Notes under the pieces: generated by a model
The model's database searches: none
The model's input: only the letters and a program-made list of their open reading frames with translations
What the model was told of the DNA's origin: nothing
Translations under genes and position numbers: made by a program
Shown here: one piece after another, positions 1-64,000 of the stretch
How the letters are laid out: the number at the start of each line of letters is the position of its first letter
Numbering within the stretch: the stretch's first letter is position 1
Source: an uncultured Actinomycetes bacterium
GTDB lineage: Bacteria > Actinomycetota > Actinomycetes > Nanopelagicales > Nanopelagicaceae
Assembly: GCA_903863015.1 (NCBI GenBank)
Contig: CAIPAI010000057.1
Coordinates: 1 to 64,000, forward strand
Reading direction: 5' to 3'
DNA: 64,000 nt

Positions 1-49
1 CTAAGAGAATGGTCTTATCGGATTGAACGATAAGTGGGCCGTCGGTCAT
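1..49 (-). CDS. XPB-type DNA repair helicase, N-terminus only
   Basis: Only the first 16 codons lie in the window; the gene runs off the left edge. The residues (MTDGPLIVQSDKTILL) match my memory of the start of actinobacterial XPB/ERCC3-like 3'-5' DNA helicases such as Mycobacterium Rv0861c. The start is backed by a TAAACT -10 box placed 6 bases upstream, which fits a leaderless message. The Rv0862c-like gene at 3125-5314, the usual neighbour of this helicase, is on the same strand, which supports the call. Nothing can be said about the helicase motifs because they lie outside. Confidence 0.8.
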   Translation of the reverse strand, partial: MTDGPLIVQSDKTILL

Positions 50-61
50 CCCTCCAGTTTA
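50..61 (-). promoter_or_regulatory. -10 box of the XPB helicase gene, leaderless type
   Basis: Read on the minus strand, TAAACT (56-61) is followed by six bases (GGAGGG) and the ATG at 49-47. The distance puts transcription start on the A of the start codon. The GGAGGG run touches the ATG and is too close to act as a normal ribosome binding site. Confidence 0.5.
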
Positions 62-101
62 TGGCCTGGAAGTACTTGCCGCTTACCGTGGGTTGGCTCG
101 G

Positions 102-1169
102 CTATTGAGCGAGAATCCGGGTAATAAGTGCGCCAGCCAGTCGAGCGCGTTCCGGAATGGCCGCTGCGCTTGCCCACTCGTTCGCCGCATGGGCGCCCTC
201 TCCCACGGCTCCAATTCCATCGATAGTCGGTATCCCGAGGGCTGCGGTGAAGTTTCCGTCGCTTGCTCCGCCCACTTGCGCGCTTCCCAATTCGGGCATG
301 CCAAGTTCCTTTGCGCACTCCTTTGCGATTTCAAAGAGACGGGCGCTGGAAGAGGGATCTAGTGGAGGTCGATTAACACCACCTTCAATTCGGACCGTGG
401 CTCCACCGATCGTGGTGCCTGCTAGAGAAGTGATTGCAGTGTGGACACGACTCTGTTCGGCAGTGGTGAAAGCGCGCACGTCAATATCTAATTGAGCAAG
501 TGCGGGAACAGTATTCAGGGTGGTGCCGGAGTGGAGCACGGTCGGAGTCACCGTGGTACCTACTGCGCCATTTGCGGCGGCCAAAATTTCTGGGAAGAGC
601 GTGGCAATTTCTAAAGTGGCGTTTATGCCTTTCTCTGGCTCGAGACCGGCATGTGCGGCTCGTCCTTCAACAATCACCCGATACATGGAGGTGCCTTTAC
701 GCGCAGTTTTTAATTTTCCATCGAGTGAAGCTTCGAAAACTAAAACAGCTTCAGCTCCGCTGGCAATCTCTTCAATGAGCGCTTTGGAACATTCACTTCC
801 AGTCTCCTCATCAGTAGTAGCCAGAATGGTGACCCCATTGCGATCTGAAAGAGATTGGAGTGCGTAGGCAGCTTGTACAAATCCAGCTTTCATATCGAAA
901 ACTCCTGGACCGCGAATCACGTCGCCACTTACCTGCCAGAGTGGCTCGAAGGAGCCGTGTGGCCAAACAGTGTCCAAATGAGTGAGGAGTAGAACGCGCG
1001 GCGTAGCACTTCCCCAACGCAAGGTGGGCCTCCCGAGCACATCGTGCACCTCGCCCGGGGTTCCCAGAAGTTCAGTCAGGATGGCGTTTGCCTCAGCGAT
1101 CACTTTCCGGCAGGCATCGATATCTTCGGTAGGTGAGGAGATTTCCACGAGGCGGCGAACGAGTTCCAT
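102..1169 (-). CDS. M20 family metallo-amidohydrolase (carboxypeptidase G2 / desuccinylase type)
   Basis: A 355-residue cytoplasmic protein of the M20 peptidase family, which uses two zinc ions to hydrolyse N-acyl amino acids or peptides. Visible family motifs are HLDTVWP near residue 65, GPGVFDMKAG near residue 90 and the catalytic TTDEETGS near residue 120; the dimerisation lid follows and the C-terminal catalytic part returns with GASDGN. It is divergent from the GNAT gene by 37 bases and sits next to an enolase-superfamily racemase. In Geobacillus the same three families were shown to convert D- to L-amino acids through N-succinyl intermediates, with an M20 enzyme as the desuccinylase. 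The N-succinyl-L-amino acid substrate is therefore inferred from context. A CAAGAT box 6 bases before the ATG may be its -10 element. Confidence 0.88.
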   Translation of the reverse strand: MELVRRLVEISSPTEDIDACRKVIAEANAILTELLGTPGEVHDVLGRPTLRWGSATPRVLLLTHLDTVWPHGSFEPLWQVSGDVIRGPGVFDMKAGFVQAAYALQSLSDRNGVTILATTDEETGSECSKALIEEIASGAEAVLVFEASLDGKLKTARKGTSMYRVIVEGRAAHAGLEPEKGINATLEIATLFPEILAAANGAVGTTVTPTVLHSGTTLNTVPALAQLDIDVRAFTTAEQSRVHTAITSLAGTTIGGATVRIEGGVNRPPLDPSSSARLFEIAKECAKELGMPELGSAQVGGASDGNFTAALGIPTIDGIGAVGEGAHAANEWASAAAIPERARLAGALITRILAQ

Positions 1170-1206
1170 GTAGTTATCTTGCCAGTCGAAGTGGTTAGGT
1201 AGGGGT

Positions 1207-2004
1207 ATGAGCGAAGTCCGAATCGAAATCCTCGCGGAATTGCCGCGTCAGCGACTCGCTCGCGAGCTCTTTGACGTGGTTTGGCCGGGTGACGAGGGCA
1301 CGCAAATTACCCCCAATCTCTTGCAAGCCATGGTGCACAACGGCGCCTATCTCTCTGGTGCGTTTATTGATGAGAAGTGCGTGGGTGCGGCCTTCGCGTT
1401 CCCTTCAAAAGGTAGCGATGACCATCTGCACTTGCACTCACACATGGCAGGTGTGCTCGACACCTATCGCGATCGCAATATTGGGTACGCCCTCAAGGTT
1501 CATCAACGTGAATGGGCAATAGCCCACGGCTATGACCTCATTACGTGGACCTTCGACCCGTTGGTTTCGCGCAATGCCAATTTGAATATCACCAAACTCG
1601 GCGTTGAGGTTCCTTTCTACCATCGTGATTTCTACGGCCAGATGCCCGATGCGGTAAACGCAGGTGACGCGAGTGATCGCGTGATGGCCTATTGGCACTT
1701 AAATTCTACACGAGCAAAGAATGCGCTCGCCGGTGAGGAGTGCGCAATTTCAAATGCTCCGTTTCTGCTCGCCGAAATAAATGGAGAACCTGTGGAGCAG
1801 GAAGTCCCGCGCGACGCAAAAGAAGTACGCGTGGCACTTCCGACAAATATCACCGACCTGCGCTCGCAGAATATGGAACTCGCTCGAAATTGGCGTCAAC
1901 ACGTTCGTGGTGCGCTGGAACCCCGCATGGCATCAGGATGGAAGATCACCGGATTTACTCAAGATCGCTGCTACGTACTGGAGGAAAAAAATGCGCATTC
2001 ATGA
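1207..2004 (+). CDS. GNAT superfamily acyltransferase, candidate amino acid N-succinyltransferase
   Basis: A 265-residue protein of the predicted GNAT group COG3375. The acyl-CoA-binding region is recognisable around residues 78-100 (HSHMAGVLDTYRDRNIGYAL) with the following segment ITWTFDPLVSRNANLN typical of the group; no membrane segment or signal peptide is seen. The last 14 bases overlap the start of the racemase gene, so the two are translationally coupled. In the described succinyl pathway a GNAT enzyme moves succinate from succinyl-CoA onto a D-amino acid, and that role is inferred here from the M20 and racemase neighbours. The ATG at 1207 has an AGGGG run 2-6 bases upstream, which is close for a ribosome binding site. 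Confidence 0.82.
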   Translation: MSEVRIEILAELPRQRLARELFDVVWPGDEGTQITPNLLQAMVHNGAYLSGAFIDEKCVGAAFAFPSKGSDDHLHLHSHMAGVLDTYRDRNIGYALKVHQREWAIAHGYDLITWTFDPLVSRNANLNITKLGVEVPFYHRDFYGQMPDAVNAGDASDRVMAYWHLNSTRAKNALAGEECAISNAPFLLAEINGEPVEQEVPRDAKEVRVALPTNITDLRSQNMELARNWRQHVRGALEPRMASGWKITGFTQDRCYVLEEKNAHS

Positions 2005-3088
2005 AATTGAGATTCGCCACGTGGGTGTTCCTTTGGTGCGTCCTTTCCGCACCTCGTTTGGTACGCAGACCGAGCGCGATCTCTTAGTGCTCAAAGTCAG
2101 TACAGACGTTGGTGATGGTTGGGCAGAGTGTGTTGCGATGTCAGAGCCGCTCTACTCTCCCGAGTACACGCATGGGTGTGAAGATGTTTTAGAGCGCTTC
2201 CTAGTTCCCGCATTACGAAAAGTCGGAGACCTTCGAGCTGAAGAAGTCGCCGATATTTTGAAACCATTCTTGGGGCATCAAATGGCTAAGGCAGCAATTG
2301 AAACCGCTCTCCTTGATGCCGAGTTGAAGCATGAGGGTCGTTCCTTCGCATCATTCTTCGGTGCTGAGAAAGAGGAAGTTGATTGCGGCGTCTCGGTAGG
2401 AATTGCAAACAGCATCGATGCTCTCCTTGAAGAGGTAGGCGATTATGTCGATCAGGGCTACCGCCGGATCAAATTGAAGATTGAACCAGGTTGGGACCTG
2501 GAACCTGTTCGAATCGTGCGCCAGACCTGGCCCAAGATGCCATTACAGGTAGATGCAAATCAGGCATATTCGCGCGATGACGCCGCTCACCTTGCCGGGC
2601 TCGACGAATTCAACTTGCTGCTCATCGAGCAACCACTCGATGAGCATGATGTGCTCGGTCATGCTCTGCTATCCCGCGCAATTCAGACGCCTGTCTGCCT
2701 GGATGAATCGATTACCTCACTCCAATCAGCTCGTGATGCAATCGCGATGGAAGCCACCACTGTCATCAACATTAAGCCAGGTCGAGTAGGTGGATACTTC
2801 GAGGCGATCAAGATTCATGACTATTGCGTTGAGGAAGGCATCCCAGTCTGGTGTGGCGGAATGCTCGAAACTGGAATTGGTCGCGCCGCCAATCTTGCAC
2901 TTGCTGCACTCCCTGGTTTCACTTTGCCGGGAGACACTTCGGCTTCGAATCGCTACTACTTACGTGATATCACCACACCTTTTGTCATGGTAGATGGGCG
3001 AATCCGCGTACCTAAGGGACCGGGAATCGGTGTTGATATCGATCACGCATTCTTGGAGAGCGTTACCTTGAGCAAGCGTACGATCTAG
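1991..3088 (+). CDS. N-succinylamino acid racemase / o-succinylbenzoate synthase family enzyme
   Basis: A 365-residue enolase-superfamily protein of the muconate-lactonizing subgroup. It shows the KLK acid/base pair (RIKLKIEPGWD), metal ligands in VDANQAY, IEQPLD and CLDES, and the second catalytic lysine in NIKPGRVGG, followed by GGMLETGIGR. This pattern is shared by OSBS and N-succinylamino acid racemases. A separate MenC sits inside the menaquinone operon at 14572-15549, so this copy is unlikely to be needed for menaquinone. With the coupled GNAT transferase and the M20 hydrolase it is best read as the racemase. The reading frame is open further upstream to 1781, but homology begins at the ATG at 1991, preceded by GGAGG at 1980-1984. 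Substrate specificity cannot be read from sequence alone. Confidence 0.85.
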   Translation: MRIHEIEIRHVGVPLVRPFRTSFGTQTERDLLVLKVSTDVGDGWAECVAMSEPLYSPEYTHGCEDVLERFLVPALRKVGDLRAEEVADILKPFLGHQMAKAAIETALLDAELKHEGRSFASFFGAEKEEVDCGVSVGIANSIDALLEEVGDYVDQGYRRIKLKIEPGWDLEPVRIVRQTWPKMPLQVDANQAYSRDDAAHLAGLDEFNLLLIEQPLDEHDVLGHALLSRAIQTPVCLDESITSLQSARDAIAMEATTVINIKPGRVGGYFEAIKIHDYCVEEGIPVWCGGMLETGIGRAANLALAALPGFTLPGDTSASNRYYLRDITTPFVMVDGRIRVPKGPGIGVDIDHAFLESVTLSKRTI

Positions 3089-3124
3089 ATTTTTACCAAG
3101 CAGAACGGGTGAACGAATTTAATC

Positions 3125-5314
3125 TTAACTATCTAATTGTGCGACGCCAGAAATACGAGCTATAGCGAATCGCTTGATTTCTCCTGAGATTTGGTCGAAG
3201 GCGGTGACGTATCCGGCGGCAATGGCCATCGGTTCGATGATCCTGTGCGTCAGTCCTCCGTCAGTATCTGCGTACCCGATCCAGAGTGATCCGCCGGTAC
3301 CGCTCATTTCTTGGAGAAAACGTAAAGTATCGCTTGCGGTAGTACGTGGAGTTTTTGCGAGTTGAGGCAAAGTGCGCTGCTGTGTAGAGACGTGTTCACC
3401 AGTGCGTAGGGCGCGCAGGGCGGCAGTGAGCAATTCAGGGGTAGGTATCGAATAGTCGCCAATGAGTCGTGGCGGGCGAGGTCTTGATTTAGATCTCTTG
3501 GCTGATGGTGAGGTGAGCGTTGTCATGCCGTCGTTACCCTCGGCCGCGGGAGCGTATCCATGTGAACGCAGCGTCTCAAGAACTTCTTCAAGAGGAGCTG
3601 GGGAAATGATCACAGTCGGGGCAAGGCGACGGAGTTCAAGTGCGACGAGGCGCCTATCTTGCATCGCTTCAGCCAGAATCGCTTCATCATCACATCGCAG
3701 GTAGGAGTGCACCGCGCCGACACGAAGGCGTCCATATCTCTTGGCAATGTCATGAATTTGATAGGTAAGTGACTGTGGCACTTCAGTCTTTGAAACCTTC
3801 TTAATGAACGCTTCGATCTTTTCCGAGTCGTAACCCACGTCGAGTGCGTGGCGCAATGATTTTTCGGAGAATCTAAAGACGGTTGCAGTGCCGCGGCTTT
3901 CAACCTCTGCCATCAAGGAAATTTCTCGGAAGATTTCCGGGTAGAGCGGCCCCGGAGCAATAGCGGTGTGGTCCCCTTGAAGGAGAACGTGATCTATCAA
4001 TGGTGGAAGTTGGCTAGCGAGCAAGGTTGGCTCTTCGTCAGCGAGTAGTTGCCGGGCAAAGGATGTAAATGCCCCGCGTCCGGTAATTCCTAGCCAGTGG
4101 GCTTCGCGCACTGTCCACTCAACAAATTCGGCTTGTAAATGTTTTGCTCGGCGAGGCCGGTTCCACGCCACGAGATCGATGAGCGAATCTAGTGTGGGTG
4201 CAAGATCGACATGAGTTGCTAGTAATTCGAGAGTGAGTGCGCGCAGTCCTGGTGCGGCGGCGCGATCTAATTCAGGGCCGAGGGGAGCGACACCCTTGCC
4301 TTCTTTTGGAGTACAGAGGCCAGCGGTTCGAGAAGTAATGAGCCATTGAGCCGCAATCTCTCTCCAGCGCTCAACAGGTGTGCGTGCAAGCCAAAGGTCG
4401 TATGCACTCGTCGGCATTATTCGGTCATCAATATCTATGGAGACTAGGCCTATGGCGAATGCACTCTCCGCGACGAATGCTGCGCACGCTTCGGTTACTC
4501 CCAAGAGTTGCGCAGCGCGTTTGAGTTCTCGGATACTCATTCCGCCGCTACGTAGAGCACTTCCAGGTTCGCGTGACCATGCTTCGAGGAGATCTTCAAC
4601 CCACATTAAGAACGCGGCCGCTTCATGTGCTCCGGCGCGATCTGCATCCTTCACATTCTCGCCGCTGAGTAAAGGCTTAACCGAGTGGTACTCGTGATGA
4701 ACCTTATCTCCGCGTAATGCAATCGCATACTCTGCAGGAAGCATTACGTGATGCGAATCTGCGATCACCAGGATTTCATTATCTAACAGCCATTGCATTC
4801 CTGGACCGGGATTCTTCAGATCCTTCACGCTCCCGCGCGATGGCCCCCAGGTGAGCTTCTTCAACATTTCCTGCGATGCTTCGGGCGCCTTCTTTAAATT
4901 GATTTTCTCGACGCGGCTTCCAAGACGTTGTCCGAGGCCACATAATTCAGGACCAAAAGTCTCTCGCACTCCGCGAGGAATTCGATAAGCGCCCTCGTCC
5001 TTATAAAGCAAGCAGAGTCGATAGAGGTGCGCGACCACATTCGATGATGGAACGCTTGTATATCTTTCGACATCTTCTAGTGAAACAGGTTCCTCTAGAC
5101 AAGCCATGAGTTCTAGAACTTCTAGTTCCCATTGATTCAGTGAGTCAAAGGCTCGTGAAATGCTCGGAGTGGAATTTGCGCGTGCAGCTAAGGCGCTGAT
5201 GTCAGGCGGTACGGGAGAGAGTAAATCAGGGCGGGCAGCTAGCAAGGCAGCCAATGCAGCATCGTCGCGACCGCGAAGGTCGTCGGCGAATGAGCGATGC
5301 GTTGGCTTTGACAT
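3125..5314 (-). CDS. Rv0862c-like helicase-associated protein (Helicase_C_3 type)
   Basis: A 729-residue protein that I recognise as the homologue of Mycobacterium Rv0862c, the large protein normally encoded next to the XPB helicase. The N-terminal third carries winged-helix-like segments (for example SLEDVERYTSVPSSNVVAHLYR), and the part near residues 500-590, with HDIAKRYGRLRVG and PAPLEEVLETLRSHGY, resembles the Helicase_C_3 domain of XPB. A basic linker (SAKRSKSRPRPPR) precedes a final WYL-like segment. No helicase ATPase motifs are visible, so it is probably a partner or regulator of XPB in DNA repair rather than an enzyme on its own. In Mycobacterium the two genes adjoin; here three amino-acid genes separate them. 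The function is not established. Confidence 0.75.
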   Translation of the reverse strand: MSKPTHRSFADDLRGRDDAALAALLAARPDLLSPVPPDISALAARANSTPSISRAFDSLNQWELEVLELMACLEEPVSLEDVERYTSVPSSNVVAHLYRLCLLYKDEGAYRIPRGVRETFGPELCGLGQRLGSRVEKINLKKAPEASQEMLKKLTWGPSRGSVKDLKNPGPGMQWLLDNEILVIADSHHVMLPAEYAIALRGDKVHHEYHSVKPLLSGENVKDADRAGAHEAAAFLMWVEDLLEAWSREPGSALRSGGMSIRELKRAAQLLGVTEACAAFVAESAFAIGLVSIDIDDRIMPTSAYDLWLARTPVERWREIAAQWLITSRTAGLCTPKEGKGVAPLGPELDRAAAPGLRALTLELLATHVDLAPTLDSLIDLVAWNRPRRAKHLQAEFVEWTVREAHWLGITGRGAFTSFARQLLADEEPTLLASQLPPLIDHVLLQGDHTAIAPGPLYPEIFREISLMAEVESRGTATVFRFSEKSLRHALDVGYDSEKIEAFIKKVSKTEVPQSLTYQIHDIAKRYGRLRVGAVHSYLRCDDEAILAEAMQDRRLVALELRRLAPTVIISPAPLEEVLETLRSHGYAPAAEGNDGMTTLTSPSAKRSKSRPRPPRLIGDYSIPTPELLTAALRALRTGEHVSTQQRTLPQLAKTPRTTASDTLRFLQEMSGTGGSLWIGYADTDGGLTHRIIEPMAIAAGYVTAFDQISGEIKRFAIARISGVAQLDS

Positions 5315-5360
5315 AACCGTCTAACGATACCGGCAAAGTGAGGGGGGTTAAAACTTTGGG

Positions 5361-6137
5361 CTAGCCGCGGGCGGCGACGATGATCCCCACGATTGCTAGC
5401 CAGGGTGCCAGCGCTCGTACGATTCGTCGTGCATGGCGGAAATCATGGATCGGCCAATCGGCGCGTTTTGCATGGCGCCGCAACTTTGTATCTGGATTGA
5501 TCACGTGTGGTTCACCGACCGCCGTAAGCATGGGTAAATCGTTTGCACTATCTGAGTAGGCAATGCAATTAGCCAAATCAACGTGGCGGCTCTGCGTCAG
5601 TTGTGCGACTGCATCAGCCTTTGCCTTTCCATGCAAGAGTTCTCCTACAAGAAAGCCGGTATAAATTCCATCTTTAGATTCAGCAACCGTGCCGAGCGCT
5701 CCGCTCAGTCCTAGGCGATCCACCATCACGTTGGCTACTTCGATAGGCGTTGCAGTTACCAACCAAACTTCATCGCCGGCTGCAAGATGAGCTCGCGCTA
5801 AATCCAAAGTGCCATTCCAAATGGCTTCTTTTATTCGCTCCTCATAGATCTCTTCGGCAATCTCGCCGAGCTGTGAGACCCGCTGTCCTTTGATAAACGC
5901 AAGCGCACTCTCGCGAATATGGACCATTTCTCCTTTGCGCTCTTTGCCGCTGATCCGAAATCTCAGTTGGGCTAGCGCGTATTGAGTGAGCTCACGGGGT
6001 GCAAAGAACCCCCGCTTGTAGAGACCGCGTGCCATGAGAAAGAGCGTCGAGCCACGGAGCATGGTGTTATCGACATCGAAGAAGGCCATCCGCCCAGAGG
6101 CAGGTCCTGGGCTCGGTTGGCTCTCAGGAAGGGTCAC
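5361..6137 (-). CDS. HAD-IB family phosphatase (SerB-like)
   Basis: A 258-residue HAD-superfamily hydrolase of subfamily IB. Motif I is FFDVDNTML with the nucleophile and acid aspartates near residues 20-22; motif II is LVTATP; the conserved lysine is in HGKAKAD; motif III is YSDSANDLPML. This is the fold of phosphoserine phosphatase and of the phosphatases found beside actinobacterial glycerolipid and cell-division loci, so the substrate is unknown. The C-terminus ends in a hydrophobic stretch (WLAIVGIIVAARG) that may touch the membrane. The GTG start at 6137 is preceded by TAGGCT and six bases, so the message is probably leaderless. Confidence 0.85.
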   Translation of the reverse strand: MTLPESQPSPGPASGRMAFFDVDNTMLRGSTLFLMARGLYKRGFFAPRELTQYALAQLRFRISGKERKGEMVHIRESALAFIKGQRVSQLGEIAEEIYEERIKEAIWNGTLDLARAHLAAGDEVWLVTATPIEVANVMVDRLGLSGALGTVAESKDGIYTGFLVGELLHGKAKADAVAQLTQSRHVDLANCIAYSDSANDLPMLTAVGEPHVINPDTKLRRHAKRADWPIHDFRHARRIVRALAPWLAIVGIIVAARG

Positions 6138-6149
6138 TTGGACAGCCTA
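6138..6149 (-). promoter_or_regulatory. -10 box of the HAD phosphatase gene, leaderless type
   Basis: On the minus strand TAGGCT (6144-6149) stands six bases before the GTG start, the same geometry as several other first genes in this window. Confidence 0.5.
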
Positions 6150-6183
6150 AGGGAAGGCTTTCGAATGGGCTTACTTATTCAAC

Positions 6184-6195
6184 TACTCTTGCCCT
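6184..6195 (+). promoter_or_regulatory. -10 box of the histidine phosphatase / cytochrome c maturation operon
   Basis: TACTCT (6184-6189) followed by six bases and the GTG at 6196. No Shine-Dalgarno sequence is visible, so a leaderless message is likely for this five-gene operon. Confidence 0.5.
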
Positions 6196-6807
6196 GTGAC
6201 TATCGTGCACTTCCTTCGCCACGGCGAGGTCTTTAATCCGACCAAAGTCCTTTATGGGCGACTGCCGGGCTTTCGACTTTCAGACCGCGGTTTAGCGATG
6301 GCTGAACGAATCGGCGAGTGGGGTGGGGAGAAGGACATCACTTCGGTGCATGCATCCTCCTTGGAGCGTGCCCAACAAACCGCCACTCCGCTAGCGCTTC
6401 GCAGGGGCATAAGCATTACTACCGATGATCGATTGATTGAATCGTTAAACGTCTTTGAAGGCGAAAGATTCTCTGTCGGGGATGGCGTCCTCCGTAAGCC
6501 GAGCGCTTGGCGTCACCTATGGAATCCTTGGAAGCCCTCCTGGGGCGAACCATATAAGGAAGTCGTCGCGCGCATGATGGCCGCAGCCCAAGCTGCACGC
6601 CTTGCTGCCGATGGACACGAGGCGCTCTGCGTTTCACACCAACTGCCAATTTGGATCCTTCGTTCTGCAATAGAAGGGCGTCCTTTCTTTCATGACCCAC
6701 GAAAGCGAGAGTGCTCGCTAGCGTCGGTCACTTCAATCGTTTTCGATAATGAAGGAAAAGTTACAGATTTGCGCTACAGCGAACCTGCGCGAGATCTCTT
6801 ACCATGA
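6196..6807 (+). CDS. Histidine phosphatase family protein (phosphoglycerate mutase-like)
   Basis: A 203-residue protein of the histidine phosphatase superfamily. The catalytic RHGE sits at residues 8-11, and the second histidine lies in CVSHQLP near residue 150. It is the first gene of the operon with tlpA-like, ccdA, resB and ccsB genes, with a 4-base ATGA overlap to the next gene. The same arrangement occurs in Mycobacterium (Rv0525 before the Rv0526-Rv0529 cytochrome c genes, as I recall). Whether it acts in cytochrome maturation or is simply cotranscribed is unknown; it should not be taken as the glycolytic mutase. Confidence 0.88.
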   Translation: MTIVHFLRHGEVFNPTKVLYGRLPGFRLSDRGLAMAERIGEWGGEKDITSVHASSLERAQQTATPLALRRGISITTDDRLIESLNVFEGERFSVGDGVLRKPSAWRHLWNPWKPSWGEPYKEVVARMMAAAQAARLAADGHEALCVSHQLPIWILRSAIEGRPFFHDPRKRECSLASVTSIVFDNEGKVTDLRYSEPARDLLP

Positions 6808-7343
6808 TGAAACGGTTTCTCCCGTTTGTATTGCTCTCAACGCTGCTCGTCGGTTGCGGTGCCGGTACTTCATCTCCTGGTAATGGCTCTTCGTATGTCG
6901 CTGGCAATGGTGCTGTTACCTTCATCGCACCTAACGATCGCGAATTGGCTCCCAAGATTGCGGGCACCGGATTAGATGGCGCAACTATTGCTCCGCTTCA
7001 GGGCGTGAGCGTGCTTAATGTGTGGGCATCTTGGTGCGGACCATGCCGAGCTGAGGCGCCCACATTGCAGGCAATATCTGTGCAATATCCGAGTGTTCAT
7101 TTCTTAGGATTACTCACGCGTGATGATGACGATGCAGCTCGGGCATTTCTTCGCCGTTTCAAGATTACTTACCCAAGCGTCCACGACGATGAGCTAATTT
7201 TAAAGTTTGGAAAGACTCTTCCGCCGAACGCGATTCCATCCACCGTCATTCTTGATGCACAAAATCGCATTGCGGCTCGCATCTCTGGTGAAGTGACGGT
7301 AGCTGGGTTACGCGAATTGCTTAATAAGGTGTTGGCAGAGTGA
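6804..7343 (+). CDS. TlpA/ResA-like thiol-disulfide lipoprotein
   Basis: A 179-residue exported thioredoxin-fold protein. Residues 1-18 form a lipoprotein signal ending in the lipobox LVGC, with Cys18 as the lipidation site. The redox motif is WASWCGPC near residues 72-79, and the cis-proline region is IPSTVILD. In system II cytochrome c maturation such a protein keeps the haem-binding CXXCH cysteines of apocytochrome reduced on the outer face of the membrane, with electrons supplied by CcdA, which is the next gene (4-base overlap). It overlaps the preceding phosphatase by ATGA. Equivalent position to Mycobacterium Rv0526. Confidence 0.9.
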   Translation: MMKRFLPFVLLSTLLVGCGAGTSSPGNGSSYVAGNGAVTFIAPNDRELAPKIAGTGLDGATIAPLQGVSVLNVWASWCGPCRAEAPTLQAISVQYPSVHFLGLLTRDDDDAARAFLRRFKITYPSVHDDELILKFGKTLPPNAIPSTVILDAQNRIAARISGEVTVAGLRELLNKVLAE

Positions 7344-8086
7344 TTACAGATTTTTCAAACACCGTAATAGACGGTTCGCTCTTTCTGGCGATACCGATTG
7401 CTCTTCTTGTTGGCCTCATCTCTTTCCTTTCGCCATGTGTGCTTCCGCTCGTTCCTGGGTACCTTTCTTTTGCGGCTGGTTTGAGCGCAGTAAGCGCCAC
7501 TTCCAAGCGCGCTCGTTTGCGCGTTTTTCTTGGTTCGCTCTTCTTTGTATTGGGATTCACGCTCGTATTCGTGAGTTACGGTTCCCTTTTTGGTGGTCTT
7601 GGCCTGCTTTTGGCTAAACACCAAGGCACCATCACTCGCGTACTGGGTTTGGTGACGATTCTTATGGGTCTGCTCTTTGCAGGAGTCTTTAAGCAGACGC
7701 GTCAATGGCGTCCAAAGATGCGTACTGATGGTGGGCTTTGGGGAGCCCCACTCCTCGGAGTGCTCTTTGGACTTGGCTGGACTCCCTGCCTCGGTCCCAT
7801 CATCAGTACGATCCTGGGCCTGGCCACCACGCAGGCAAGCGCGCTTCGAGGAGCGATACTTGCTGGATTCTTTTCGCTCGGCATCGGAGTTCCATTCATC
7901 CTTGTCGGCGTTCTCTTCCAAAGTGCGATGGTGCGTTTAGCGTTCTTTCGAAAGCATGCACGGCTCATCTCACTCATTGGTGGCCTGATTTTGATTCTTA
8001 TCGGAGTGCTTGAAGTTTCCGGTCTCTGGGATACCTTCACCATCTTCCTTCGTAATTCCTTTAGCGGATTTAATCCGGTGCTCTGA
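7340..8086 (+). CDS. ccdA: Cytochrome c biogenesis protein CcdA
   Basis: A 248-residue polytopic membrane protein with about six hydrophobic segments. It passes electrons from cytoplasmic thioredoxin to the extracytoplasmic TlpA/ResA-like lipoprotein. The two essential cysteines are visible: Cys33 in SFLSPCVLPLVPGYLSF and Cys150 in LGWTPCLGP. The GTG start overlaps the stop of the thioredoxin gene, and the end touches the resB start by one base. Length and motifs are normal for the short CcdA form. Confidence 0.94.
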   Translation: MITDFSNTVIDGSLFLAIPIALLVGLISFLSPCVLPLVPGYLSFAAGLSAVSATSKRARLRVFLGSLFFVLGFTLVFVSYGSLFGGLGLLLAKHQGTITRVLGLVTILMGLLFAGVFKQTRQWRPKMRTDGGLWGAPLLGVLFGLGWTPCLGPIISTILGLATTQASALRGAILAGFFSLGIGVPFILVGVLFQSAMVRLAFFRKHARLISLIGGLILILIGVLEVSGLWDTFTIFLRNSFSGFNPVL

Positions 8087-9594
8087 TGAGTGAGATATCG
8101 CCGGTTGATCTCGGGGGGATTGGCGCATTGAGGTGGTTCTGGCGCCAACTGACAAGTATGAAAACGGCGCTTATTCTCTTGATGTTGTTAGCGGTTGCGT
8201 CGATCCCTGGCTCTCTATTGCCCCAACGAAGTCAGAACCCAATTGCAGTCAATGAATATGTGCTTAATCATGCAGGGGCTGCAAAATGGCTTGAAAGATT
8301 GAGCCTTTTCAATGTCTATGGATCACCGTGGTTTAGCGCGATTTACATCTTGCTCTTTATCTCATTGATCGGGTGCGTCATCCCGCGCATGCTCATCCAT
8401 ATTCGAGCTCTCTCGGCAAGGCCACCGAAGACTCCGCAGAATCTAGATCGACTTACTTTTCCCAGAAGCGCAGAGAGTACTACTCGCCCCGATGAGATTC
8501 TCGATCTTGCACAAAGCTGGTTTAAGAAGCATCACTTTCGCTGGGAAAGAGAGAGCGATGCAGTATCTGCCGAGAAAGGATATCTGCGGGAGAGTGGAAA
8601 TGTACTCTTTCACCTCTCACTCATTCTCTTCTTAGTCGCCATGGGCATTGCATCGGCGCAGGGGGCTAAGGGCGAGGCAATTGTTGTAGAAGGGGAAACT
8701 TTCACAAATAGTGCAACTTCATACGACAATCTCAGCAATGGAAGTAAATTCGATCTGCGGAATTTGGCGCCCTTTACTCTCAAAATCGATCGATTCGTAC
8801 CTACATATGATTTGGCAACAGGTGCGCCCATAGATTACAAACTCTTTGTCACTGCTCGTGATTCGGGTGGGGCCGCCAAGAAGGAACTCATTCAAGTTAA
8901 TCACCCATTAAGTTTTGGTTCTACGAACATTTATTTGCAGGCGAACGGATACGCACCAGTAGTCACCGTGAAAGATGGCGCGGGAAATATCGTGATGGAT
9001 GGGCCGGTGGTATTTCTGCCACAAGATGCCAACCTCACATCCACGGGAGCAATCAAACTTCCCGATGCCGCCCCCACCCAATTGGGCTTCGTTGGCACAT
9101 TTCTACCAACAGCAACCATGGATAAAGTCCGCGGAGGTTTCTCCACATTTCCAGACGCCGTAGAGCCTCGACTTCTCCTCTCCGCGTGGACCGGTGATCT
9201 TGGTCTAGATAAGGGCCTCCCACAATCTGTCTACCGCCTCGACACCGCAAAGATGAAGCGGATTGGTCTCAAGCAACTCTCAGTGGGCCAGAGTTGGACG
9301 CTTCCTGATGGCGTGGGTTCCATCACTTTTCGAGGATGGGAACGCTGGGTGAATTTGCAGGTGGTGCGTGATCCCGGCAAAGAAATTGCGCTTGCAGGTG
9401 GCGTGCTCGCGATTTTGGGGCTCTTGGCGACACTCTTTGTGAAGCGTCGACGCATCTGGGTCCGTGCGCGGCTGAACGAAGATGGCGCTACGGTTCTCTC
9501 TATTGCTGGCTTAACCCGTCAGGAGTATGAGGGTTTTGAAGCAGAGATGAACGATTTCTGGAATGCGCTTACCGCTGGGGGAGAAGATCAGTGA
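8086..9594 (+). CDS. resB: Cytochrome c biogenesis protein ResB (Ccs1)
   Basis: A 502-residue membrane protein of the ResB/Ccs1 family, half of the system II cytochrome c synthase that attaches haem to apocytochrome. Hydrophobic segments lie near residues 24-48 (MKTALILLMLLAVASIPGS), 85-105 and 180-200, followed by a large extracytoplasmic domain and a last membrane helix near residue 440 (GGVLAILGLLATLFV) before a short basic tail. It overlaps ccsB by four bases. Homologue of Mycobacterium Rv0528 by position and family. Confidence 0.93.
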   Translation: MSEISPVDLGGIGALRWFWRQLTSMKTALILLMLLAVASIPGSLLPQRSQNPIAVNEYVLNHAGAAKWLERLSLFNVYGSPWFSAIYILLFISLIGCVIPRMLIHIRALSARPPKTPQNLDRLTFPRSAESTTRPDEILDLAQSWFKKHHFRWERESDAVSAEKGYLRESGNVLFHLSLILFLVAMGIASAQGAKGEAIVVEGETFTNSATSYDNLSNGSKFDLRNLAPFTLKIDRFVPTYDLATGAPIDYKLFVTARDSGGAAKKELIQVNHPLSFGSTNIYLQANGYAPVVTVKDGAGNIVMDGPVVFLPQDANLTSTGAIKLPDAAPTQLGFVGTFLPTATMDKVRGGFSTFPDAVEPRLLLSAWTGDLGLDKGLPQSVYRLDTAKMKRIGLKQLSVGQSWTLPDGVGSITFRGWERWVNLQVVRDPGKEIALAGGVLAILGLLATLFVKRRRIWVRARLNEDGATVLSIAGLTRQEYEGFEAEMNDFWNALTAGGEDQ

Positions 9595-10505
9595 CAAGTA
9601 CTAATTGGGCTTACGCAAGTAACTACCTGGTTTACTCGGCGATGATTGTTTATACACTCGCTATGTTCGCCGCGGCTCTTGAAGTAGCAATGAATGTGAA
9701 GGGTGCGAAAGTACTCGTCACTCCCTCGGGGGAAGGTGCCCCGAGCACCGACGATGCAAAGAGCGAGCGCTGGGGCCGTATTGCTATCGCGTTGACATCT
9801 CTTGCCTTCGTTCTTCATCTGGTAGCCGTGATTGCGCGAGGTATTTCTGCACACCGCGTTCCATGGGGAAACATGTACGAATTTTCCACCACTGGGTCGG
9901 TAGCGGTCACCGGAATGTTTCTTCTCCTTCTTCGTCGCCATTCCCTCCGCTGGCTTACGTTGGTAGTCACCTTCGCAGTGCTCATGACGTTGGGAACTGC
10001 AATCACGTTGCTCTATCGCCCTAGTGCGCCACTCGTGCCCGCATTAAAGTCAACGTGGCTCGTGATCCACGTTTCCGCGGCCGTGATTTCTGGCGGTGTT
10101 TTCCTGCTAGCCAATGCGGTGGCGGCTGCGTATCTCTATATGGATCGTGTGGAATCTCGCGGCCCACGCCCTGCATGGGCTCTCAAGATTCCATCGCTCG
10201 AAGCACTTGATCGACTCTGTTACCGATTAGTCGCATTCGTCTTCCCGCTCTGGACATTCGCCGTGATTGCCGGCGCCATCTGGGCCGAGTCTGCCTGGGG
10301 AAGATATTGGGGTTGGGACCCTAAGGAGACCTGGGCCTTCATTACGTGGGTTGCCTATGCGGCCTACCTGCACGCACGCGCCACTGCTGGCTGGAAGGGT
10401 CGCCGAGCTGCCTGGCTCTGCCTTCTTGCCGGCTCCTCCTTCCTCTTTAATTACGTGTACGTCAACGTGTGGGGAACCGGAAAACATACATATTCCGGAC
10501 TCTAG
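9591..10505 (+). CDS. ccsB: Cytochrome c biogenesis protein CcsB/CcsA
   Basis: A 304-residue polytopic protein of the haem-handling CcsA family. The tryptophan-rich WWD signature is clear near residues 237-250 (WGRYWGWDPKETWAF), flanked by membrane helices; conserved histidines appear in the helix VIHVSAAVIS and in KHTYSGL at the C-terminus. With ResB it forms the haem exporter/ligase. It ends the operon; about 68 bases without a clear terminator separate it from the aldolase gene. GTG start coupled to resB. Confidence 0.94.
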   Translation: MTSTNWAYASNYLVYSAMIVYTLAMFAAALEVAMNVKGAKVLVTPSGEGAPSTDDAKSERWGRIAIALTSLAFVLHLVAVIARGISAHRVPWGNMYEFSTTGSVAVTGMFLLLLRRHSLRWLTLVVTFAVLMTLGTAITLLYRPSAPLVPALKSTWLVIHVSAAVISGGVFLLANAVAAAYLYMDRVESRGPRPAWALKIPSLEALDRLCYRLVAFVFPLWTFAVIAGAIWAESAWGRYWGWDPKETWAFITWVAYAAYLHARATAGWKGRRAAWLCLLAGSSFLFNYVYVNVWGTGKHTYSGL

Positions 10506-10573
10506 ATCGAGATCCGCGCCACCGTTGCCCACTACGAAGTAGAGTAAACGGACGGCAAAAATAGGGGATAACA

Positions 10574-11461
10574 ATGGACGCAGCGCAATTTGAACAGATG
10601 AAATCGGGCAACGGCTTTATCGGTGCTTTGGACCAAAGTGGTGGTAGTACTCCGAAAGCGCTCAGCCTTTACGGGCTCGATGAGAGTTCATATTCGAACG
10701 AAGCCGAAATGTTCGATCGTGTTCACGAAATGCGTACCCGCATCATCAAGAGTGCCTCCCTTAACTCTTCACGCGTGATCGGTGTCATTCTCTTCGAGAT
10801 GACCATGGATAGATCCATTGATGGCATAGGAACTGCAGAATTTCTTTGGCAGAAAAAGGGAATTGTTCCCTTCCTCAAAGTAGATAACGGTTTGGCCACC
10901 GAAGAAAATGGTGTTCAGCTTATGAAGCCGATACCCGAACTCGATGCGAGGATTAAGAGTTCAATTTCGCACGGAGTTTTTGGAACCAAGATGCGTTCTG
11001 TAATTAAGCAAGCCGATGAAGCCGGAATTAAGGCGATTGTTGCGCAGCAATTTGCGGTGGGTGCTCAAATTCGATCGGGTGGGCTCGTGCCGATCATTGA
11101 GCCTGAGGTTGATATTAACTGCCCCGATAAAGCTCAAGCAGAAACAATTTTGCGTGCCGAGATTTTGGCGCACCTTGATGCGCTGAGCGAGGATCAAGAA
11201 GTGATGCTTAAGCTGACGCTCCCAGCTACTGCCGACTTTTATGCGCCACTGGTGAACCATGCGCGCGTAGTTCGAGTTGTGGCACTCTCGGGTGGCTACT
11301 CCCGGGAAGTTGCTAACGATATGTTGGCCAAGAATTCTGGAGTGATTGCAAGTTTCTCGCGAGCTTTGACCGAGGGCCTTTCTGCCCAACAAAGCGATAC
11401 TGAATTTGATGCAACATTGAATTCAGCTGTGCAATCAATTTACGACGCGTCAATCAAATAA
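10574..11461 (+). CDS. fda: Class I fructose-bisphosphate aldolase
   Basis: A 295-residue cytoplasmic enzyme of the short bacterial class I aldolase family (Staphylococcus Fda type). Characteristic segments are GALDQSGGSTPKAL at residues 16-29, PFLKVDNG near residue 104 and MLKLTLP near residue 213, which carries the lysine expected to form the Schiff base. It cleaves fructose 1,6-bisphosphate without a metal. It is preceded by GGGGATAACA just before the ATG, a normal ribosome binding site, so it is not leaderless. It is probably a single-gene unit between the cytochrome and menaquinone loci. Confidence 0.9.
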   Translation: MDAAQFEQMKSGNGFIGALDQSGGSTPKALSLYGLDESSYSNEAEMFDRVHEMRTRIIKSASLNSSRVIGVILFEMTMDRSIDGIGTAEFLWQKKGIVPFLKVDNGLATEENGVQLMKPIPELDARIKSSISHGVFGTKMRSVIKQADEAGIKAIVAQQFAVGAQIRSGGLVPIIEPEVDINCPDKAQAETILRAEILAHLDALSEDQEVMLKLTLPATADFYAPLVNHARVVRVVALSGGYSREVANDMLAKNSGVIASFSRALTEGLSAQQSDTEFDATLNSAVQSIYDASIK

Positions 11462-11477
11462 CCGTAGACCAAGTGAA

Positions 11478-11723
11478 TTAGAGCGATCCCAAGAAATCGG
11501 GATTATCGTCCGGCGGAAGAATGCGCGGGCGACGGGTGCGTAGTTGTCGTGGCCGGCCGGCGATGAGCCAGGCTATTGATCCGACAAGTTGGAAGACGAT
11601 GATCAGGATGAGCCACGCCCACTTGGGAAGGTTGCGAATCCGCTCCTGCTCGCTTTGGGCGCAATTAAGCAACGCATAGATCGTTAATCCAAGGGATAAG
11701 AGGATAGACAGGACTCGTAACAT
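11478..11723 (-). CDS. Small PLD-nuclease N-terminal (PLDc_N) membrane protein
   Basis: An 81-residue membrane protein with two hydrophobic helices (residues 3-20 and 36-56) joined by NCAQSEQERIRNLPKWAW, which is the PLDc_N pattern, and ending in a basic, proline-rich tail. The PLDc_N module is common in actinobacteria, including next to menaquinone genes, but its function is unknown. The ATG at 11723 is preceded by a perfect TAAGAT box and six bases, so it is probably transcribed alone as a leaderless message. It is convergent with the aldolase gene 16 bases away. Confidence 0.78.
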   Translation of the reverse strand: MLRVLSILLSLGLTIYALLNCAQSEQERIRNLPKWAWLILIIVFQLVGSIAWLIAGRPRQLRTRRPRILPPDDNPDFLGSL

Positions 11724-11735
11724 GTTCTTATCTTA
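11724..11735 (-). promoter_or_regulatory. -10 box of the PLDc_N gene, leaderless type
   Basis: Minus strand TAAGAT (11730-11735), six bases (AAGAAC), then ATG. It is one of the clearest examples of the leaderless geometry in the window. Confidence 0.55.
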
Positions 11736-11740
11736 CGAAC

Positions 11741-12607
11741 TTATGCACTGACCGCTAACCCAAAGGCTAGGAATACGGAGAAGGCGAGTTGGGTTTTGCT
11801 TGTAGCCGCTAAGACCGGGAGAAGTTCCATATCTCGGGCGCCTGCTCTGATCGCCCTCAAAGGTTCAATCACAAAGATTCCAGCCGTGAGTGCAATCACC
11901 GCGCCTGTGCGCCATCCCGCAAGGAGAGCGACAGAGAGAAATGAGATGAAGATGGCACCTTGGTAAAGGGCTCTTGCCTTTGGATCACCAATGCGCACCG
12001 CCAAAGTCTTTTTGCCTACTTGGGCATCGCGCGGAAGGTCTCGCAAGTTATTGGTGAGTAGGAGGGCGCAAGCCAAGCTACCCATCGGAATTGCAGCGAT
12101 AAAACTGATCGCATCTAGGCGTTCAGTTTGTACGAAGTAGGTCCCTACGACTGCGATGAAGCCGAAGAAAATGAAGACGCTCACTTCACCCCAGCCGCTA
12201 TACCCGTATGGCTTCTTGCCACCGGTGTAGCCCCAGGCCGCAAGGATCGAAAGAGCGCCAACAAGAATGAGCCATGGCGTAGTTAGCAATGCGAGCCAAA
12301 GACCAGCGAGAGCACCAATGAAGAAGAAGAGAAACGCTGCAGTGCGCACATGTGCCGCGGAGACTTTGCCACTACCTACTAGCCGCAGCGGTCCCACTCG
12401 TTTGCTATCACTTCCTCGGATTCCGTCGCTGTAGTCATTGGCAAAGTTGACGCCGATTTGAAGTGCAAGGGCAACTACGAGAGCCAAAAGTGCGCGACCA
12501 GGAAGAACGTGTGGCGCAGCGGCGCCAGTTCCTACTAACACGGGAGCGATGGCTGCCGGCAAGGTGCGAGGACGTGATCCTAGAATCCACAGTTTTGCTT
12601 GTGACAT
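11741..12607 (-). CDS. menA: 1,4-dihydroxy-2-naphthoate polyprenyltransferase MenA
   Basis: A 288-residue UbiA-superfamily prenyltransferase with eight or nine membrane helices. The aspartate-rich motif NFANDYSDGIRGSD near residues 65-78 and the second motif NNLRDLPRDAQVGKKTLAVR near residues 185-204 bind the Mg-polyprenyl diphosphate and DHNA. It makes demethylmenaquinone using the polyprenyl tail supplied by the synthase at 36813. A TAGGAT -10 box overlaps the stop codon of the upstream menE, so it seems to have its own leaderless promoter as well as any read-through from menE. Confidence 0.95.
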   Translation of the reverse strand: MSQAKLWILGSRPRTLPAAIAPVLVGTGAAAPHVLPGRALLALVVALALQIGVNFANDYSDGIRGSDSKRVGPLRLVGSGKVSAAHVRTAAFLFFFIGALAGLWLALLTTPWLILVGALSILAAWGYTGGKKPYGYSGWGEVSVFIFFGFIAVVGTYFVQTERLDAISFIAAIPMGSLACALLLTNNLRDLPRDAQVGKKTLAVRIGDPKARALYQGAIFISFLSVALLAGWRTGAVIALTAGIFVIEPLRAIRAGARDMELLPVLAATSKTQLAFSVFLAFGLAVSA

Positions 12608-12619
12608 TTTCAGATCCTA
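12608..12619 (-). promoter_or_regulatory. -10 box of menA inside the end of menE
   Basis: Minus strand TAGGAT (12614-12619), then CTGAAA and the ATG of menA. The TAG that opens the hexamer is the stop codon of menE. Confidence 0.5.
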
Positions 12620-13687
12620 AATCTCTTCGGTAATTGGCAGACCCTTGAGGGTATCGCGATCTGGTTTGCCGATTCCACGCAAGGGCATCTCGGCAAGGAG
12701 AATAAGTGCACGCGGCGCAGAGGATCGAGGAAAGAACTCCGCCACATGATCACGTATAGAGCTCAAGGTAATTGAGTCTCCTCCTGCTACGGCACAGACA
12801 ACTTCTTCGCCCCACTCTGCGCTCTTGCGCGTGAATAGATGCGCGTCTAAGACGCCGGGCATACTCCGTATTCGTTCTTCGATTGCTCCAAGGAGGATCT
12901 TCTCGCCACCAGAAATTACGACCTCATCTGCGCGACCCAGAATTTCTAGCAGACCATCTTCTCGCCATTGGCCAATATCTTGGGTAAGAAATCCGCCGTC
13001 TTGAAATCCGGTGGAGTCATGCAAATATCCGAGCGCGACCTGTGGACCACTCACGAATATTTGTTGCGCGCTATCAAGGACTATCTTTACGCCAGCAAGC
13101 GGTCTTCCGTTATAAACACATCCGCCTGCAGTTTCACTCATCCCGTAGGTAGTGATCACATTTATCCCCGCGGCTCGCGCCTCTTCAATTAATTTCACTT
13201 CGCTTGGACCGCCGCCCACTAACACCGCTTTGGCATTTTGTAGAGCAACCAGAGTTTCGCCGCCTTGAAGCGCGCGGAAGAGTTGTGTAGGGACGACTGC
13301 TTGGTACTCCCCATTCTCGGAAAGTGCCGAGTCGAGGAGTAAAGAACGAACGATGACCATCAGGCCAGCGATGTGGGTGAGCGGTAAGCGCAGCGCCCAA
13401 CGCTCACCTGGTTGTGCACCTAAGTAGGCGTGGGTGGCACGCGCACTTTCGAGCAAGGTACTCGCACTATGCAATACGAATTTGGCACTTCTAGTGCTGC
13501 CGCTAGTAGCCACCACCAGCGCCACCTCACTTGGGACCTGCGGGGGATCAGTCGGCCGCACGGCCTCTTCTAGAACGAGGAGCGGGGGGCCGGCATCAAA
13601 GAGGGCAGATTTGAGCGCAGTAGTGATCTCGGCCAGTTGGTTTGGCGCGAAGATCACAACTTCCCGAAGAGACGACTGGGCACCCAC
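12617..13687 (-). CDS. menE: o-succinylbenzoate-CoA ligase MenE (short actinobacterial form)
   Basis: A 356-residue acyl-adenylate-forming enzyme. It is shorter than E. coli MenE but close in length to the mycobacterial form. The phosphate-binding loop is [11 protein letters not shown] near residues 59-69, a later motif is [10 protein letters not shown], and the C-terminal hinge is [16 protein letters not shown]. The adenylation lysine is expected in the GKPDRD segment near the end. The GTG start at 13687 is preceded by TAGCCT and six bases; this box overlaps the -10 of menB on the other strand. It activates OSB with CoA for MenB. Confidence 0.92.
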
Positions 13688-13705
13688 GCCTCTAGGCTAT
13701 CTCTC
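13688..13705. promoter_or_regulatory. Bidirectional promoter with overlapping -10 boxes between menE and menB
   Basis: Only 18 bases separate the two start codons. The central 7-mer TAGGCTA (13693-13699) gives TAGGCT on the plus strand, 7 bases before the menB GTG, and TAGCCT on the minus strand, 6 bases before the menE GTG. Both messages would be leaderless, and the two polymerases could not bind at the same time. Confidence 0.55.
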
Positions 13706-14575
13706 GTGAGTAAGCCAATTAAGCGCACCAGCGTGAGCCGTGAAATTCCTTCTTGGATCTCCGAGGGGGAATTCACCGATATCACCTATGAAGTAGCCGA
13801 AGGTATGGCGAAAATTACTATTAATCGTCCTGAGGTCCATAACGCATTCCGCCCCCAGACGCTCTTCGAATTGGCCGAGGCTTTCAACATGGCCAGAGAC
13901 GATGACTCGGTCGGAGTCATCATTTTCACCGGTGCTGGCGATGAGGCTTTCTGCTCTGGTGGCGATATCCGAATCCGCGGAAACGATGGCTATCTCGGAG
14001 AAGACAAACTTTCGAAGAAGGGCGTGGGTCGACTCAACGTTCTTGATCTACAAATTCAGATTCGCCGAACGCCTAAACCAGTAGTGGCGATGGTTGCTGG
14101 TTGGGTCATTGGCGGTGGACATGTGCTTCATGTCGTCTGCGACCTCACTATCGCGGCGGATAACGCGAAGTTCGGACAAACTGGCCCCATGGTTGGTTCC
14201 TTCGACGGTGGATTCGGCTCCGGATTGCTCGCCCGCCATGTGGGACAGAAGAAGGCTCGCGAAATTTGGTTCCTCTGTCGTCAATACGATGCGCAAGAAG
14301 CTCTCGATATGGGTCTTATCAACACGGTCGTTCCACTTGCAGAGTTAGAAGCCGAAACTGTGCAGTGGGCGCGCGAAATGTTGCAGCACTCGCCTATGGC
14401 GCTTCGTTTGCTCAAGGCATCAATGAATGCTGCAGACGATGGATTAGCCGGCGTTCAACAATTAGCTGGTGATGCCACGTTGCTCTTCTACTTAACTGAA
14501 GAAGGACAAGAGGGACGCGACGCATACAAAGAGAAGCGCGAACCACGATTTGATCGTTTTCCTCGACGTCCGTGA
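13706..14575 (+). CDS. menB: 1,4-dihydroxy-2-naphthoyl-CoA synthase MenB (type I-like)
   Basis: A 289-residue crotonase-fold enzyme that closes the naphthoate ring. The oxyanion-hole region is [12 protein letters not shown], and the MenB hallmark is [16 protein letters not shown]. The C-terminal half (for example [20 protein letters not shown] and [12 protein letters not shown]) closely resembles E. coli MenB from memory. The glycine in QTGP is the type I feature associated with bicarbonate dependence; mycobacterial MenB has an aspartate there. I chose the GTG at 13706 because of the leaderless -10 box. A second GTG at 13733 and an upstream frame open to 13637 are less likely. It overlaps menC by four bases. 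Confidence 0.94.
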
Positions 14576-15549
14576 ACTTTCCATCGCTCGCTGAACTCTC
14601 TGATTCACTTCGCGTTGTAGCGATACCGCTGAAGCAGAAGTTCCGAGGGATAACTACGCGGGAGGTTGCGCTCTTTGAAGGACCTTTCGGTTGGGGTGAG
14701 TTCTCTCCCTTTCTGGAATATGACGTTGCAGAGTCGAGCAGGTGGTTAGCGGCGGGGATTGAATCCGCCTTTGTTGGTTGGCCAGCGCCCAAGCGAGAAG
14801 TTATCGAGATCAATGCCACCATTCCTGATGGAACCCCCGAAGAAGCAGTTGCCGCACTTGCATTCTTTCAAGGTTGTCGGACTGCAAAAATTAAAGTGGC
14901 TGGCACGCATAGTTCCCTCGATACGGCTCGACTTGTTGCAGTGGAAAGAGTGCTCGGTGACTCTGGAAAAATACGGATTGACGCAAATGGGTGCTGGAGC
15001 GTGGCTGAAGCGTTGAAGCAGATCACTTCCTTTTACGAAGTGCTCGGTAACACCCTTGAATACGTCGAGCAACCATGCGCCACCGTGAGCGAAATCGCAC
15101 AGGTTCACGAGAAGCTTTCAGTACCAGTGCCGTTAGCCATTGACGAAGGAATTCGCAAAGAGGGTTATACGCGCAATCTCTCCGATATAGCCGATGTGGC
15201 AATTCTCAAAGTGGCTCCGATGGGGGGAGTGAAGAACGCACTGCACATTGCACAACAGCTTGATATGCCAATCGTGGTCTCTAGCGCGCTTGAAACGAGC
15301 ATTGGAATGCGTGCGGGCCTGGCATTAGCCGCCGCCGTTCCAAACCTTCTCGGCGCTTGCGGGTTAGGCACCGTCGATCTCCTCGGTGGGGATGTTATTT
15401 CGCACTCGCTCGTAGCTGAAGATGGCGCCATCGGGCTTCGTGAAGTAGTGCCCTCGTTGGAATTGTTAGATCGTTGGGCCGCACCAGATCGAGCTCAGTG
15501 GTGGCAAAATCGTCTCACTATGACTTATGAATTTCTGGATCGTCGATGA
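14572..15549 (+). CDS. menC: o-succinylbenzoate synthase MenC
   Basis: A 325-residue enolase-superfamily enzyme that dehydrates SHCHC to OSB. It shows the KIK lysine pair (AKIKVAG), metal ligands in IDANGCW, YVEQP and AIDEG, and the second catalytic lysine in ILKVAPMGG followed by [11 protein letters not shown]. It is much diverged from the enolase-family enzyme at 1991-3088 and lacks that protein's long N-terminal capping segment. GTG start overlaps the menB stop (GTGA), and its end overlaps menD by four bases. Confidence 0.93.
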
Positions 15550-17135
15550 ACGACTCAACCTTGCAAGCCGAAGCGCTCGCAGAAGCGCTCTATTCGGCTG
15601 GTGTGCGAGATGTAGTTATTGCACCGGGGTCTCGCAGCGCGCCGTTGGCGTTGGCGCTGGCGCGACGTGATCAGTTCAACCGCCACATCCATATCGATGA
15701 ACGTTCTGCTGGCTTTGTTGCTTTAGGTATCAGCAAAGCCACCAGCCGTCCGGTTGCCACCGTCTGCACGAGTGGAACTGCGACCGCCAATTTTCACCCC
15801 GCTCTCCTGGAAGCTTCACATAGCGATGTTCCATTAATAGTGATCACTGCGGACCGTCCCAGCGAGCTGCAGGGGATTGGTTCTAATCAGACAACCAATC
15901 AAAGTGCGCTTTATGGCTCGGCTCTGCGCCACTTCTTGGAGATAGAAGCCGGAACATCTCTTGCATGGATCGATCACTTCAATAACGCTGTCGACGGCTT
16001 GAACGGCCCGATGCAAATAAATATCGCTTTCCGTGAACCACTTCTCCCTGAAGGAGAAGTGGTTTCTCAAGTGATTCCAGCATTTGAAGTGAGCGCACAG
16101 GCTGAAAAGATGGCGCCGGCTCTCTCCGAGTTAGGCATCACTTCGGGTCAACGTGGGGTGGTGGTTGTCGGACACGGATTAGGAACTTTCTCTCGCCGGG
16201 AAATTTCAGCATGGTCCACGCGACTGGGTTGGCCGGTAGTTGCCGAAGATCCGCTGAGTCATTCTGCGGCTATCCAACATGCTTCGATACTCGTAGGCAC
16301 AACATTTGCAAGTGAAAAGTTGCAACCCGAAGTGGCTTTAGTAATCGGAAAGATTGGACTGTCGAGGTCCGTCATGGCATTGCTCACTCGCACGTCGCGA
16401 GTAATCGGAATTGATTCTCATCACGAAGTGTCGAACCCCTTACGTAAAAATGAAGTGCAACTAGCGGCGCTTCCTCGCGTTGATGTCGATGCTGATCCGA
16501 ATTGGCTTCAGGCTTGGCATCAAGCGAGCGCTAAAGCCGCTGACGCTCTTGCTTTGCCCACTTGGTCTGAACAAAACTTGGCGGCTATTTTCGCTCGATC
16601 ACTACCGAGTGGCAGCTCCCTCTTCATTGGATCGAGTCGTCCCATTCGCGATATTGAAGCCTTTGCAGCGCCTCGCGGCGATATCGACGTATTTGGAAAC
16701 CGCGGGCTGGCCGGAATCGATGGCAACATTTCTACCGCTATTGGCATTTCCCGAGTAAGGCCAGGAAGGACATTTGTCTATCTTGGGGATATTGCTTTCT
16801 TGCACGATGTAAATGCGCTCATTAACGATGCGCCGAATCTCACGGTGGTCGTTGTCGATAATAACGGCGGCGGCATCTTCTCTACTTTGCCTCAACGCGG
16901 AGTTGATCATTTCGAGGAAGTTTTTGGAACTCCACATAATCGCGATCTCACGGCGATCGCCGCTGGCTTCGGGGTTCATGTCACTCGGGTAGCAAGTCTT
17001 CAAGAATTTGAGCAAGCGCTCTCTCAAGAGCACGCTGCCCTTAATGTGATCATCGCAGCAATGCCAAGTAGAGATACAAGTGCGGACTCTCTCAAGAGCG
17101 CCATGGCTCTTGTTGAAAAGGCACTTCAGGGATGA
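15546..17135 (+). CDS. menD: SEPHCHC synthase MenD (thiamine diphosphate-dependent)
   Basis: A 529-residue ThDP enzyme that joins 2-oxoglutarate to isochorismate. The N-terminal pyrimidine-binding part has VIAPGSRSAPLALA and HIDERSAGFVALG; the C-terminal part has FGNRGLAGIDG and the ThDP/Mg motif with VVVDNNGGGIFSTLPQ. It overlaps menC and the following hydrolase by four bases each, so all four genes form one unit. A perfect 12-base inverted repeat with a 5-base loop lies inside the gene at 16036-16064. Confidence 0.95.
   Translation: MNDSTLQAEALAEALYSAGVRDVVIAPGSRSAPLALALARRDQFNRHIHIDERSAGFVALGISKATSRPVATVCTSGTATANFHPALLEASHSDVPLIVITADRPSELQGIGSNQTTNQSALYGSALRHFLEIEAGTSLAWIDHFNNAVDGLNGPMQINIAFREPLLPEGEVVSQVIPAFEVSAQAEKMAPALSELGITSGQRGVVVVGHGLGTFSRREISAWSTRLGWPVVAEDPLSHSAAIQHASILVGTTFASEKLQPEVALVIGKIGLSRSVMALLTRTSRVIGIDSHHEVSNPLRKNEVQLAALPRVDVDADPNWLQAWHQASAKAADALALPTWSEQNLAAIFARSLPSGSSLFIGSSRPIRDIEAFAAPRGDIDVFGNRGLAGIDGNISTAIGISRVRPGRTFVYLGDIAFLHDVNALINDAPNLTVVVVDNNGGGIFSTLPQRGVDHFEEVFGTPHNRDLTAIAAGFGVHVTRVASLQEFEQALSQEHAALNVIIAAMPSRDTSADSLKSAMALVEKALQG
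16036..16064 (+). repeat. 12-bp perfect inverted repeat inside menD
   Basis: AACCACTTCTCC (16036-16047) and its exact complement GGAGAAGTGGTT (16053-16064) enclose the loop CTGAA. The stem can extend by one G-U pair. It lies wholly in the menD reading frame and has no T-tract, so it is not a standard terminator. Confidence 0.6.
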
Positions 17136-17680
17136 GTCGATCCTTTCTCTTCCTTCACGGGTGGCGAAACCTGCGTCCGGCGGGGCATTGGCAGTACCAA
17201 AGTGCGATGAATCTGCGGGCTAAGGGAGAAAATGTTGAGTACCCGGCCTTGCCGCTACCCGATACGCCGCAACTTGAAGAATGGCTTGGCGTTTTTGAAA
17301 CTTCGTGGGAGCGAATGGAAGGCGAGCGCATTGTCGTAGCGCATTCTCTTGGGACCACGCTCTGGTTTCACGCAGCAGCCCGCGGCTTTGTGGCGGATCG
17401 AGTGCTGCTGGTTGCGCCTGCCGGTCCCACGTTTTTGAAAGAGGAGAAACTAGTTTCCTCTTTTGCTTCACTGCCCACGAAACTTGCCGATCCCAACTGG
17501 CGAGTTGTGTGTAGTGACCAAGATCCGTTTTGTATTGAAGGAGCGGTTAATTGGTTAGCACCGGAAGATCACGACTTGATTCCGGGCGGCGGACATTTAG
17601 CGCTCTCTGATGGTTATGGAGATTGGCCATCACTTGTGCAATGGTGCGATAAACCAGAAACCAGAATTGTGGGACGTTAA
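17132..17680 (+). CDS. RBBP9/YdeN-like alpha/beta hydrolase in the men operon
   Basis: A 182-residue small alpha/beta hydrolase. The oxyanion segment FLHGWRNLRPAGHWQ is at residues 6-20, the nucleophile is in VVAHSLGT near residue 72, the acid is in VCSDQDPFC near residue 130, and the histidine is in PGGGHLALSDGYGDW, the RBBP9 pattern. It is coupled to menD by a 4-base overlap and faces menF tail to tail with another 4-base overlap. No classical menH is present in the window, and in Mycobacterium an alpha/beta hydrolase (Rv0554) also lies between menC and menD. It is a candidate for the SHCHC synthase or the DHNA-CoA thioesterase step; this is inferred only from position. Confidence 0.8.
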   Translation: MSRSFLFLHGWRNLRPAGHWQYQSAMNLRAKGENVEYPALPLPDTPQLEEWLGVFETSWERMEGERIVVAHSLGTTLWFHAAARGFVADRVLLVAPAGPTFLKEEKLVSSFASLPTKLADPNWRVVCSDQDPFCIEGAVNWLAPEDHDLIPGGGHLALSDGYGDWPSLVQWCDKPETRIVGR

Positions 17681-18915
17681 AACTCGAGCGCATCTCGCAT
17701 CGGAACAAGCTTTGCTTGGCTCTCGGCAAGTTCGTCCTGCGGAACAGAACCTGCGACAATTCCGCATCCCGCAAAGAGACGAACCTTGCGCGCATCCTTT
17801 GCGTCAATCTCGGCGCACCTTAGGGCAATGCCCCACTCGCCATCACCGCGTGCATCAATCCAACCGACTGGTCCGGAGTAGCGCCCACGCTTCATGACTT
17901 CGTATTCATTGATAAGTTTCATCGCCTTCTCTCTAGGCGTTCCGCATACTGCCGCTGTGGGATGAAGCGCATCGACTAGTGAGAGTGCGTTGGTCACTGC
18001 CATGGAGTCAGATACAACTCCTGTGACGTCGGTGGCTAGGTGCATCACGTTTGCTAAGTGCAAGACGAATGGTGCATCTGGGACGTTGATTGAAGAGCAA
18101 AAAGGTTCGAGCGCATCGGCCACGGAGCGAACTGCATAGTCGTGCTCTTCTAGGTCCTTTGAAGAACGAGCTAGCGAAGCAGCTAGTGCTAAGTCTCGTT
18201 GATCATCGCCAGTACGACGAATGGTGCCAGCAAGAACGCGAGATGTGACTAGGCCCTTTGTAAGGCGAACCAATAATTCGGGGGTGGCACCTACTAATCC
18301 ATCCACTGCGAAGACCCACGTATTCGGGTATTTCTCTGCAAGTTTCTCCATGACGACACGTGCATCTATTGGTTCGGCAGCAGTTGCAGTGATGTCGCGG
18401 GCAAGCACCACCTTTTCTAATTCTCCTGAAGTGATGCGCGTAATCGCGTGGCCCACCGCGTCTTCCCACTCACCAGCCGAGAGACTGCCCTCGCCCCACG
18501 AGAGCGGCGAACCTTTTCTTACTGGTCGCAATTCATGATTGAGTGGCGCAGGTGCACCAATGCGCGTTATCCAAGAAGTTTTTCCGCGTTTGCCTACAAC
18601 AACTCGGGGAATAATAAATACTGAGTCTTCTGCAGCATCAAATGAGAATGATCCGAATGCAATCGGCCCACTACCAGGGACGCGAATATGGTCATTAATT
18701 CGAAAGCCTTTAAGTTGTTCTCGCCACCACTGAGCCGCATCTTCAAATCGGGTCGGGCCGGAGAAATGTGCCTTTGCATATTCGCCGTATCCAATGATTC
18801 CTTCACCGCTGCGTACCCAAGTGAGTGGAGCGGAGTCAGGGAGTAAGGCAATGAGCTCGCCGGTGCCTTCGAAAACGACGCTTTCGACGTCGACGCGAGA
18901 AAGTGGTGCATCCAT
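17677..18915 (-). CDS. menF: Isochorismate synthase MenF
   Basis: A 412-residue chorismate-binding enzyme that converts chorismate to isochorismate, the entry to menaquinone. Diagnostic C-terminal segments are LAGTIRRTGDD, DLEEHDYAVRSV, AVCGTPREKA and GRYSGPVGWID, the last containing residues of the Mg-binding site. The N-terminal 130 residues are less conserved, as usual. It is preceded by bioY on the same strand with a gap of only five bases, so both are probably cotranscribed from a promoter ahead of bioY. Confidence 0.93.
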   Translation of the reverse strand: MDAPLSRVDVESVVFEGTGELIALLPDSAPLTWVRSGEGIIGYGEYAKAHFSGPTRFEDAAQWWREQLKGFRINDHIRVPGSGPIAFGSFSFDAAEDSVFIIPRVVVGKRGKTSWITRIGAPAPLNHELRPVRKGSPLSWGEGSLSAGEWEDAVGHAITRITSGELEKVVLARDITATAAEPIDARVVMEKLAEKYPNTWVFAVDGLVGATPELLVRLTKGLVTSRVLAGTIRRTGDDQRDLALAASLARSSKDLEEHDYAVRSVADALEPFCSSINVPDAPFVLHLANVMHLATDVTGVVSDSMAVTNALSLVDALHPTAAVCGTPREKAMKLINEYEVMKRGRYSGPVGWIDARGDGEWGIALRCAEIDAKDARKVRLFAGCGIVAGSVPQDELAESQAKLVPMRDALEF

Positions 18916-18920
18916 ATTGG

Positions 18921-19520
18921 TTACTTTGCGCGCAACCTAGCTAGCACTGCCCAAATTCCGGGGAGCAGCGTTCCAGCTAAAGCGATTTTGATTCCTTCAA
19001 CTCCGAGAAATTTCACGCAGCCATTGTAGAAAGCATCGCCCAGACCCATGTGATAACTGGCGGCGAGCATCAAAACTCCAGGGATAAAGATGAGTGCTTC
19101 ACCAATGAGCATCTGCAGCAAAGCGGTGGGAACTTTGCTATCCCACTTGCGCTCTGCCAAGTAGCCGACTGCAAATGATGCGAGCAACATTCCGAAGAGA
19201 TATCCACCCGTTGGTCCAAAGAGGGCCGCGAAACCACTATTGCCTTGGCTAAAGATCGGGGCGCCGAGCGCTCCAATGAGTAAGTAGGCGCCGAGAGTGG
19301 AAACCCCGAGGGCGTAGCCATAAGAGGTGCTGATGAGAAGCATGCCGAGCGTCTGCCCGGTGATCGGCACTGGCCAACCTGCAGGTTGGATCGCTACTTG
19401 CGCCATCGCTGACATGAAGCCCACCCCGGCGGTGATGAGGAGCGTGTTCGTCACGCTCCGAGAGAGGCGTGCGGTGCGTGGGGTGAGTGCCAAGCGGAGT
19501 GGATGGGCAAGAGTGGTCAT
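18921..19520 (-). CDS. bioY: Biotin transporter substrate-binding subunit BioY
   Basis: A 199-residue integral membrane protein with about six helices of the BioY family, the S-component of ECF biotin transporters. Typical segments are WPVPITGQTLGMLL near residue 50 and the GPTGGYLFGMLLASF motif near residue 106. No ECF ATPase or transmembrane coupling genes lie beside it, so it would use a shared ECF module or work alone. The ATG is preceded by GGAGGAAG, a strong ribosome binding site. The absence of biotin synthesis genes nearby hints at uptake dependence but does not prove it. Confidence 0.92.
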   Translation of the reverse strand: MTTLAHPLRLALTPRTARLSRSVTNTLLITAGVGFMSAMAQVAIQPAGWPVPITGQTLGMLLISTSYGYALGVSTLGAYLLIGALGAPIFSQGNSGFAALFGPTGGYLFGMLLASFAVGYLAERKWDSKVPTALLQMLIGEALIFIPGVLMLAASYHMGLGDAFYNGCVKFLGVEGIKIALAGTLLPGIWAVLARLRAK

Positions 19521-19605
19521 TCTTCCTCCGTCATAAATGTGAGCGTGTGCCTACGAGAGCGTAGCCGACTGGCAGCAGATGAGTCGGATAGGGGATGATT
19601 ACCCC

Positions 19606-20331
19606 ATGAGTCGCGCCCACCTAGATAAATCGCCGAATGAAGTTGCGTCGATGTTTGATCAGGTGGCAAAGGCCTACGACATCACCAATGACGTGCTTTC
19701 GCTCGGTCAAACTCGTAGATGGCGCAAGGTAGTTCAGGGCGCGATTGCGCCAAAGCCGGGCGAATACATTCTGGATCTCGCTGCCGGAACTGGATCATCA
19801 TCTCTACCTCTTGCATTGGCCGGCGCCACAGTGATTCCGTGCGATTTCTCGATCGGAATGTTGGAAGTCGGCAAGAAGCGTCAGCGCGGCTCGGCGATTG
19901 AGTGGGGATTCACAGCGGGCGACGCCCTCAAGTTACCTTTCGCCGATAAGTCATTTGATGTTGTCACCATTTCATTTGGTCTTCGTAACGTTTCAAATGT
20001 GGACACTGCTCTCAAAGAAATGTTGCGTGTAACAAAGGCTGGCGGACGTTTAGTGGTCTGTGAGTTTTCGCACCCTACCTGGCGCCCATTTCATACTCTG
20101 TACAACGAATACCTTATGAAGGCATTGCCTTCTATCGCGCGCAAGACCTCATCCAATCCAGACGCCTACGTCTATCTTGCAGAATCAATTCGCGCATGGC
20201 CGTATCAACATGAATTGGCTGATCAAATTGAGGACGCTGGCTGGGAGAGCGCACAATGGCGCGATCTGACTGGCGGGATTGTGGCGATCCATCGGGCAAC
20301 TCGTCCTGCAGAAAGCCCAGAAAACCAATAG
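19606..20331 (+). CDS. menG: Demethylmenaquinone methyltransferase MenG (UbiE family)
   Basis: A 241-residue class I SAM methyltransferase of the UbiE/MenG family. It shows [20 protein letters not shown] at the N-terminus, the SAM loop [16 protein letters not shown] near residue 56, and the family motif [20 protein letters not shown]. The start is placed at the ATG at 19606 where family homology begins ([17 protein letters not shown]); the frame is open to 19579. An AUG-AUU-ACC-CCA-UGA mini-frame at 19595-19609 ends across this ATG. It performs the last methylation of menaquinone. Confidence 0.93.
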
Positions 20332-20363
20332 ATTTCTCTTATTAATCGATGGCAAGGAGCACT

Positions 20364-21617
20364 ATGAGCAAGCCGGAAAACGATGCGGACGTCATCGTTG
20401 TTGGCGCAGGTCCGGGAGGGTCAGCGACCGCTGCTCATTTAGCGCGCGCAGGTATAAAGACTTTGCTCCTTGAAAAAACGGAGTTTCCTCGTGAAAAAGT
20501 TTGTGGTGACGGCCTCACCCCACGTGCAGTTAAAGAATTGTTGGCCCTCGATATTGATCTCACGACGCGCGGCTGGATAAAGAACAAAGGCTTACGCATT
20601 ATTGGTGGAGGACATCGGTTAGAACTTCCATGGCCAGAACTTTCGGTATTTCCTGACTATGGCCTGGTGCGTACTCGTGCAGACCTCGATCAGATTCTGG
20701 CGCAGAAAGCTGCTGCGTTAGGCGCGGATCTGCATGAATCGACCTCCGTGACCGGCCCAGTGATGGAGCAAGATCGCATCGTGGGCGTCACCACCAAGAA
20801 CGCGGCGGGGGAAGAGCGCACCTATCGCGCACCCATCGTGGTGGCCGCCGATGGAAACTCTTCGCGACTCTCCCTCGCAATGGGACTCACCAAACGCGAT
20901 GATCGCCCCTTGGGAGTGGCGGTTCGCACGTACTTCCGTTCACCTCGCCATGAGGACGATTGGTTGGAATCCTGGCTAGAACTCTGGGACCAGGATCGTC
21001 TTCTGCCCGGCTATGGCTGGGTCTTTGGCGTGGGCGATGGCACCAGCAATGTCGGGCTCGGCATTTTGAACTCATCTCCAGCCTTTGCCAACGTGGATTA
21101 CCGCGCACTTTTGATGCGTTGGGCGGCCTCTATGCCGAAGGAGTGGGGTTATGTGCCAGAAGAGATGGTGGGCCCGATTCGCGGCGCCGCACTCCCCATG
21201 GGCTTTAACCGGACGCCACACTTCCATCGGGGGATGCTCCTCGTAGGCGATGCCGGTGGCATGGTCAACCCTTTCAATGGCGAAGGTATTGCATATGCTA
21301 TGGAATCGGGACGAATCGCCGCAGAAATCATCGCTGAGGCGGTGGCGACGGGGAGTGAGCGTGCCCGAGATGTCCGATTAGCCACCTATCCCACCCGCCT
21401 CAAGAGCGAGTGGGGCGGCTATTACACGCTCGGTCGAGTCTTTGTGAAGCTGATTGGCAATGACCGGGTGATGAAGGTGGCCACCCAAAAGGGCTTGGCA
21501 CACCCCACCCTGATGAAGTTCACCCTCAAACTGCTAGCCAACCTCTCCGAGCCCAAAGGTGGGGATGTGGCCGATCGCCTCATTAGCGCGCTCACGCGAA
21601 TAGCGCCCGCTGCATAA
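20364..21617 (+). CDS. menJ: Geranylgeranyl reductase family flavoprotein, candidate menaquinone reductase MenJ
   Basis: A 417-residue FAD enzyme of the geranylgeranyl reductase family. The dinucleotide fold is VIVVGAGPGGSATAAHLA near residues 10-27, then EKVCGDGLTPRAVKEL typical of the family, and GDAGGMVNPFNGEGIAYAMESG near residue 300. The Mycobacterium homologue MenJ (Rv0561c) saturates one isoprene unit of menaquinone, and the position after menG agrees. I place the start at the ATG at 20364, which has AAGGAG five bases upstream, rather than the in-frame ATG at 20349 that lies within that site. Confidence 0.9.
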   Translation: MSKPENDADVIVVGAGPGGSATAAHLARAGIKTLLLEKTEFPREKVCGDGLTPRAVKELLALDIDLTTRGWIKNKGLRIIGGGHRLELPWPELSVFPDYGLVRTRADLDQILAQKAAALGADLHESTSVTGPVMEQDRIVGVTTKNAAGEERTYRAPIVVAADGNSSRLSLAMGLTKRDDRPLGVAVRTYFRSPRHEDDWLESWLELWDQDRLLPGYGWVFGVGDGTSNVGLGILNSSPAFANVDYRALLMRWAASMPKEWGYVPEEMVGPIRGAALPMGFNRTPHFHRGMLLVGDAGGMVNPFNGEGIAYAMESGRIAAEIIAEAVATGSERARDVRLATYPTRLKSEWGGYYTLGRVFVKLIGNDRVMKVATQKGLAHPTLMKFTLKLLANLSEPKGGDVADRLISALTRIAPAA

Positions 21618-21692
21618 TTGATCGGTGTTATCTCGCTCACTCGAGCGTGAGTGACTGGCGTCACCTCGCAAGAATATGCGTGCTTTCGCCCC

Positions 21693-21727
21693 TAAGATTG
21701 CTACGTGCGCACGAGAGATATTAAGCG
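21693..21727 (+). promoter_or_regulatory. Candidate -10 box and leader of the nuo operon
   Basis: TAAGAT at 21693-21698 lies about 23 bases before the likely end of the leader, and GAGAG at 21713-21717 may serve as ribosome binding site for nuoA. I see no convincing -35. The 110-base gap also holds short inverted repeats around 21650 but no clear terminator for the menG-menJ unit. Confidence 0.4.
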
Positions 21728-22087
21728 ATGAACCTTTACGTACCGATTCTCACTATCGGCGCTATCGGGTTTGGCTTCGCAGCCTTTTCCATTGTGGCGG
21801 CAGCGGTCACCGGCCCTAAGCGTTATAACCGCGCAAAACTAGATGCTTATGAATGTGGAATCGAACCTTCACCTCAAGCTGCCGGCGGTGGACGTTTTCC
21901 CATCAAGTACTTTCTCACCGCGATGCTCTTCATTGTTTTTGATATCGAAATTGTTTTCCTCTACCCATGGGCGGTCTCCTTCGACCAAATGGGTCTCTTT
22001 GGATTAGTTGAAATGCTCTTGTTCATCGGAACTGTTTTCGTTGCGTACGCCTACGTATGGCGTCGCGGCGGACTTGAGTGGGATTAG
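21728..22087 (+). CDS. nuoA: NADH-quinone oxidoreductase subunit A
   Basis: A 119-residue membrane subunit with three helices (about residues 5-28, 62-82 and 90-110). The conserved loop YECGIEP at residues 39-45, which contains the cysteine of the mobile quinone-site loop, is present. It opens the complete nuoA-N operon of proton-pumping complex I. The ATG at 21728 has a modest GAGAG site upstream. Confidence 0.96.
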
Positions 22088-22103
22088 AAAGAGACATTGC
22101 CAC

Positions 22104-22658
22104 ATGGGTATTGAAGAGAAATTACCGAGCGGATTTCTACTTACAACGGTAGAAAAGCTTGCAGGCTACATGCGCAAGAACGCGTTGTGGCCAGCGACGT
22201 TTGGACTCGCATGCTGTGCCATTGAAATGATGGCAACGGGCGCTGGGCGATATGACCTCGCTCGCTTCGGAATGGAAGTTTTCCGCGCCTCTCCTCGTCA
22301 AGCAGATCTCATGATTGTGGCCGGTCGCGTCAGCAACAAAATGGCGCCAGTGCTTCGTCAGATTTATGATCAAATGGCTGCGCCAAAATGGGTAATTGCA
22401 ATGGGCGCCTGCGCTTCATCAGGTGGCATGTTCAATAACTACGCAATCGTGCAGGGCGTAGACCACATCGTTCCAGTGGATATCTACCTCCCAGGCTGCC
22501 CACCGCGTCCAGAAATGTTGATGGATGCGATCCTTAAACTTCACGAGCAAATCGGAAACGAGAAACTCGGTCCTAATCGCGCAAACGTAATTCGCGAAGT
22601 AGAGGCTGCTGCGCTCGCGGCCGTGCCCACCATCTCTATGAAGGGGCTGCTCGCGTGA
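22104..22658 (+). CDS. nuoB: NADH-quinone oxidoreductase subunit B
   Basis: A 184-residue subunit carrying the N2 [4Fe-4S] cluster that passes electrons to quinone. The four ligands are Cys37, Cys38, Cys103 (GAC) and Cys132 (GCPPRPE). The spacing equals that of E. coli NuoB. The open frame starts at 22008 inside nuoA, but homology begins at the ATG at 22104, which is preceded by GAAAGAGA. It overlaps nuoC by four bases. A shorter paralogue lies at 60999. Confidence 0.96.
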
Positions 22659-23290
22659 CACAACAAGGCATGTTTGGCGCCACCGGCAGCGGAGACACAT
22701 CGGGTTATGGCGGCTTGGTTCGTTCTGTTGCATCTGCCGGATCTTCAAGTCGACCATTTGGTTCTTACTTTGACGACGTAGCCGATTCGCTCGAACGCGC
22801 TTATCCAGCGTTCTCCGACGCAATCGAAAAGATTGTGATTGATCGCGATGAACTCACTATGCATGTGCGTGCAAATCGCCTGCTTGAAGTTGCAAAGATT
22901 TTGCGCGATGAACCTTCACTTCGTTTCGAAATGTGCCTCGGCGTATCAGGGGCGCACTACCCAGCCGAAATCGGACGCGAATTGCACGCAATCTTCCCGC
23001 TGCTTTCGCTCACGCATAATCGTCGCATACGCCTCGAGGTTTCAATTCCAGATGCGAACCCTCACATGCCTTCGGTAGTTTCAATTTGGGCCGGAAACAA
23101 TTGGCACGAACGCGAAACCTTCGACATGTTTGGAATCATTTTTGATGGTCATCCTGGTCTCACACGAATCTTGATGCCAGATGACTGGGCGGGTCACCCA
23201 CAGCGCAAGGATTACGCACTGGGCGGCATTCCAGTTGAGTACAAGGGTGCAACCGTGCCACCGCCGAGCGAAAGGCGGGCATACCGATGA
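22655..23290 (+). CDS. nuoC: NADH-quinone oxidoreductase subunit C
   Basis: A 211-residue peripheral-arm subunit (30 kDa family). The signature region is [20 protein letters not shown] followed by [17 protein letters not shown], which packs on NuoD near the quinone site. The first 35 residues are a variable, glycine- and serine-rich lead. GTG start coupled to nuoB and 4-base overlap with nuoD; NuoC and NuoD are separate proteins here, not fused as in E. coli. Confidence 0.95.
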
Positions 23291-24624
23291 CTTTCGATCC
23301 ATACGCATCGTCACGCGAGACAACAGAAGGCACAATTTACTCAGTCACCGGTGGTGATTGGGATGACATTGTTACCGAAATTGGTTCAACCAAAGAAGAG
23401 CACGTTGTCGTCAACATGGGACCACAGCACCCATCGACGCACGGTGTACTTCGTTTGATCTTGGAACTTGAAGGCGAAACCGTTAACGAAGCTCGTTGCG
23501 GTATCGGCTATCTCCACACGGGCATAGAAAAGAATGCGGAATACCGTAGCTGGACTCAAGGAGTCACTTTCGTTACGCGTATGGATTACCTCACCCCGTT
23601 CTTCAACGAAACCGCATACTGCCTTGCAGTTGAAAAACTTCTGGGTATCACTGATCAGGTACCTGCTCGTGCGAGTGTTATTCGCGTAATGATGATGGAA
23701 CTCAACCGCATCTCTTCTCACCTAGTTGCACTTGCCACTGGTGGTATGGAACTCGGCGCCCTCTCGGCGATGATTTTCGGATTCCGCGAACGCGAGCTTG
23801 TCCTCGACGTCTTTGAGTTAGTGACTGGTCTGCGGATGAACAGCGCATATGTTCGTCCAGGTGGAGTCGCTCAAGATATTCCGGTTGGAGCCACCGACAA
23901 GATTCGCGAGACGGTTTCGCAATTGCGTACAAACCTCAAGGACACCGAGAAGCTTCTTGTTGGAAACTCAATTTGGCTAGCGCGTACTGATGGCGTGGGT
24001 TACTTGGATCTCGCAGGTTGTACCGCCCTCGGAATCACAGGCCCGATTTTGCGATCAACTGGATTGCCTTGGGACCTGCGCAAAACGCAGCCATATTGCG
24101 GTTATGAAACTTACGATTTCGATGTTGTCACCGCTGAGTCTTGTGATGCTTATGGTCGATTCCTCATTCGTATTTATGAAATGGGTCAATCGCTGCGCAT
24201 CGTGGAGCAGTGTGTTGAACGCCTCGACTCACCTGACTATCAAGGACCAGTCATGGTCGAAGATAAGAAGATTGGCTGGCCGGCTCAATTAAGTTTGGGT
24301 GCAGATGGATTGGGTAATTCACTTGATCACATCCGCGAAATCATGGGGACTTCGATGGAGTCATTAATTCACCACTTCAAGTTGGTGACCGAAGGCTTCC
24401 GGGTTCCAGCCGGCCAGGCTTATGTCGCAGTAGAGAGCCCACGCGGCGAGCTTGGCGCACAACTGATTTCTGATGGAGGCACGAAGCCGTATCGCGTGCA
24501 CTTCCGCGATCCTTCCTTTAATAATCTCCAAGCTACTGCAGCAATGTGTGAAGGCAGCCAGATCGCCGACGTCATCGCCGCGGTCGCTTCAATTGATCCA
24601 GTAATGGGCGGGGTGGACAGGTAA
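23287..24624 (+). CDS. nuoD: NADH-quinone oxidoreductase subunit D
   Basis: A 445-residue 49 kDa-type subunit that forms the quinone-binding pocket with NuoB. Motifs are [15 protein letters not shown] near residues 44-58, containing the quinone-site histidine, [14 protein letters not shown], and the C-terminal GGVDR end common to the family. The tyrosine that binds quinone is expected in the segment MDYLTP. The last base is shared with the nuoE start. Confidence 0.96.
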
Positions 24625-25253
24625 TGAAAGACGAAGCACTGCTTGCTCAAATGGATTCAATCATTGCTCGGTATCCAAAGAGCCGCTCGGCGATCATGCC
24701 GCTCTTGCACTTAGTGCAAGCCAGCGAAGGTTTTGTTACTCCTGAAGGGGTAGAACTTGTCGCCAAGAAATTAGATTTGGCAACCGCTGAAGTGGCTGCG
24801 GTTGCGACTTTCTACTCACAATACAAGCGTCGCCCAGTGGGGGATTACCACGTGGGCGTCTGCACAAATACTCTCTGCGCAGTTATGGGCGGAGACGCGA
24901 TCTTCTCTGGTCTTAAAGATCATCTCGGAATCGGCAACGACGAGCGCACTTCCGATGGAAAAGTTTCACTTGAACATATCGAGTGCAACGCTGCTTGCGA
25001 TTATGCGCCCGTAGTAATGGTCAACTGGGAGTTCTTCGATAATCAGACTGTAGAAAGCGCCAAGGAATTGGTTGATAAATTGCGTAGCGGTAACCCGCCA
25101 GCGCCGACTCGTGGTCCAAACACATTGCCTACCTGGAAAGAGAATTCGGCCGTACTCGCCGGTATCTCTGACGGAAGAGCTAATGAAGGCGTGCAAGCCG
25201 GCCCCGCCTCACTAGCGGGACTTGAAATTGCACACGAGCGAGGTGAAGCGTAA
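24624..25253 (+). CDS. nuoE: NADH-quinone oxidoreductase subunit E
   Basis: A 209-residue 24 kDa-type subunit carrying the N1a [2Fe-2S] cluster. The ligands appear in CTNTLC (residues 86-91) and CNAAC (near residue 122). The N-terminal helical domain and thioredoxin-like domain are complete; the last 50 residues are a variable tail as in other actinobacteria. Shares one base with both nuoD and nuoF. Confidence 0.95.
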   Translation: MKDEALLAQMDSIIARYPKSRSAIMPLLHLVQASEGFVTPEGVELVAKKLDLATAEVAAVATFYSQYKRRPVGDYHVGVCTNTLCAVMGGDAIFSGLKDHLGIGNDERTSDGKVSLEHIECNAACDYAPVVMVNWEFFDNQTVESAKELVDKLRSGNPPAPTRGPNTLPTWKENSAVLAGISDGRANEGVQAGPASLAGLEIAHERGEA

Positions 25254-26554
25254 TGACTTCACTTAAGCCAGTTCTTTCAAAGCATTGGAACGAAACTGAT
25301 TCTTTCACTATCGCTGGGTACCAACGCAATGGCGGATACGAGGGCATGAAAAAGGCGCTTGCGCTGGAGCCCGATGCAGTTATTGCATCTGTGAAGGATT
25401 CGGGTCTGCGTGGACGTGGTGGTGCAGGTTTTCCTACAGGTATGAAGTGGTCCTTTATTCCGCAAGGAGATGGTAAGCCGCACTATCTGGTGGTCAACGC
25501 CGACGAGTCTGAACCAGGTACGTGTAAAGATATGCCGCTTCTTTTGGCGAACCCACACTCACTTGTAGAGGGCATGATCATCGCCTCATACGCGATTCGC
25601 GCAAACCACGCATTCGTTTATATTCGAGGCGAAGTAACGCATGTGATTCGCCGTATGCAACAAGCGGTTGCCGATGCTTATGCCGCCGGATATTTAGGTA
25701 AGAACATCAACGGCAAGGGTTACGACTTGGATCTCATCGTCCATGTGGGAGCCGGTGCCTATATCTGTGGAGAAGAAACAGCACTCCTTGATTCCCTCGA
25801 AGGCTTCCGTGGTCAACCTCGCTTGCGGCCACCGTTCCCAGCAATTGCGGGTCTCTATGCCTGCCCCACTGTGGTTAACAATGTGGAATCCATCGCCAGC
25901 GTGCCTTCAATCTTCACGCACGGCGTCGAATGGTTCCAATCGATGGGTACTGAAAAGAGCAAGGGCTTCACGCTCTACTCACTCTCTGGCCATGTGAAGC
26001 GTCCCGGGCAATACGAAGCACCACTGGGAATTACTCTTCGTGAATTACTTGATATGAGCGGCGGCATTCGCGAGGGCCACACCATTAAGTTCTGGACACC
26101 TGGTGGTTCCTCTACTCCCATCTTTACATCTGAACATCTTGATGTACCCCTTGATTACGAAGGTGTCGGCGCCGCTGGATCAATGCTCGGCACTAAGGCA
26201 CTTCAGATTTTCGACGAAACCACCTGTGTGGTGCGCGCTGTTCTTCGCTGGACTGAGTTCTACAAGCACGAATCTTGCGGCAAGTGCACACCATGTCGCG
26301 AGGGCACCTGGTGGCTCGTTCAAATTCTCAAGGATCTTGAAAATGGTGTCGGAAAAGCCGAAGATCTCGATAAGTTGCTCGACCTTTGCGACAACATCTT
26401 GGGGCGCTCTTTCTGCGCACTCGGTGATGGCGCGACGAGTCCGATCACATCATCGATCCATTATTTCCGTGATGAATATCTTGCTCACCTTTCGGCTGGA
26501 AAGTGCCCATTCGATCCAGTTGCATCAACACTTTTCGTAGGAGCGAGTGCGTAA
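25253..26554 (+). CDS. nuoF: NADH-quinone oxidoreductase subunit F
   Basis: A 433-residue subunit with the FMN and NADH sites and the N3 [4Fe-4S] cluster. The glycine-rich NADH loop is [16 protein letters not shown] near residues 52-67, the FMN region has [19 protein letters not shown], and the cluster ligands are in [14 protein letters not shown] with a fourth cysteine in FCALGD. Its presence with NuoE and NuoG shows that the main complex oxidises NADH. Confidence 0.96.
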
Positions 26555-28893
26555 TGACTCTTACTAACAATGAAGTAGCCACCGGTGTCGAAATGATCAC
26601 GGTCACTATCGATGGTTTCGAAGTAACTGTTCCTAAAGGCACGTTGATCATTCGCGCGGCTGAAATGTTGGGAATTCAGGTTCCCCGCTTTTGTGATCAC
26701 CCACTTCTTGATCCTGTCGGCGCCTGCCGCCAATGCCTTGTCGATGTAGAAATCAACGGGCGCGCGTTTCCAAAACCACAAGCATCTTGCACGATGCCAG
26801 TTGAGAACGGGATGATCGTCAAGACGCAATTAACATCTCCTGTTGCTGCCAAAGCGCAACAAGGCGTCATGGAACTGCTTCTCATCAACCATCCGCTTGA
26901 TTGCCCAGTCTGTGACAAGGGTGGCGAGTGCCCACTTCAGAATCAGGCAATGTCTACCGGCCGTGGCGAATCTCGTTTCAGTGGCGTCAAGCGCACTTTC
27001 CCCAAGCCAATCAATATTTCTTCGCAAGTTCTTCTTGACCGGGAGCGATGCGTACTCTGCGCACGTTGTACTCGTTTCTCGGATCAAATTTCTGGCGATC
27101 CATTCATTACGCTCAACGAGCGCGGCGCCCTTCAGCAAGTTGGCATTTACGAGAAGGAACCGTTCGAGTCGTACTTCTCGGGAAATACCGTGCAGATCTG
27201 TCCAGTGGGAGCTCTCACTGGTGCCGCATACCGCTTCCGTTCTCGCCCATTCGATCTAGTTTCTACACCATCTGTGTGTGAGCACTGTGCATCAGGATGT
27301 GCGCTTCGTACGGACGTTCGACGCGGCGTTGTTCTTCGACGTCTTGCCGGCGACGACGCTGAGGTTAATCAGGAGTGGAATTGCGATAAGGGTCGTTGGG
27401 CATTCCAATACTCCACTTCTAAGAATCGCCTCACCACACCGCTTGTTCGTGTAGATGGACGACTTGTTCCTACTTCGTGGCCAGATGCATTAGCTACCGC
27501 CGCAGCGGTGTTAGAGGGCAAGCGATCTGCCGTACTCACGGGTGGACGTCTCACTGTCGAAGATGCCTACGCGTATCAAAAGTTTGCCCGGACTGTGCTC
27601 GGAACGAATGACATTGATTTCCGTGCACGTACTGCTAGCGACGAAGAGCGCGCATTCTTGGGACACATTGCTGGAACCTCGACGTCGTATGCGGATATTG
27701 ATGCTGCCCAAAATGTTCTACTCGTCGCTTTCGAACCCGAAGAAGAGTCTCCCATTGTCTTCTTGCGACTACGTCGAAATGTGCGTTCACATAAACTGGC
27801 GGTTTCCACGATTGCGCCTTTCCGATCTGCAGGTAGCAAGAAATTGAACGCCACCGTTATCAAGGGGGATGAAGTTGCCGCGCTTGCCGGTGCGCAACTT
27901 GATTCAAACTCGGTAATTTTGGTGGGCGAGCGCGCAGCTCGTACTCCTGGTCTCTATAACGCTGCACTTGAAGCCGCTAAGAAGAGTGGCGCCAAACTTG
28001 CTTGGGTCCCACGTCGGGCAGGTGAGCGAGGAGCACTCGATGCTGGAGCGCTTGGCACCCTACTTCCAGGTGGTCGTCCTGTTTCAGATTCCGGTGCACG
28101 CATAGATATCGCTACCGCCTGGGATGCCTCCACACTTCCAGCTGAGATAGGTCGGACGGGCGAAGAAATCATTGCAGCAGCAGCCGCGGGGACGCTTATC
28201 TCCCTGGTGGTCGCCGGCGTTGATATCAACGATCTCCCGGTAGATGCTCGGGCTGCGCTTAAGAAAGCTTTCGTGGTGAGTTTTGAAATTCGTGAAAGCT
28301 CGGTCACTGAATTCGCCGACGTGGTCTTCCCGGTGGCCGCCGTCGTTGAGAAGTCGGGAACCTTCATTGATTGGGAAGGAAGGCCGCGCTCTTTCGATCG
28401 AGTTCTTGATGATGTTTCCAAGTTCTCTGATACTCGCGTCCTTTCCATGTTGGCCAAAGAAATGAAGCGTCCACTTGGCTTTGGTGATACCGCATCTGCT
28501 GGCAAGGAGCTTCACGCACTCGGCGCCTGGGATGGTGCTCGAGTTCCCGCAATTACTTCCAAGAGCATTGATACCTCAAGAAGTGTTGAACAAGGTGGCA
28601 ACGCAGAATTAATCTCATGGCGGATGTTGCTAGATCTTGGATCGCTTCAAGAAGATGAGCCACATCTTGCGGGAACCGCGCGCAAGGCAGTGGCGCGCAT
28701 CTCTGCTGGCACTGCGCAAAAGCATGGAATAGCTTCCGCAATCAAGATCACTGGCGATGCAGGCGCGATTACGTTGCCGGTAGAGATTACCGAGATGCAA
28801 GACGATCTTGTTTGGGTTCCAGAGAATTCAATTAATTCCCAAGTGCGCACGCTCGGCAAGAGTGGGCGCGTCACGATTGGAGCGGCATCGTGA
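26554..28893 (+). CDS. nuoG: NADH-quinone oxidoreductase subunit G
   Basis: A 779-residue iron-sulfur subunit. The N-terminal ferredoxin domain has [15 protein letters not shown], then the His/Cys-ligated cluster region [17 protein letters not shown], then [17 protein letters not shown], and the molybdopterin-oxidoreductase-like body starts with [11 protein letters not shown]. The frame opens at 26503 inside nuoF, but I use the ATG at 26554 that overlaps the nuoF stop by one base, as at the other junctions. A 183-codon antisense frame at 27954-28505 is a shadow of this gene. Confidence 0.95.
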
Positions 28894-30149
28894 GTGAAGT
28901 TCAACAACTCCTCGGCAATGATCCGGGTTGGCTCACACTCGTAAAGGCGCTCATTGTTTTCGTCTTTGCTGTGCTGATGACTCTCATGTCTATTTGGGGC
29001 GAGCGCCGCATTGTTGCTCGCATGCAAATGCGCCTTGGACCAAACCGCACCGGCCCCTTTGGACTTGTGCAAGGTCTGGCAGACGGTGTGAAGCTTGCAC
29101 TGAAGGAAGACATCATTCCTAAAGCTGCCGATGCAGTGGTATTCGTTCTGGCACCCATTATTGCCGCAACTACCTGCTTCATGTCCTTTGCCGTAATTCC
29201 GATGACTGGCAAGGTAAAGCTCTTTGGTCACGAGACCACGATGCAACTTACGGATCTTCCCGTTGGCGTTCTCTATATTCTTTCGATCGCGTCAATTGGC
29301 GTTTACGGAATTGTTCTTGCCGGATGGTCGTCGGGTTCTACTTACCCACTTCTCGGTGGATTGCGCTCGAGCGCTCAAGTTATCTCGTACGAAGTGGCAA
29401 TGGGTCTATCGCTTGTAGCGGTCTTCCTCTACGCGGGCTCAATGTCTACCTCCGACATCATCGATGCCCAAAACAAGATTTGGTATGCGATCGTGCTCTT
29501 CCCATCATTCGTTATCTACGTGATTTCGATGGTCGGTGAAACCAACCGCGCACCATTCGATTTAGCAGAGGCTGAAGGAGAGCTTGTGGGTGGATTCCAC
29601 ACGGAGTACTCCTCGCTTAAGTTTGCGCTCTTCTTCCTTGCTGAGTACGTAAACATCATCACCGTTTCCGCACTGGCAACCACACTCTTCCTAGGTGGAT
29701 ACCACGCACTTCCTGGCCTCACATTCACTGAGTCTTGGCTCGGCGGTTACTTCACCTTCTTCTGGTTCCTAGCCAAGGTGCTCGCTTTCCTCTTCTTCTT
29801 CATTTGGCTTCGTGGCACGCTTCCGCGCCTTCGTTACGACCAATTTATGAAGTTTGGTTGGAAGGTACTCATCCCTGCATCACTCGTCTGGATCATGTTG
29901 GTTTCTACGCTTCGAGTCTTCTCGCTTCAAGGAACTTCGCGAGCCTATGTATTGGGATTCGTCGTGGGTGCGATTCTGTTGGGTCTTGGTGCGAGCTCGA
30001 TTTACGACAAGACCAAGAAGCGCAAAGCCGGAGAAGTTGCCGCGCTTGTATATGACGCACCAGATTTTGCAGTTCCCCAACTTCCAATGAGCGTTTCCAC
30101 ATTCGTGGTGCCCAGCGCAGCTGCTTCTAAGGAGTCCGCGAGTGAGTAA
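28890..30149 (+). CDS. nuoH: NADH-quinone oxidoreductase subunit H
   Basis: A 419-residue membrane subunit of the ND1 family with eight helices, at the junction of the arms. The conserved loop [20 protein letters not shown] near residues 32-51 and the acidic loop [24 protein letters not shown] near residue 215 line the quinone channel. A C-terminal hydrophilic extension of about 60 residues ends the protein. GTG start overlapping nuoG by four bases; overlaps nuoI by eight. Confidence 0.95.
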
Positions 30150-30756
30150 CGAATTGATTCCTTCAAAGGATGGCGCGCTCGAGAGGGCGGCGCAGGAGAG
30201 TATTCCGGTGGCCAACACAGGCCCGGCAAGTCTCGGTAAGCAATCACAAGGTTTCGGCGTCACCTTTGCGACCATGTTCAAAAAGGTGAACACAGAGCAG
30301 TATCCAGAAGAGAAAGTGCCCACGGCTCCACGTTTTCATGGGCGTCACCAGCTCAACCGCTATCCAGATGGATTAGAACGTTGCATTGGTTGCGAACTCT
30401 GCGCTTGGGCCTGCCCCGCAGATGCCATCTATGTGGAAGGTGCATCCAACACAGAAGACGGTCGTTTCTCTCCCGGTGAACGTTACGGTCGTGTTTATCA
30501 AATCAACTACTTACGCTGCATTTTCTGTGGGCTTTGTATCGAAGCGTGCCCTACGCGTGCACTCACCATGACTAATGAGTACGAACTTGCAGACGATGGT
30601 CGCGAGAAGTTGATCTACGAGAAGCAAGATCTCCTCGCCCCGCTTATGCCCGGAATGGTGAAGCCACCACACGCTATGTTCCCTGGAACTGACGACGGCG
30701 ATTACTACCGTGGTCAAGTAACCGGTGCTCATCCAAGCCAAGGAGAGCAAGTATGA
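30142..30756 (+). CDS. nuoI: NADH-quinone oxidoreductase subunit I
   Basis: A 204-residue subunit with two [4Fe-4S] clusters, N6a and N6b. The ligand motifs are [12 protein letters not shown] and [15 protein letters not shown], with TNEYELAD after the second as in canonical NuoI. A 50-residue variable N-terminal lead precedes the amphipathic family start. GTG start inside the end of nuoH. Compare the diverged paralogue at 61765. Confidence 0.95.
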
Positions 30757-31550
30757 ATCTAATTTTGGCGGCTAATCCGTTTACCCCCGGCCAAACCGGC
30801 ACCCCAGAGGCGGTTCTCTTCTGGATTTTGGCGCCGCTCGCAGTTCTGGCGGCAGTCAGCATGATTTTCGTGAAGAAGGCAGTGCATTCCGCACTCCTTC
30901 TTGCATGGGTCATGATCACCTTGGCAATTTTCTACATCGCAGAAGATGCGCCATTCCTCGGCATCGTTCAGATCGTGGTCTATACCGGTGCGGTCATGAT
31001 GCTCTTCCTCTTTATCCTCATGCTTGTAGGTGTCGATAGTTCTGATTCGCTGGTTGAAACCATCAAGGGTCAGCGCGTCATGGCAATGATCGGCGCCCTC
31101 GGCTTCGCGGTACTACTGATCGGCGCTATCGGCCGCTCTTACACGGGATTCGCCGGGCTCACAGCAGCTAACACTGACGGTAACGTCGAAGGCTTGGCGC
31201 AATTACTCTTCACTCGCTACGTCTGGGCATTTGAAGTGGTTTCCGCTTTGCTCATCACTGCCGCTCTCGGTGCCATGGTTCTTGGTCATCGCGAACGTTC
31301 GAGTGAGCGCCCTACACAGCGAGAACTTTCGATCCTGCGTTTTCGCCCGGGATCAAAGCTGCCTGGTGCCCCGCTGCCCAACCCCGGCGTTTATGCATTG
31401 CATAACGCGGTAGATGTTCCCGCCTTGCTTCCGGATGGCACCCCTGATCCATCGTCGGTCTCACGCGTTCTCAAGGCTCGTGGGGATGTCTTAGATACCA
31501 AGGCTTTTGAAATGCACACGATTGAGGAGGGCGAAGATGAGTCCAAATAA
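30753..31550 (+). CDS. nuoJ: NADH-quinone oxidoreductase subunit J
   Basis: A 265-residue membrane subunit of the ND6 family with five helices in its first 170 residues. The helix with the pi-bulge is [22 protein letters not shown] near residues 70-91. The C-terminal 90 residues are hydrophilic, longer than in E. coli but usual for actinobacteria. It overlaps nuoK by 14 bases, so nuoK is read from inside its end. Confidence 0.94.
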
Positions 31551-31836
31551 TTACCTGGTGCTCTCTGCGCTGCTCTTCTCTATAGGAGCAATTGGCGTCG
31601 TACTTCGCCGCAATGCGATCGTGGTTTTCATGTGTGTTGAGTTGATGCTCAACGCGGCCAACTTAGCTTTTGTCACTTTTGCTAGGTTGCTAGGAAATCT
31701 CGATGGTCAAGTAGTCGCTTTTTTCACAATGGTGGTGGCAGCTTGCGAAGTAGTAGTTGGTCTCGCAATTATCGTGACAATTTTCCGCTCTCGTCGCTCG
31801 GCTTCGGTCGATGACGCTAACTTGTTGAAGTACTAG
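31537..31836 (+). CDS. nuoK: NADH-quinone oxidoreductase subunit K
   Basis: A 99-residue membrane subunit of the ND4L family with three helices. The two conserved buried glutamates are in [12 protein letters not shown] and [11 protein letters not shown]. The frame is open from 31507, but the ATG at 31537 has GAGGAGG at 31524-31530 and starts the family sequence ([10 protein letters not shown]). Confidence 0.95.
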
Positions 31837-31850
31837 GAAGGAGGAATATC

Positions 31851-33767
31851 GTGGAAGCTACACATGCACTTGCGAGTGGTACTAGTTCTCTCTTGGTTTG
31901 GTTGATCGCGCTCCCGGCGCTTGGCGCAACGATCCTCCTTCTGGCCGGACGTCGTTCCGACAAGTGGGGTCACCTCTTGGCTACCGCACTTTCCGGTGCT
32001 TCTTTCGTCGTCGGCCTTGTGGAGCTCTTCAAGATGCTCAGCCGAGATGGTGAAACGCGCGGCGTTTCTCAACATCTCTTCACGTGGATCAATGCTGGCT
32101 CCTTCAACGTTGAAGCTGGCTTGTTGCTCGATCAACTCTCTATTTGCTTCGTCCTCCTTATTACTGGGGTAGGCACTCTCATTCATGTTTACTCCATTGC
32201 ATACATGGAGCACGATCATGATCGTCGTAGATTCTTCTCATACCTCAATCTCTTCATTGCTGCGATGCTCTTGCTCGTCCTCGGAGATTCTTTCCTCAAC
32301 CTCTACGTAGGCTGGGAAGGCGTAGGTCTTGCCTCATATCTACTTATTGGGTTCTGGAATCAGAAGCCGGCTTATGCCACCGCCGCCAAGAAGGCGTTCG
32401 TGGTTAACCGCATCGGTGACATGGGGCTCAGCTTTGCGATCATGATCGCATTTACAGCTTTCGGAACGGTTTCGTTCCAAGGTGTGGCAAACCATGCTGG
32501 TCCGGAACATAAGCAGATCATGACGTGGATGGGTCTTGCTCTCTTGCTGGCAGCCGCCGGTAAGTCTGCGCAATTCCCCTTGCAATCATGGCTCGGCGAT
32601 GCCATGGCCGGCCCCACTCCAGTCTCGGCCTTGATTCACGCCGCAACAATGGTGACCGCGGGCGTTTATCTCATCACGCGTTCTAACTTCGTCTTTGATT
32701 CGGCACCCACGGCACAACTCATGGTGGTCATCGTTGGTGTTGTCACTCTGCTCTTTGGTGCACTTATTGGTACTGCTAAAGACGACATCAAGAAAGCGTT
32801 GGCTGCTTCCACGATGTCGCAGATTGGCTACATGGTTCTCGCTGCAGGGCTTGGACCTGCCGGTTACGCTTTTGCCATCATGCACTTGCTGACACATGGT
32901 TTCTTTAAGGCAAGCATGTTCCTAGGCGCTGGCTCGGTCATGCACGGAATGAATGATGAAGTTGATATGCGTAAGTTTGGTCGTTTGCGTTTGGCAATGC
33001 CGATCACTTACATCACCTTTGGTCTGGGTTACTTAGCAATTATTGGCGTGCCACCGTTCTCCGGGTTCTTCTCGAAAGACAAAATCATTGAGGCCGCATT
33101 CAATGCTGGCGGCCCCCGTGGCTGGATCATCGGCTTCGCGGCCTTGCTCGGTGCGGCAATCACTGCCTTCTACATGACACGCGTCATGGTGTTGACCTTC
33201 TTTGGCCAAAAGCGTTGGGCCGATGAGGCGCATCCGCATGAGTCTCCCAAACTTATGACGGCGCCTATCATCATTCTTTCGATTGGTTCGATCGCAGCCG
33301 GCGCGCTCTTCGCCTTTGGTTCGTCATTGCAACATTGGCTCGAGCCAGTGGTTGCCCGCGGATTTGTTGAAGGCGAGCCTGCGCTTCAACCGATAGTTGT
33401 AAGCATCATGGCTTTGGTCGCGGTTGCGCTCGGTGTAGCTCTTGCTTACATCAAGTACGTACGTGTGCCAGTCGAAGCGGTAGCACCCACGAATGTTTCT
33501 ATCTGGACTCGTTTTGCACGGCGCGACTTGCTTCAGGATGCGTTTAACGAAGCAGTATTTATGCGTCCTGGTCAATATCTCACCCGCGCACTCTCATTCT
33601 TCGATCGCAAGGTTGTTGACGGGGCGGTGAACGGTACGGGAGCGCTCTTCGGAGGGCTCTCGGTGCGAGTTCGCCGCGTACAAACTGGTTACGTTCGCAC
33701 CTATGCACTACTCATTCTGGTCGGCGCCGCACTTATTTTGGCGGCCATGTTGGCAGCGAGGATCTGA
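31851..33767 (+). CDS. nuoL: NADH-quinone oxidoreductase subunit L
   Basis: A 638-residue antiporter-like subunit (ND5 family) at the distal end of the membrane arm, with about 16 helices including the long lateral helix near the C-terminus. Recognisable segments are [19 protein letters not shown] and [33 protein letters not shown] strong AAGGAGG stands nine bases before the GTG start, after a 14-base gap from nuoK. Confidence 0.96.
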
Positions 33768-33769
33768 TC

Positions 33770-35275
33770 ATGTACCTCTCCTCACTACTCCTTCTCCCGC
33801 TGATCGGTTCGGCAGTTATTGCTGGATTACCAGCCGGTCGCACCTTGCTCGCCAAGCAGATCGCACTCGGCACTAGCGTGCTCACCGCGATCCTAGGTAT
33901 CGCAATGGCCCTCCAATTTGATCGTGCACTCGGAACCTTCCAGTTCGTGGAGAGCCACGAGTGGATCACTTCATTTGGCGTGAAATATGGCTTAGGTATC
34001 GATGGCACAGGTCTGGTGCTCATCTTGATGGCGCTCATCTTGGCCCCTATCGTCATTCTTGCTTCATGGAATGAAGGAGAAGGCGGTCGCTTTAGCCAGA
34101 AGGCGTTCTTCGCATTGTTACTTGTTTTGGAAACATTCATGGTCGGCGTTTTCGCTGCCACAGATGTCTTCCTCTTCTACGTATTTTTCGAAGCGATGCT
34201 TATTCCGGTCTACTTCCTCATTGGATCCTTTGGAGGACCAAACCGCTCCTACGCTGCTGTGAAGTTTTTGCTATACAGCTTGCTTGGTGGGCTTCTTATG
34301 CTGGCCGCAGTTATTGGCCTTTATGTCCTCACGAAGAATCAATTCGGTGCACCTACCTTCGATGTCACTGAGTTGAGCGCACTCAATATTGATCAAAATC
34401 TGCAGCGCTGGCTCTTCCTCGGTTTCTTTATTGCCTTTGCGATCAAGGCGCCGATGTGGCCGCTCCATACCTGGTTGCCAGATGCTGCCTCGGCGGCAAC
34501 TCCCGGAACCGCAATTCTGCTCATCGGTGTGCTCGATAAAGTTGGCACTTACGGCATGATTCGCTACTGCCTTCCACTCTTTCCAGATGCTGCACACTAT
34601 TTTGCACCGACCATTGTCGTGCTCGCGGTTATCAGCATTATTTATGGTGCGATCTTGGCCATTGGGCAGAAGGATCTCAAGCGCCTCATTGCATTTACCT
34701 CCATCTCGCACTTCGGTTTCATCGTGCTCGGTATTTTTGCGATGACGAGCACTGCGGGTGCAGGTGCCACGCTTTACATGTTCAATCACGGCTTCTCGAC
34801 CGCCGCCCTCTTTATGGTGGCGGGCTGGATGATCTCTCGACGGAACTCATCGACGATTGCTGATTTTGGTGGCCTGCAACGCGTCACTCCCGTGATGGCT
34901 TGGATGTTCTTCCTTGCAGGTATGTCGAGTTTGGCGCTTCCAGGCCTCTCGAGCTTCGTGAGCGAAGTTTTGGTGCTTGTGGGCTCGTATCAAACTTTCC
35001 CAGTAGCGGCGATCATCTCGACTGTTGCCATCGTCTTGGCTGCGCTCTACATCTTGATTGTGGTGCAACGTTCGCTGCACGGACCTATAGCGCCTGGTAA
35101 TGAATCTCTGCCAGATCTCACCACTCGTGAGCGGGTGGCAATTGCGCCCGTTATTGCCATCATCATTTTCCTGGGCTTTGTACCTAGCGTCTTGCTCAAC
35201 GTCATTAACCCGACGGTGACGCATACATTGACGCAAGTACACGCCACCGAGCCCACACCGACAGCGGGGGAGTAA
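33770..35275 (+). CDS. nuoM: NADH-quinone oxidoreductase subunit M
   Basis: A 501-residue antiporter-like subunit (ND4 family) with 14 helices. The conserved segments are FYVFFEAMLIPVYFLIG and PMWPLHTWLPDAASAATPGTAILL, the latter with the helix-7 lysine region near DKVGTYG. Two bases separate it from nuoL. The end is hydrophilic and short. Confidence 0.96.
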   Translation: MYLSSLLLLPLIGSAVIAGLPAGRTLLAKQIALGTSVLTAILGIAMALQFDRALGTFQFVESHEWITSFGVKYGLGIDGTGLVLILMALILAPIVILASWNEGEGGRFSQKAFFALLLVLETFMVGVFAATDVFLFYVFFEAMLIPVYFLIGSFGGPNRSYAAVKFLLYSLLGGLLMLAAVIGLYVLTKNQFGAPTFDVTELSALNIDQNLQRWLFLGFFIAFAIKAPMWPLHTWLPDAASAATPGTAILLIGVLDKVGTYGMIRYCLPLFPDAAHYFAPTIVVLAVISIIYGAILAIGQKDLKRLIAFTSISHFGFIVLGIFAMTSTAGAGATLYMFNHGFSTAALFMVAGWMISRRNSSTIADFGGLQRVTPVMAWMFFLAGMSSLALPGLSSFVSEVLVLVGSYQTFPVAAIISTVAIVLAALYILIVVQRSLHGPIAPGNESLPDLTTRERVAIAPVIAIIIFLGFVPSVLLNVINPTVTHTLTQVHATEPTPTAGE

Positions 35276-35279
35276 GAGT

Positions 35280-36812
35280 ATGAATTTCGTCGCCCCTGTA
35301 ATCAATTACAGCCAAGTCCTCCCAATTCTTATCGTCTTAGGAACAGCACTCCTGGGCGTTATCGTCGAGGCATTTGTTGCTCGCGATCGTCGTTACCAAA
35401 TTCAAGTACCACTGTCGATTGCCGGGCTTGTGGTGGCATTTGTTTGGATTCTAAAGATCCATGCAACCACAGCGATCACAGCTGAGAGCGCGGTGGCTAT
35501 CGATGGTCCCGCTCTGGTGCTTCAAGGTGCAATTGTCATTTTGGGTATCGCTGGCCTTTTGTTAATTGCCGAGCGCAAACTTGATTCTTCGGGTGATGCA
35601 TTCGTAGCTCAAGCGGCTGCTATTCCAGGTTCTGAAGCTGAACGCACGGCTACATTGGCCAAGCTCACGCAAACTGAAGTATTCCCACTGACTCTCTTTG
35701 CGATTGCCGGCATGATGCTCTTCCCAGCCGCAAACGATTTGGTAACGATGTTTGTGGCGCTCGAAGTGCTCTCACTGCCGCTTTACTTAATGTCAGGCTT
35801 GGCTCGTCGCCGTCGCCTGCTCTCGCAAGAGGCGGCATTGAAGTACTTCCTCTTGGGTGCCTTCTCTTCTGCTTTCTTCCTCTACGGAGCGGCCTTTCTC
35901 TACGGTTATTCCGGCAGCGTCGGATTCCGACAAATTCGGGAAGCAATTCAAACCAACGCTGGTAATGACGTCTTCTTGCTCACCGGTATTGCCCTTGTTT
36001 CAGTGGGCCTGCTCTTTAAGGTGAGCGCGGTGCCGTTCCACTCGTGGACGCCCGATGTTTACCAGGGAGCCCCTACGCCGGTCACCGCGTTCATGGCTGC
36101 CTGCACCAAGATCGCAGCATTCGGTGCCTTTGCTCGCCTCTTCTACGTGGGTCTGAGTGGTGCTCGTTGGGATTGGCGTCCGATGCTCACCGTTATCGCG
36201 ATTGCCACCATGGTTCTTGGTGCCCTTTGGGCGCTTACCCAAACGGATATCAAGCGGATGCTTGCCTACTCTTCAGTAGCGCACTCCGGCTTCATCCTTA
36301 CCGGCATTGTCGCAACCAATAAGGCGGGCCTCTCCGGCACTCTCTTCTACTTGGTGACCTACGGATTCACCACTATTGGCGCCTTCGCAATCGTTACCTT
36401 GGTGCGTAACGCCTCAGGTGAGGCCACACACATCTCCGGATATGCAGGTCTTGGTAAGCGTTCACCTTGGATTGCCATGCTCCTGAGCCTCTTCCTACTT
36501 GCCTTAGCGGGCATTCCTCTCACGAGTGGTTTCGTAGCGAAGTTCGCGGTCTTCTCGGCAGCTTATGAAAGCGGATCAACGGTCCTAGTTATCTTTGGTG
36601 TGCTCACCAGCGCGATCGCGGCTTTCTTCTACATCCGACTTATCGTTCTCATGTTCTTCCAAGATCCAGAAGAAGATGGCCCTACCGTGGCTGCCGCACC
36701 TTTGATGACGACCGCAGCGATTGCGCTCTGCGCCACGGTGACTCTGGTGCTCGGAATCCTGCCTAATTCACTCGTGCACGTCATCGACGCGGCCTCAAGA
36801 TTCGTTTTCTAA
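35280..36812 (+). CDS. nuoN: NADH-quinone oxidoreductase subunit N
   Basis: A 510-residue antiporter-like subunit (ND2 family) and the last nuo gene. Diagnostic segments are LEVLSLPLYLMSGLARR and PFHSWTPDVYQGAPTPVTAFMA, with KRMLAYSSVAHSGF later. The ATG follows nuoM by four bases with GGGGGAG upstream. The next gene begins directly after the stop codon. Confidence 0.96.
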   Translation: MNFVAPVINYSQVLPILIVLGTALLGVIVEAFVARDRRYQIQVPLSIAGLVVAFVWILKIHATTAITAESAVAIDGPALVLQGAIVILGIAGLLLIAERKLDSSGDAFVAQAAAIPGSEAERTATLAKLTQTEVFPLTLFAIAGMMLFPAANDLVTMFVALEVLSLPLYLMSGLARRRRLLSQEAALKYFLLGAFSSAFFLYGAAFLYGYSGSVGFRQIREAIQTNAGNDVFLLTGIALVSVGLLFKVSAVPFHSWTPDVYQGAPTPVTAFMAACTKIAAFGAFARLFYVGLSGARWDWRPMLTVIAIATMVLGALWALTQTDIKRMLAYSSVAHSGFILTGIVATNKAGLSGTLFYLVTYGFTTIGAFAIVTLVRNASGEATHISGYAGLGKRSPWIAMLLSLFLLALAGIPLTSGFVAKFAVFSAAYESGSTVLVIFGVLTSAIAAFFYIRLIVLMFFQDPEEDGPTVAAAPLMTTAAIALCATVTLVLGILPNSLVHVIDAASRFVF

Positions 36813-37796
36813 TTGAGCACGTTAGGTATTCCCCACCTAGCACCTGAACTTGAGAGTGCTCTAGTCGCTGGACTCGGCGAAGTTGAAGAGTTTCTGGTTT
36901 CCCATGTTGAAGGGGAGTACCCCTTCATCACCGAGGCCTCTCGCCACTTGGCCCTTGCCGGCGGCAAGCGCCTCCGTCCACTCCTTACATTGCTCTCATC
37001 GCAATTCGGTAAAGGTATTTCGGAAGATGTGATCAAGGCAGCGGTGGTTGTTGAACTCACGCATCTCGCTACGCTTTATCACGATGATGTGATGGATGAA
37101 GCTCCGCTCCGTCGTGGTGTTCCTAGTGCTAATGCTCGTTGGGATAACACCATCGCGATCCTGACCGGTGATTTTCTCTTTGCCAAAGCCTCTGATTTAC
37201 TTGCAGATTTGGGTCCAGAAGCGGTGCGGATCCAGGCACGTACGTTCGAACGCCTCGTCACTGGACAAATTATGGAAACTGTTGGGGGAGAAGGCGATCA
37301 GCTCGCCCACTATCTCAAAGTGGTGGCCGATAAAACTGGTTCACTTATTGCAACAAGTGCGCGCTTTGGGTCAATGATTGGCGGAGCATCGCCAGAGGTG
37401 GTCGATGTGCTCACCTCTTTTGGGGAGCAAATTGGTGTGGCATTTCAGCTCGCTGACGACGTCATAGATATTGCCAGCGAATCTGGGGTCTCAGGGAAAA
37501 CCCCAGGAACCGATCTGCGCGAGGGTGTACCGACTTTAGTGACCTTGCATGTGATGTCTTCTACTAATCCGGCTGATTCCCAACTCAAATCATTACTTTC
37601 CAAGCCCATCGAAGACGAGCAAGTTATAAAAGAGGTGCTTGCCGCGCTTCGGGCACATCCCGCGCTTGAAGTTTCGCGTAATCAATTGCATGAATATTCA
37701 AATGGTGCCAAGAAGAGTTTGGATTCTTTGCCTGATGGCCCAGCAAAGGCTGCTTTAGTGAGCCTCTGCGACGCTATCATCGAGCGTTCTGCGTGA
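36813..37796 (+). CDS. Polyprenyl diphosphate synthase (menaquinone tail)
   Basis: A 327-residue trans-prenyltransferase with both aspartate-rich motifs: LYHDDVMDEAPLRRG near residue 88 and FQLADDVIDIASES near residue 212, plus GGKRLRP near residue 50. It should build the long isoprenoid chain used by MenA; mycobacterial GrcC1 (Rv0562) is the likely counterpart. The TTG start follows the nuoN stop with no gap, so it depends on the nuo transcript. The last 42 bases overlap the end of the rarD gene on the other strand. Chain length cannot be deduced. Confidence 0.9.
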   Translation: MSTLGIPHLAPELESALVAGLGEVEEFLVSHVEGEYPFITEASRHLALAGGKRLRPLLTLLSSQFGKGISEDVIKAAVVVELTHLATLYHDDVMDEAPLRRGVPSANARWDNTIAILTGDFLFAKASDLLADLGPEAVRIQARTFERLVTGQIMETVGGEGDQLAHYLKVVADKTGSLIATSARFGSMIGGASPEVVDVLTSFGEQIGVAFQLADDVIDIASESGVSGKTPGTDLREGVPTLVTLHVMSSTNPADSQLKSLLSKPIEDEQVIKEVLAALRAHPALEVSRNQLHEYSNGAKKSLDSLPDGPAKAALVSLCDAIIERSA

Positions 37797-38663
37797 GGAT
37801 TTAACCAAATCCGCACCTAGAAGAAATAGCGAAAGCCAAATAAATGCGAAACCTATCCATCTCTCTTTAGACATCTCCTCATGGAGCACAAAGACGCCTA
37901 GGAGGAATTGCACACTTGGCTGTATGTACTGCAAGAGCCCAATGATTGATAGTGGAAGTCGTGTGGCGGCTCCGTTAAACATCAGAAGCGGCAGCGTTGT
38001 GACAATCCCAGCTCCAGAGAGAAGCAGAGAAGAACGAAAATCTAAGCCGAATTGGCCCTTGCCTTGGATCCCCAAGTAAATCAGTAGAGCGAGAGCCGGG
38101 ATAATGAGCACAAGTGTTTCGGCAGCCAGGGACTCTAAAGCATTCCCGTTAAAGTGCTTCTTGATGATGCCGTATAGACCCCATGTCGATGCGATGAGTA
38201 GGGCAATCCATGGGGGTCGGCCGTATGCGAAGGAAAGAATGATTACCGCGACCGCGCCAGAGGCCCCGGCCAGCCATTGGGTTCGGGAAAGCTTTTCCTT
38301 GTAGACCACAATTCCTAAAAAGACCATCACCAATGGATTGATGTAATAGCCGAGAGCAGATTCGGTGAAGTGATCGTTATTTACTGCCCAGATAAACACG
38401 AGCCAATTCGCGGAGAGCGCAAGTGATGAGCCGACGAGCCACCAGATACGACGCTTATTAACCACAAGGTGCAAGAGCACCCGAATCTTTCGTTGACCGA
38501 CAAGCAGTAAGAGACAGACAAGTAATGACCAAACGACTCTGTGGGCGAGGATTTCTAGGGCAAAAGCAGGCTTAAGTAAGGGCCAGTAGAGCGGGAAGAA
38601 TCCCCAAATTAAACAGGCAGAAACGCCATAAGCAAGGCCGGTTCGATCCAATTTTGCCGTCAA
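37755..38663 (-). CDS. rarD: RarD-type EamA family transporter
   Basis: A 302-residue membrane protein with ten predicted helices in two EamA repeats, of the RarD family. Typical features are the start GLAYGVSACLIWGFFPLYW, the helix HRVVWSLLVCLLLL, and the later WLAGASGAVAVIILS. The substrate of RarD proteins is unknown. TTG start at 38663 with GAAAGG upstream. The 3' end overlaps the polyprenyl synthase gene by 42 bases tail to tail, so both coding ends are constrained together. It closes the core block before the island. Confidence 0.88.
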   Translation of the reverse strand: MTAKLDRTGLAYGVSACLIWGFFPLYWPLLKPAFALEILAHRVVWSLLVCLLLLVGQRKIRVLLHLVVNKRRIWWLVGSSLALSANWLVFIWAVNNDHFTESALGYYINPLVMVFLGIVVYKEKLSRTQWLAGASGAVAVIILSFAYGRPPWIALLIASTWGLYGIIKKHFNGNALESLAAETLVLIIPALALLIYLGIQGKGQFGLDFRSSLLLSGAGIVTTLPLLMFNGAATRLPLSIIGLLQYIQPSVQFLLGVFVLHEEMSKERWIGFAFIWLSLFLLGADLVKSSRRTLDDSVAEAH

Positions 38664-38676
38664 GGCTCAGGCCTTT

Positions 38677-39123
38677 CTAATGAGGGTCTCTCCACATAGG
38701 TGCTCTTTGGATCGACTTATAGAGCATTCTCTCATCAAAGGGTGCGAGGGCATAACCATTTGGCTGCGGAGGGGTGGGGCTATAGCCAGTGCGTTCTGCG
38801 ATGACGCGCAAAATATCTGGGTGAGAGTAGTAAATGGTGTACGTGGCGTTGAGCAGGGCGTTTAGACATTCAGGAAGTAAAACACCGGCTTGGCGAAGAA
38901 GGCTTTCGCGTTGACTCTGGTCTAGTGACGAAAAATCCTCAGGTAACTGCCCAAGAAATTTACGAACTATATCTTCGGAACTAAGTGCAATTACATCGCC
39001 AACAAGTTCATCAATAGATATGACCGCTGCTGCGCTTTGTAAATTCTCTTGTGCCGGAATCAAAGTTTCCAACAATGCCTTCCAGGTGGTTCCAGTGATA
39101 CCAAATAATTGATGGCTCGTCAT
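38677..39123 (-). CDS. Small subunit of a GMC dehydrogenase (gluconate 2-dehydrogenase subunit 3-like), copy A
   Basis: A 148-residue protein that resembles gluconate 2-dehydrogenase subunit 3, the small partner of FAD-dependent sugar dehydrogenases. The start TTWKALLETLIPAQ and the end YYSHPDILRVIAERTGYSPTPPQPNGY carry the resemblance, and the end matches copy B at 54394. It overlaps the GMC gene by four bases and follows it in the transcript. Known partners carry a twin-arginine signal that exports the pair; none is present here, so the complex is probably cytosolic. This is the first island gene after rarD. Confidence 0.72.
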   Translation of the reverse strand: MTSHQLFGITGTTWKALLETLIPAQENLQSAAAVISIDELVGDVIALSSEDIVRKFLGQLPEDFSSLDQSQRESLLRQAGVLLPECLNALLNATYTIYYSHPDILRVIAERTGYSPTPPQPNGYALAPFDERMLYKSIQRAPMWRDPH

Positions 39124-40721
39124 CGCGAGCTCTCTAGAATTTGTGCGCCCACCATAGAGTCGGCGGCGCGCAACGCAATCGCTTGAATCGTTGACGTTGG
39201 ATTAAGCGCACCCACGGTAACGAAAACGCCTCCATCGACGATATATAGATTAGGACAATCATGACTTTGGCCGAATTCATTAACAACGGAAGTTTTTGGA
39301 TCGCTGCCCATACGTGCTGTCCCTAGTAAATGAAAACCAGCGCTTGTGACGAGATCTACAACTCGGATATCAGTTGCTCCAGCTTCTTTCAGTACACCGC
39401 GATTAACTTCGATTCCAAAATCAAGAATCTTCCGAGCATTTTCGCTCACGCGGTAGGAAATCTTAGGTGCCGCAATTCCAAAACGATCTTTGAGCGTGGG
39501 AGAGAGAGTCACGCGGTTATGCGATTCCGGTAAGTCTTCGCTTGTAACAGTGATGCTTGCCGTGTGGCCGAATTGGCTATAGAAATCTTCATGATGGCCA
39601 GCACCCCAAGCAACCGGCAGAGTATAGGTTCCCAGAGCTGAACCGAGCGGACCATCACTTCGAATCGTCTGCGCTTGAAATCCGCGAACGAACCCTCGGT
39701 CAGCATTGCTTTCGTAGAACTCTTGACTGTAAATGCTGCAGGCAAATGGGCCCATAAAACCGTCCATGGCTTCTGGGAAAATTCCGGTAACAAGGGCAGT
39801 GGGGTGAAACATCAGATTGCGTCCTACCTGGTCGCTACTGTTTGCCAGTCCATTGGGGCACCAGTCGGCAGCACTTAAAAGTAGGAGTCGCGCTGTTCCG
39901 ACGCCATTTCCGGCAAGTACTACATTCTCTGCCTGGATCTCTTGTGGATTGCCCTGGGCATCAAAGTAGGTGACCCCAGTGACTCTGCCGGATGTCGAAA
40001 GAATTCTCGAAACTCTCGCTTCAGTGATGAGTCGTATTTTGCTTGCATGAATGTCGGACCAGTAAGTCACATCGGTACTTGCTCTTGATTTGCGCGGACA
40101 TCCCAAATCGCAAGGACCACAATTGTTGCAGGCAAGTCGATCTCCGTGATCAGCGGTCATGATGGCTGCGTCAACTGGCCACCAATGATAATTAAGACGA
40201 TCGTAAGCGGCGGCAATTCTTTCAGCCCCGGCACCCAAGGGAAGTGCGGGCATGATTCGATGAGGCTTACTTGGATACGCCGGGTCTCCGTCATGCCCGG
40301 CAACCCCCATCATTCGATCATTAATTTCAAAGTAAGGTTCAAGATCGAAGTATGAGAGCGGCCAATCATCGCCAACGCCGTCGAGCGACTTCACTCGAAA
40401 ATCTTCGGGTTTTAGCCGAGGGAAGTGTGCGCCCCAGTGAATTGTTGAGCCGCCAACAGCGTTATAGAGCATGGGGCTAATATCGCTATCAGAGTCATCA
40501 ATCGGATAATCCCAAGAATTCTTTCGAATATTTGGGTTGGGGTGGTGGGTGCGGTGTCGGGCTCGCTCCCAACCAAAAGTGAGCGATGGTGAGCTATCGG
40601 GAGCAACCCATCCACCTTGTTCTAAGACAGTCACGTTCGCGCCCTGTTGAGCCAGTCTCCAGGCTGCAGCGCTGCCGGCAGCTCCTGCACCGATGACTAA
40701 GAATTCGCATGACGACTTCAT
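39120..40721 (-). CDS. GMC family FAD oxidoreductase with a cysteine cluster, copy A
   Basis: A 533-residue flavoprotein of the GMC oxidoreductase group related to gluconate and FAD-glucose dehydrogenases. The FAD fold is VIGAGAAGSAAAWRLA at residues 9-24; the C-terminal active-site region has HLLGTARMG and the NPTSTIQAIALR motif, supplying the His and Asn pair. Cysteines 198, 201, 204 and 208 form ACNNCGPCDLGCP; the C-x5-C-x3-C spacing matches the [3Fe-4S] site known in FAD-glucose dehydrogenase from memory. No signal peptide. The ATG has a TACTAT box six bases upstream. The substrate is unknown; a sugar, polyol or cyclic alcohol is likely. About half of the residues appear shared with copy B. 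Confidence 0.82.
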   Translation of the reverse strand: MKSSCEFLVIGAGAAGSAAAWRLAQQGANVTVLEQGGWVAPDSSPSLTFGWERARHRTHHPNPNIRKNSWDYPIDDSDSDISPMLYNAVGGSTIHWGAHFPRLKPEDFRVKSLDGVGDDWPLSYFDLEPYFEINDRMMGVAGHDGDPAYPSKPHRIMPALPLGAGAERIAAAYDRLNYHWWPVDAAIMTADHGDRLACNNCGPCDLGCPRKSRASTDVTYWSDIHASKIRLITEARVSRILSTSGRVTGVTYFDAQGNPQEIQAENVVLAGNGVGTARLLLLSAADWCPNGLANSSDQVGRNLMFHPTALVTGIFPEAMDGFMGPFACSIYSQEFYESNADRGFVRGFQAQTIRSDGPLGSALGTYTLPVAWGAGHHEDFYSQFGHTASITVTSEDLPESHNRVTLSPTLKDRFGIAAPKISYRVSENARKILDFGIEVNRGVLKEAGATDIRVVDLVTSAGFHLLGTARMGSDPKTSVVNEFGQSHDCPNLYIVDGGVFVTVGALNPTSTIQAIALRAADSMVGAQILESSR

Positions 40722-40733
40722 TCCAAAATAGTA
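40722..40733 (-). promoter_or_regulatory. -10 box of GMC copy A, leaderless type
   Basis: Minus strand TACTAT (40728-40733), then TTTGGA and the ATG. It shows that the leaderless arrangement also occurs in the island. Confidence 0.5.
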
Positions 40734-40768
40734 CAGCCGGTGGGAGTGCGGTAACGAACTCCTGGGCT

Positions 40769-40807
40769 TAGTATCTGATGGGCTTTAAAATAGTTACAGG
40801 GGGAGAG
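40769..40807 (+). promoter_or_regulatory. -10 box and leader of SDR copy A
   Basis: TAGTAT at 40769-40774 would start a short leader that holds GGGGGAG directly before the ATG at 40808. The start is set by this ribosome binding site rather than by the in-frame ATG at 40778. Confidence 0.4.
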
Positions 40808-41581
40808 ATGAACGACCACTCTAATAAGGGCGTAGTAGTGACTGGTGCCGGAAATGGCATTGGTCGCGGCATTGCAGAGCGCTTCATTAAGGAAGGAGCG
40901 CATGTGGTGCTCCTAGATATCAATGAGGCCGCAGTCTCCTCGCTGGCAAAATCCCTCGGACCCAACGCGCATGCAATCGTGGGCGATGTCCGTGACGAGT
41001 CAGCTATTCAAAGCGCTATCGATGAAGCGGTAAGCAGAGCGGGAGCGCTCGATATTATGGTCAATAATGCCGGCATCATCACGATTGCCCCCATCGTGGA
41101 CACCGACAGAGATAGTTGGATGCGAATTCTTGAAATCAACGTGGTTGGAATAGCCTTGGGTTCAAAGCTCGCTGCTAAACAAATGATTGCTCAAGGTCGA
41201 GGTGGCGTCATTGTTAATGCCTCTTCTGGAGGTGGTCGCCATGGCGTCGCTAATCTCTCCCAGTATTGCGCTTCAAAGGCAGCGATCATCATGATGAGTC
41301 AATCCCTGTCACAAGAGTTGGCGCCCCACAAAATTCGCGTTAACTGCTATACGCCTGGGCACATCATGACTCCACTTTGGGATGATATTGCTGATGGAAT
41401 GAGCACGAAGTTGGGGCAATCAAGAGACCAAACCCTCGATACATTTTTAGAGACTGTTCCTTGGGGGCGTTTTGGAACTCCGGCAGACGTAGCAGCTTCG
41501 GTTTCGTGGCTCTGTACAGATGATGCTGAGTACATTAGTGGCCAATGCATTGCAATGAATGGTGCCGAATTGCCTTGGTAG
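40808..41581 (+). CDS. Short-chain dehydrogenase/reductase, copy A
   Basis: A 257-residue classical SDR. The cofactor motif is VVVTGAGNGIGRG near residue 10, with a following DINEAA that suggests preference for NAD(H); then NNAG, the catalytic serine in NASSGGG, and YCASK. The end has GQCIAMNGAELPW. It is divergent from GMC copy A and may act on its keto product. SDR copy B (55184) shares the phrase KQMIAQGRGG-like helix and follows GMC copy B, so both modules have the same three components. Substrate unknown. Confidence 0.85.
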   Translation: MNDHSNKGVVVTGAGNGIGRGIAERFIKEGAHVVLLDINEAAVSSLAKSLGPNAHAIVGDVRDESAIQSAIDEAVSRAGALDIMVNNAGIITIAPIVDTDRDSWMRILEINVVGIALGSKLAAKQMIAQGRGGVIVNASSGGGRHGVANLSQYCASKAAIIMMSQSLSQELAPHKIRVNCYTPGHIMTPLWDDIADGMSTKLGQSRDQTLDTFLETVPWGRFGTPADVAASVSWLCTDDAEYISGQCIAMNGAELPW

Positions 41582-41588
41582 GAAGTTC

Positions 41589-42428
41589 TTAGGATTGTGA
41601 GAATTCCTGGGCGATTTCTTTGCGATAGGTAATCCAAACATCGTCATGGGCTTTAACGTGTTTGAGAAATTCTTCGAAGGCACCAATTCTTCCTGGGCGT
41701 CCCACGATGCGTAGGTGTAAGCCAACGGACATCATGCGTGGTTGTTCAAGGCGCTCTTCGTAAAGCCGATTAAAGGTATCAATATTGTATTTGAGCCAAT
41801 CCGTTGGCGTGTAGCCAGGATCTGCCCACATTTTCATATCGTTCGTATCGATGGCATAAGGCACTATGACGATTGGGCCCTCTTTGGTCTCTTCCCAGAA
41901 GGGCCAATCTCCTGAGTAATCGTCCATGCTGTAAAGAAAGCCTTCTGATTGTAAAATTGACCTAGTTTCTTCGGTAAAAAGATAGCGAGAGAGATGTCCA
42001 ACTGGTGCCACTCCGATAGAGCGTTTAATTGAATCACGCGCTGAAACAATGAAGTTACGTTCCTCTTCTGGGCTCATCTTGAATTGATGAATCCAGCGGT
42101 GCCCATGGCTGGCCGCTTCGTCACCACGGCTCTTGATAAAGTCGGCAATTTGCGGGGCGCGTTCTAGAGCTACGGCGGCGCAAGTCCAGGTTGCGGGAAC
42201 GTCATACTTCGTTAAGAGATCGGCGACTCGTTTGAAACCCTCTTTGATCCCGTATCTGTAATTTGATTCATTTCCGGGATTTCGCACGGCTCCTTTGGTC
42301 ACCAAATTCATCTCATCTACCGGCTCGGCTTTTCCGTCACCATCGAGAATTGATATTTCAGCGCCCTCTTCAACGTTAACTACGATTGAAAGGGCGAGAG
42401 CGGTCTGAGATGGGCGTGGGGTGAGCAT
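41589..42428 (-). CDS. Polysaccharide deacetylase-fold hydrolase (PuuE-like)
   Basis: A 279-residue protein of the NodB/CE4 fold, closest in pattern to the cytosolic PuuE-like group that includes allantoinase and cyclic imidases rather than cell-wall deacetylases. Features are the start SIVVNVEEGAE, YGIKEGFKRVADLL, VPATWTCAAVALE, and SHGHRWIHQ. There is no signal peptide. The family opens cyclic amide rings, which would suit the amidase and isochorismatase-fold genes of the island; this is inferred. A strong GGAGGAAAG precedes the ATG, and a TAGTGT -10 shared with the divergent hydratase lies at 42462-42467. Confidence 0.75.
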   Translation of the reverse strand: MLTPRPSQTALALSIVVNVEEGAEISILDGDGKAEPVDEMNLVTKGAVRNPGNESNYRYGIKEGFKRVADLLTKYDVPATWTCAAVALERAPQIADFIKSRGDEAASHGHRWIHQFKMSPEEERNFIVSARDSIKRSIGVAPVGHLSRYLFTEETRSILQSEGFLYSMDDYSGDWPFWEETKEGPIVIVPYAIDTNDMKMWADPGYTPTDWLKYNIDTFNRLYEERLEQPRMMSVGLHLRIVGRPGRIGAFEEFLKHVKAHDDVWITYRKEIAQEFSQS

Positions 42429-42460
42429 CTTTCCTCCGGGCGGGCAGTGTCAGTAGTGGG

Positions 42461-42472
42461 TACACTATCAGG
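42461..42472. promoter_or_regulatory. Overlapping divergent -10 boxes between deacetylase-fold gene and hydratase
   Basis: The 7-mer TACACTA (42461-42467) gives TACACT on the plus strand, six bases before the GTG of the hydratase, and TAGTGT on the minus strand, about 35 bases before the deacetylase-fold ATG. It is the same symmetric TANNNTA arrangement as between menE and menB. Confidence 0.5.
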
Positions 42473-43240
42473 GTGACTGATCTCGAATTAGTGATTAGCG
42501 ATGGCATCGCTCGACTCATCATCAATCGCCCTGAACGCAAGAATGCACTTAATTCAGAAATGTGGGCGGAGATTCCACGACTTCTAGATCAAGCGAGTGG
42601 AGTTCGAGCCCTCGCAGTTCAATCCTCCACCCCCGGACTCTTCTCTGCCGGCGCCGACATAAACGAATATCGTGAGAATGCCGGAAATTCAGAATGGGGA
42701 TTTGAAAGCCAGGCACGAGTCGGTAGGGCGCTGAGTGCACTTCGCGCATTCGAAGCGCCAACATTTGCATTGGTGGATGGCCCGTGTTTCGGTGGTGGCG
42801 CAGGTATAGCAAGTGCATGCGATTTCCGTATTGCAACGGAAGGCGCGACCTTTGCGATAACTCCTACAAAATTGGGGATGCTCTATCCATACGAGGAAAT
42901 GGTGCATCTCGTTGATCTAGTTGGTGTGACTGTCGCCAAGCGAATTATCTACTCCGGAGCAGCATTTACCGCATCTTGGGCTCTGAAGGTCGGTTTCGTC
43001 GACGATGTCGTGGCGGATTCAGATCTATACAGTGCGTTTCAAAGTCGCATTTCAGATTTAGCAGTTGTTAGTTTAGAAGCCGTACGCAATACGAAGAAGA
43101 TGTTCGCTCGAATATCTTCTGGGATTCGGATTGAAGATGATGTTGCGCGGTCAGCAATTGTAGAAGCTTTGAAAAGTGCTGATCACCTCGAGGGACTCAA
43201 TGCATTTCTCGAAAGGCGCCCAGCAAAATTTAGTGAGTAG
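42473..43240 (+). CDS. Enoyl-CoA hydratase/isomerase family protein
   Basis: A 255-residue crotonase-fold protein. The oxyanion hole regions are GLFSAGADINEY near residue 60 and DGPCFGGGAGIASACDFRIA near residue 103. The second glutamate expected for hydratases is not obvious in the segment PTKLGMLYPYEEM, so isomerase or hydrolase chemistry is possible. It stands alone on the plus strand between minus-strand genes and overlaps the amidase end by 11 bases. It likely works on the CoA ester produced by the ligase at 44477. Confidence 0.85.
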   Translation: MTDLELVISDGIARLIINRPERKNALNSEMWAEIPRLLDQASGVRALAVQSSTPGLFSAGADINEYRENAGNSEWGFESQARVGRALSALRAFEAPTFALVDGPCFGGGAGIASACDFRIATEGATFAITPTKLGMLYPYEEMVHLVDLVGVTVAKRIIYSGAAFTASWALKVGFVDDVVADSDLYSAFQSRISDLAVVSLEAVRNTKKMFARISSGIRIEDDVARSAIVEALKSADHLEGLNAFLERRPAKFSE

Positions 43241-44480
43241 TATTAAATTCTCTTTCTAGCCAAAGCCCCAAGTTAAGTACGTTTTCATCGCTCTCGCCTA
43301 CCAATTGGACCGACCGCCGAGTTGTTGGTTCGACGATCGAAAGAGATGATAATCCCGAAATATTGACCCAAGCTGCTAAATCGGCGGCATTAGGAGGATT
43401 CGCGCTGAGAGCCGGCGCTCCTGCCGCTGTAGTGGGAAGAACCATGACATCGAACGTCTTAAAGAGCGCACGCGTCTGGCTTTGGAACTCCGCGATCTTC
43501 GCTTTAGTTTCCGCAATTTTCCTGGGCGGCAAAGTGTTAACAAAATTCATAATCGAGAGAAACTCCTCCGAAAAACCCTGTTGGGTGGTGGATCCGGAAA
43601 GGCCTAAGCTCTCGCTGCCTTCAAGTTCGCAGATAAGTAAGCCTGCTCTCCTTATTGCACCTGCGTCAAAACCTTCAATTGTTCGTTCTTCGAGGCTCGC
43701 TAGTTTGCTCAATATTTGATGCACGGCGCTTTGGCCAAGAGGATCTGCATCCCTTGAGAGTTGCGAGCCCACGATCCGCAAAGTTGAAGGATCGATAGGG
43801 GAGTAGGCAATATTTTGCGCGGCAGAAAGGATTGCTACCAAATCGCTTACTGATGTAGTGAGAAACCCTACCGAGTCGAATTCCTCTGCAAGCCGGACTA
43901 GACCTTGGTTTGAGATTCTTCCTCTCGAAGGTTTGTATCCGACAATCTCACAGTAGGCAGCTGGGATTCGTACGCTGCCCATAGTGTCTGAGCCAAGTGA
44001 AAATGGAAGTACCTCTGATCCGACGATAGCTGCAGAGCCACCGCTTGATCCGCCAGCGTTGAGCCGTGGGTCAAGCGGGTTACTGCATAAGCCAGTGAAA
44101 GCATTCGCAGTGACAGCGCCAACAGCGCCTTCTGCCATGGTGGTGGTTAATGTCGGGATGGCTCCGAGTTCACGAAGTCGAGAGACGATCCAACTATCGA
44201 CGCTCGCTTTAACTTCGTTACTACGCGTCCCAGATGTAGTGACAACTCCCTTGATATCAATATTGGCTTTTACGCCAAAAGGAATTCCATCGATACTAGA
44301 TCTCTGCAAGCCATTGGCACGTCTTGAATCTGCTTCTAAAGCCTCAATACGCGCATATTCAATTCGCTGTTCCACTGCATGGTGTTCATCAATTACTTCA
44401 AGGGCGTTCTTAACAAGTTCTTGGGATGTGACTTCACCGGAAGCTAACCGGAGAGTTGTTGCCGAAAGTGTTGATTTCAT
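43230..44480 (-). CDS. Amidase signature family hydrolase
   Basis: A 416-residue amidase of the Ser-Ser-Lys type. The catalytic lysine is Lys71 in GIPFGVKANIDI, the GGSSGG loop is at residues 143-148, and the nucleophile is Ser169 in GSDTMGSVRIPA. Met167 replaces the glycine usual in that motif. It is somewhat shorter than average (450-500). It is the last gene of the mmgE-like, CoA ligase, amidase unit and overlaps the ligase by four bases. It probably frees a carboxylic acid from an amide for the ligase; the substrate is unknown. Confidence 0.85.
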   Translation of the reverse strand: MKSTLSATTLRLASGEVTSQELVKNALEVIDEHHAVEQRIEYARIEALEADSRRANGLQRSSIDGIPFGVKANIDIKGVVTTSGTRSNEVKASVDSWIVSRLRELGAIPTLTTTMAEGAVGAVTANAFTGLCSNPLDPRLNAGGSSGGSAAIVGSEVLPFSLGSDTMGSVRIPAAYCEIVGYKPSRGRISNQGLVRLAEEFDSVGFLTTSVSDLVAILSAAQNIAYSPIDPSTLRIVGSQLSRDADPLGQSAVHQILSKLASLEERTIEGFDAGAIRRAGLLICELEGSESLGLSGSTTQQGFSEEFLSIMNFVNTLPPRKIAETKAKIAEFQSQTRALFKTFDVMVLPTTAAGAPALSANPPNAADLAAWVNISGLSSLSIVEPTTRRSVQLVGESDENVLNLGLWLEREFNTTH

Positions 44481-45856
44481 GCGCGAGCGTCTACGAGGCG
44501 GATCGGCTTTTGCCTGGTCGTCAACTGAGTGATTTCTGCAGTCTCCCCAACTCCCACGATCTCGGCGCCGATTTTGAGACCCAAGGTGGCAGAGAGGTGA
44601 TCTTCTATCTGGAGCCTTATCGATTCGCTCTGTTCGCGGACTTCGACTACGACTACTAAGTGATCCGATCCCGAAGGAGCCTTCTCGAGTCTGGCAAAGT
44701 ACTCGCCGCTAAAACCGGGGATGTTAACCAGAATGGCGCTCAATGCTGTGGGGTAAACGTTAATTCCCCGTAGCTTCACCATGTTGTCACTGCGTCCGAG
44801 TAATCCAGCCATTCGGTCGAAAGGCATGTTGGAACTTCCGTGGCCAGGGAGAAGGGCGGTGAGGTCGTGAGTGTTAAATCGAATGAGAGGTGCAAGGTCT
44901 GATTTCGCGAGGCTGGTCACCACTAATTCACCGGTCTCACCGCGAGGTGTGGGTGCGTGAGTCTCTGAATCTAAGACCTCTACGAAATTTGCATCTTCCC
45001 AAATATAAAGTCCGTCGCGCTCGGGTCCTTCTGTTGAGAGAATTCCAGTATCTGCTACTCCGTACCAATTGAATGCTGGTACGCCTCCCCAGGCATCTTC
45101 AAGTTTCTTACGGCCGCCTTCGGGCAGATGGCCGATAATCATGCGAACGTTGAGATCCTTCACTGGATCAAGCCCTTGTTCGCGAACCACTTCAGCTAGT
45201 CGTAGAAGGTAATCGGAAAATCCCACCAAAACTGTTGCTCCGAAGCGTTTGATAAGTTCGACTTGCCGTTCAGAGCGAGTTTCAGCGCCGGTACCGGCAG
45301 AAATATACGTTGCCTCGGTGTATCGGATTATCGATTCGCGTATGTAGTGCCCTCCGTTGATGAGGCCATGTCCATAAACGCCATGCACAACGTCGTCCGC
45401 ATTTACTCCGAGCCACCGATAAGTGCGGCCGAGAAGTAGGTTTTGTACTTCACGACCCCAAGGGCCCCAGACCACCGGCTGTGGGGCACCTGTCGTACCA
45501 CTGGTGGTTTGCACGACACGTGGTCCCGATTTGCCGGTTGCTGGAAGCGCTAGCGAACCAAACGGAGGAAACGCTTCGACGTCATTCAAGATAGCTGTCT
45601 TATCCACGAGGGGAAGGAGATGAAGATCTTCCAGAGATTTAATATCTCCGACCCCGACGCCGGCTGCCTTCCACGTACTTTGATAAAATGGCGTCGCCCA
45701 CGCGAGCGCTAATACTTTTTGGAATTCACTTTCCTGAATAGAGCGAAGTTCGTCGCGCGACATACCTTCATATTGATTGATGAAATCTCTTCCGCTGGGA
45801 AAGGATTTTGAAAATTCCGATGTATCAAAGGAATCAAAGTATGGGGAGTTGCTCAT
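44477..45856 (-). CDS. Phenylacetate-CoA ligase-like AMP-forming enzyme
   Basis: A 459-residue adenylate-forming enzyme of the PaaK family. The phosphate loop is VVQTTSGTTGAPQPVVW near residue 115; FNWYGVADTG replaces the usual glutamate-containing motif (YG-E); the hinge is LLGRSDNMVKLRGINVYP near residue 370; and the final KPIRL holds the C-terminal lysine. It should activate an aromatic or other carboxylic acid as its CoA ester. It overlaps the neighbours on both sides by four bases, so it is translationally coupled to the amidase and the MmgE/PrpD gene. Confidence 0.85.
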   Translation of the reverse strand: MSNSPYFDSFDTSEFSKSFPSGRDFINQYEGMSRDELRSIQESEFQKVLALAWATPFYQSTWKAAGVGVGDIKSLEDLHLLPLVDKTAILNDVEAFPPFGSLALPATGKSGPRVVQTTSGTTGAPQPVVWGPWGREVQNLLLGRTYRWLGVNADDVVHGVYGHGLINGGHYIRESIIRYTEATYISAGTGAETRSERQVELIKRFGATVLVGFSDYLLRLAEVVREQGLDPVKDLNVRMIIGHLPEGGRKKLEDAWGGVPAFNWYGVADTGILSTEGPERDGLYIWEDANFVEVLDSETHAPTPRGETGELVVTSLAKSDLAPLIRFNTHDLTALLPGHGSSNMPFDRMAGLLGRSDNMVKLRGINVYPTALSAILVNIPGFSGEYFARLEKAPSGSDHLVVVVEVREQSESIRLQIEDHLSATLGLKIGAEIVGVGETAEITQLTTRQKPIRLVDARA

Positions 45857-47232
45857 AGGAGTTCAATCAATTGAGCGACGTCATCGAGATCTTCGAGATT
45901 GTTAAGAAGTTCGGTCAGTTGATCGTGCACTTCACTCTTTCCGGCTGCGTCAAGATTGCGAGCGAATTTTTCTGCAAGTTGATTTTGACTCATTGGCTTA
46001 CTCGGGCTGCCAAGCGAGGCAGGCAGAGTTATAGAGTGCTCCGTCCCGTCTTTCAGTTTCACGACGATTGTTTGTGGATCGAACGCATTGGGATTTGGAT
46101 TCGAGTCTGCAACTACGTTCACTCGCTGCGCAGCTTCGATTATTTGCGGATTTCTTAATCGTTCTTCACTGTAAGAGTGCAAAGTGATTGTTCCGTCGAT
46201 GAGGGCATTTGGGATGAGATAAGCCAGGCAGAGACGTGCAGTTCCGACTTGCATGTCAATGGTGGGTAGTCGGCCCACTAAACCTTTGACCATTGGTGGA
46301 ACATGGGCTACAACTTCTAGGACATCATCAACAGTGAACTTATGTTGTTGTTGTAATTGGAGTACTCCGTCAAGAGCTGCGTGTGTGGCGCGCCCTGATG
46401 GAAAAGGTTTGATGGAAGTTCGTTCAACTTCCCAGACTTTGCCGAGTTGTTCTACAAGAGCCTGCGGATCGCCGGCTCCTTCGATAACCCCGAAGTAACC
46501 GTACTTTCCATCGAAGATTTTTTTGGGACCACGAAAACCTGCGAGTGCAAGATCCCAGGCATTGATCGCTGCCCGAGCATTGAAACCAATCTGAAGTGCG
46601 AGCACTTGCGCTCCTTCAGTATGCGGTTGCATGGTGCCGGCAATTTGCGAATAGACCACTCCCATCGCGGCCTCGGCCTGTTCGACGGATGCCCTGGTAG
46701 CTGAGGTGATCGCAGCAACGGCACCGAGTGCACCTGCCGTTGCTGGGCGAAAGAAACGAAGTGGTGTGGTGGTAACGACACCGAGACCGGCTGCAATATC
46801 TACCCCCACGATGACGGCCCGAATGAGGTCCTTCCCGGTGAATTTCTCGCCGCGCTTTCCGGCTCGCTCCATAAAGGCCAAAGTGGCCGGAAAGACCACG
46901 GTCATGGGATGGACTACGGAAGGTTCATGGATGGCATCAAATTCCAGCGTATGCATCTGGTGACCGTTGACCATGGCGGCTAGGGCGGCCGGAAGTCGGG
47001 TGCCACCGGCCCAGGCATGGGCCTCATCGCCGACGCCCCAGGTTTGTACAGCTGCCAGGATCATCTGGCTCTCGTGGGTAATCGAGCCGGCAAGGCCTAC
47101 CCCCACGGCGTCGGAAATAAGGAGTTTTGCCGCTTCCATACCGCCATGACCTGGGGTTATGGAGATTTCCCGGGCGTGATTAACAAATGCCCGCAGAATC
47201 GATTCGTCGCCTGCGTCGTGTGCCTTCGTCAT
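45853..47232 (-). CDS. MmgE/PrpD family protein
   Basis: A 459-residue protein of the MmgE/PrpD family, which contains 2-methylcitrate dehydratase, cis-aconitate decarboxylase and aconitate-like enzymes. Seen are the N-terminal helical repeat (KLLISDAVGVGLAGS), the NGHQMHTLEFDAIHEPSVVHPMT active-site region near residue 88, and the C-terminal domain beginning KPFPSGRATHAALDG. The open frame reaches 47433, but I place the start at the ATG at 47232 with GAAGGG upstream because homology begins there. No other methylcitrate gene is present, so a different hydroxy acid is likely. Confidence 0.85.
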   Translation of the reverse strand: MTKAHDAGDESILRAFVNHAREISITPGHGGMEAAKLLISDAVGVGLAGSITHESQMILAAVQTWGVGDEAHAWAGGTRLPAALAAMVNGHQMHTLEFDAIHEPSVVHPMTVVFPATLAFMERAGKRGEKFTGKDLIRAVIVGVDIAAGLGVVTTTPLRFFRPATAGALGAVAAITSATRASVEQAEAAMGVVYSQIAGTMQPHTEGAQVLALQIGFNARAAINAWDLALAGFRGPKKIFDGKYGYFGVIEGAGDPQALVEQLGKVWEVERTSIKPFPSGRATHAALDGVLQLQQQHKFTVDDVLEVVAHVPPMVKGLVGRLPTIDMQVGTARLCLAYLIPNALIDGTITLHSYSEERLRNPQIIEAAQRVNVVADSNPNPNAFDPQTIVVKLKDGTEHSITLPASLGSPSKPMSQNQLAEKFARNLDAAGKSEVHDQLTELLNNLEDLDDVAQLIELL

Positions 47233-47352
47233 CCCGAACCCTTCTGCTGGAGATCGTGCTTGGTTCTGTCGAAAGCGGCGAATGCCGAGCATCGCCGATC
47301 GCACTTCTATGGCCATTCTGGGACTTCGGGGCGGGGAGGTGCAACACGAAGA

Positions 47353-47358
47353 ATTATA
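47353..47358 (-). promoter_or_regulatory. TATAAT -10 box for the MmgE/PrpD unit
   Basis: A perfect TATAAT on the minus strand, about 120 bases ahead of the mmgE-like start, next to the near-palindrome at 47359-47367. I see no good -35. Confidence 0.4.
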
Positions 47359-47415
47359 TGTCAGACAAAACCTTGCCAGCGGGCACTGGGTAGGTAAGAA
47401 TCCATCTGCCTGACA
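47359..47415. promoter_or_regulatory. Pair of operator-like sites around a plus-strand promoter
   Basis: TGTCAGACA (47359-47367), itself a palindrome around a central A, and TGCCTGACA (47407-47415), its inverted copy with one mismatch, lie 39 bases apart. Between them is a promoter-like TTGCCA (47373-47378), 16 bases, TAAGAAT (47395-47401) directed to the transporter operon. The context ATGTCAGACAA resembles the TNGTNNNACNA operator of FadR-type GntR regulators at most positions. No regulator gene is present in the island. Also, GATCGTAAAT is repeated at 47453 and 47470 on either side of the ribosome binding site. Confidence 0.4.
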
Positions 47416-47477
47416 TTGTCGGGTGGATTCCATAACCCGTGGGGTCCGATTCGATCGTAAATAAAAGGAGATCGTAA

Positions 47478-49133
47478 ATGTCCCTCAAGCGAGCGATATC
47501 TGCCGCGGCCATTTTCTCGATCATCGTTCCGACTGGTCTCTTCGTGTCCGCTGCAGGAAGCACCGCAGCGACTTCACAAGTGACTTTCTTGTCGGAAGAT
47601 GTCCCTGCTGGTCTTGATTATGACGGTCCATCGGCCGCCATTCCTGCAAGCCAGGTCGGAATGGTTAACCTCATGGAACCACTCGTCTACTACAAGAAGT
47701 CGGGTAAGTCCCCCTCAGGTGTAAACCTCTTGAAATTTGGTTACAACCCAGCTGATTTCCAAGGTCGCCTTGCTGAATCAGTCACGAAGAATGGTCTCGT
47801 ATGGACCTTCAAGCTTCGCAAAAACGTAGTCGGTTGCAAAGGCGAGAAGTTCACCGCCGATGACGTGATTTACACCTTTGCTCGCGCCAAGTCAGTTTCT
47901 GGCGCCGCTCCAATTGGATACTTCCTTTCTGCCGTTGGTGGCATCAAGGATTTCGCCACGTTCGATGGCAAGGTTCCACTTGGTGATGAAGTAAAGAAAA
48001 TCGATGACTACACAGTGCAGATCACTCAGGAGAAAGAGAACAAACTCTTCCTTCCAGCTTTGACGATCTTTGGTATGGGAATGTTTGACAAAGAAGGAAT
48101 GGAAGCCCAAAAGACGGCTAAAGATCCTTGGTCACATGACTACGCCAACACTGTGAACGTTCCTTCATTCGGTCCTTACTGCCTTTCAAAGTGGACCAAG
48201 GGAAGCGAATTCGTTCTGACCGCTAATCCTAAGTACTACGGTGGAAAGCCAGCCGTTTCCAAGATTGTGCTCCGTAAGGTTCCACAATCTGCTAACCGCT
48301 TGGCTGCTATCCGCACCGGTGCTGCACAACTCACCGAGCGCCTTACTCCTAAAGAGTTCGCAAGCCTTAAGGCTGTCAAGGGTGTTTCGGTTGGTTCAGT
48401 CGTTGGTAACGAGTCCCTCTTCCTTAACATGAACTACAAGGTTGCTCCATGGGACAACATCAAGGTTCGTCAAGCAGTCGCTTACGCGATCAACTATGAC
48501 AAGCTGATTAAGAATGCCTACTACGGTCAAGCAAAGAAGTGGAAGAGCCTCGTGCCTTCTACTTACCCTGGCTACTCGGTTCCAAAGACCCAGTACACCT
48601 ATGACCCTGCGAAGGCTAAGGCTCTTCTGGCTGCATCGGGTTACAAAGATGACGGTTCACTCAAGCTCACTTACGTGGCTGAGAAGGAATCAACTCTCGG
48701 ACCTGTCGTGACTCAGATCAAGGCTGACCTCAAGGCAATTGGCCTTGATGTTCAACTCGATCCATTGCCACAGACCCAATTCGGCGATCGTCAGCTCACA
48801 AAGCGCGATCTTCCATTCGCTGTAAATGATCAAGAGAAGCCAATCGGCGTAGATGCTGGTTACGCCACTTATCTCTTCTTCATCACGGGTGGTCTCAACA
48901 ACATGGATAACTACTCCAACAAGGTTGTTGACGACACTTACAAGGCGATTGCTACTGAAGCAGATACGACTAAGCGCAATGCTGGCTTAGCAACTATTCA
49001 GGAGGAATTGGCTAAGGATGTTGCTTGGGTACCTGTTGTCGAGTTCGCCACTCAGTGGGCTTACTCGTCGAAGCTCACAGGTATAACCTGGCACCCAGAT
49101 AACTGCGTACGTTTCTTTGATCTCAAGATCTAG
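47478..49133 (+). CDS. ABC transporter substrate-binding protein, family 5 (Dpp/Opp type)
   Basis: A 551-residue exported solute-binding protein of the dipeptide/oligopeptide family. Residues 1-31 form a Sec signal (KRAISAAAIFSIIVPTGLFVSAAG), and mature family segments follow: NGLVWTFKLRKNV, FTADDVIYTFARAKS, NVPSFGPYCLSKW and VRQAVAYAINYDKLI. No lipobox cysteine is visible near the cleavage region, which is unusual for a binding protein in a cell without an outer membrane. AAAGGAG precedes the ATG. It opens a plus-strand operon with two permeases, a double ATPase and GMC copy B. Family 5 proteins also bind sugars, opines and metals, so peptides are not assumed. Confidence 0.9.
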   Translation: MSLKRAISAAAIFSIIVPTGLFVSAAGSTAATSQVTFLSEDVPAGLDYDGPSAAIPASQVGMVNLMEPLVYYKKSGKSPSGVNLLKFGYNPADFQGRLAESVTKNGLVWTFKLRKNVVGCKGEKFTADDVIYTFARAKSVSGAAPIGYFLSAVGGIKDFATFDGKVPLGDEVKKIDDYTVQITQEKENKLFLPALTIFGMGMFDKEGMEAQKTAKDPWSHDYANTVNVPSFGPYCLSKWTKGSEFVLTANPKYYGGKPAVSKIVLRKVPQSANRLAAIRTGAAQLTERLTPKEFASLKAVKGVSVGSVVGNESLFLNMNYKVAPWDNIKVRQAVAYAINYDKLIKNAYYGQAKKWKSLVPSTYPGYSVPKTQYTYDPAKAKALLAASGYKDDGSLKLTYVAEKESTLGPVVTQIKADLKAIGLDVQLDPLPQTQFGDRQLTKRDLPFAVNDQEKPIGVDAGYATYLFFITGGLNNMDNYSNKVVDDTYKAIATEADTTKRNAGLATIQEELAKDVAWVPVVEFATQWAYSSKLTGITWHPDNCVRFFDLKI

Positions 49134-49174
49134 AGAACGTTCATAGCAGTTTTCAATAGTTAAGGAGATCAGCG

Positions 49175-50194
49175 GTGCGTAGGTACGTATTACGAAGGCT
49201 GGCAGTAGGTGTACTCCAAGCTTTGGGGATCACCATTGCGGTGTTCTTCGTAATACGTGCCTTGCCCGCTGATCCCGTTTCAAGAATTGTGGGAATGAAT
49301 CCCACGGAAGATTCAATTAGGCAGGCAAGGCACGCGCTTGGGCTCGATATGAGCCTCTTCCAGCAATTACTCACCTTCTTAGGTTTTCATGGCAATGGCG
49401 TCTTCACTGGATCTCTGGGGACCTCTTGGGTTTCTGGGTCAACAGTGCTCTCAGAAATTGCCATCACTTTGCCAACAACCATTCAGTTGATTATCACTTC
49501 TTTCATAGTTGCACTTCTCGTGGCCATTCCTATCGGTATGGCCACCGCCAGGCGCCCAGGCGGAAAGTTGGATAAAGGCGTATTTGGGTACGGCCTCTTT
49601 GCAGGCGCGCAGCCGGAGTTTTGGTGGGGATTGATTTTCATCTTCGTCTTCTACTTTAAAATGGGAATCGCGCCCGCTCCGTTGGGAATGCTCGACCCAA
49701 TGCTCACCGCGCCGGACGCGGTTACCAACTTTGTGCTGATTGACTCATTGATTGCCGGCGATTTCACTGCATTTAAGAGTGCGCTCGGCCACTTGGTACT
49801 GCCAGTGCTTACACTTTCTTTCCTTTTAGTCGGCCCCCTTCTCAAAATGACTCAGCAGAGTATGTCGCGCGTTCTGTCGAGCGAATTCATTCTTTACCAA
49901 CAAGCTTCTGGATTAGAGAAGAAGTCGATCGGGCGTTCTACGCTTCGCTCAGCGCTAGCTCCCATCATTACTCTTACCGGCATTCTCTTTGGATTCATGC
50001 TCAGTGGTGCCGTTCTGGTCGAATCAGTTTTCTCACTCAATGGGCTTGGTCAATATGCGGTGGCGGCCGTGCTCAATCTTGATTTCCCCGCGGTTCAAGG
50101 TGTCATCCTGGTCATCTCTGTGATTTCACTCTTTGTATATTTGGGGCTTGATCTCTTGCTTGCCAAGATCGATCCAAGAATCTTGGTGAAATGA
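49175..50194 (+). CDS. ABC transporter permease, DppB type
   Basis: A 339-residue permease with six helices; the first helix is LAVGVLQALGITIAVFFVIRALPADPV, typical of DppB/OppB. The EAA-like coupling loop lies in EFILYQQASGLEKKSIGRSTLRSALAPI near residue 240. GTG start with AAGGAG ten bases upstream, 41 bases after the binding protein. It overlaps the second permease by four bases. Confidence 0.9.
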   Translation: MRRYVLRRLAVGVLQALGITIAVFFVIRALPADPVSRIVGMNPTEDSIRQARHALGLDMSLFQQLLTFLGFHGNGVFTGSLGTSWVSGSTVLSEIAITLPTTIQLIITSFIVALLVAIPIGMATARRPGGKLDKGVFGYGLFAGAQPEFWWGLIFIFVFYFKMGIAPAPLGMLDPMLTAPDAVTNFVLIDSLIAGDFTAFKSALGHLVLPVLTLSFLLVGPLLKMTQQSMSRVLSSEFILYQQASGLEKKSIGRSTLRSALAPIITLTGILFGFMLSGAVLVESVFSLNGLGQYAVAAVLNLDFPAVQGVILVISVISLFVYLGLDLLLAKIDPRILVK

Positions 50195-51000
50195 TGCGCA
50201 AGCGGAAAATCGATCCACTCTTACTCATTGGTTTGATCATCATCGCCGGTTCGCTTTTCTTGGCGATCTTTGGAAGTTCGTTAGCGCCTTACGATCCGCA
50301 AGAACCCGTTGGCGATTTCTCTATGCCTCCTTCAGCCGACCACTGGTTCGGCACGGATGGCTCAGGTCTCGATGTTTTCAGTCGAGTATTGGCGGCCCCT
50401 CGGGTTGACGTTGCGATTGCGGTTACGGCCGCAATTGTTTCAGCCGTTTTGGGCACTGGCGTGGGACTCTACGCCGGATATTTCACGGGCCGTATCTCAG
50501 AAATCGTGATGCGAATTTCTGACATCCTTCAGTCGTTTCCGGTTTTCATTCTTGCGATGGTGCTGGTGACGCTTACCGGGCGAAATGTTGTCAACTTGAT
50601 CTTTGTCTTAGCCTTTCTCTATACGCCGATCTTTGTGCGGTTAACTCGAAGTGAAGTAGTGACACAGAGAACTCGAACGTATGTGGAAGCCGCGCGCGCG
50701 ACAGGCAACTCAGAATTTCAAATCGCTACGCGCCACGTCCTAAGAAACTCGTTGGCGCCATCACTCGTTCAACTTTCGGTCACTGTGGGATTCGGTATCC
50801 TGCTCACTTCTGGATTAAGTTTCGTGGGTGCAGGTGTGCGACCACCGACACCTGAGTGGGGCATCATGATTGCCTCGGGTGCGCCCAACATCATTCTTAA
50901 TGAATGGTGGACATCTATTTTTCCTGGAATTGCCATTTCTATCACTGTCTTCGGATACGCAGCCGCAGGAAATGCCATCGAACGTTGGGCTCGCAAATAA
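50191..51000 (+). CDS. ABC transporter permease, DppC type
   Basis: A 269-residue permease with six helices of the DppC/OppC group. It shows LAPYDPQEP and HWFGTDGSGLDVFSRV near residues 30-65 and the EAA-like loop TYVEAARATGNSEFQIATRHVLRNSLAP. It overlaps the ATPase gene by one base. With DppB it would form the membrane channel of the importer. Confidence 0.9.
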   Translation: MMRKRKIDPLLLIGLIIIAGSLFLAIFGSSLAPYDPQEPVGDFSMPPSADHWFGTDGSGLDVFSRVLAAPRVDVAIAVTAAIVSAVLGTGVGLYAGYFTGRISEIVMRISDILQSFPVFILAMVLVTLTGRNVVNLIFVLAFLYTPIFVRLTRSEVVTQRTRTYVEAARATGNSEFQIATRHVLRNSLAPSLVQLSVTVGFGILLTSGLSFVGAGVRPPTPEWGIMIASGAPNIILNEWWTSIFPGIAISITVFGYAAAGNAIERWARK

Positions 51001-52796
51001 TGACACCTTCAGAAGCGCTTCTCAGTACACGCGGATTGACCGTTAAGTATCCCTACGGTGACGTCCAGAATGTTGTTATCGATGAGTTAGACCTCGATCT
51101 ATATCCCGGTCAAATAGTTGGGCTACTCGGAGAGAGTGGTTCCGGGAAGTCATCCTTAGCGCTTGCATTAATGGGGTTGGCGCGCCACCCAGGCGTCGTA
51201 AGCGGCGAAGTCAATTTCCGTGGAAAGAATCTGTTGAAGATGGACGACGAAGAGTTGCGCCAGATCCGCGGTAATTCGATCGGGCTCATTACTCAGAAGC
51301 CTCGGCAGGCGCTCGACCCACTCGTTAACGTGGGTAAGCAGATTTCTCGTGTATACCGGGCTCATTCACACGCATCAAAGGCCGACGCACAAGTTCGTGC
51401 CATAGAGCTCCTTCGGTCCGTAGGCATTAATGATGCTGAACGCCGTGTCAATGCCTTCCCACATGAGCTCTCCGGCGGAATGGCGCAGCGCGCTCTCATT
51501 TCTATGGCGCTCAGTGTTGAGCCCGATCTACTCATTGCTGACGAGCCTACGAGTGGTCTTGATGTAACTATCCAGGCCCAGTTCCTGGATCGCATGTGGG
51601 AGCGAGCTCGTGATGCAAACATTGCCGTCCTCATTGTTACCCAGGATCTGGGGATCGTCGCGAACTATTGCGACCGAATTGTGATTATGGAAGATGGAAA
51701 GATCATCGAAGATCGCATCACGACCGAATTTTTTGCGGATCCACATACTGCCTACGGTAAAAAATTGATCCTCGCTTCGGGAGCAGGAACGAAGAGTTCT
51801 AATGCAGATGTGGCTATCACGACTACGCCTGAAATCTTGCGAGTGACCGACTTGCGCAAGACTTTTGAAGTAGAAGGCGGAAAGCGCCTACAGGCAGTCT
51901 CCAAGGCGAGCTTCCAAATCCATAAAGGACGCTCACTTGGCTTAGTCGGCGAGAGTGGCTCTGGGAAGACCACCGTGGGTCGTCTCATTTTGCGTTTGGC
52001 AGACCCGGACTCAGGTGAAGTTTGGTTTAAGGGCGAACGGATAGATTCCATTTCACCGAAAGAGTTCCGCAAATATCGTTCAAAGATTCAAGCAGTCTTT
52101 CAAGACCCCTTCGATTCTCTTAATCCGCGCTGGCCAATTGAGCGTGTCATACGGGAACCCCTCGATCTTCACACAGAGATGAGCAAGGCAGAGAAGGGGG
52201 CGCGAGTTAGGGAACTCGTTTCGTTGGTGGGTCTCACCGATGACATTTTGCCGCTTCGGCCGGGCTCGCTTAGTGCTGGGCAACAACAACGAGTCAGCCT
52301 GGCGCGCGCATTAGCCACGGAACCAGAATTTTTGATTCTCGACGAACCAACATCAGCGCTTCCGCCGGCGGCTCGTGCTGACATGATCCTGCTTCTTAAG
52401 TCATTGCAGGAACGGTTAGATCTTTGTTTCATTTTCATCTCGCACGATCTCAGTACCGTTCGCGAGCTCTGCCACGACATTGCTGTTATGTATCTTTCGG
52501 AAATCGTAGAGATGGGAACGTCCGAACAGGTCTTTAGTGCTCCAAGTCATCCATACACGCGCGCGCTCCTTGATTCAGTTCTCTTTCATGATCCAAGTTC
52601 ACGCCGTGTCGATCGTACGGTTAAGGCTGAACTTGAAGGGGAGATCCCGAGCCCGGTAGATCTTCCAGCCGGCTGCTACCTAGCCGCTCGCTGTCCCATG
52701 GCAGAGCAACGCTGTAGAGACGACCATCAAGCCTTGATTGAGATTGGTCCATCCCGATCAGTCCGTTGCTGGAAGTCGGTAGAGGCTAGTAAGTGA
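51000..52796 (+). CDS. Fused double ATPase of the Dpp-type ABC transporter (DppD-DppF)
   Basis: A 598-residue protein joining two ABC ATPase domains. Domain 1 has Walker A GESGSGKS at residues 44-51, signature LSGGMAQR and Walker B LLIADEPTSGLD. Domain 2 has Walker A GESGSGKT near residue 317, signature LSAGQQQR, and Walker B FLILDEPTSALPP, where the usual D-loop aspartate is replaced by proline. It ends with the oligopeptide-type C-terminal segment (CYLAARCPMAEQRC). The frame opens at 50904, but the ATG at 51000 overlaps the permease stop. The GMC copy B gene overlaps its own stop codon. Confidence 0.9.
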   Translation: MTPSEALLSTRGLTVKYPYGDVQNVVIDELDLDLYPGQIVGLLGESGSGKSSLALALMGLARHPGVVSGEVNFRGKNLLKMDDEELRQIRGNSIGLITQKPRQALDPLVNVGKQISRVYRAHSHASKADAQVRAIELLRSVGINDAERRVNAFPHELSGGMAQRALISMALSVEPDLLIADEPTSGLDVTIQAQFLDRMWERARDANIAVLIVTQDLGIVANYCDRIVIMEDGKIIEDRITTEFFADPHTAYGKKLILASGAGTKSSNADVAITTTPEILRVTDLRKTFEVEGGKRLQAVSKASFQIHKGRSLGLVGESGSGKTTVGRLILRLADPDSGEVWFKGERIDSISPKEFRKYRSKIQAVFQDPFDSLNPRWPIERVIREPLDLHTEMSKAEKGARVRELVSLVGLTDDILPLRPGSLSAGQQQRVSLARALATEPEFLILDEPTSALPPAARADMILLLKSLQERLDLCFIFISHDLSTVRELCHDIAVMYLSEIVEMGTSEQVFSAPSHPYTRALLDSVLFHDPSSRRVDRTVKAELEGEIPSPVDLPAGCYLAARCPMAEQRCRDDHQALIEIGPSRSVRCWKSVEASK

Positions 52797-54397
52797 TGAC
52801 CGTGCTCCACGACGAGGTGAACGTACTTGTTGTTGGCGCAGGTGCGGCAGGTGCAGCTTTCACATGGCGATTGGCAAGTCTGGGAGTCGAAGTCACCTGT
52901 TTAGAACAGGGTGAGTGGCAGCGCCCTGAGAGTTCGCTTACGGCCCTGAAGAATTGGGAATCCAAACGGATTAGTGAGCGTTCGCCTAATCCCAACATTC
53001 GTCGTAATCCGGCCGACTATCCGATTCTCGATGACACATCCATCATTAAGCCGGCAATCTATAACGGCGTCGGAGGAAGCACGATTCTCTGGTCGGCTCA
53101 CACTCCAAGATTTCGCCCTTCTGATTTTCGTGTGAAAAGTCTCGATGGCGTTGGCGCCGATTGGCCAATTACATATTGGGATCTAGCCGAGTACTACGAG
53201 ATCAACGATGAAATTATGGGAACTTCTGGATTGCATGGTGATCCAGGGAATCCACCTCGTGCACCTCGAACCACTCCTCCTGTTCCCCTCGGCATCGCTG
53301 GTTCCCGCATAGCTAAAGCGCTGAATGAATTGAAATGGCATTGGTGGCCGTCGGATGGAAACATTCTGACGCAAGATCGTGGCTCTAGGCGTGCTTGTAA
53401 CGGATGCGGACCTTGCGAAATGGGTTGCGCAACGGGCGCCCGCGCGTCGGTAGATATCACCTACTGGCCCGAAGCGCTCGCACTCGGAGCGGAATTACGT
53501 ACCGGGGCAACGGTTCGACGAGTGCTCAGCGATGCAGCGGGCAAAGCAACGGGCGTCGAGTGGGTAGATATCACTGGTCAGGAACACATCACTCACGCAA
53601 ATATTGTTGTGATGGCAGGCAACGGAATCGGTACTCCAAGAATTTTACTAAATAGCGCATCGAAGGAGCACCCACGCGGCATTGGAAATTCATCGGATCA
53701 ACTTGGGCGCAATCTCATGCTTCACCCCATTCCCGTCGTCACTGGTGTGTTTGATGAAGATGTTGAGAGTTGGTCTGGGAACGATGCTTTCGCTCTGTTG
53801 ATTCAAGAGTTTTATGAGAACGACGATACTCGTGATTTTAAACGTGGGTACGAGATGCAAGTTACCCGGGGTCAAGGACCACTTGTTACTGCGCTCGGTG
53901 GTTTCAGCCTCGATGTTCCTTGGGGCACAGATCATCACGATGTATTCGAGCAATACTTTGGGCGTGTGGCAACCGTTGCAGTTACTTGTGAAGATCTTCC
54001 TCACCCGAACAATAAGGTGACAATAGATTCCACTGTTACTGATCGGTTCGGCATTCCGGCTGCACGTATGTGGTATGAGTTAGAAGAAAATAGTAAAAGA
54101 ATGATCACACACGGCGTTAAGAGTGCGACAGATCTTCTTCTTAAAGCTGGCGCTCGTGAGACGTACGCCAAACCTTTCGCACCAGCTGCCGGGTTTCACC
54201 TGATGGGTACGGCTCGCATGGGAAATGACCCCAGGGAATCCTTCGTCGATCAGGCTTGTCGCTCGCACGACGTACCCAATCTTCTGGTGATAGATGGAAG
54301 TGTTTTTGCGAGTGCGGCTGCGGTCAATCCCACGCCCACTCTTCAAGCGGTGGCTCTTCGGGCCGCAGATCTCCTGCGAGAGGATGCCCTTGTATGA
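52796..54397 (+). CDS. GMC family FAD oxidoreductase with a cysteine cluster, copy B
   Basis: A 533-residue paralogue of the protein at 39120-40721, nearly the same length and collinear. FAD fold VVGAGAAGAAFTWRLA at residues 12-27; GVGGSTILWSAHTPRF; cysteines 201, 204, 207 and 211 in ACNGCGPCEMGCA with C-x5-C-x3-C spacing; and the final HLMGTARMG and NPTPTLQAVALR. No signal peptide. The ATG at 52796 shares a base with the ATPase stop (a GTG at 52793 is also possible), so the flavoprotein is translationally coupled to the importer. It probably oxidises the imported compound in the cytoplasm. Confidence 0.82.
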   Translation: MTVLHDEVNVLVVGAGAAGAAFTWRLASLGVEVTCLEQGEWQRPESSLTALKNWESKRISERSPNPNIRRNPADYPILDDTSIIKPAIYNGVGGSTILWSAHTPRFRPSDFRVKSLDGVGADWPITYWDLAEYYEINDEIMGTSGLHGDPGNPPRAPRTTPPVPLGIAGSRIAKALNELKWHWWPSDGNILTQDRGSRRACNGCGPCEMGCATGARASVDITYWPEALALGAELRTGATVRRVLSDAAGKATGVEWVDITGQEHITHANIVVMAGNGIGTPRILLNSASKEHPRGIGNSSDQLGRNLMLHPIPVVTGVFDEDVESWSGNDAFALLIQEFYENDDTRDFKRGYEMQVTRGQGPLVTALGGFSLDVPWGTDHHDVFEQYFGRVATVAVTCEDLPHPNNKVTIDSTVTDRFGIPAARMWYELEENSKRMITHGVKSATDLLLKAGARETYAKPFAPAAGFHLMGTARMGNDPRESFVDQACRSHDVPNLLVIDGSVFASAAAVNPTPTLQAVALRAADLLREDALV

Positions 54398-54876
54398 GCG
54401 CCATCCTCGAAAGATTCACGAATGAACTCTTGCCTGGGAATGGGCACTGGCCTTCTGCTTCAGAGATCCAAGTGAGTTCCACAATGCAGAAATTTGCCGA
54501 GAGAGATTCCCAACAGCAGGTGATGCTCGCTCAGCTTTTAGATTTCCTGGAAATGCATAATGAGACTGCTGCCGTTGCGGCGGCTCTCGAGATGAAGGAT
54601 CCAGATCTCTTCAGTTTTGCCAAAGTGTTGGCTTTTGAGGCGTATTACACGAGCCCCAAAGTTCGTGATGTGATTGCTCAACGTTCTCGCTATGCAAACC
54701 GTCCGCCGCAACCTGCAGGTTTTCAAGTGGTGCCGCACGCCGTGACTCCTTGGAATCAAGATGCGATCCTTTGGCGCAGCGACGGTACCGAACGCTCAGA
54801 GATCGTTCTGAAGATGCAGCAGAAGGACCCCAACAAGACCTGGACAGTGGAGGAGATTCGACAATGGCAACCTTGA
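54394..54876 (+). CDS. Small subunit of a GMC dehydrogenase (gluconate 2-dehydrogenase subunit 3-like), copy B
   Basis: A 160-residue paralogue of the protein at 38677-39123. The shared parts are YYTSPKVRDVIAQRSRYANRPPQPAGF, matching the YYSHPDILRVIAERTGY region of copy A, and a following acidic tail. It overlaps GMC copy B by ATGA and the HapK-like gene by 13 bases. It has no export signal. The open frame begins at 54256, but homology starts at the ATG at 54394. Together with the flavoprotein it forms the second cytosolic two-subunit dehydrogenase. Confidence 0.68.
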   Translation: MSAILERFTNELLPGNGHWPSASEIQVSSTMQKFAERDSQQQVMLAQLLDFLEMHNETAAVAAALEMKDPDLFSFAKVLAFEAYYTSPKVRDVIAQRSRYANRPPQPAGFQVVPHAVTPWNQDAILWRSDGTERSEIVLKMQQKDPNKTWTVEEIRQWQP

Positions 54877-55175
54877 TCGTATTATTCAATTTAAGAGAAG
54901 GCGTCAGCGCTTCGGAGTATGAAGCCTGGGCAAAGAGCAAGGATGTTCCCACCGTCAAAGGCTTATCTAGCGTCGACGATTTCAGAGTCTTTAGATCTTC
55001 TGGACTTCTGGGAACTGATGCATCTTCGCCTTATCAATATATTGAGATCATCGAAGTATCCGATATGAACCAATTCGGCATTGATGTTTCGAGCGAAAAG
55101 ATGCAGGCAATTGCTGCCGAATTTGGTGCCTTCGCCGATAACCCCACTTTCATTCTGTCCGAGCAGAGCGCATAG
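54864..55175 (+). CDS. HapK-like (REDY) small protein
   Basis: A 103-residue protein that I recognise as the HapK-like family (REDY-like, ferredoxin-like fold). Recognisable segments are the start TLIVLFNLREGVS, YEAWAKSKDVPTVKGLSSVDDF, SPYQYIEIIEVSDM and the end FADNPTFI. The family is named after a prodigiosin-type gene cluster, but its activity is unknown; similar small dimeric proteins are monooxygenases or isomerases. It overlaps the small subunit gene by 13 bases. The frame is open to 54750; the ATG at 54864 has GTGGAGGAG upstream. Confidence 0.65.
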   Translation: MATLIVLFNLREGVSASEYEAWAKSKDVPTVKGLSSVDDFRVFRSSGLLGTDASSPYQYIEIIEVSDMNQFGIDVSSEKMQAIAAEFGAFADNPTFILSEQSA

Positions 55176-55183
55176 GAGTAGTG

Positions 55184-56020
55184 ATGAGTTCATTTATCGG
55201 GAAGACACTGGTGATCACGGGTGCCGGGCGTCGCGCAGGTCTTGGAGAAGGCATTGCTCAAAAGTTTGCTTCTATGGGTGCCAACGTGGTCATCGGTGAT
55301 ATTGGTAAGACGCAAGGTGAGCAATTTCCTGAGCATGGTGTCGCAACTGCGAGCGAGATGGAATTACTTGCACAAGATCTCGAGAAATTGGGTCCTGGCA
55401 AAATGCGTTCATTTACGTGTGACGTCCGGGTGGAGAGCCAGGTTGAGGCCCTGATTGCTTACGCCGTCAAGGAGTGTGGCTCGGTCGATATTCTCATCAA
55501 TAACGCCGGCATCGGCTACCTCATGAGTCCGATCGTGGATACCAAAGAGGAGAATTGGGATGCTGTTCTTGACGTGAACCTCAAGGGCACTTTCCTGGTG
55601 ACCAAACATGCTGCTCGGCAAATGATTGCTCAGGGTCGAGGTGGGCGCATTATTAATATCGCCTCTCAAGCTGCGAAATCTGGCTTTCCGCACGCGGCTG
55701 CCTATGTCTCGTCCAAGCACGCGCTCATCGGTTTTACGCGCACCGCCTCGATCGAAATGGGAGCGCACGGGATCACGGTTAACGCCGTATGTCCTAACCA
55801 CGTGACGACGGGGCTAGGGGCTTGGCAGAACACCTATTTTTCGGAATTACTTGGAATGACTCATGACGAATACATGTCGGCAATGGCCTCACGTATTCCT
55901 CTTGGACGCCCAGGCAAACCGAGCGATGTGGCAAACGCTTGCGCTTTCCTGGCAAGTGAGGAAGCGGAGTACATCACGGGTGAACCGATGAATGTTTCCG
56001 GCGGAGAAGAAACGCACTAA
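55184..56020 (+). CDS. Short-chain dehydrogenase/reductase, copy B
   Basis: A 278-residue SDR. The cofactor loop is VITGAGRRAGLGEGIA, slightly longer than the classical TGxxxGxG; then DILINNAG, the serine in NIASQAAKSG and AYVSSKHALIGF with the Tyr-Lys pair. An insertion near residues 40-60 precedes the second strand. It shares ARQMIAQGRGG with copy A and follows GMC copy B, so it is the third component of the second module. AGGAG precedes the ATG at 55184; the GTG at 55181 is an alternative. Confidence 0.85.
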   Translation: MSSFIGKTLVITGAGRRAGLGEGIAQKFASMGANVVIGDIGKTQGEQFPEHGVATASEMELLAQDLEKLGPGKMRSFTCDVRVESQVEALIAYAVKECGSVDILINNAGIGYLMSPIVDTKEENWDAVLDVNLKGTFLVTKHAARQMIAQGRGGRIINIASQAAKSGFPHAAAYVSSKHALIGFTRTASIEMGAHGITVNAVCPNHVTTGLGAWQNTYFSELLGMTHDEYMSAMASRIPLGRPGKPSDVANACAFLASEEAEYITGEPMNVSGGEETH

Positions 56021-56049
56021 TTCAGCACCACCAACTAGAGGGAGAAAGC

Positions 56050-56805
56050 ATGTCAGTCCGTACATTCGCAATCACAGATAAAGCAGGCACCAAGAACATC
56101 TCACTCGACATTGTGCGGTGCTACAACCTCGGATTCACGATGCGCGATGCCGAGAAAATGCAGCGACATCTCGAGGAGTGCTACAAGCTTGGTATCAAAG
56201 AACTCATTTGCGATAGGCCCCCACTCGTGATGCCCATCAGCGACTGGGCAGTACTCACCGATACGGCCATCACGGTTCAACGACCCAAATCAAGTGGTGA
56301 AGTCGAAATCGTCACGCTCGTCGACGAGAATGACACCATTTACGTCACCGTGGGTTCTGATCACACGGATCGCTCCCTCGAAGGCATTGACATCCCTTGG
56401 GGCAAGCAAGTTACCCCCAATGTGGTTGCACCACATGCCTGGCGTTGGGACGAAGTGAAAGATCATTGGGATCAAGTAACTATGGAATGTTGGGTGATCG
56501 ACGGCGGTCATCACATGAAGTATCAAGAAGCCTTTGTGAATGAGTTCTGGACCCCAGCAGAAATGCTTCAAGGCGTGCGTGAGAGCGTCGTAAAGGTTCC
56601 AGGGGCGATCATTCTCTTTAGTGGAACAGTTGTTTCAATCGAAGAGAAATTACGATTTGCTGAGTCTTGGACTATCAAAATGATTGATCCAGTTCTTAAT
56701 CGCACGATTGAACACACCTACTCAGTTTCCGTTCTTGCCGGTGAAGTTCTCAATGATGGATCTTCAACTGGCGATATCGCGAAGGGTGCAGCCCTTACCG
56801 GTTGA
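56050..56805 (+). CDS. DUF2848-like protein
   Basis: A 251-residue cytoplasmic protein that I believe belongs to the uncharacterised DUF2848 family, related in fold to fumarylacetoacetate hydrolase-type enzymes; this is from memory. Recognisable features are VRCYNLGFTMRDAEKMQRHLEE near residue 20, ICDRPPLVMPISDWAVLTD, VGSDHTDRSLE, VVAPHAWRWDEVKDHWDQ and the end SVLAGEVLNDG. The conserved histidines and acids could bind a metal. GAGGGAGAAAGC stands before the ATG. Placed in the transporter/GMC operon it may act on a later intermediate. A hairpin follows directly. Confidence 0.65.
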   Translation: MSVRTFAITDKAGTKNISLDIVRCYNLGFTMRDAEKMQRHLEECYKLGIKELICDRPPLVMPISDWAVLTDTAITVQRPKSSGEVEIVTLVDENDTIYVTVGSDHTDRSLEGIDIPWGKQVTPNVVAPHAWRWDEVKDHWDQVTMECWVIDGGHHMKYQEAFVNEFWTPAEMLQGVRESVVKVPGAIILFSGTVVSIEEKLRFAESWTIKMIDPVLNRTIEHTYSVSVLAGEVLNDGSSTGDIAKGAALTG

Positions 56806-56809
56806 GCTT

Positions 56810-56845
56810 GATGGGGACTGGGCTGCAGGGGTCTCAGTCCCCATC
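56810..56845 (+). terminator. Hairpin after the DUF2848-like gene
   Basis: GATGGGGACTG (56810-56820) pairs perfectly with CAGTCCCCATC (56835-56845) around a 14-base loop. No T-tract follows, so it may be an attenuator or RNA-stability element rather than an intrinsic terminator. It starts five bases after the stop codon. Confidence 0.55.
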
Positions 56846-56908
56846 GATCTAACCTTGTATTGAAACAGGCGGAAGGGGCGCTCCCTACGCCAAAGAGAGA
56901 GGCCGTAA

Positions 56909-57487
56909 ATGCAGCCAGCTACTGTGGTAAATCGAGTACCTCGTGAGGGTCTTCCCGAGAACCTGAAAGGCGTGTGGGATGACGCAAATGAACGGCACGG
57001 GGACACAACCTTCGTTGAAGTTATGGGCAATAGTCCAGATTTGTTGGCATGGTACAAAGATGAGTTCTATGCCAAGATTTTTTACGGAGGTCGGGTACCG
57101 CTGCGCACTGTGGAGGTGCTTCGTCTGAGGCTTGCCAATGTGCATGGCTGTGCATTCTGTGTACGCAACGACACTACGGCAGCTTTGGCGGCAGGAATTA
57201 CTCAAGAAGAGATTGATCATCTTGATGAGTATGAAACATGGTCCTTCTCCGAGGCAGATCGCGCAGTTTTGGCGCTGGCTGACCAAATGATCCTTACCAA
57301 TGCCTTTGGTTCTCTTGACCAAAACTTGTATGCCCGACTGAAGGACAGTTTTTCGGATGCGCAAATAGTGGAGCTCGGAATGATCTCAGCCGTGCTCTGC
57401 GGAATGGCAAAGTTTCTCTTTGTTTATGACTTAGTAGAGCGACTGGATACTTGTCCTTTCACTCCTCCTGTTTCACAATTATCCTAG
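56909..57487 (+). CDS. AhpD-like / carboxymuconolactone decarboxylase family protein
   Basis: A 192-residue all-helical protein of the AhpD/CMD superfamily. The redox-type CXXC is Cys81-Cys84 (GCAFC), but the histidine that normally follows three residues later is Asp88 in CVRND, so typical AhpD peroxidase reduction is uncertain. Other features are LRTVEVLRLRLANVHG, GITQEEID, SEADRAVLALADQM and the second half with MISAVLCGMAKFL. GAGAGAGG lies ahead of the ATG at 56909. It follows the hairpin, so its expression may be partly uncoupled from the upstream genes. Confidence 0.78.
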   Translation: MQPATVVNRVPREGLPENLKGVWDDANERHGDTTFVEVMGNSPDLLAWYKDEFYAKIFYGGRVPLRTVEVLRLRLANVHGCAFCVRNDTTAALAAGITQEEIDHLDEYETWSFSEADRAVLALADQMILTNAFGSLDQNLYARLKDSFSDAQIVELGMISAVLCGMAKFLFVYDLVERLDTCPFTPPVSQLS

Positions 57488-57515
57488 AGTCAATCAACTA
57501 CCTGAAAGGCACTCC

Positions 57516-58115
57516 ATGGTTCCGAATAAAGATGTGGCACTCCTCGTCATTGATATGCAGAATGGTTTCTGCAAACCCAAGGGATCGATGGGTTCTTTAG
57601 GTTTTGATATCTCACGATGTGAATCTGCAATTGGTCAAGTACGAAAGCTCATTGACGCAGCACATAAGGCAAATGTTCCGGTCATTTACACTCGCTATGT
57701 GTACCAACCCGGTTACAAAGATGGCGGCATTCTTCCCAACGAGCTTGTGCCGGGGCTAAAAGAAATCGGTGCGCTTCAAGAGGGTTCATGGGATGCAGCA
57801 ATCGTTGATGAATTGACTCCCATCGAAGGAGATCTCATCATCGATAAGTCTCGGTATAGCGCGTTTTATGGAACTCGCCTAGAGCCACTCTTGACCGGCC
57901 TTGGTACCCGCAATCTCGTGATGTGCGGAGTTACCACCAATATGTGTGTCGAGACTTCAGCTCGTGATGCAAGTCAACGCGACTATCACACCCATGTCAT
58001 CGAAGACGCGTGTGCCGAAGTTGATCATCAACGCCATCTCAACGCAATCCAAACGATTTCATTTGGTTTCGGTTGGATCAACACCATTGATGACGTACTT
58101 GCTTCTTGGAAGTAA
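57516..58115 (+). CDS. Isochorismatase-fold cysteine hydrolase
   Basis: A 199-residue protein of the isochorismatase-like superfamily with the full catalytic triad: Asp13 (LLVIDMQNGFC), Lys111 (IIDKSRYSAF) and Cys144 (GVTTNMCVETSARDA). Members with the Cys are amidohydrolases such as ureidoacrylate hydrolase and N-carbamoylsarcosine amidase, not isochorismatases, so a C-N bond cleaving role is likely. It is the last island gene, ending three bases before korB on the other strand. GAAAGG precedes the ATG. Confidence 0.85.
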   Translation: MVPNKDVALLVIDMQNGFCKPKGSMGSLGFDISRCESAIGQVRKLIDAAHKANVPVIYTRYVYQPGYKDGGILPNELVPGLKEIGALQEGSWDAAIVDELTPIEGDLIIDKSRYSAFYGTRLEPLLTGLGTRNLVMCGVTTNMCVETSARDASQRDYHTHVIEDACAEVDHQRHLNAIQTISFGFGWINTIDDVLASWK

Positions 58116-58118
58116 GTA

Positions 58119-59117
58119 CTAGCTGATCTCCCAAGAATCTCCACCGGCAAGCAGGGTAGCTAGATCGCCCTTGCCTTGCTTTGCGATGACGCCGTCGACC
58201 TGTTCGTGAACGAGGTCTCCGTAGCTGGGGCGAGCAACGTCGCGGAAGACGCCTACCAGTACGTGGTCGTTGGTGGAGAGGCGAGAGAGCGCGAATGCAT
58301 AGGTGGGATCAATACGGTGAGCATCGTGAATCACGATGTCGGCTTCGTTGATCTCTGAGAGCGCACGCATTTCCAGATCGCCGTCAGCTTTTCGCACTAC
58401 TGCATGCGTCGTCGACTTGATCGGTTCTCCGTGAATGAGATGGAGCAGCGCACCTTCGCGAGAGTCGCCATCTTTGATCGAATCAAAAGCGCCATCGTTA
58501 AAGATGGGGCAATTTTGGTAGATCTCAATAAGTGCCGATCCCTTGTGCTTGGTCGCTGCTTGTAGGACTCCGGTCAAGTGCTTGCGATCAGAATCTATGG
58601 TGCGCGCGATAAAGGTGGCTTCGGCGCCCAGCCCGAGTGATACCGGATTAAATGGCGTATCAAGCGAGCCGACCGGAGTCGACTTGGTGATCTTTCCGGC
58701 TTCACTTGTGGGGGAGTACTGCCCCTTGGTGAGACCGTAGATGCGATTGTTGAAGAGCATGATCTTCAAATCCACATTGCGTCGGAGGGCATGGATGAAG
58801 TGGTTGCCGCCGATGGAGAGCGCATCACCATCACCAGTGATAACGAAAACTGTGAGATCGGGGCGTGAAATCGTGAGGCCACTGGCGATAGCAGGTGCAC
58901 GGCCATGGATGGAGTGCATTCCGAAGGTCTCTAAGTAGTAAGGGAATCGAGAAGAGCAACCGATACCTGAGATGAAGACGATCTTTTCGCGAGGAACACC
59001 TAACTCAGGAAGAAAGGCCTGCATCGTCGCCAGAATTGAGTAGTCCCCGCAGCCCGGACACCAACGAACTTCTTGGTCAGAGGTGAAGTCCTTCTTGGTG
59101 AGAGTTATTTCAGCCAT
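58119..59117 (-). CDS. korB: 2-oxoglutarate:ferredoxin oxidoreductase subunit beta
   Basis: A 332-residue thiamine diphosphate-binding subunit of 2-oxoacid:ferredoxin oxidoreductase. The [4Fe-4S] and ThDP motifs are WCPGCGDYSIL near residues 19-29 and GDGDALSIGG with FNNRIYGLTKGQYSPTS. It decarboxylates 2-oxoglutarate to succinyl-CoA and reduces ferredoxin. It overlaps korA by eight bases and is read after it. The actinobacterial two-gene type matches Mycobacterium Rv2454c. Confidence 0.93.
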   Translation of the reverse strand: MAEITLTKKDFTSDQEVRWCPGCGDYSILATMQAFLPELGVPREKIVFISGIGCSSRFPYYLETFGMHSIHGRAPAIASGLTISRPDLTVFVITGDGDALSIGGNHFIHALRRNVDLKIMLFNNRIYGLTKGQYSPTSEAGKITKSTPVGSLDTPFNPVSLGLGAEATFIARTIDSDRKHLTGVLQAATKHKGSALIEIYQNCPIFNDGAFDSIKDGDSREGALLHLIHGEPIKSTTHAVVRKADGDLEMRALSEINEADIVIHDAHRIDPTYAFALSRLSTNDHVLVGVFRDVARPSYGDLVHEQVDGVIAKQGKGDLATLLAGGDSWEIS

Positions 59118-60936
59118 TGAGCACCTCCAAGGTTGCTTCGACTAATTCGGTGGTGGAGAACGGTAATCCGCGTACTTGGTTAAAGCTGATGATGTCTTTG
59201 AGAAATTCCGACCGAATCAACATAGCCATTTGGCCAAGATTCATCTCTGGCAATATCACCTTCGGATATTTACTCAGCACTTCACCCAAGTTCTTGGGGA
59301 ACGGATTGATGTACTTAATGTGGGCTTGTGCAACTTTCGCGCCGCTTTCACGGAGCACATCAATCGCAGCGCGGACTGGGCCATAGGTGGAGCCCCAACC
59401 CAGGATCAGCACCTCCGCGCCATCTGGATCATCGACTACGAGATCGGGAACTTCGATTCCCGCCACCTTCGCGGCACGAGTGCGCACCATGAAGTCGTGG
59501 TTAGCGGGTTCGTAGGAGATATCACCGGTGAGGTTGGCTTTTTCGATACCACCGATGCGATGTTCAAGACCAGGAGTGCCAGGCACTGCCCACGGTCTAG
59601 CGAGAGTTTTAGGATCTCGCGCATACGGTTGGAAGTTTTCTTGCGTCTTCGCAAAATCCACATGTAAATCGGGAAGTGAATCAACTTCTGGGATGCGCCA
59701 TGGCTGTGACCCATTAGCGATGTAGCCATCCGAGAGTAAGAAGACGGGTGTGCGGTAGGCAGTTGCAATGCGCACCGCTTCGACCGCCATATCAAAACAA
59801 TCGGTGGGAGTTGAAGCTGCGAGTACAGGCACTGGTGATTCGCCATTACGCCCGAACATCACCTGTAACAAGTCTGATTGTTCGGTTTTGGTGGGCAAGC
59901 CAGTAGATGGCCCGCCACGTTGCACATCGACGATGATCAACGGCAACTCCAACATGACTGCCAGACCGATCGCTTCGCTCTTGAGCGCTACGCCGGGCCC
60001 AGAAGTGGAAGTAATACCCATTGCGCCACCATAAGAAGCACCAATTGCGGCGCCGACTGCGGCAATTTCGTCTTCAGCTTGGAAAGTGATGACGCCGAAC
60101 TTCTTCTGCTTCGAGAGTTCGTGAAGGATGTCAGAAGCTGGCGTGATCGGATAAGAACCGAGGAAGAGCGGAAGCTTTGCACACTGCGCTCCAGCGATGA
60201 GGCCGTAAGCAAGAGCCAAGTTTCCACTCATGTTGCGGTACTTACCTTTTGCTTGCGGTGCGGGAGCGATTTCATACGAAACTGAAAACTCTTCAGTGGT
60301 CTCCCCGTAATTCCAACCTGCGCGATAGGCGACCAGGTTTGCTTCCAGAATGTCGGGAACTTTAGAGAACTTTGCGGTTAAGAATTTTTCGGTAGCCTTA
60401 GTGGGGCGGTGATACATCCATGAGAGCATGCCGAGGGCGAACATATTCTTCGCGCGCTCAGCTTCTTTACGTGAGAGCGGCAAATGTGCAAGCGCTCCCA
60501 CAGTCATTGAAGTTAAAGGAATCCCGTGCACCTTGTAACTCTCGAGCGAACCATCTTCGAGCGGATTTGTCTCGTAACCCACCTTGGTGAGGTTGCGAGC
60601 ACTGAACTCATCCTTATTGACGATGATGGTGGACCCGCGCGGCATATCGCGCATATTCGCCTTCAAAGCCGCTGGGTTCATCGCCACCAGCACATCAGGG
60701 GCGTCACCAGCTGTCTGAATATGGTGATCAGCGAAGTGGAGTTGGAATGAGGAGACACCGGGAAGGGTGCCCGTGGGAGCGCGGATTTCAGCAGGATAGT
60801 TAGGAAGCGTTGCTAAATCGTTGCCCAGAATCGCGGTATCGGAGGTAAAGCGATCACCGGTTAGTTGCATACCATCGCCGCTATCTCCGGCGAAGCGGAT
60901 TGTTACCTGATCCATTGAAACAATGGTTTTACTCAC
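59110..60936 (-). CDS. korA: 2-oxoglutarate:ferredoxin oxidoreductase subunit alpha (gamma-alpha fusion)
   Basis: A 608-residue protein: an N-terminal gamma domain (RFAGDSGDGMQLTGDRF, GVSSFQLHFADH) fused to the pyrimidine-binding alpha domain (PITPASDILHELSK, QAEDEIAAVGAAIGASYGG, TSTSGPGVALKSEAIG, RGGPSTGLPTKTEQSDL). It has no ferredoxin domain, so a separate ferredoxin is required; the NuoI-like gene at 61765 is near. GTG start at 60936; the ATG eight codons later is an alternative. Divergent from the NuoB-like gene by 62 bases. Confidence 0.93.
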   Translation of the reverse strand: MSKTIVSMDQVTIRFAGDSGDGMQLTGDRFTSDTAILGNDLATLPNYPAEIRAPTGTLPGVSSFQLHFADHHIQTAGDAPDVLVAMNPAALKANMRDMPRGSTIIVNKDEFSARNLTKVGYETNPLEDGSLESYKVHGIPLTSMTVGALAHLPLSRKEAERAKNMFALGMLSWMYHRPTKATEKFLTAKFSKVPDILEANLVAYRAGWNYGETTEEFSVSYEIAPAPQAKGKYRNMSGNLALAYGLIAGAQCAKLPLFLGSYPITPASDILHELSKQKKFGVITFQAEDEIAAVGAAIGASYGGAMGITSTSGPGVALKSEAIGLAVMLELPLIIVDVQRGGPSTGLPTKTEQSDLLQVMFGRNGESPVPVLAASTPTDCFDMAVEAVRIATAYRTPVFLLSDGYIANGSQPWRIPEVDSLPDLHVDFAKTQENFQPYARDPKTLARPWAVPGTPGLEHRIGGIEKANLTGDISYEPANHDFMVRTRAAKVAGIEVPDLVVDDPDGAEVLILGWGSTYGPVRAAIDVLRESGAKVAQAHIKYINPFPKNLGEVLSKYPKVILPEMNLGQMAMLIRSEFLKDIISFNQVRGLPFSTTELVEATLEVLNG

Positions 60937-60986
60937 GGATTCATCCTGGCACTCGCGCCTGCGAAACGCACTAGTCCAGAGGGCAA

Positions 60987-60998
60987 TAAACTCCGATA
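60987..60998 (+). promoter_or_regulatory. -10 box of the NuoB-like gene, leaderless type
   Basis: TAAACT (60987-60992) followed by six bases and the GTG at 60999. It shows that the reduced nuo cluster has its own promoter, separate from korA. Confidence 0.5.
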
Positions 60999-61412
60999 GT
61001 GATCACTCTCACGAACGTGGAATTACCAGGCGGACGAGTAGTAGCCCTGGCCGAGATTCCGCTCGCCTGCTGCGCGCTGGAGGTCTACGCCCTGCGAGCT
61101 TCCTGCGCAGAGAGCGCGGCCGCCCCCACCGAAGCGCTCCTGTTGGTCAGTGGCACCCTCACCACCGCCTTGCTCTGTGAGATTCAAGTGGCGCTCGCCC
61201 AATTCCAGGCGTACCTACCAGAGCTGCCCCACCGGATTGTGGCCGTAGGAGCGTGTGCCACCAGTGGCGGCCCTTACTGGGATTCGCCCACCGTCATCCC
61301 GGGCCTTGCTGAAATAGGCATTCACCCAGACCTTTATATAGCCGGCTGCCCACCTTCACCCGGGGCGATAGCCAGCGCAATATCTGGCGCGCTCCAGGGG
61401 GTCTCGGCATGA
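60999..61412 (+). CDS. NuoB-like protein of a reduced second complex I
   Basis: A 137-residue protein of the NuoB family, about 25% shorter than the canonical one at 22104. All four N2 cluster ligands are kept: Cys24, Cys25 (PLACCALE), Cys86 (GACATSGG) and Cys117 (AGCPPSPG), with spacing close to NuoB. Most of the amphipathic N-terminus that reaches the quinone site is gone. The coding sequence is GC-rich compared with its neighbours. It is coupled to a NuoC-like gene by a 4-base overlap. It could carry electrons from ferredoxin made by KorAB; this is inferred. Confidence 0.75.
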   Translation: MITLTNVELPGGRVVALAEIPLACCALEVYALRASCAESAAAPTEALLLVSGTLTTALLCEIQVALAQFQAYLPELPHRIVAVGACATSGGPYWDSPTVIPGLAEIGIHPDLYIAGCPPSPGAIASAISGALQGVSA

Positions 61413-61765
61413 CGCGGAAGGTCGTTGAGCCAGGGGAGTGGGTGAAGAGCGCCGAGAGTTTGCAGCGGGCGGGTTATGACTTCTTTGATCAGTTGGGAGC
61501 TCGCGTGCTCGGTGATGGCAAGCGAGAACTCTGGCTGATCGTGAGCAATTCGACCACCGGTGAACGGGTAGGAATCTCTACCCGCACCTCGGAGCCATTG
61601 CCCACGCTCTCGCATCTCTGGTCGGGAGCGCTCTGGTGTGAACGCGAAGCGGATGCGCTCGCAGATTTCGTACTCCCCAGGCGCAGTGAGAAGAAGTGGC
61701 CAGGGTTTGCTGACCCTTCCGGGCGCACCCGCTTCACTCCTGTGGGTCTGCCAGGAGGAAAGTGA
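61409..61765 (+). CDS. NuoC-like protein of a reduced second complex I
   Basis: A 118-residue protein resembling the core of NuoC (30 kDa subunit). The family signature survives as LSHLWSGALWCEREADALADF near residues 68-88, which corresponds to the (W-ERE-DLFG) region of NuoC, but the downstream conserved DWEGHP-like motif is replaced by KKWPGFADPSGR. Taken alone the assignment would be weak; the NuoB- and NuoI-like neighbours on both sides support it. GTG/ATG overlaps couple the three genes. Confidence 0.6.
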   Translation: MTRKVVEPGEWVKSAESLQRAGYDFFDQLGARVLGDGKRELWLIVSNSTTGERVGISTRTSEPLPTLSHLWSGALWCEREADALADFVLPRRSEKKWPGFADPSGRTRFTPVGLPGGK

Positions 61766-62139
61766 TGGAGAACCCGCTACGCGCAGAACTTGCCCTCGAT
61801 GCCAGTGCCTGTACTTCGTGCATGATCTGTGTGCGCGAATGTCCCACTTGGTGCATCACGGTGGATGCGCATCAAGAGGAGCGCGAAGAAGGCGGGCGTC
61901 GGCCGATCAAGGTCAACATTCTCGATAAATTCGAAGTGGATTATGGACTCTGCATGTTCTGTGGCATCTGCGTGGATGCATGTCCACACGACGCTCTTTT
62001 TTGGGCTCCCGATGCTGAGAATGTGCTTAAAGAAGGTGCGGGTGGGAATGGAGCACGGCAGAATTTGGTTTACCAAATAAGTCGGCTCGAGGAAGCACTT
62101 CCCAGAGCGGTTCGACCAGAGAAGAAGGAGCAGAGTTGA
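61765..62139 (+). CDS. NuoI-like 2x[4Fe-4S] protein of a reduced second complex I
   Basis: A 124-residue ferredoxin-type protein with two complete cluster motifs: CTSCMICVRECP near residue 16 and CMFCGICVDACP near residue 63, and the linking region KVNILDKFEVDYG that is characteristic of NuoI. It lacks the long C-terminal part of canonical NuoI. AGGAGG precedes the ATG at 61765 (GTG at 61762 also possible). It could act as the ferredoxin partner of KorAB or as an alternative NuoI subunit. Its stop overlaps the htpX start. Confidence 0.75.
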   Translation: MENPLRAELALDASACTSCMICVRECPTWCITVDAHQEEREEGGRRPIKVNILDKFEVDYGLCMFCGICVDACPHDALFWAPDAENVLKEGAGGNGARQNLVYQISRLEEALPRAVRPEKKEQS

Positions 62140-63011
62140 GCCACGGTAAGTACTTCAACGGAGTAAAGACTGCAGCCCTACTTGGTTTACTTTCGGCATT
62201 AATTTTAATTGCGGGTGCTCTGCTGGGAGGCCGTAGCGGACTCACTATTGCACTCTTCTTCGCTCTGGCCACCAATGGAATCGGCTACTTTTTTAGCGAC
62301 AAGATTGCACTGCGCTCAATGCGTGCCGAAGCCGTTTCTGAAGCACAATCACCCGTGCTTTATCGAATAGTTCGAGAGCTCTCTTCGTCAGTAAATATGC
62401 CTATGCCGCGCCTTTACATCTCTCCTACTGATGCGCCGAATGCTTTTGCCACAGGTCGGAATCCGCAAAACGCGGCGGTCTGCTGCACACGCGGAATTAT
62501 GCAGATTCTGGATGAGCGCGAACTTCGCGGGGTTATCGGTCATGAACTTTCACATGTATATAACCGAGATATTCTCACTAGCTCGGTGGCTGCTGCGCTC
62601 GCAAGTATCGTGATGTTCTTGGCTCATATGGCGTGGTGGATTCCCATTGGCGGCGGCAATAGCGATCGCCGTGACGGCGGAAATGCAGCAGGTGCGTTGG
62701 TTTTGATGATTCTGGGACCAGTCGCTGCATCACTTATTCAAATGGCAATTAGCAGAAGCCGCGAATTTCAGGCGGATGAAAGCGGGGCCTTTCTCACGAG
62801 AGATCCGCTGGCCTTAGCTAGTGCCCTTCGCAAACTTGAGGCGGGTACGCAAGCGCGGCCGCTTCTTCCTGAGCCTTCAATTCAAACTACCAGCACGCTG
62901 ATGATCGCTAGTCCGTTTAGAACGGGAACAGTTTCGCGCATGTTCTCCACGCATCCGCCCATGGCGGAGCGCATCAGGCGTTTAGAAGAGATTGCTCGTA
63001 CCTACAAGTAA
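62136..63011 (+). CDS. htpX: HtpX-type M48 membrane protease
   Basis: A 291-residue zinc metalloprotease of the HtpX family. The N-terminus has two helices (residues 11-31 and 34-52), the zinc motif is HELSH at 136-140, a third helix pair follows near residues 150-200, and the distal ligand is the glutamate in FQADESG. It degrades misfolded membrane proteins. The TTG start overlaps the NuoI-like stop by four bases and has AAGGAG upstream. In Streptomyces, from memory, htpX also follows the second nuo cluster. Confidence 0.93.
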   Translation: MSHGKYFNGVKTAALLGLLSALILIAGALLGGRSGLTIALFFALATNGIGYFFSDKIALRSMRAEAVSEAQSPVLYRIVRELSSSVNMPMPRLYISPTDAPNAFATGRNPQNAAVCCTRGIMQILDERELRGVIGHELSHVYNRDILTSSVAAALASIVMFLAHMAWWIPIGGGNSDRRDGGNAAGALVLMILGPVAASLIQMAISRSREFQADESGAFLTRDPLALASALRKLEAGTQARPLLPEPSIQTTSTLMIASPFRTGTVSRMFSTHPPMAERIRRLEEIARTYK

Positions 63012-63024
63012 TAAGCGTCGAAGA

Positions 63025-63513
63025 TTAGCGGTAGTTATCGAATTGCACTGCAAAGTCCCAATCGTGGCCTTTGACGAGTGCAATCACTTCTTGCAAGTCA
63101 TCGCGCGACTTACTTGAAACACGAAGTTCATCACCTTGAATTTGTGACTTGACCGACTTGGGGCCATCGTCTCGAATCAGTTTCGCGACTTTCTTCGCAT
63201 TCTCTTGGGTAATGCCTTGCTTAAGCTCGGCAGAAATCTTGTAAATCTTGCCTGATTGTTGTGGCTCGCCGGCGTCGATTGATTTGAGAGAGACGCTGCG
63301 CTTGATGAGCTTCTCTTTAAAGACGTCGAGAGCAGCTTTGACGCGCTCTTCGCTCTCGGCCTCCATCGCGATCTTCTCGCCAGACCACTCGATCTTCGCC
63401 CCGGTGTTCTTGAAGTCGAAGCGGGTGGCCAGCTCACGCTGGGTCTGGTTGAGGGCGTTGTCGACCTCCATCTTGTCGACTTTGGAAACGATGTCGAATG
63501 AACTATCAGCCAT
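63025..63513 (-). CDS. YajQ family (DUF520) nucleotide-binding protein
   Basis: A 162-residue YajQ-family protein. The N-terminus ([20 protein letters not shown]) and the segments [34 protein letters not shown] and [11 protein letters not shown] are diagnostic. Homologues bind cyclic-di-GMP or RNA; the role in actinobacteria is unknown. The frame opens at 63522, but the ATG at 63513 is the family start and is preceded by TAGGGT and seven bases. Convergent with htpX by 13 bases. Confidence 0.93.
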
Positions 63514-63526
63514 GAGGCACACCCTA
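63514..63526 (-). promoter_or_regulatory. -10 box of the yajQ gene, leaderless type
   Basis: Minus strand TAGGGT (63521-63526), seven bases, then ATG. The box supports the ATG at 63513 over the one at 63522. Confidence 0.45.
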
Positions 63527-63642
63527 CCGAAATGGCGCCGGCGGAGGGCGCTGCGCCGGGTCTATCGCGGGATTCCAGCGCGCAGCAGGGCGAAACGCGG
63601 GAGCGAGCCACCCCCTCGGCAGGGTAAGGTTTCCCTGCTCAT

Positions 63643-63725
63643 GGCGGATTGCCCGAGCGGCCAATGGGAGCGGACTGTAAATCCGTCGACTTACGTCTAC
63701 CCAGGTTCGAATCCTGGATCCGCCA
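63643..63725 (+). tRNA. tRNA-Tyr (anticodon GTA)
   Basis: The 83-base gene has a 7-bp acceptor stem (GGCGGAT with ATCCGCC), an anticodon loop ACTGTAAAT giving GTA, a long class II variable arm, and a T-arm CCAGGTTCGAATCCTGG. No CCA is encoded after the discriminator A. A TAAGGT (63625-63630) may be its -10 box. Confidence 0.97.
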
Positions 63726-63727
63726 CG

Positions 63728-63760
63728 AAGGGTGGGTTCTTCGGAACCCACCCTTTACTC
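63728..63760 (+). terminator. Intrinsic terminator after tRNA-Tyr
   Basis: AAGGGTGGGTTC (63728-63739) pairs perfectly with GAACCCACCCTT (63744-63755) around a TTCG tetraloop, then TTTACTC. It is the strongest terminator in the window. Confidence 0.85.
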
Positions 63761-63831
63761 TTGCCCGCACTCTCAGGGGATTCTCACTTCAAAGTGCGCC
63801 TTCGCCGATATCAATGCCGCGAATCCGCGCC

Positions 63832-63866
63832 TACGATGGTGAAACTCGTGCGTGAAGGGATCCCCC
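63832..63866 (+). promoter_or_regulatory. -10 box and leader of the DoxX-like gene
   Basis: TACGAT at 63832-63837 is followed by a leader of about 23 bases with GAAGGGA as ribosome binding site before the ATG. Confidence 0.4.
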
Positions 63867-64000
63867 ATGTCTAGCAAGAACCGTAAGCCGGCTGTCAGCT
63901 CGACTCCGAAGAACTCGTTTGTGGGTAAGTGGCGCTCGCAGTCGTGGGCCGTGCGCACTCTTCGAGTATGGCTGGGCGTCACCTTCACCTATGCCGGGCT
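63867..64000 (+). CDS. DoxX-like membrane protein, N-terminus only
   Basis: The first 44 codons before the window ends. A basic lead (SSKNRKPAVSSTPKNSF) is followed by WAVRTLRVWLGVTFTYAG, which resembles the first helix of DoxX/TQO-type proteins (LG-TF-YAG). GAAGGGA precedes the ATG at 63867. The full gene is needed to confirm the family. Confidence 0.45.
   Translation, partial: MSSKNRKPAVSSTPKNSFVGKWRSQSWAVRTLRVWLGVTFTYAG

Follow-up and report, generated by a model that had tools for sequence, protein, structure and literature searches.

A probable D-amino acid salvage unit with an ancestral place beside XPB in streamlined freshwater actinobacteria

In an uncultured member of the Nanopelagicaceae, genes for an M20-family hydrolase, a GNAT acyltransferase and an enolase-superfamily racemase lie between two helicase-related genes, which raises the questions of what the three enzymes do together and how long they have occupied this place. 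The window analysed here is a stretch of 64,000 nucleotides (contig CAIPAI010000057.1, positions 1 to 64,000). Only the first codons of XPB, a DNA repair helicase gene, fall within it (1–46, minus strand; MTDGPLIVQSDKTILL), since the window starts at the contig end, which cuts the gene. The terminal 141 bases recur identically at the beginning of contig C36, where XPB occupies 105–1709, and this exact overlap indicates that the adjacency of XPB and M20 is real. The M20 (carboxypeptidase G2-like) gene (102–1169, minus strand) shares the strand of XPB and immediately precedes it, and its start codon diverges from that of the GNAT gene (1207–2004, plus strand) across 37 bp. The racemase gene (1991–3088, plus strand) overlaps the GNAT gene by 14 bases, with a Shine-Dalgarno sequence, GGAGG, ahead of its ATG. 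The Rv0862c-like helicase-associated gene, the upstream partner of XPB (3125–5314, minus strand; PF13625, Helicase_C_3), bounds the locus. The open reading frames and the 14-base overlap in a preliminary description of this DNA were reproduced.

The three genes were proposed there to be a complete D- to L-amino acid conversion trio. The N-succinylamino acid racemase (NSAR) pathway of Geobacillus kaustophilus, reportedly described by Sakai and colleagues in 2006 (Biochemistry 45:4455), is said to convert D- to L-amino acids irreversibly. The window encodes the same NSAR, GNAT and M20/carboxypeptidase G2-like families and, as far as gene content goes, would work in the same way, but M20 is divergent from GNAT-racemase and the unit is flanked by XPB and the Rv0862c-like gene. 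Because M20 is on the opposite strand, the trio is not one three-gene operon or single transcription unit; such a unit is the typical arrangement for a D-to-L N-succinyl relay, although it is not needed for function. A sigma-70 promoter scan of positions 1–3300 found none in the 37-bp divergent gap and overall no more than in shuffled sequences. As a reading of function, the trio is the best supported one, drawing on NSAR homology, the R266-equivalent residue, the second menC, the GNAT-racemase pairing, the M20 tie, and D-aminoacylase and serine hydrolase neighbours elsewhere. The pathway itself is already known, and the genes described here are probably a further instance of it. What is new is the age and conservation of the place beside XPB, together with the divergent layout and an M20 left without its partners.

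M20, GNAT and the racemase probably constitute a D-amino acid salvage unit, operating as a D-to-L N-acyl relay and ancestral at XPB. The GNAT would transfer an acyl group, most likely from succinyl-CoA, to a D-amino acid, and the racemase, with its lysine pair K163/K262 and by way of a metal-stabilised enolate, would turn N-acyl-D and N-acyl-L forms into each other. M20 would hydrolyse the N-acyl-L form only, releasing free L-amino acid and succinate and pulling the equilibrium, so that the net outcome of the three-enzyme relay would be irreversible conversion of D to L. Such a relay could give streamlined freshwater actinobacteria a concrete way to draw on the D-amino acids of peptidoglycan and dissolved organic matter, a nutrient class with poorly known consumers. 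A search of one paper library found nothing on D-amino acid use by this actinobacterial lineage.

The identity of the racemase is central to this proposal. The protein aligns end to end with the Amycolatopsis NSAR, its closest solved homologue (PDB 1sja; phmmer E 1e-139), carries MR_MLE_N/C domains, and scores 313 bits against TIGR01928 (cut-off 200.65), a model that names its members o-succinylbenzoate synthase (OSBS). The two catalytic lysines (K163/K262) and the three acidic metal ligands (D188/E213/D238) of the MLE-type barrel are invariant in 146 racemase homologues. Also invariant (146/146) is R265, the equivalent of R266, an arginine associated with racemase specificity. The likeness to the Amycolatopsis NSAR/OSBS (PDB 1sja, 4a6g, 7s8w) thus covers the full length (E ~1e-139), the catalytic residues and R266, with the 7s8w entry having Gln at the R266 position (NIKPGQVGG in the alignment). 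Unlike that enzyme, the window racemase belongs to another order, overlaps a GNAT gene and has a second menC in its genome. Membership in the NSAR/OSBS subgroup, judged from residues, best fits these features, and N-succinyl-amino acid racemisation is predicted.

NSAR enzymes are often bifunctional, and some catalyse both the NSAR and the OSBS reactions. Together with the name of the TIGR01928 equivalog, this raises the alternative that the gene is merely a second o-succinylbenzoate synthase for menaquinone. Another gene of the window has a stronger claim to that role. A dedicated menC (14572–15549, plus strand), which lies outside the unit and is adjoined by menD (15546–17135), scores 369 bits against the PRK02901 equivalog (cut-off 288), and by eye its KVAPMGG stretch has Pro rather than Arg three positions after the second catalytic Lys. 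The surrounding positions 11741–20331 form a compact menaquinone-looking cluster with menA-, menE-, menB-, menC-, menD-, isochorismate synthase- and methyltransferase-like genes. The racemase gene is neither in this cluster nor the sole menC, and the presence of a cluster with its own menC supports separate roles for the two genes. The claim in the preliminary description that a second true menC at 14572 leaves the racemase free of a menaquinone role is therefore upheld. Queries with menD and menC2 against 85 racemase loci found no match. With the strict GNAT pairing and the R266 equivalent in 146/146 homologues also counting against it, a mere second OSBS is most improbable.

Assignment of the GNAT gene depended on structure prediction, as it matched no Pfam or NCBIfam model. 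Its AlphaFold2 model (pLDDT 91.8), computed from an alignment limited to the window and loci of other genomes, has a GNAT fold, with a Foldseek probability of 1.00 to GNAT enzymes, and matches enzymes such as Naa50 over ~160 alignment columns; the C-terminal ~100 residues are extra beyond the Naa50-type match. An acyl-CoA binding RxxGxA motif was read by eye at residues 90–95, of which G93 is invariant. The protein is ~32% identical to a Bacillota (Priestia) homologue, the one compared. On the strength of the model, the product is placed in the GNAT superfamily and proposed to be a D-amino acid N-succinyl(acyl)transferase.

For the M20 protein (PF01546, PF07687), the closest solved relative is carboxypeptidase G2 (PDB 1cg2), with which the catalytic motifs align, although it is a distant one (E 2e-30) and a glutamate carboxypeptidase. 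The metal-binding and catalytic motif residues H64, D66, D92, E121, E122, E146 and H327 are invariant in 67 homologues, and the protein is proposed from its sequence to be a putative N-succinyl/N-acyl-L-amino acid hydrolase. Identification as ArgE or DapE, either of which would have accounted for its fixation, was rejected: the protein reaches no ArgE or DapE cut-off, and DapE is encoded elsewhere in the genome (TIGR01900, 507 bits, L206).

None of the sequence markers examined discriminates between succinyl and acetyl groups, or between D and L forms, for either GNAT or M20; we infer the acyl donor, the D-selectivity of GNAT, the L-selectivity of M20 and the nutritional role. The relay might instead run on acetyl-CoA, by way of N-acetyl-amino acids, or on several acyl groups. 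According to PMC8762209, which cites Sakai et al. 2006, the described GNAT works with either acetyl- or succinyl-CoA on aromatic D-amino acids and gives their N-acetyl and N-succinyl derivatives, and the Amycolatopsis enzyme racemises N-acetyl-methionine with a Km of 18–40 mM (PMC8142540). Such weak Km values point to N-acetyl compounds as poor substrates for this racemase family, which is named for N-succinyl substrates, and a relay running on acetyl-CoA or on several acyl groups is rather unlikely. A Geobacillus NSAR/L-succinylase combination has been used for L-amino acid production (PMC7431475).

The distribution of the genes ties the three enzymes together. Among 61 family genomes, GNAT and racemase occur together in all 29 carriers (Fisher p = 4.6e-18, a value that ignores relatedness), and pairwise dN/dS among congeners is 0.03–0.2 for M20, GNAT and racemase alike, consistent with purifying selection. 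Taken together, these observations indicate that the association is not due to chance. The GNAT gene adjoins that of the racemase in 77 of 80 loci from named genomes; of the other three loci, two lie where a contig ends. NSAR, GNAT and M20 genes are co-located in other genera as well as in the window, and collinear M20-GNAT-racemase sets occur in Planotetraspora, Actinophytocola, Acrocarpospora and on a Streptomyces plasmid. The sets of Streptosporangiaceae, Pseudonocardiaceae and the Streptomyces plasmid (L178, L189, L115) contain the same trio, with M20 ~51% and racemase ~60% identical. They differ in having all three genes on one strand, several of them with PucR, serine hydrolases or D-aminoacylase. 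A PucR-family regulator gene beside M20-GNAT-racemase was observed at L115, L189, L228, L229 and L230, where it may encode a regulator of D-amino acid use.

The main evidence for the direction of the relay comes from such neighbours, which place the genes in a D-amino acid or D-peptide context. Several other actinobacterial loci include D-aminoacylase-type amidohydrolases, serine hydrolases with a beta-lactamase fold and a PucR regulator. On a Deinococcus plasmid, genes for an ABC transporter, a serine hydrolase and a D-aminoacylase come after racemase-GNAT, and on a Sulfitobacter plasmid the racemase-GNAT pair comes after an amino-acid ABC transporter. Racemisation is reversible, with direction set by the stereochemistry of the GNAT and the hydrolase, so the relay could conceivably serve biosynthesis of D-amino acids or N-acyl amino acids. 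Since the D-aminoacylase-type, serine hydrolase and transporter neighbours are catabolic in character, this is quite improbable, and salvage is the reading adopted here.

The place of the unit beside XPB was examined across relatives. Named relatives among the loci (L152, L171, L170, L185) suggest that the genome belongs to Candidatus Nanopelagicales. XPB and the Rv0862c-like gene are immediate neighbours, leaving no space for a gene between them, in at least four other families of the class (G164, G167, G184, G192; judged from coordinates), which indicates that something was inserted in this lineage. The order XPB-M20-GNAT-racemase-Rv0862c-like is found in the genus of the window, in two further genomes of the family (G014, G008) and in the metagenome-assembled genomes (MAGs) L179, L182 and L185; in MAG L184, the racemase-Rv0862c side of the same order was seen. 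A recent insertion private to this genome was therefore rejected, as congeners and deep branches of the order have the same gene order. The earlier proposal that a trio was inserted between XPB and the Rv0862c-like gene is borne out by comparison with other families, but the arrangement is ancient and order-wide, and M20 stays where the pair is lacking.

M20 is present in 59 of the 61 family genomes and lies next to XPB, with a gap of 11–67 bp, in all 56 that could be tested because both genes are on one contig; 29 of these 56 have no GNAT or racemase gene. A larger sample of 151 genomes contained M20 in 147, XPB in 147 and racemase in 43. Across relatives, GNAT and racemase are strictly paired, and M20 is at the site without the pair in 29 family genomes. 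The constancy of M20 beside XPB (56/56), with or without the pair, would suit a hydrolase of N-acyl-L-amino acids or peptides that is linked to XPB and acts independently, with only GNAT and racemase working together. Three observations make it unlikely that M20 stands outside the unit in this way. Of 60 class genomes sampled, 11 from outside the family carry the same M20 subfamily (47–51% identity), and in 8 of these it lies beside GNAT and/or racemase. Two MAGs (L186, L188) retain the divergent M20/GNAT-racemase unit away from XPB, L188 having another gene at the XPB site. The deep-branching loci of the M20 tree, moreover, have the pair alongside at the XPB site, while the pair is absent from the site throughout one derived clade of 25 rows; this is a quick tree, with the M20 genes of collinear sets as outgroup and with the rows L186 and L188, on which the conclusion does not depend, wrongly marked as XPB-linked. 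A single-origin test of the XPB-site racemases gave AU p = 0.16 for a set that counted L186 and L188 as XPB-linked, which neither is.

The simplest account, in which M20 belongs to the unit, is that the order's ancestor already had the whole unit at the XPB site, with the Rv0862c-like gene on its other side, and that the pair would later have been lost or moved while M20 stayed with XPB. The result is an ancient XPB gene order whose M20 member outlives the pathway, as it does in roughly half of the sampled family genomes. The occurrence of M20 beside XPB in 29 genomes lacking the pair implies a use for M20 outside the relay, held or acquired. Either the orphaned M20 acts on a different substrate or it is protected by its position next to XPB. 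Tentatively, lineages without the pair may have kept M20 at XPB after it took an independent job, for example, hydrolysis of N-acyl-L-amino acids taken up by the cell or a role connected with the expression of XPB, and have it now as a fixed stand-alone gene; this is a possibility short of an even chance. If true, a step of a dedicated D-amino acid pathway would have turned into a stand-alone gene in an abundant freshwater lineage. The racemase gene is apparently broken in L050 (G037) and L058 (G047), of which one lacks an internal stretch and the other shows a stop codon and a change of frame. Barring assembly errors, this suggests decay of the GNAT-racemase pair in some genomes.

Additional genes were observed around these loci. 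Congeners have a gene for a LivJ/LivK-type substrate-binding protein (Peripla_BP_6) between racemase and the Rv0862c-like gene, on the racemase strand (L036:9549–10811, also L118, L119 and L120), and in another genus a related gene precedes the pair (L167, L168, L170). It is missing from positions 3088–3125 of the window, and a homologue search of the rest of the genome found none, from which the gene is judged to be lost in the window genome. In two congeners (L063:5106–7489 and L064), a GNAT paralogue, which the window genome does not have, directly follows a D-aminoacylase-like amidohydrolase gene. Another M20 hydrolase gene of the window genome (L204:170–2424, G000:C61) shares bases with the end of a gene for diaminopropionate ammonia-lyase, which scores over the cut-off of the PRK08206 equivalog.

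Follow-up and report, generated by a model that had tools for sequence, protein, structure and literature searches.

Gene content of the locus

The window, by which we mean the whole 64,000-nucleotide stretch of actinobacterial DNA that was analysed, carries a trio of shortened complex I-like genes on its forward strand. The nuoB2-like gene (B2; 60999–61412, + strand) encodes 137 amino acids, with a shorter and altered loop before GTLT. The nuoC2-like gene (C2; 61409–61765, + strand) encodes 118 amino acids and is without the stretch found after the WHERE motif in longer NuoC2 proteins, and the nuoI2-like gene (I2; 61762–62139, + strand) lacks the NuoI N-terminal segment and starts with either GTG at 61762 (125 amino acids) or ATG at 61765 (124 amino acids). 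All 12 Cys ligands are complete, with the four of an N2-type cluster in B2 and eight (N6a/N6b) in the two 4Fe-4S motifs of I2. The B2/C2, C2/I2 and I2/htpX reading frames overlap pairwise, htpX occupying 62136–63011 (+ strand). Divergent from the trio lie korA, for the alpha subunit of a 2-oxoacid:acceptor oxidoreductase (59110–60936, − strand), and korB (58119–59117, − strand). The same window holds a complete main nuoA-N operon of 14 genes (21728–36812, + strand), and the trio stands 24 kb beyond it.

Pfam matches above cut-off were Oxidored_q6 for B2 (E = 1.5e-11) and several Fer4 families for I2, and C2 matched Complex1_30kDa at E = 8.7e-6 (26.7 bits, cut-off 22.5). The NCBIfam scores shown for the trio all fell short of the curated cut-offs, which is what a diverged copy should give. 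B2 was 79–82% identical to its counterparts in three other genomes of the genus, which, with the dN/dS values given below, speaks against chance reading frames. A B2 search of a plasmid collection returned no match. The AlphaFold model of B2 predicted a NuoB fold with confidence (pLDDT 88.4), its best VIA-align superposition on a complex I NuoB/PSST chain having Z = 15.6 over 116 residues at 2.4 Å. The C2 model was poor (pLDDT 58.9, with residues 65–118 below 50); its best Foldseek hits were complex I 30-kDa-type subunits at E = 3.2e-3, a weak recognition, with zero PDB matches at E ≤ 1e-3.

About 20 kb (37797–57515) separate nuoN from korAB in the window, and about 2 kb do so in another genome, G016. 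Nine proteins scanned in this stretch were GMC oxidoreductases, SDR, deacetylase, enoyl-CoA hydratase, amidase, AMP-binding, MmgE/PrpD and solute-binding proteins; the tenth scanned between nuoN and korAB, at 57516–58115, was an isochorismatase. A tRNA-Tyr (gta) lies at 63643–63726, and the gene upstream of it is presumably yajQ.

An unlinked nuoD2, and no second NuoH or antiporters found

The genome from which the window derives (G000) is 1.94 Mb in size and 99.5% complete. A NuoD-family search of it found a second NuoD (NuoD2, here D2) besides the main one. The gene is split over two contig ends (C36:28201–29217 and C56:6044–5844): NuoD2 runs for 339 amino acids to the end of C36, and the last 47 codons there reappear on the end of C56, which carries the remainder of the gene. 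We take the genes beside it to be DUF2520 and panC. These neighbours recur, with DUF2520-like and panC-like genes next to D2 in G159 and G099 and a DUF2520-like gene only in G117.

A preliminary description of the locus had held that no A, D, H or antiporter subunit accompanies the trio. For H and the antiporters this holds genome-wide in G000: the NADHdh (NuoH) search gave one match, in the main operon, and no second H, and the antiporter search gave three Proton_antipo_M matches, the main L, M and N, with none further. It holds for A at the korA-htpX interval, from which J and K are also absent. It does not hold for D, which is present elsewhere in the genome. With one NADHdh and three antiporter matches, no complete second nuo set was found in G000; such a set is what the same description had named as counting against it. 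Since the trio and the unlinked nuoD2 occur in the same genome, the retained unit is B-C-D-I.

Selection on the four genes

Judged from dN/dS, all four genes B2, C2, D2 and I2 are under purifying selection. Between G000 and three relatives dN/dS was 0.10–0.13 for B2, 0.17–0.19 for C2, 0.03 for I2 and 0.07–0.15 for D2, which is partly cut by contig ends; C2 was thus the least constrained of the four. The main C, D, H and I genes gave 0.02–0.04 in comparisons against G000, so that, against the main complex, constraint was several times weaker for B2, C2 and D2 and slightly weaker for I2. Frameshifts in close relatives, the other finding that the preliminary description had named as counting against it, were absent from the trio in all three. 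Reading frames, Pfam matches, Cys ligands and dN/dS together confirmed the earlier report of overlapping, shortened NuoB-, NuoC- and NuoI-like genes with full ligand sets.

Distribution across the class

We searched a sample of 197 genomes of the class with a B2 profile. There were 53 full-type matches (256–266 bits) and 22 matches of an arm-less form (166–223 bits), main NuoB scoring up to ~164 bits. The B2 matches listed reach down to ~154 bits, so the lowest arm-less B2 scores overlap those of main NuoB, and G117 (160.8 bits) and G000 (154.9 bits) were assigned to the arm-less form by their neighbourhood. Inspection of the loci in all 24 arm-less genomes showed B-C-I without A or H. Three further arm-less trios, diverged in sequence, were found at the korA loci of G188, G208 and G081. 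The arm-less form was present in at least 27 of the 197 class genomes, from 12 families, the genome count being a lower bound because other profile matches in the low range (for example in family f39) lie outside it. G085, a fragment of a full-type cluster, was counted in neither group. In family f34, the diverged trios of G188 and G208 adjoin korA.

B2 and D2 tended to be found together. Among the matches listed for the 197 genomes, 72 had both, five had B2 only, 13 had D2 only and 107 had neither; three of the D2-only genomes have a diverged trio, and another of them, G085, has its full-type B2 fragment. D2 was present in 51/53 full-type and 21/24 arm-less genomes, the arm-less genomes without a full D2 being G040 (93% complete), G077 (85%) and G059 (80%, with a D2 fragment). 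G099 (L204) and G221 (L161) have D2 without B2 among the matches listed.

No arm-less genome (0/24) had a second NADHdh match at E ≤ 1e-60; 21 had one, and three incomplete genomes had none. At the same threshold, 42 of the 53 full-type genomes had at least two. The other 11 comprised six with an H2-type match alone by score, G057 with a fragmented H2, three that have lost H2 (G065, G192 and G052) and G104, which ends at a contig edge.

Elements lost and retained

Three elements are missing jointly from the arm-less form. By motifs written after inspecting the sequences, the B loop (HDF(I/M)R-GV-PFA) was present in 27/27 full-type and 0/27 arm-less rows, the I N-terminal segment in 24/24 and 0/28, and the D loop (E-LGA-TP-type) in 27/27 and 0/26; G016, whose B2 is split across two contigs, was left out of the B loop test. 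Among three intermediates, the B and D motifs were each found in 3/3 and the I segment in 1/2. In complex I structures the counterparts of the missing B loop and I segment point towards NuoH and the membrane, and the parts of I, B and D missing here face the membrane arm and quinone site. No row that spans the Cys ligands has lost them (B, 57/57 kept; I, 54/54), and the earlier argument that retained ligands speak against decay was borne out by this conservation and by the dN/dS values.

The D loop includes the position of Asp139 (Nqo4 numbering, from an alignment to 2fug_4). This was Glu in 30/30 full-type and intermediate rows and acidic in 6/26 arm-less rows, in which the loop aligns poorly. 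His34/His38 were kept in 57/58 D2 rows, so a quinone-like use of the pocket may be possible; a His38/Asp139 pair has been described in complex I (PMC5552823, in part). The position of Tyr87 was Trp in 58/58 D2 rows, including all 27 full-type ones, and the main NuoD of the window has Tyr there (RMDY). Excerpts of the same source describe Tyr87 as a conserved residue whose function is critical at the quinone head group (PMC5552823). As Trp replaces it in full-type D2 also (for example, G054 L109 and G121 L188), the membrane-bound nuo2 may itself avoid the usual use of quinone.

Origin and number of arm losses

G054, a 9.2-Mb genome that we take to be Streptomyces-like, has the order korB-korA and, divergently, A2 B2 C2 H2 I2 J2 K2 L2 M2 N2, with D2 ~200 kb from this nuo2 cluster. 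Excerpts from the literature describe a nuo2 operon in Streptomyces (nuoA2, B2, D2, H2-N2) with a separate nuoD2 (PMC3765725, PMC8388888), and nuo2 with an unlinked nuoD2 is therefore already known. The site beside korAB, the gene order, the unlinked nuoD2, the cluster without a NuoEFG hit and the Trp for Tyr87 in D2 are all shared with the window's genus, whereas in the latter A2, H2 and J2-N2 have gone from the locus, I2 is without its N-terminal segment, and the loops of B2 and D2 are missing. The window trio is such a nuo2 locus minus A2, H2 and J2-N2, and it looks descended from a Streptomyces-type nuo2. Reduction in place between korAB and htpX, as had been proposed, is supported by this comparison of loci and by intermediates in other lineages. 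Among the entries listed in searches of the open-access literature, none described a B-C-D-I form that is arm-less and under selection, its breadth or its intermediates.

Two such intermediates, G192 and G052, group together within the full-type part of their family and adjoin G121, a member of the same genus (100/99 support). G192, on one contig, has B, C, D and I; G052 has B, C and D, its contig ending soon after C2. Neither locus showed A, H or J-N, and each genome had one NADHdh. The I2 N-terminal segment of G192 agreed with that of its sister G121 at 17/32 residues and the Fe-S domain at 106/110, as against 24/32 in the segment and 98/110 and 103/110 in the domain for two more distant arm-bearing relatives (Fisher P = 0.02 for the contrast of segment and domain against one relative, 0.15 against another). 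Both the B and the D loop motif can still be matched in G192 and G052, which are newly arm-less, although some of the residues have drifted. In another family, G065 (one contig) has A2, B2, C2 and I2 at the locus, with D2 elsewhere and J-N absent; its NuoH2 is in frame at 123 amino acids after two internal deletions (~102 and ~90 residues lost; L163 5930–6301). This 'mini-NuoH' locus is possibly a membrane-anchored intermediate. Matches of a J2 query at I2 of G192 and G065 were not J2, the query having included an out-of-frame stretch of I2. G104 (91% complete), with a full-type B2 and no H2 found, was considered as an arm loss and not counted, as its contig ends within C2.

In an unrooted tree of 59 rows and 557 columns, from which the trait columns were left out, the 28 arm-less rows all fell to the same side of a poorly supported branch (76/80; 79% of bootstraps); the tree had many long branches. 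In AU tests, joining the arm-less and full-type members of family f14 in one clade was not rejected (P = 0.41), and the same constraint for f28 was rejected (P = 0.023). Given the weak arm-less branch and these results, we limit our claim to three or more losses: the arm would have been lost at least in the arm-less group, in G192 with G052, and in G065. The nested intermediates, together with the B loop and I segment being shared with main NuoB and main NuoI, respectively, indicate that the full form is the older state.

Relation to KorAB

The neighbourhood suggests that the trio is a dedicated partner of KorAB and re-oxidises the ferredoxin that KorAB reduces. korAB divergently adjoins the trio in many lineages, KorA was found at E ≤ 1e-100 in 21/24 arm-less genomes (that of G040 reaching the contig end) and as fragments at contig ends in two more (G051 and G094), and to our knowledge the electron outlet of actinobacterial KorAB is not settled. 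However, the sister species G001 and G002 (both 99% complete) lost korAB in one shared clean deletion, which left about the first 32 codons of korA, 29 residues still matching (L080 7804–7890, L081 12133–12219); neither has a KorA at E ≤ 1e-20 or a POR_N protein at E ≤ 0.001. Yet both keep the trio and D2 (visible to the contig ends, 130 and 195 codons), and the four genes pooled gave dN/dS 0.19 between them (bootstrap 0.10–0.35, with only 130 D2 codons in G001). In G001–G003, htpX is internally deleted. G159 (98% complete), from another family, likewise has an arm-less trio and D2 without any POR_N protein. KorA is also far more widespread, occurring in 152/197 genomes against 77 with B2 among the matches listed, and within the window's family it occurs with neither B2 nor D2 in seven genomes belonging to three further genera.

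The korAB deletions, and KorA without B2 or D2, make the korAB-trio neighbourhood better read as an inherited position than as joint function. The arm-less loci weaken the obvious reading that the trio serves KorAB, and the functional link drawn in the preliminary description was not supported, as the trio persists in three genomes without a POR_N protein. We regard a dedicated partnership as unlikely; KorAB and the trio possibly share a ferredoxin pool.

Proposed enzyme and alternative explanations

The trio and the unlinked nuoD2 on balance probably encode a soluble, non-pumping, membrane-detached complex I core (B-C-D-I) that acts as an oxidoreductase. The observations in support are the homology, the ligands, the D2 partner, the single H and antiporter set found, the joint loss of three elements, purifying selection and retention without KorAB. 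From co-occurrence we infer that B2, C2, D2 and I2 would assemble into one complex; its solubility, the direction of electrons, and their donor and acceptor are likewise inferred. The two 4Fe-4S clusters of I2 would be fed by a carrier of low potential, probably ferredoxin or one of the flavodoxin type, with ferredoxin suggested by the homology to NuoI. From there electrons would move on to the N2-type cluster in B2 and exit to an acceptor at the B2/D2 pocket, which no NuoH would close. C2 would give support and the D2 pocket would adjoin the last cluster, so that the retained parts could form a continuous wire, and B-C-D-I by itself could not pump protons. The lost parts are those that couple this wire to the membrane, which favours a soluble oxidoreductase. 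Of the readings suggested before, a 'small soluble electron carrier' came nearest, with a B-C-D-I enzyme likelier than a carrier. More tentatively, the combined proposal of a soluble, non-pumping B-C-D-I class, with Trp at the quinone site, at least three arm losses, independence of KorAB and an acceptor other than membrane quinone, seems to us plausible and falls somewhat short of probable.

B2-C2-D2-I2 might instead substitute for the main B, C, D and I by docking on the membrane arm of the main complex (NuoA/H/J-N), giving a ferredoxin-fed pump, much as had been suggested earlier for B, C and I. The single NuoH found, in a complete main operon, means that the arm could be shared, and B2 and D2 are homologous to Q-module subunits. 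Against this, an absence of the arm genes goes together with that of the I segment, B loop and D loop, parts that would face that arm and its quinone site. In G192, which has lost the arm, the I segment is the first of these to decay, and full-type relatives keep all three together with their own H2; docking is accordingly disfavoured, and we hold it to be distinctly unlikely. The fold could also have a non-catalytic use, as a redox sensor, Fe-S scaffold or assembly factor, to which the absence of a recognised acceptor site and the invariant Trp at the Tyr87 position would lend themselves. Ligands for three clusters in two proteins are all kept, and D with them, which would befit a wire and would seem more than a sensor needs, and such a use strikes us as no more probable than docking. 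That the genes are a decaying, functionless remnant is very improbable: their shortened subunits, missing partners, long tree branches and weaker constraint than the main complex would suit one, but the trio is intact in four species at dN/dS 0.03–0.19, arm-less members of 12 families keep the ligands and the unlinked D2 is also retained.

Relation to known systems

In the usual picture, complex I was built by adding a membrane arm to soluble hydrogenase-like modules; in these genomes that arm seems to have been removed again, and repeatedly. As the electron wire is kept under selection and relatives are caught midway, it becomes testable what a Q-module can do without a membrane arm, and which segments of NuoB, D and I are there solely to serve that arm. 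The arm-less form resembles the respiratory Q-module (NuoBCDI) in its four subunits and Fe-S ligands, and the predicted B2 structure superposes on NuoB/PSST. It differs in that no H, antiporters or N-module of its own were found and in having Tyr87 replaced and the Asp139 loop lost.

Complex I-like enzymes of 11 subunits keep the membrane arm, unlike the arm-less form. According to excerpts of two sources they lack NuoEFG (PMC3765725, PMC11238625). In common with them, the cluster described here has no NADH module. The [NiFe]-hydrogenases of groups 3 and 4 also have a ferredoxin-like subunit, and their small and large subunits are homologous to those here; D2 differs from them in being without the CxxC metal motif, a single CLGC occurring among 58 rows, in G201.
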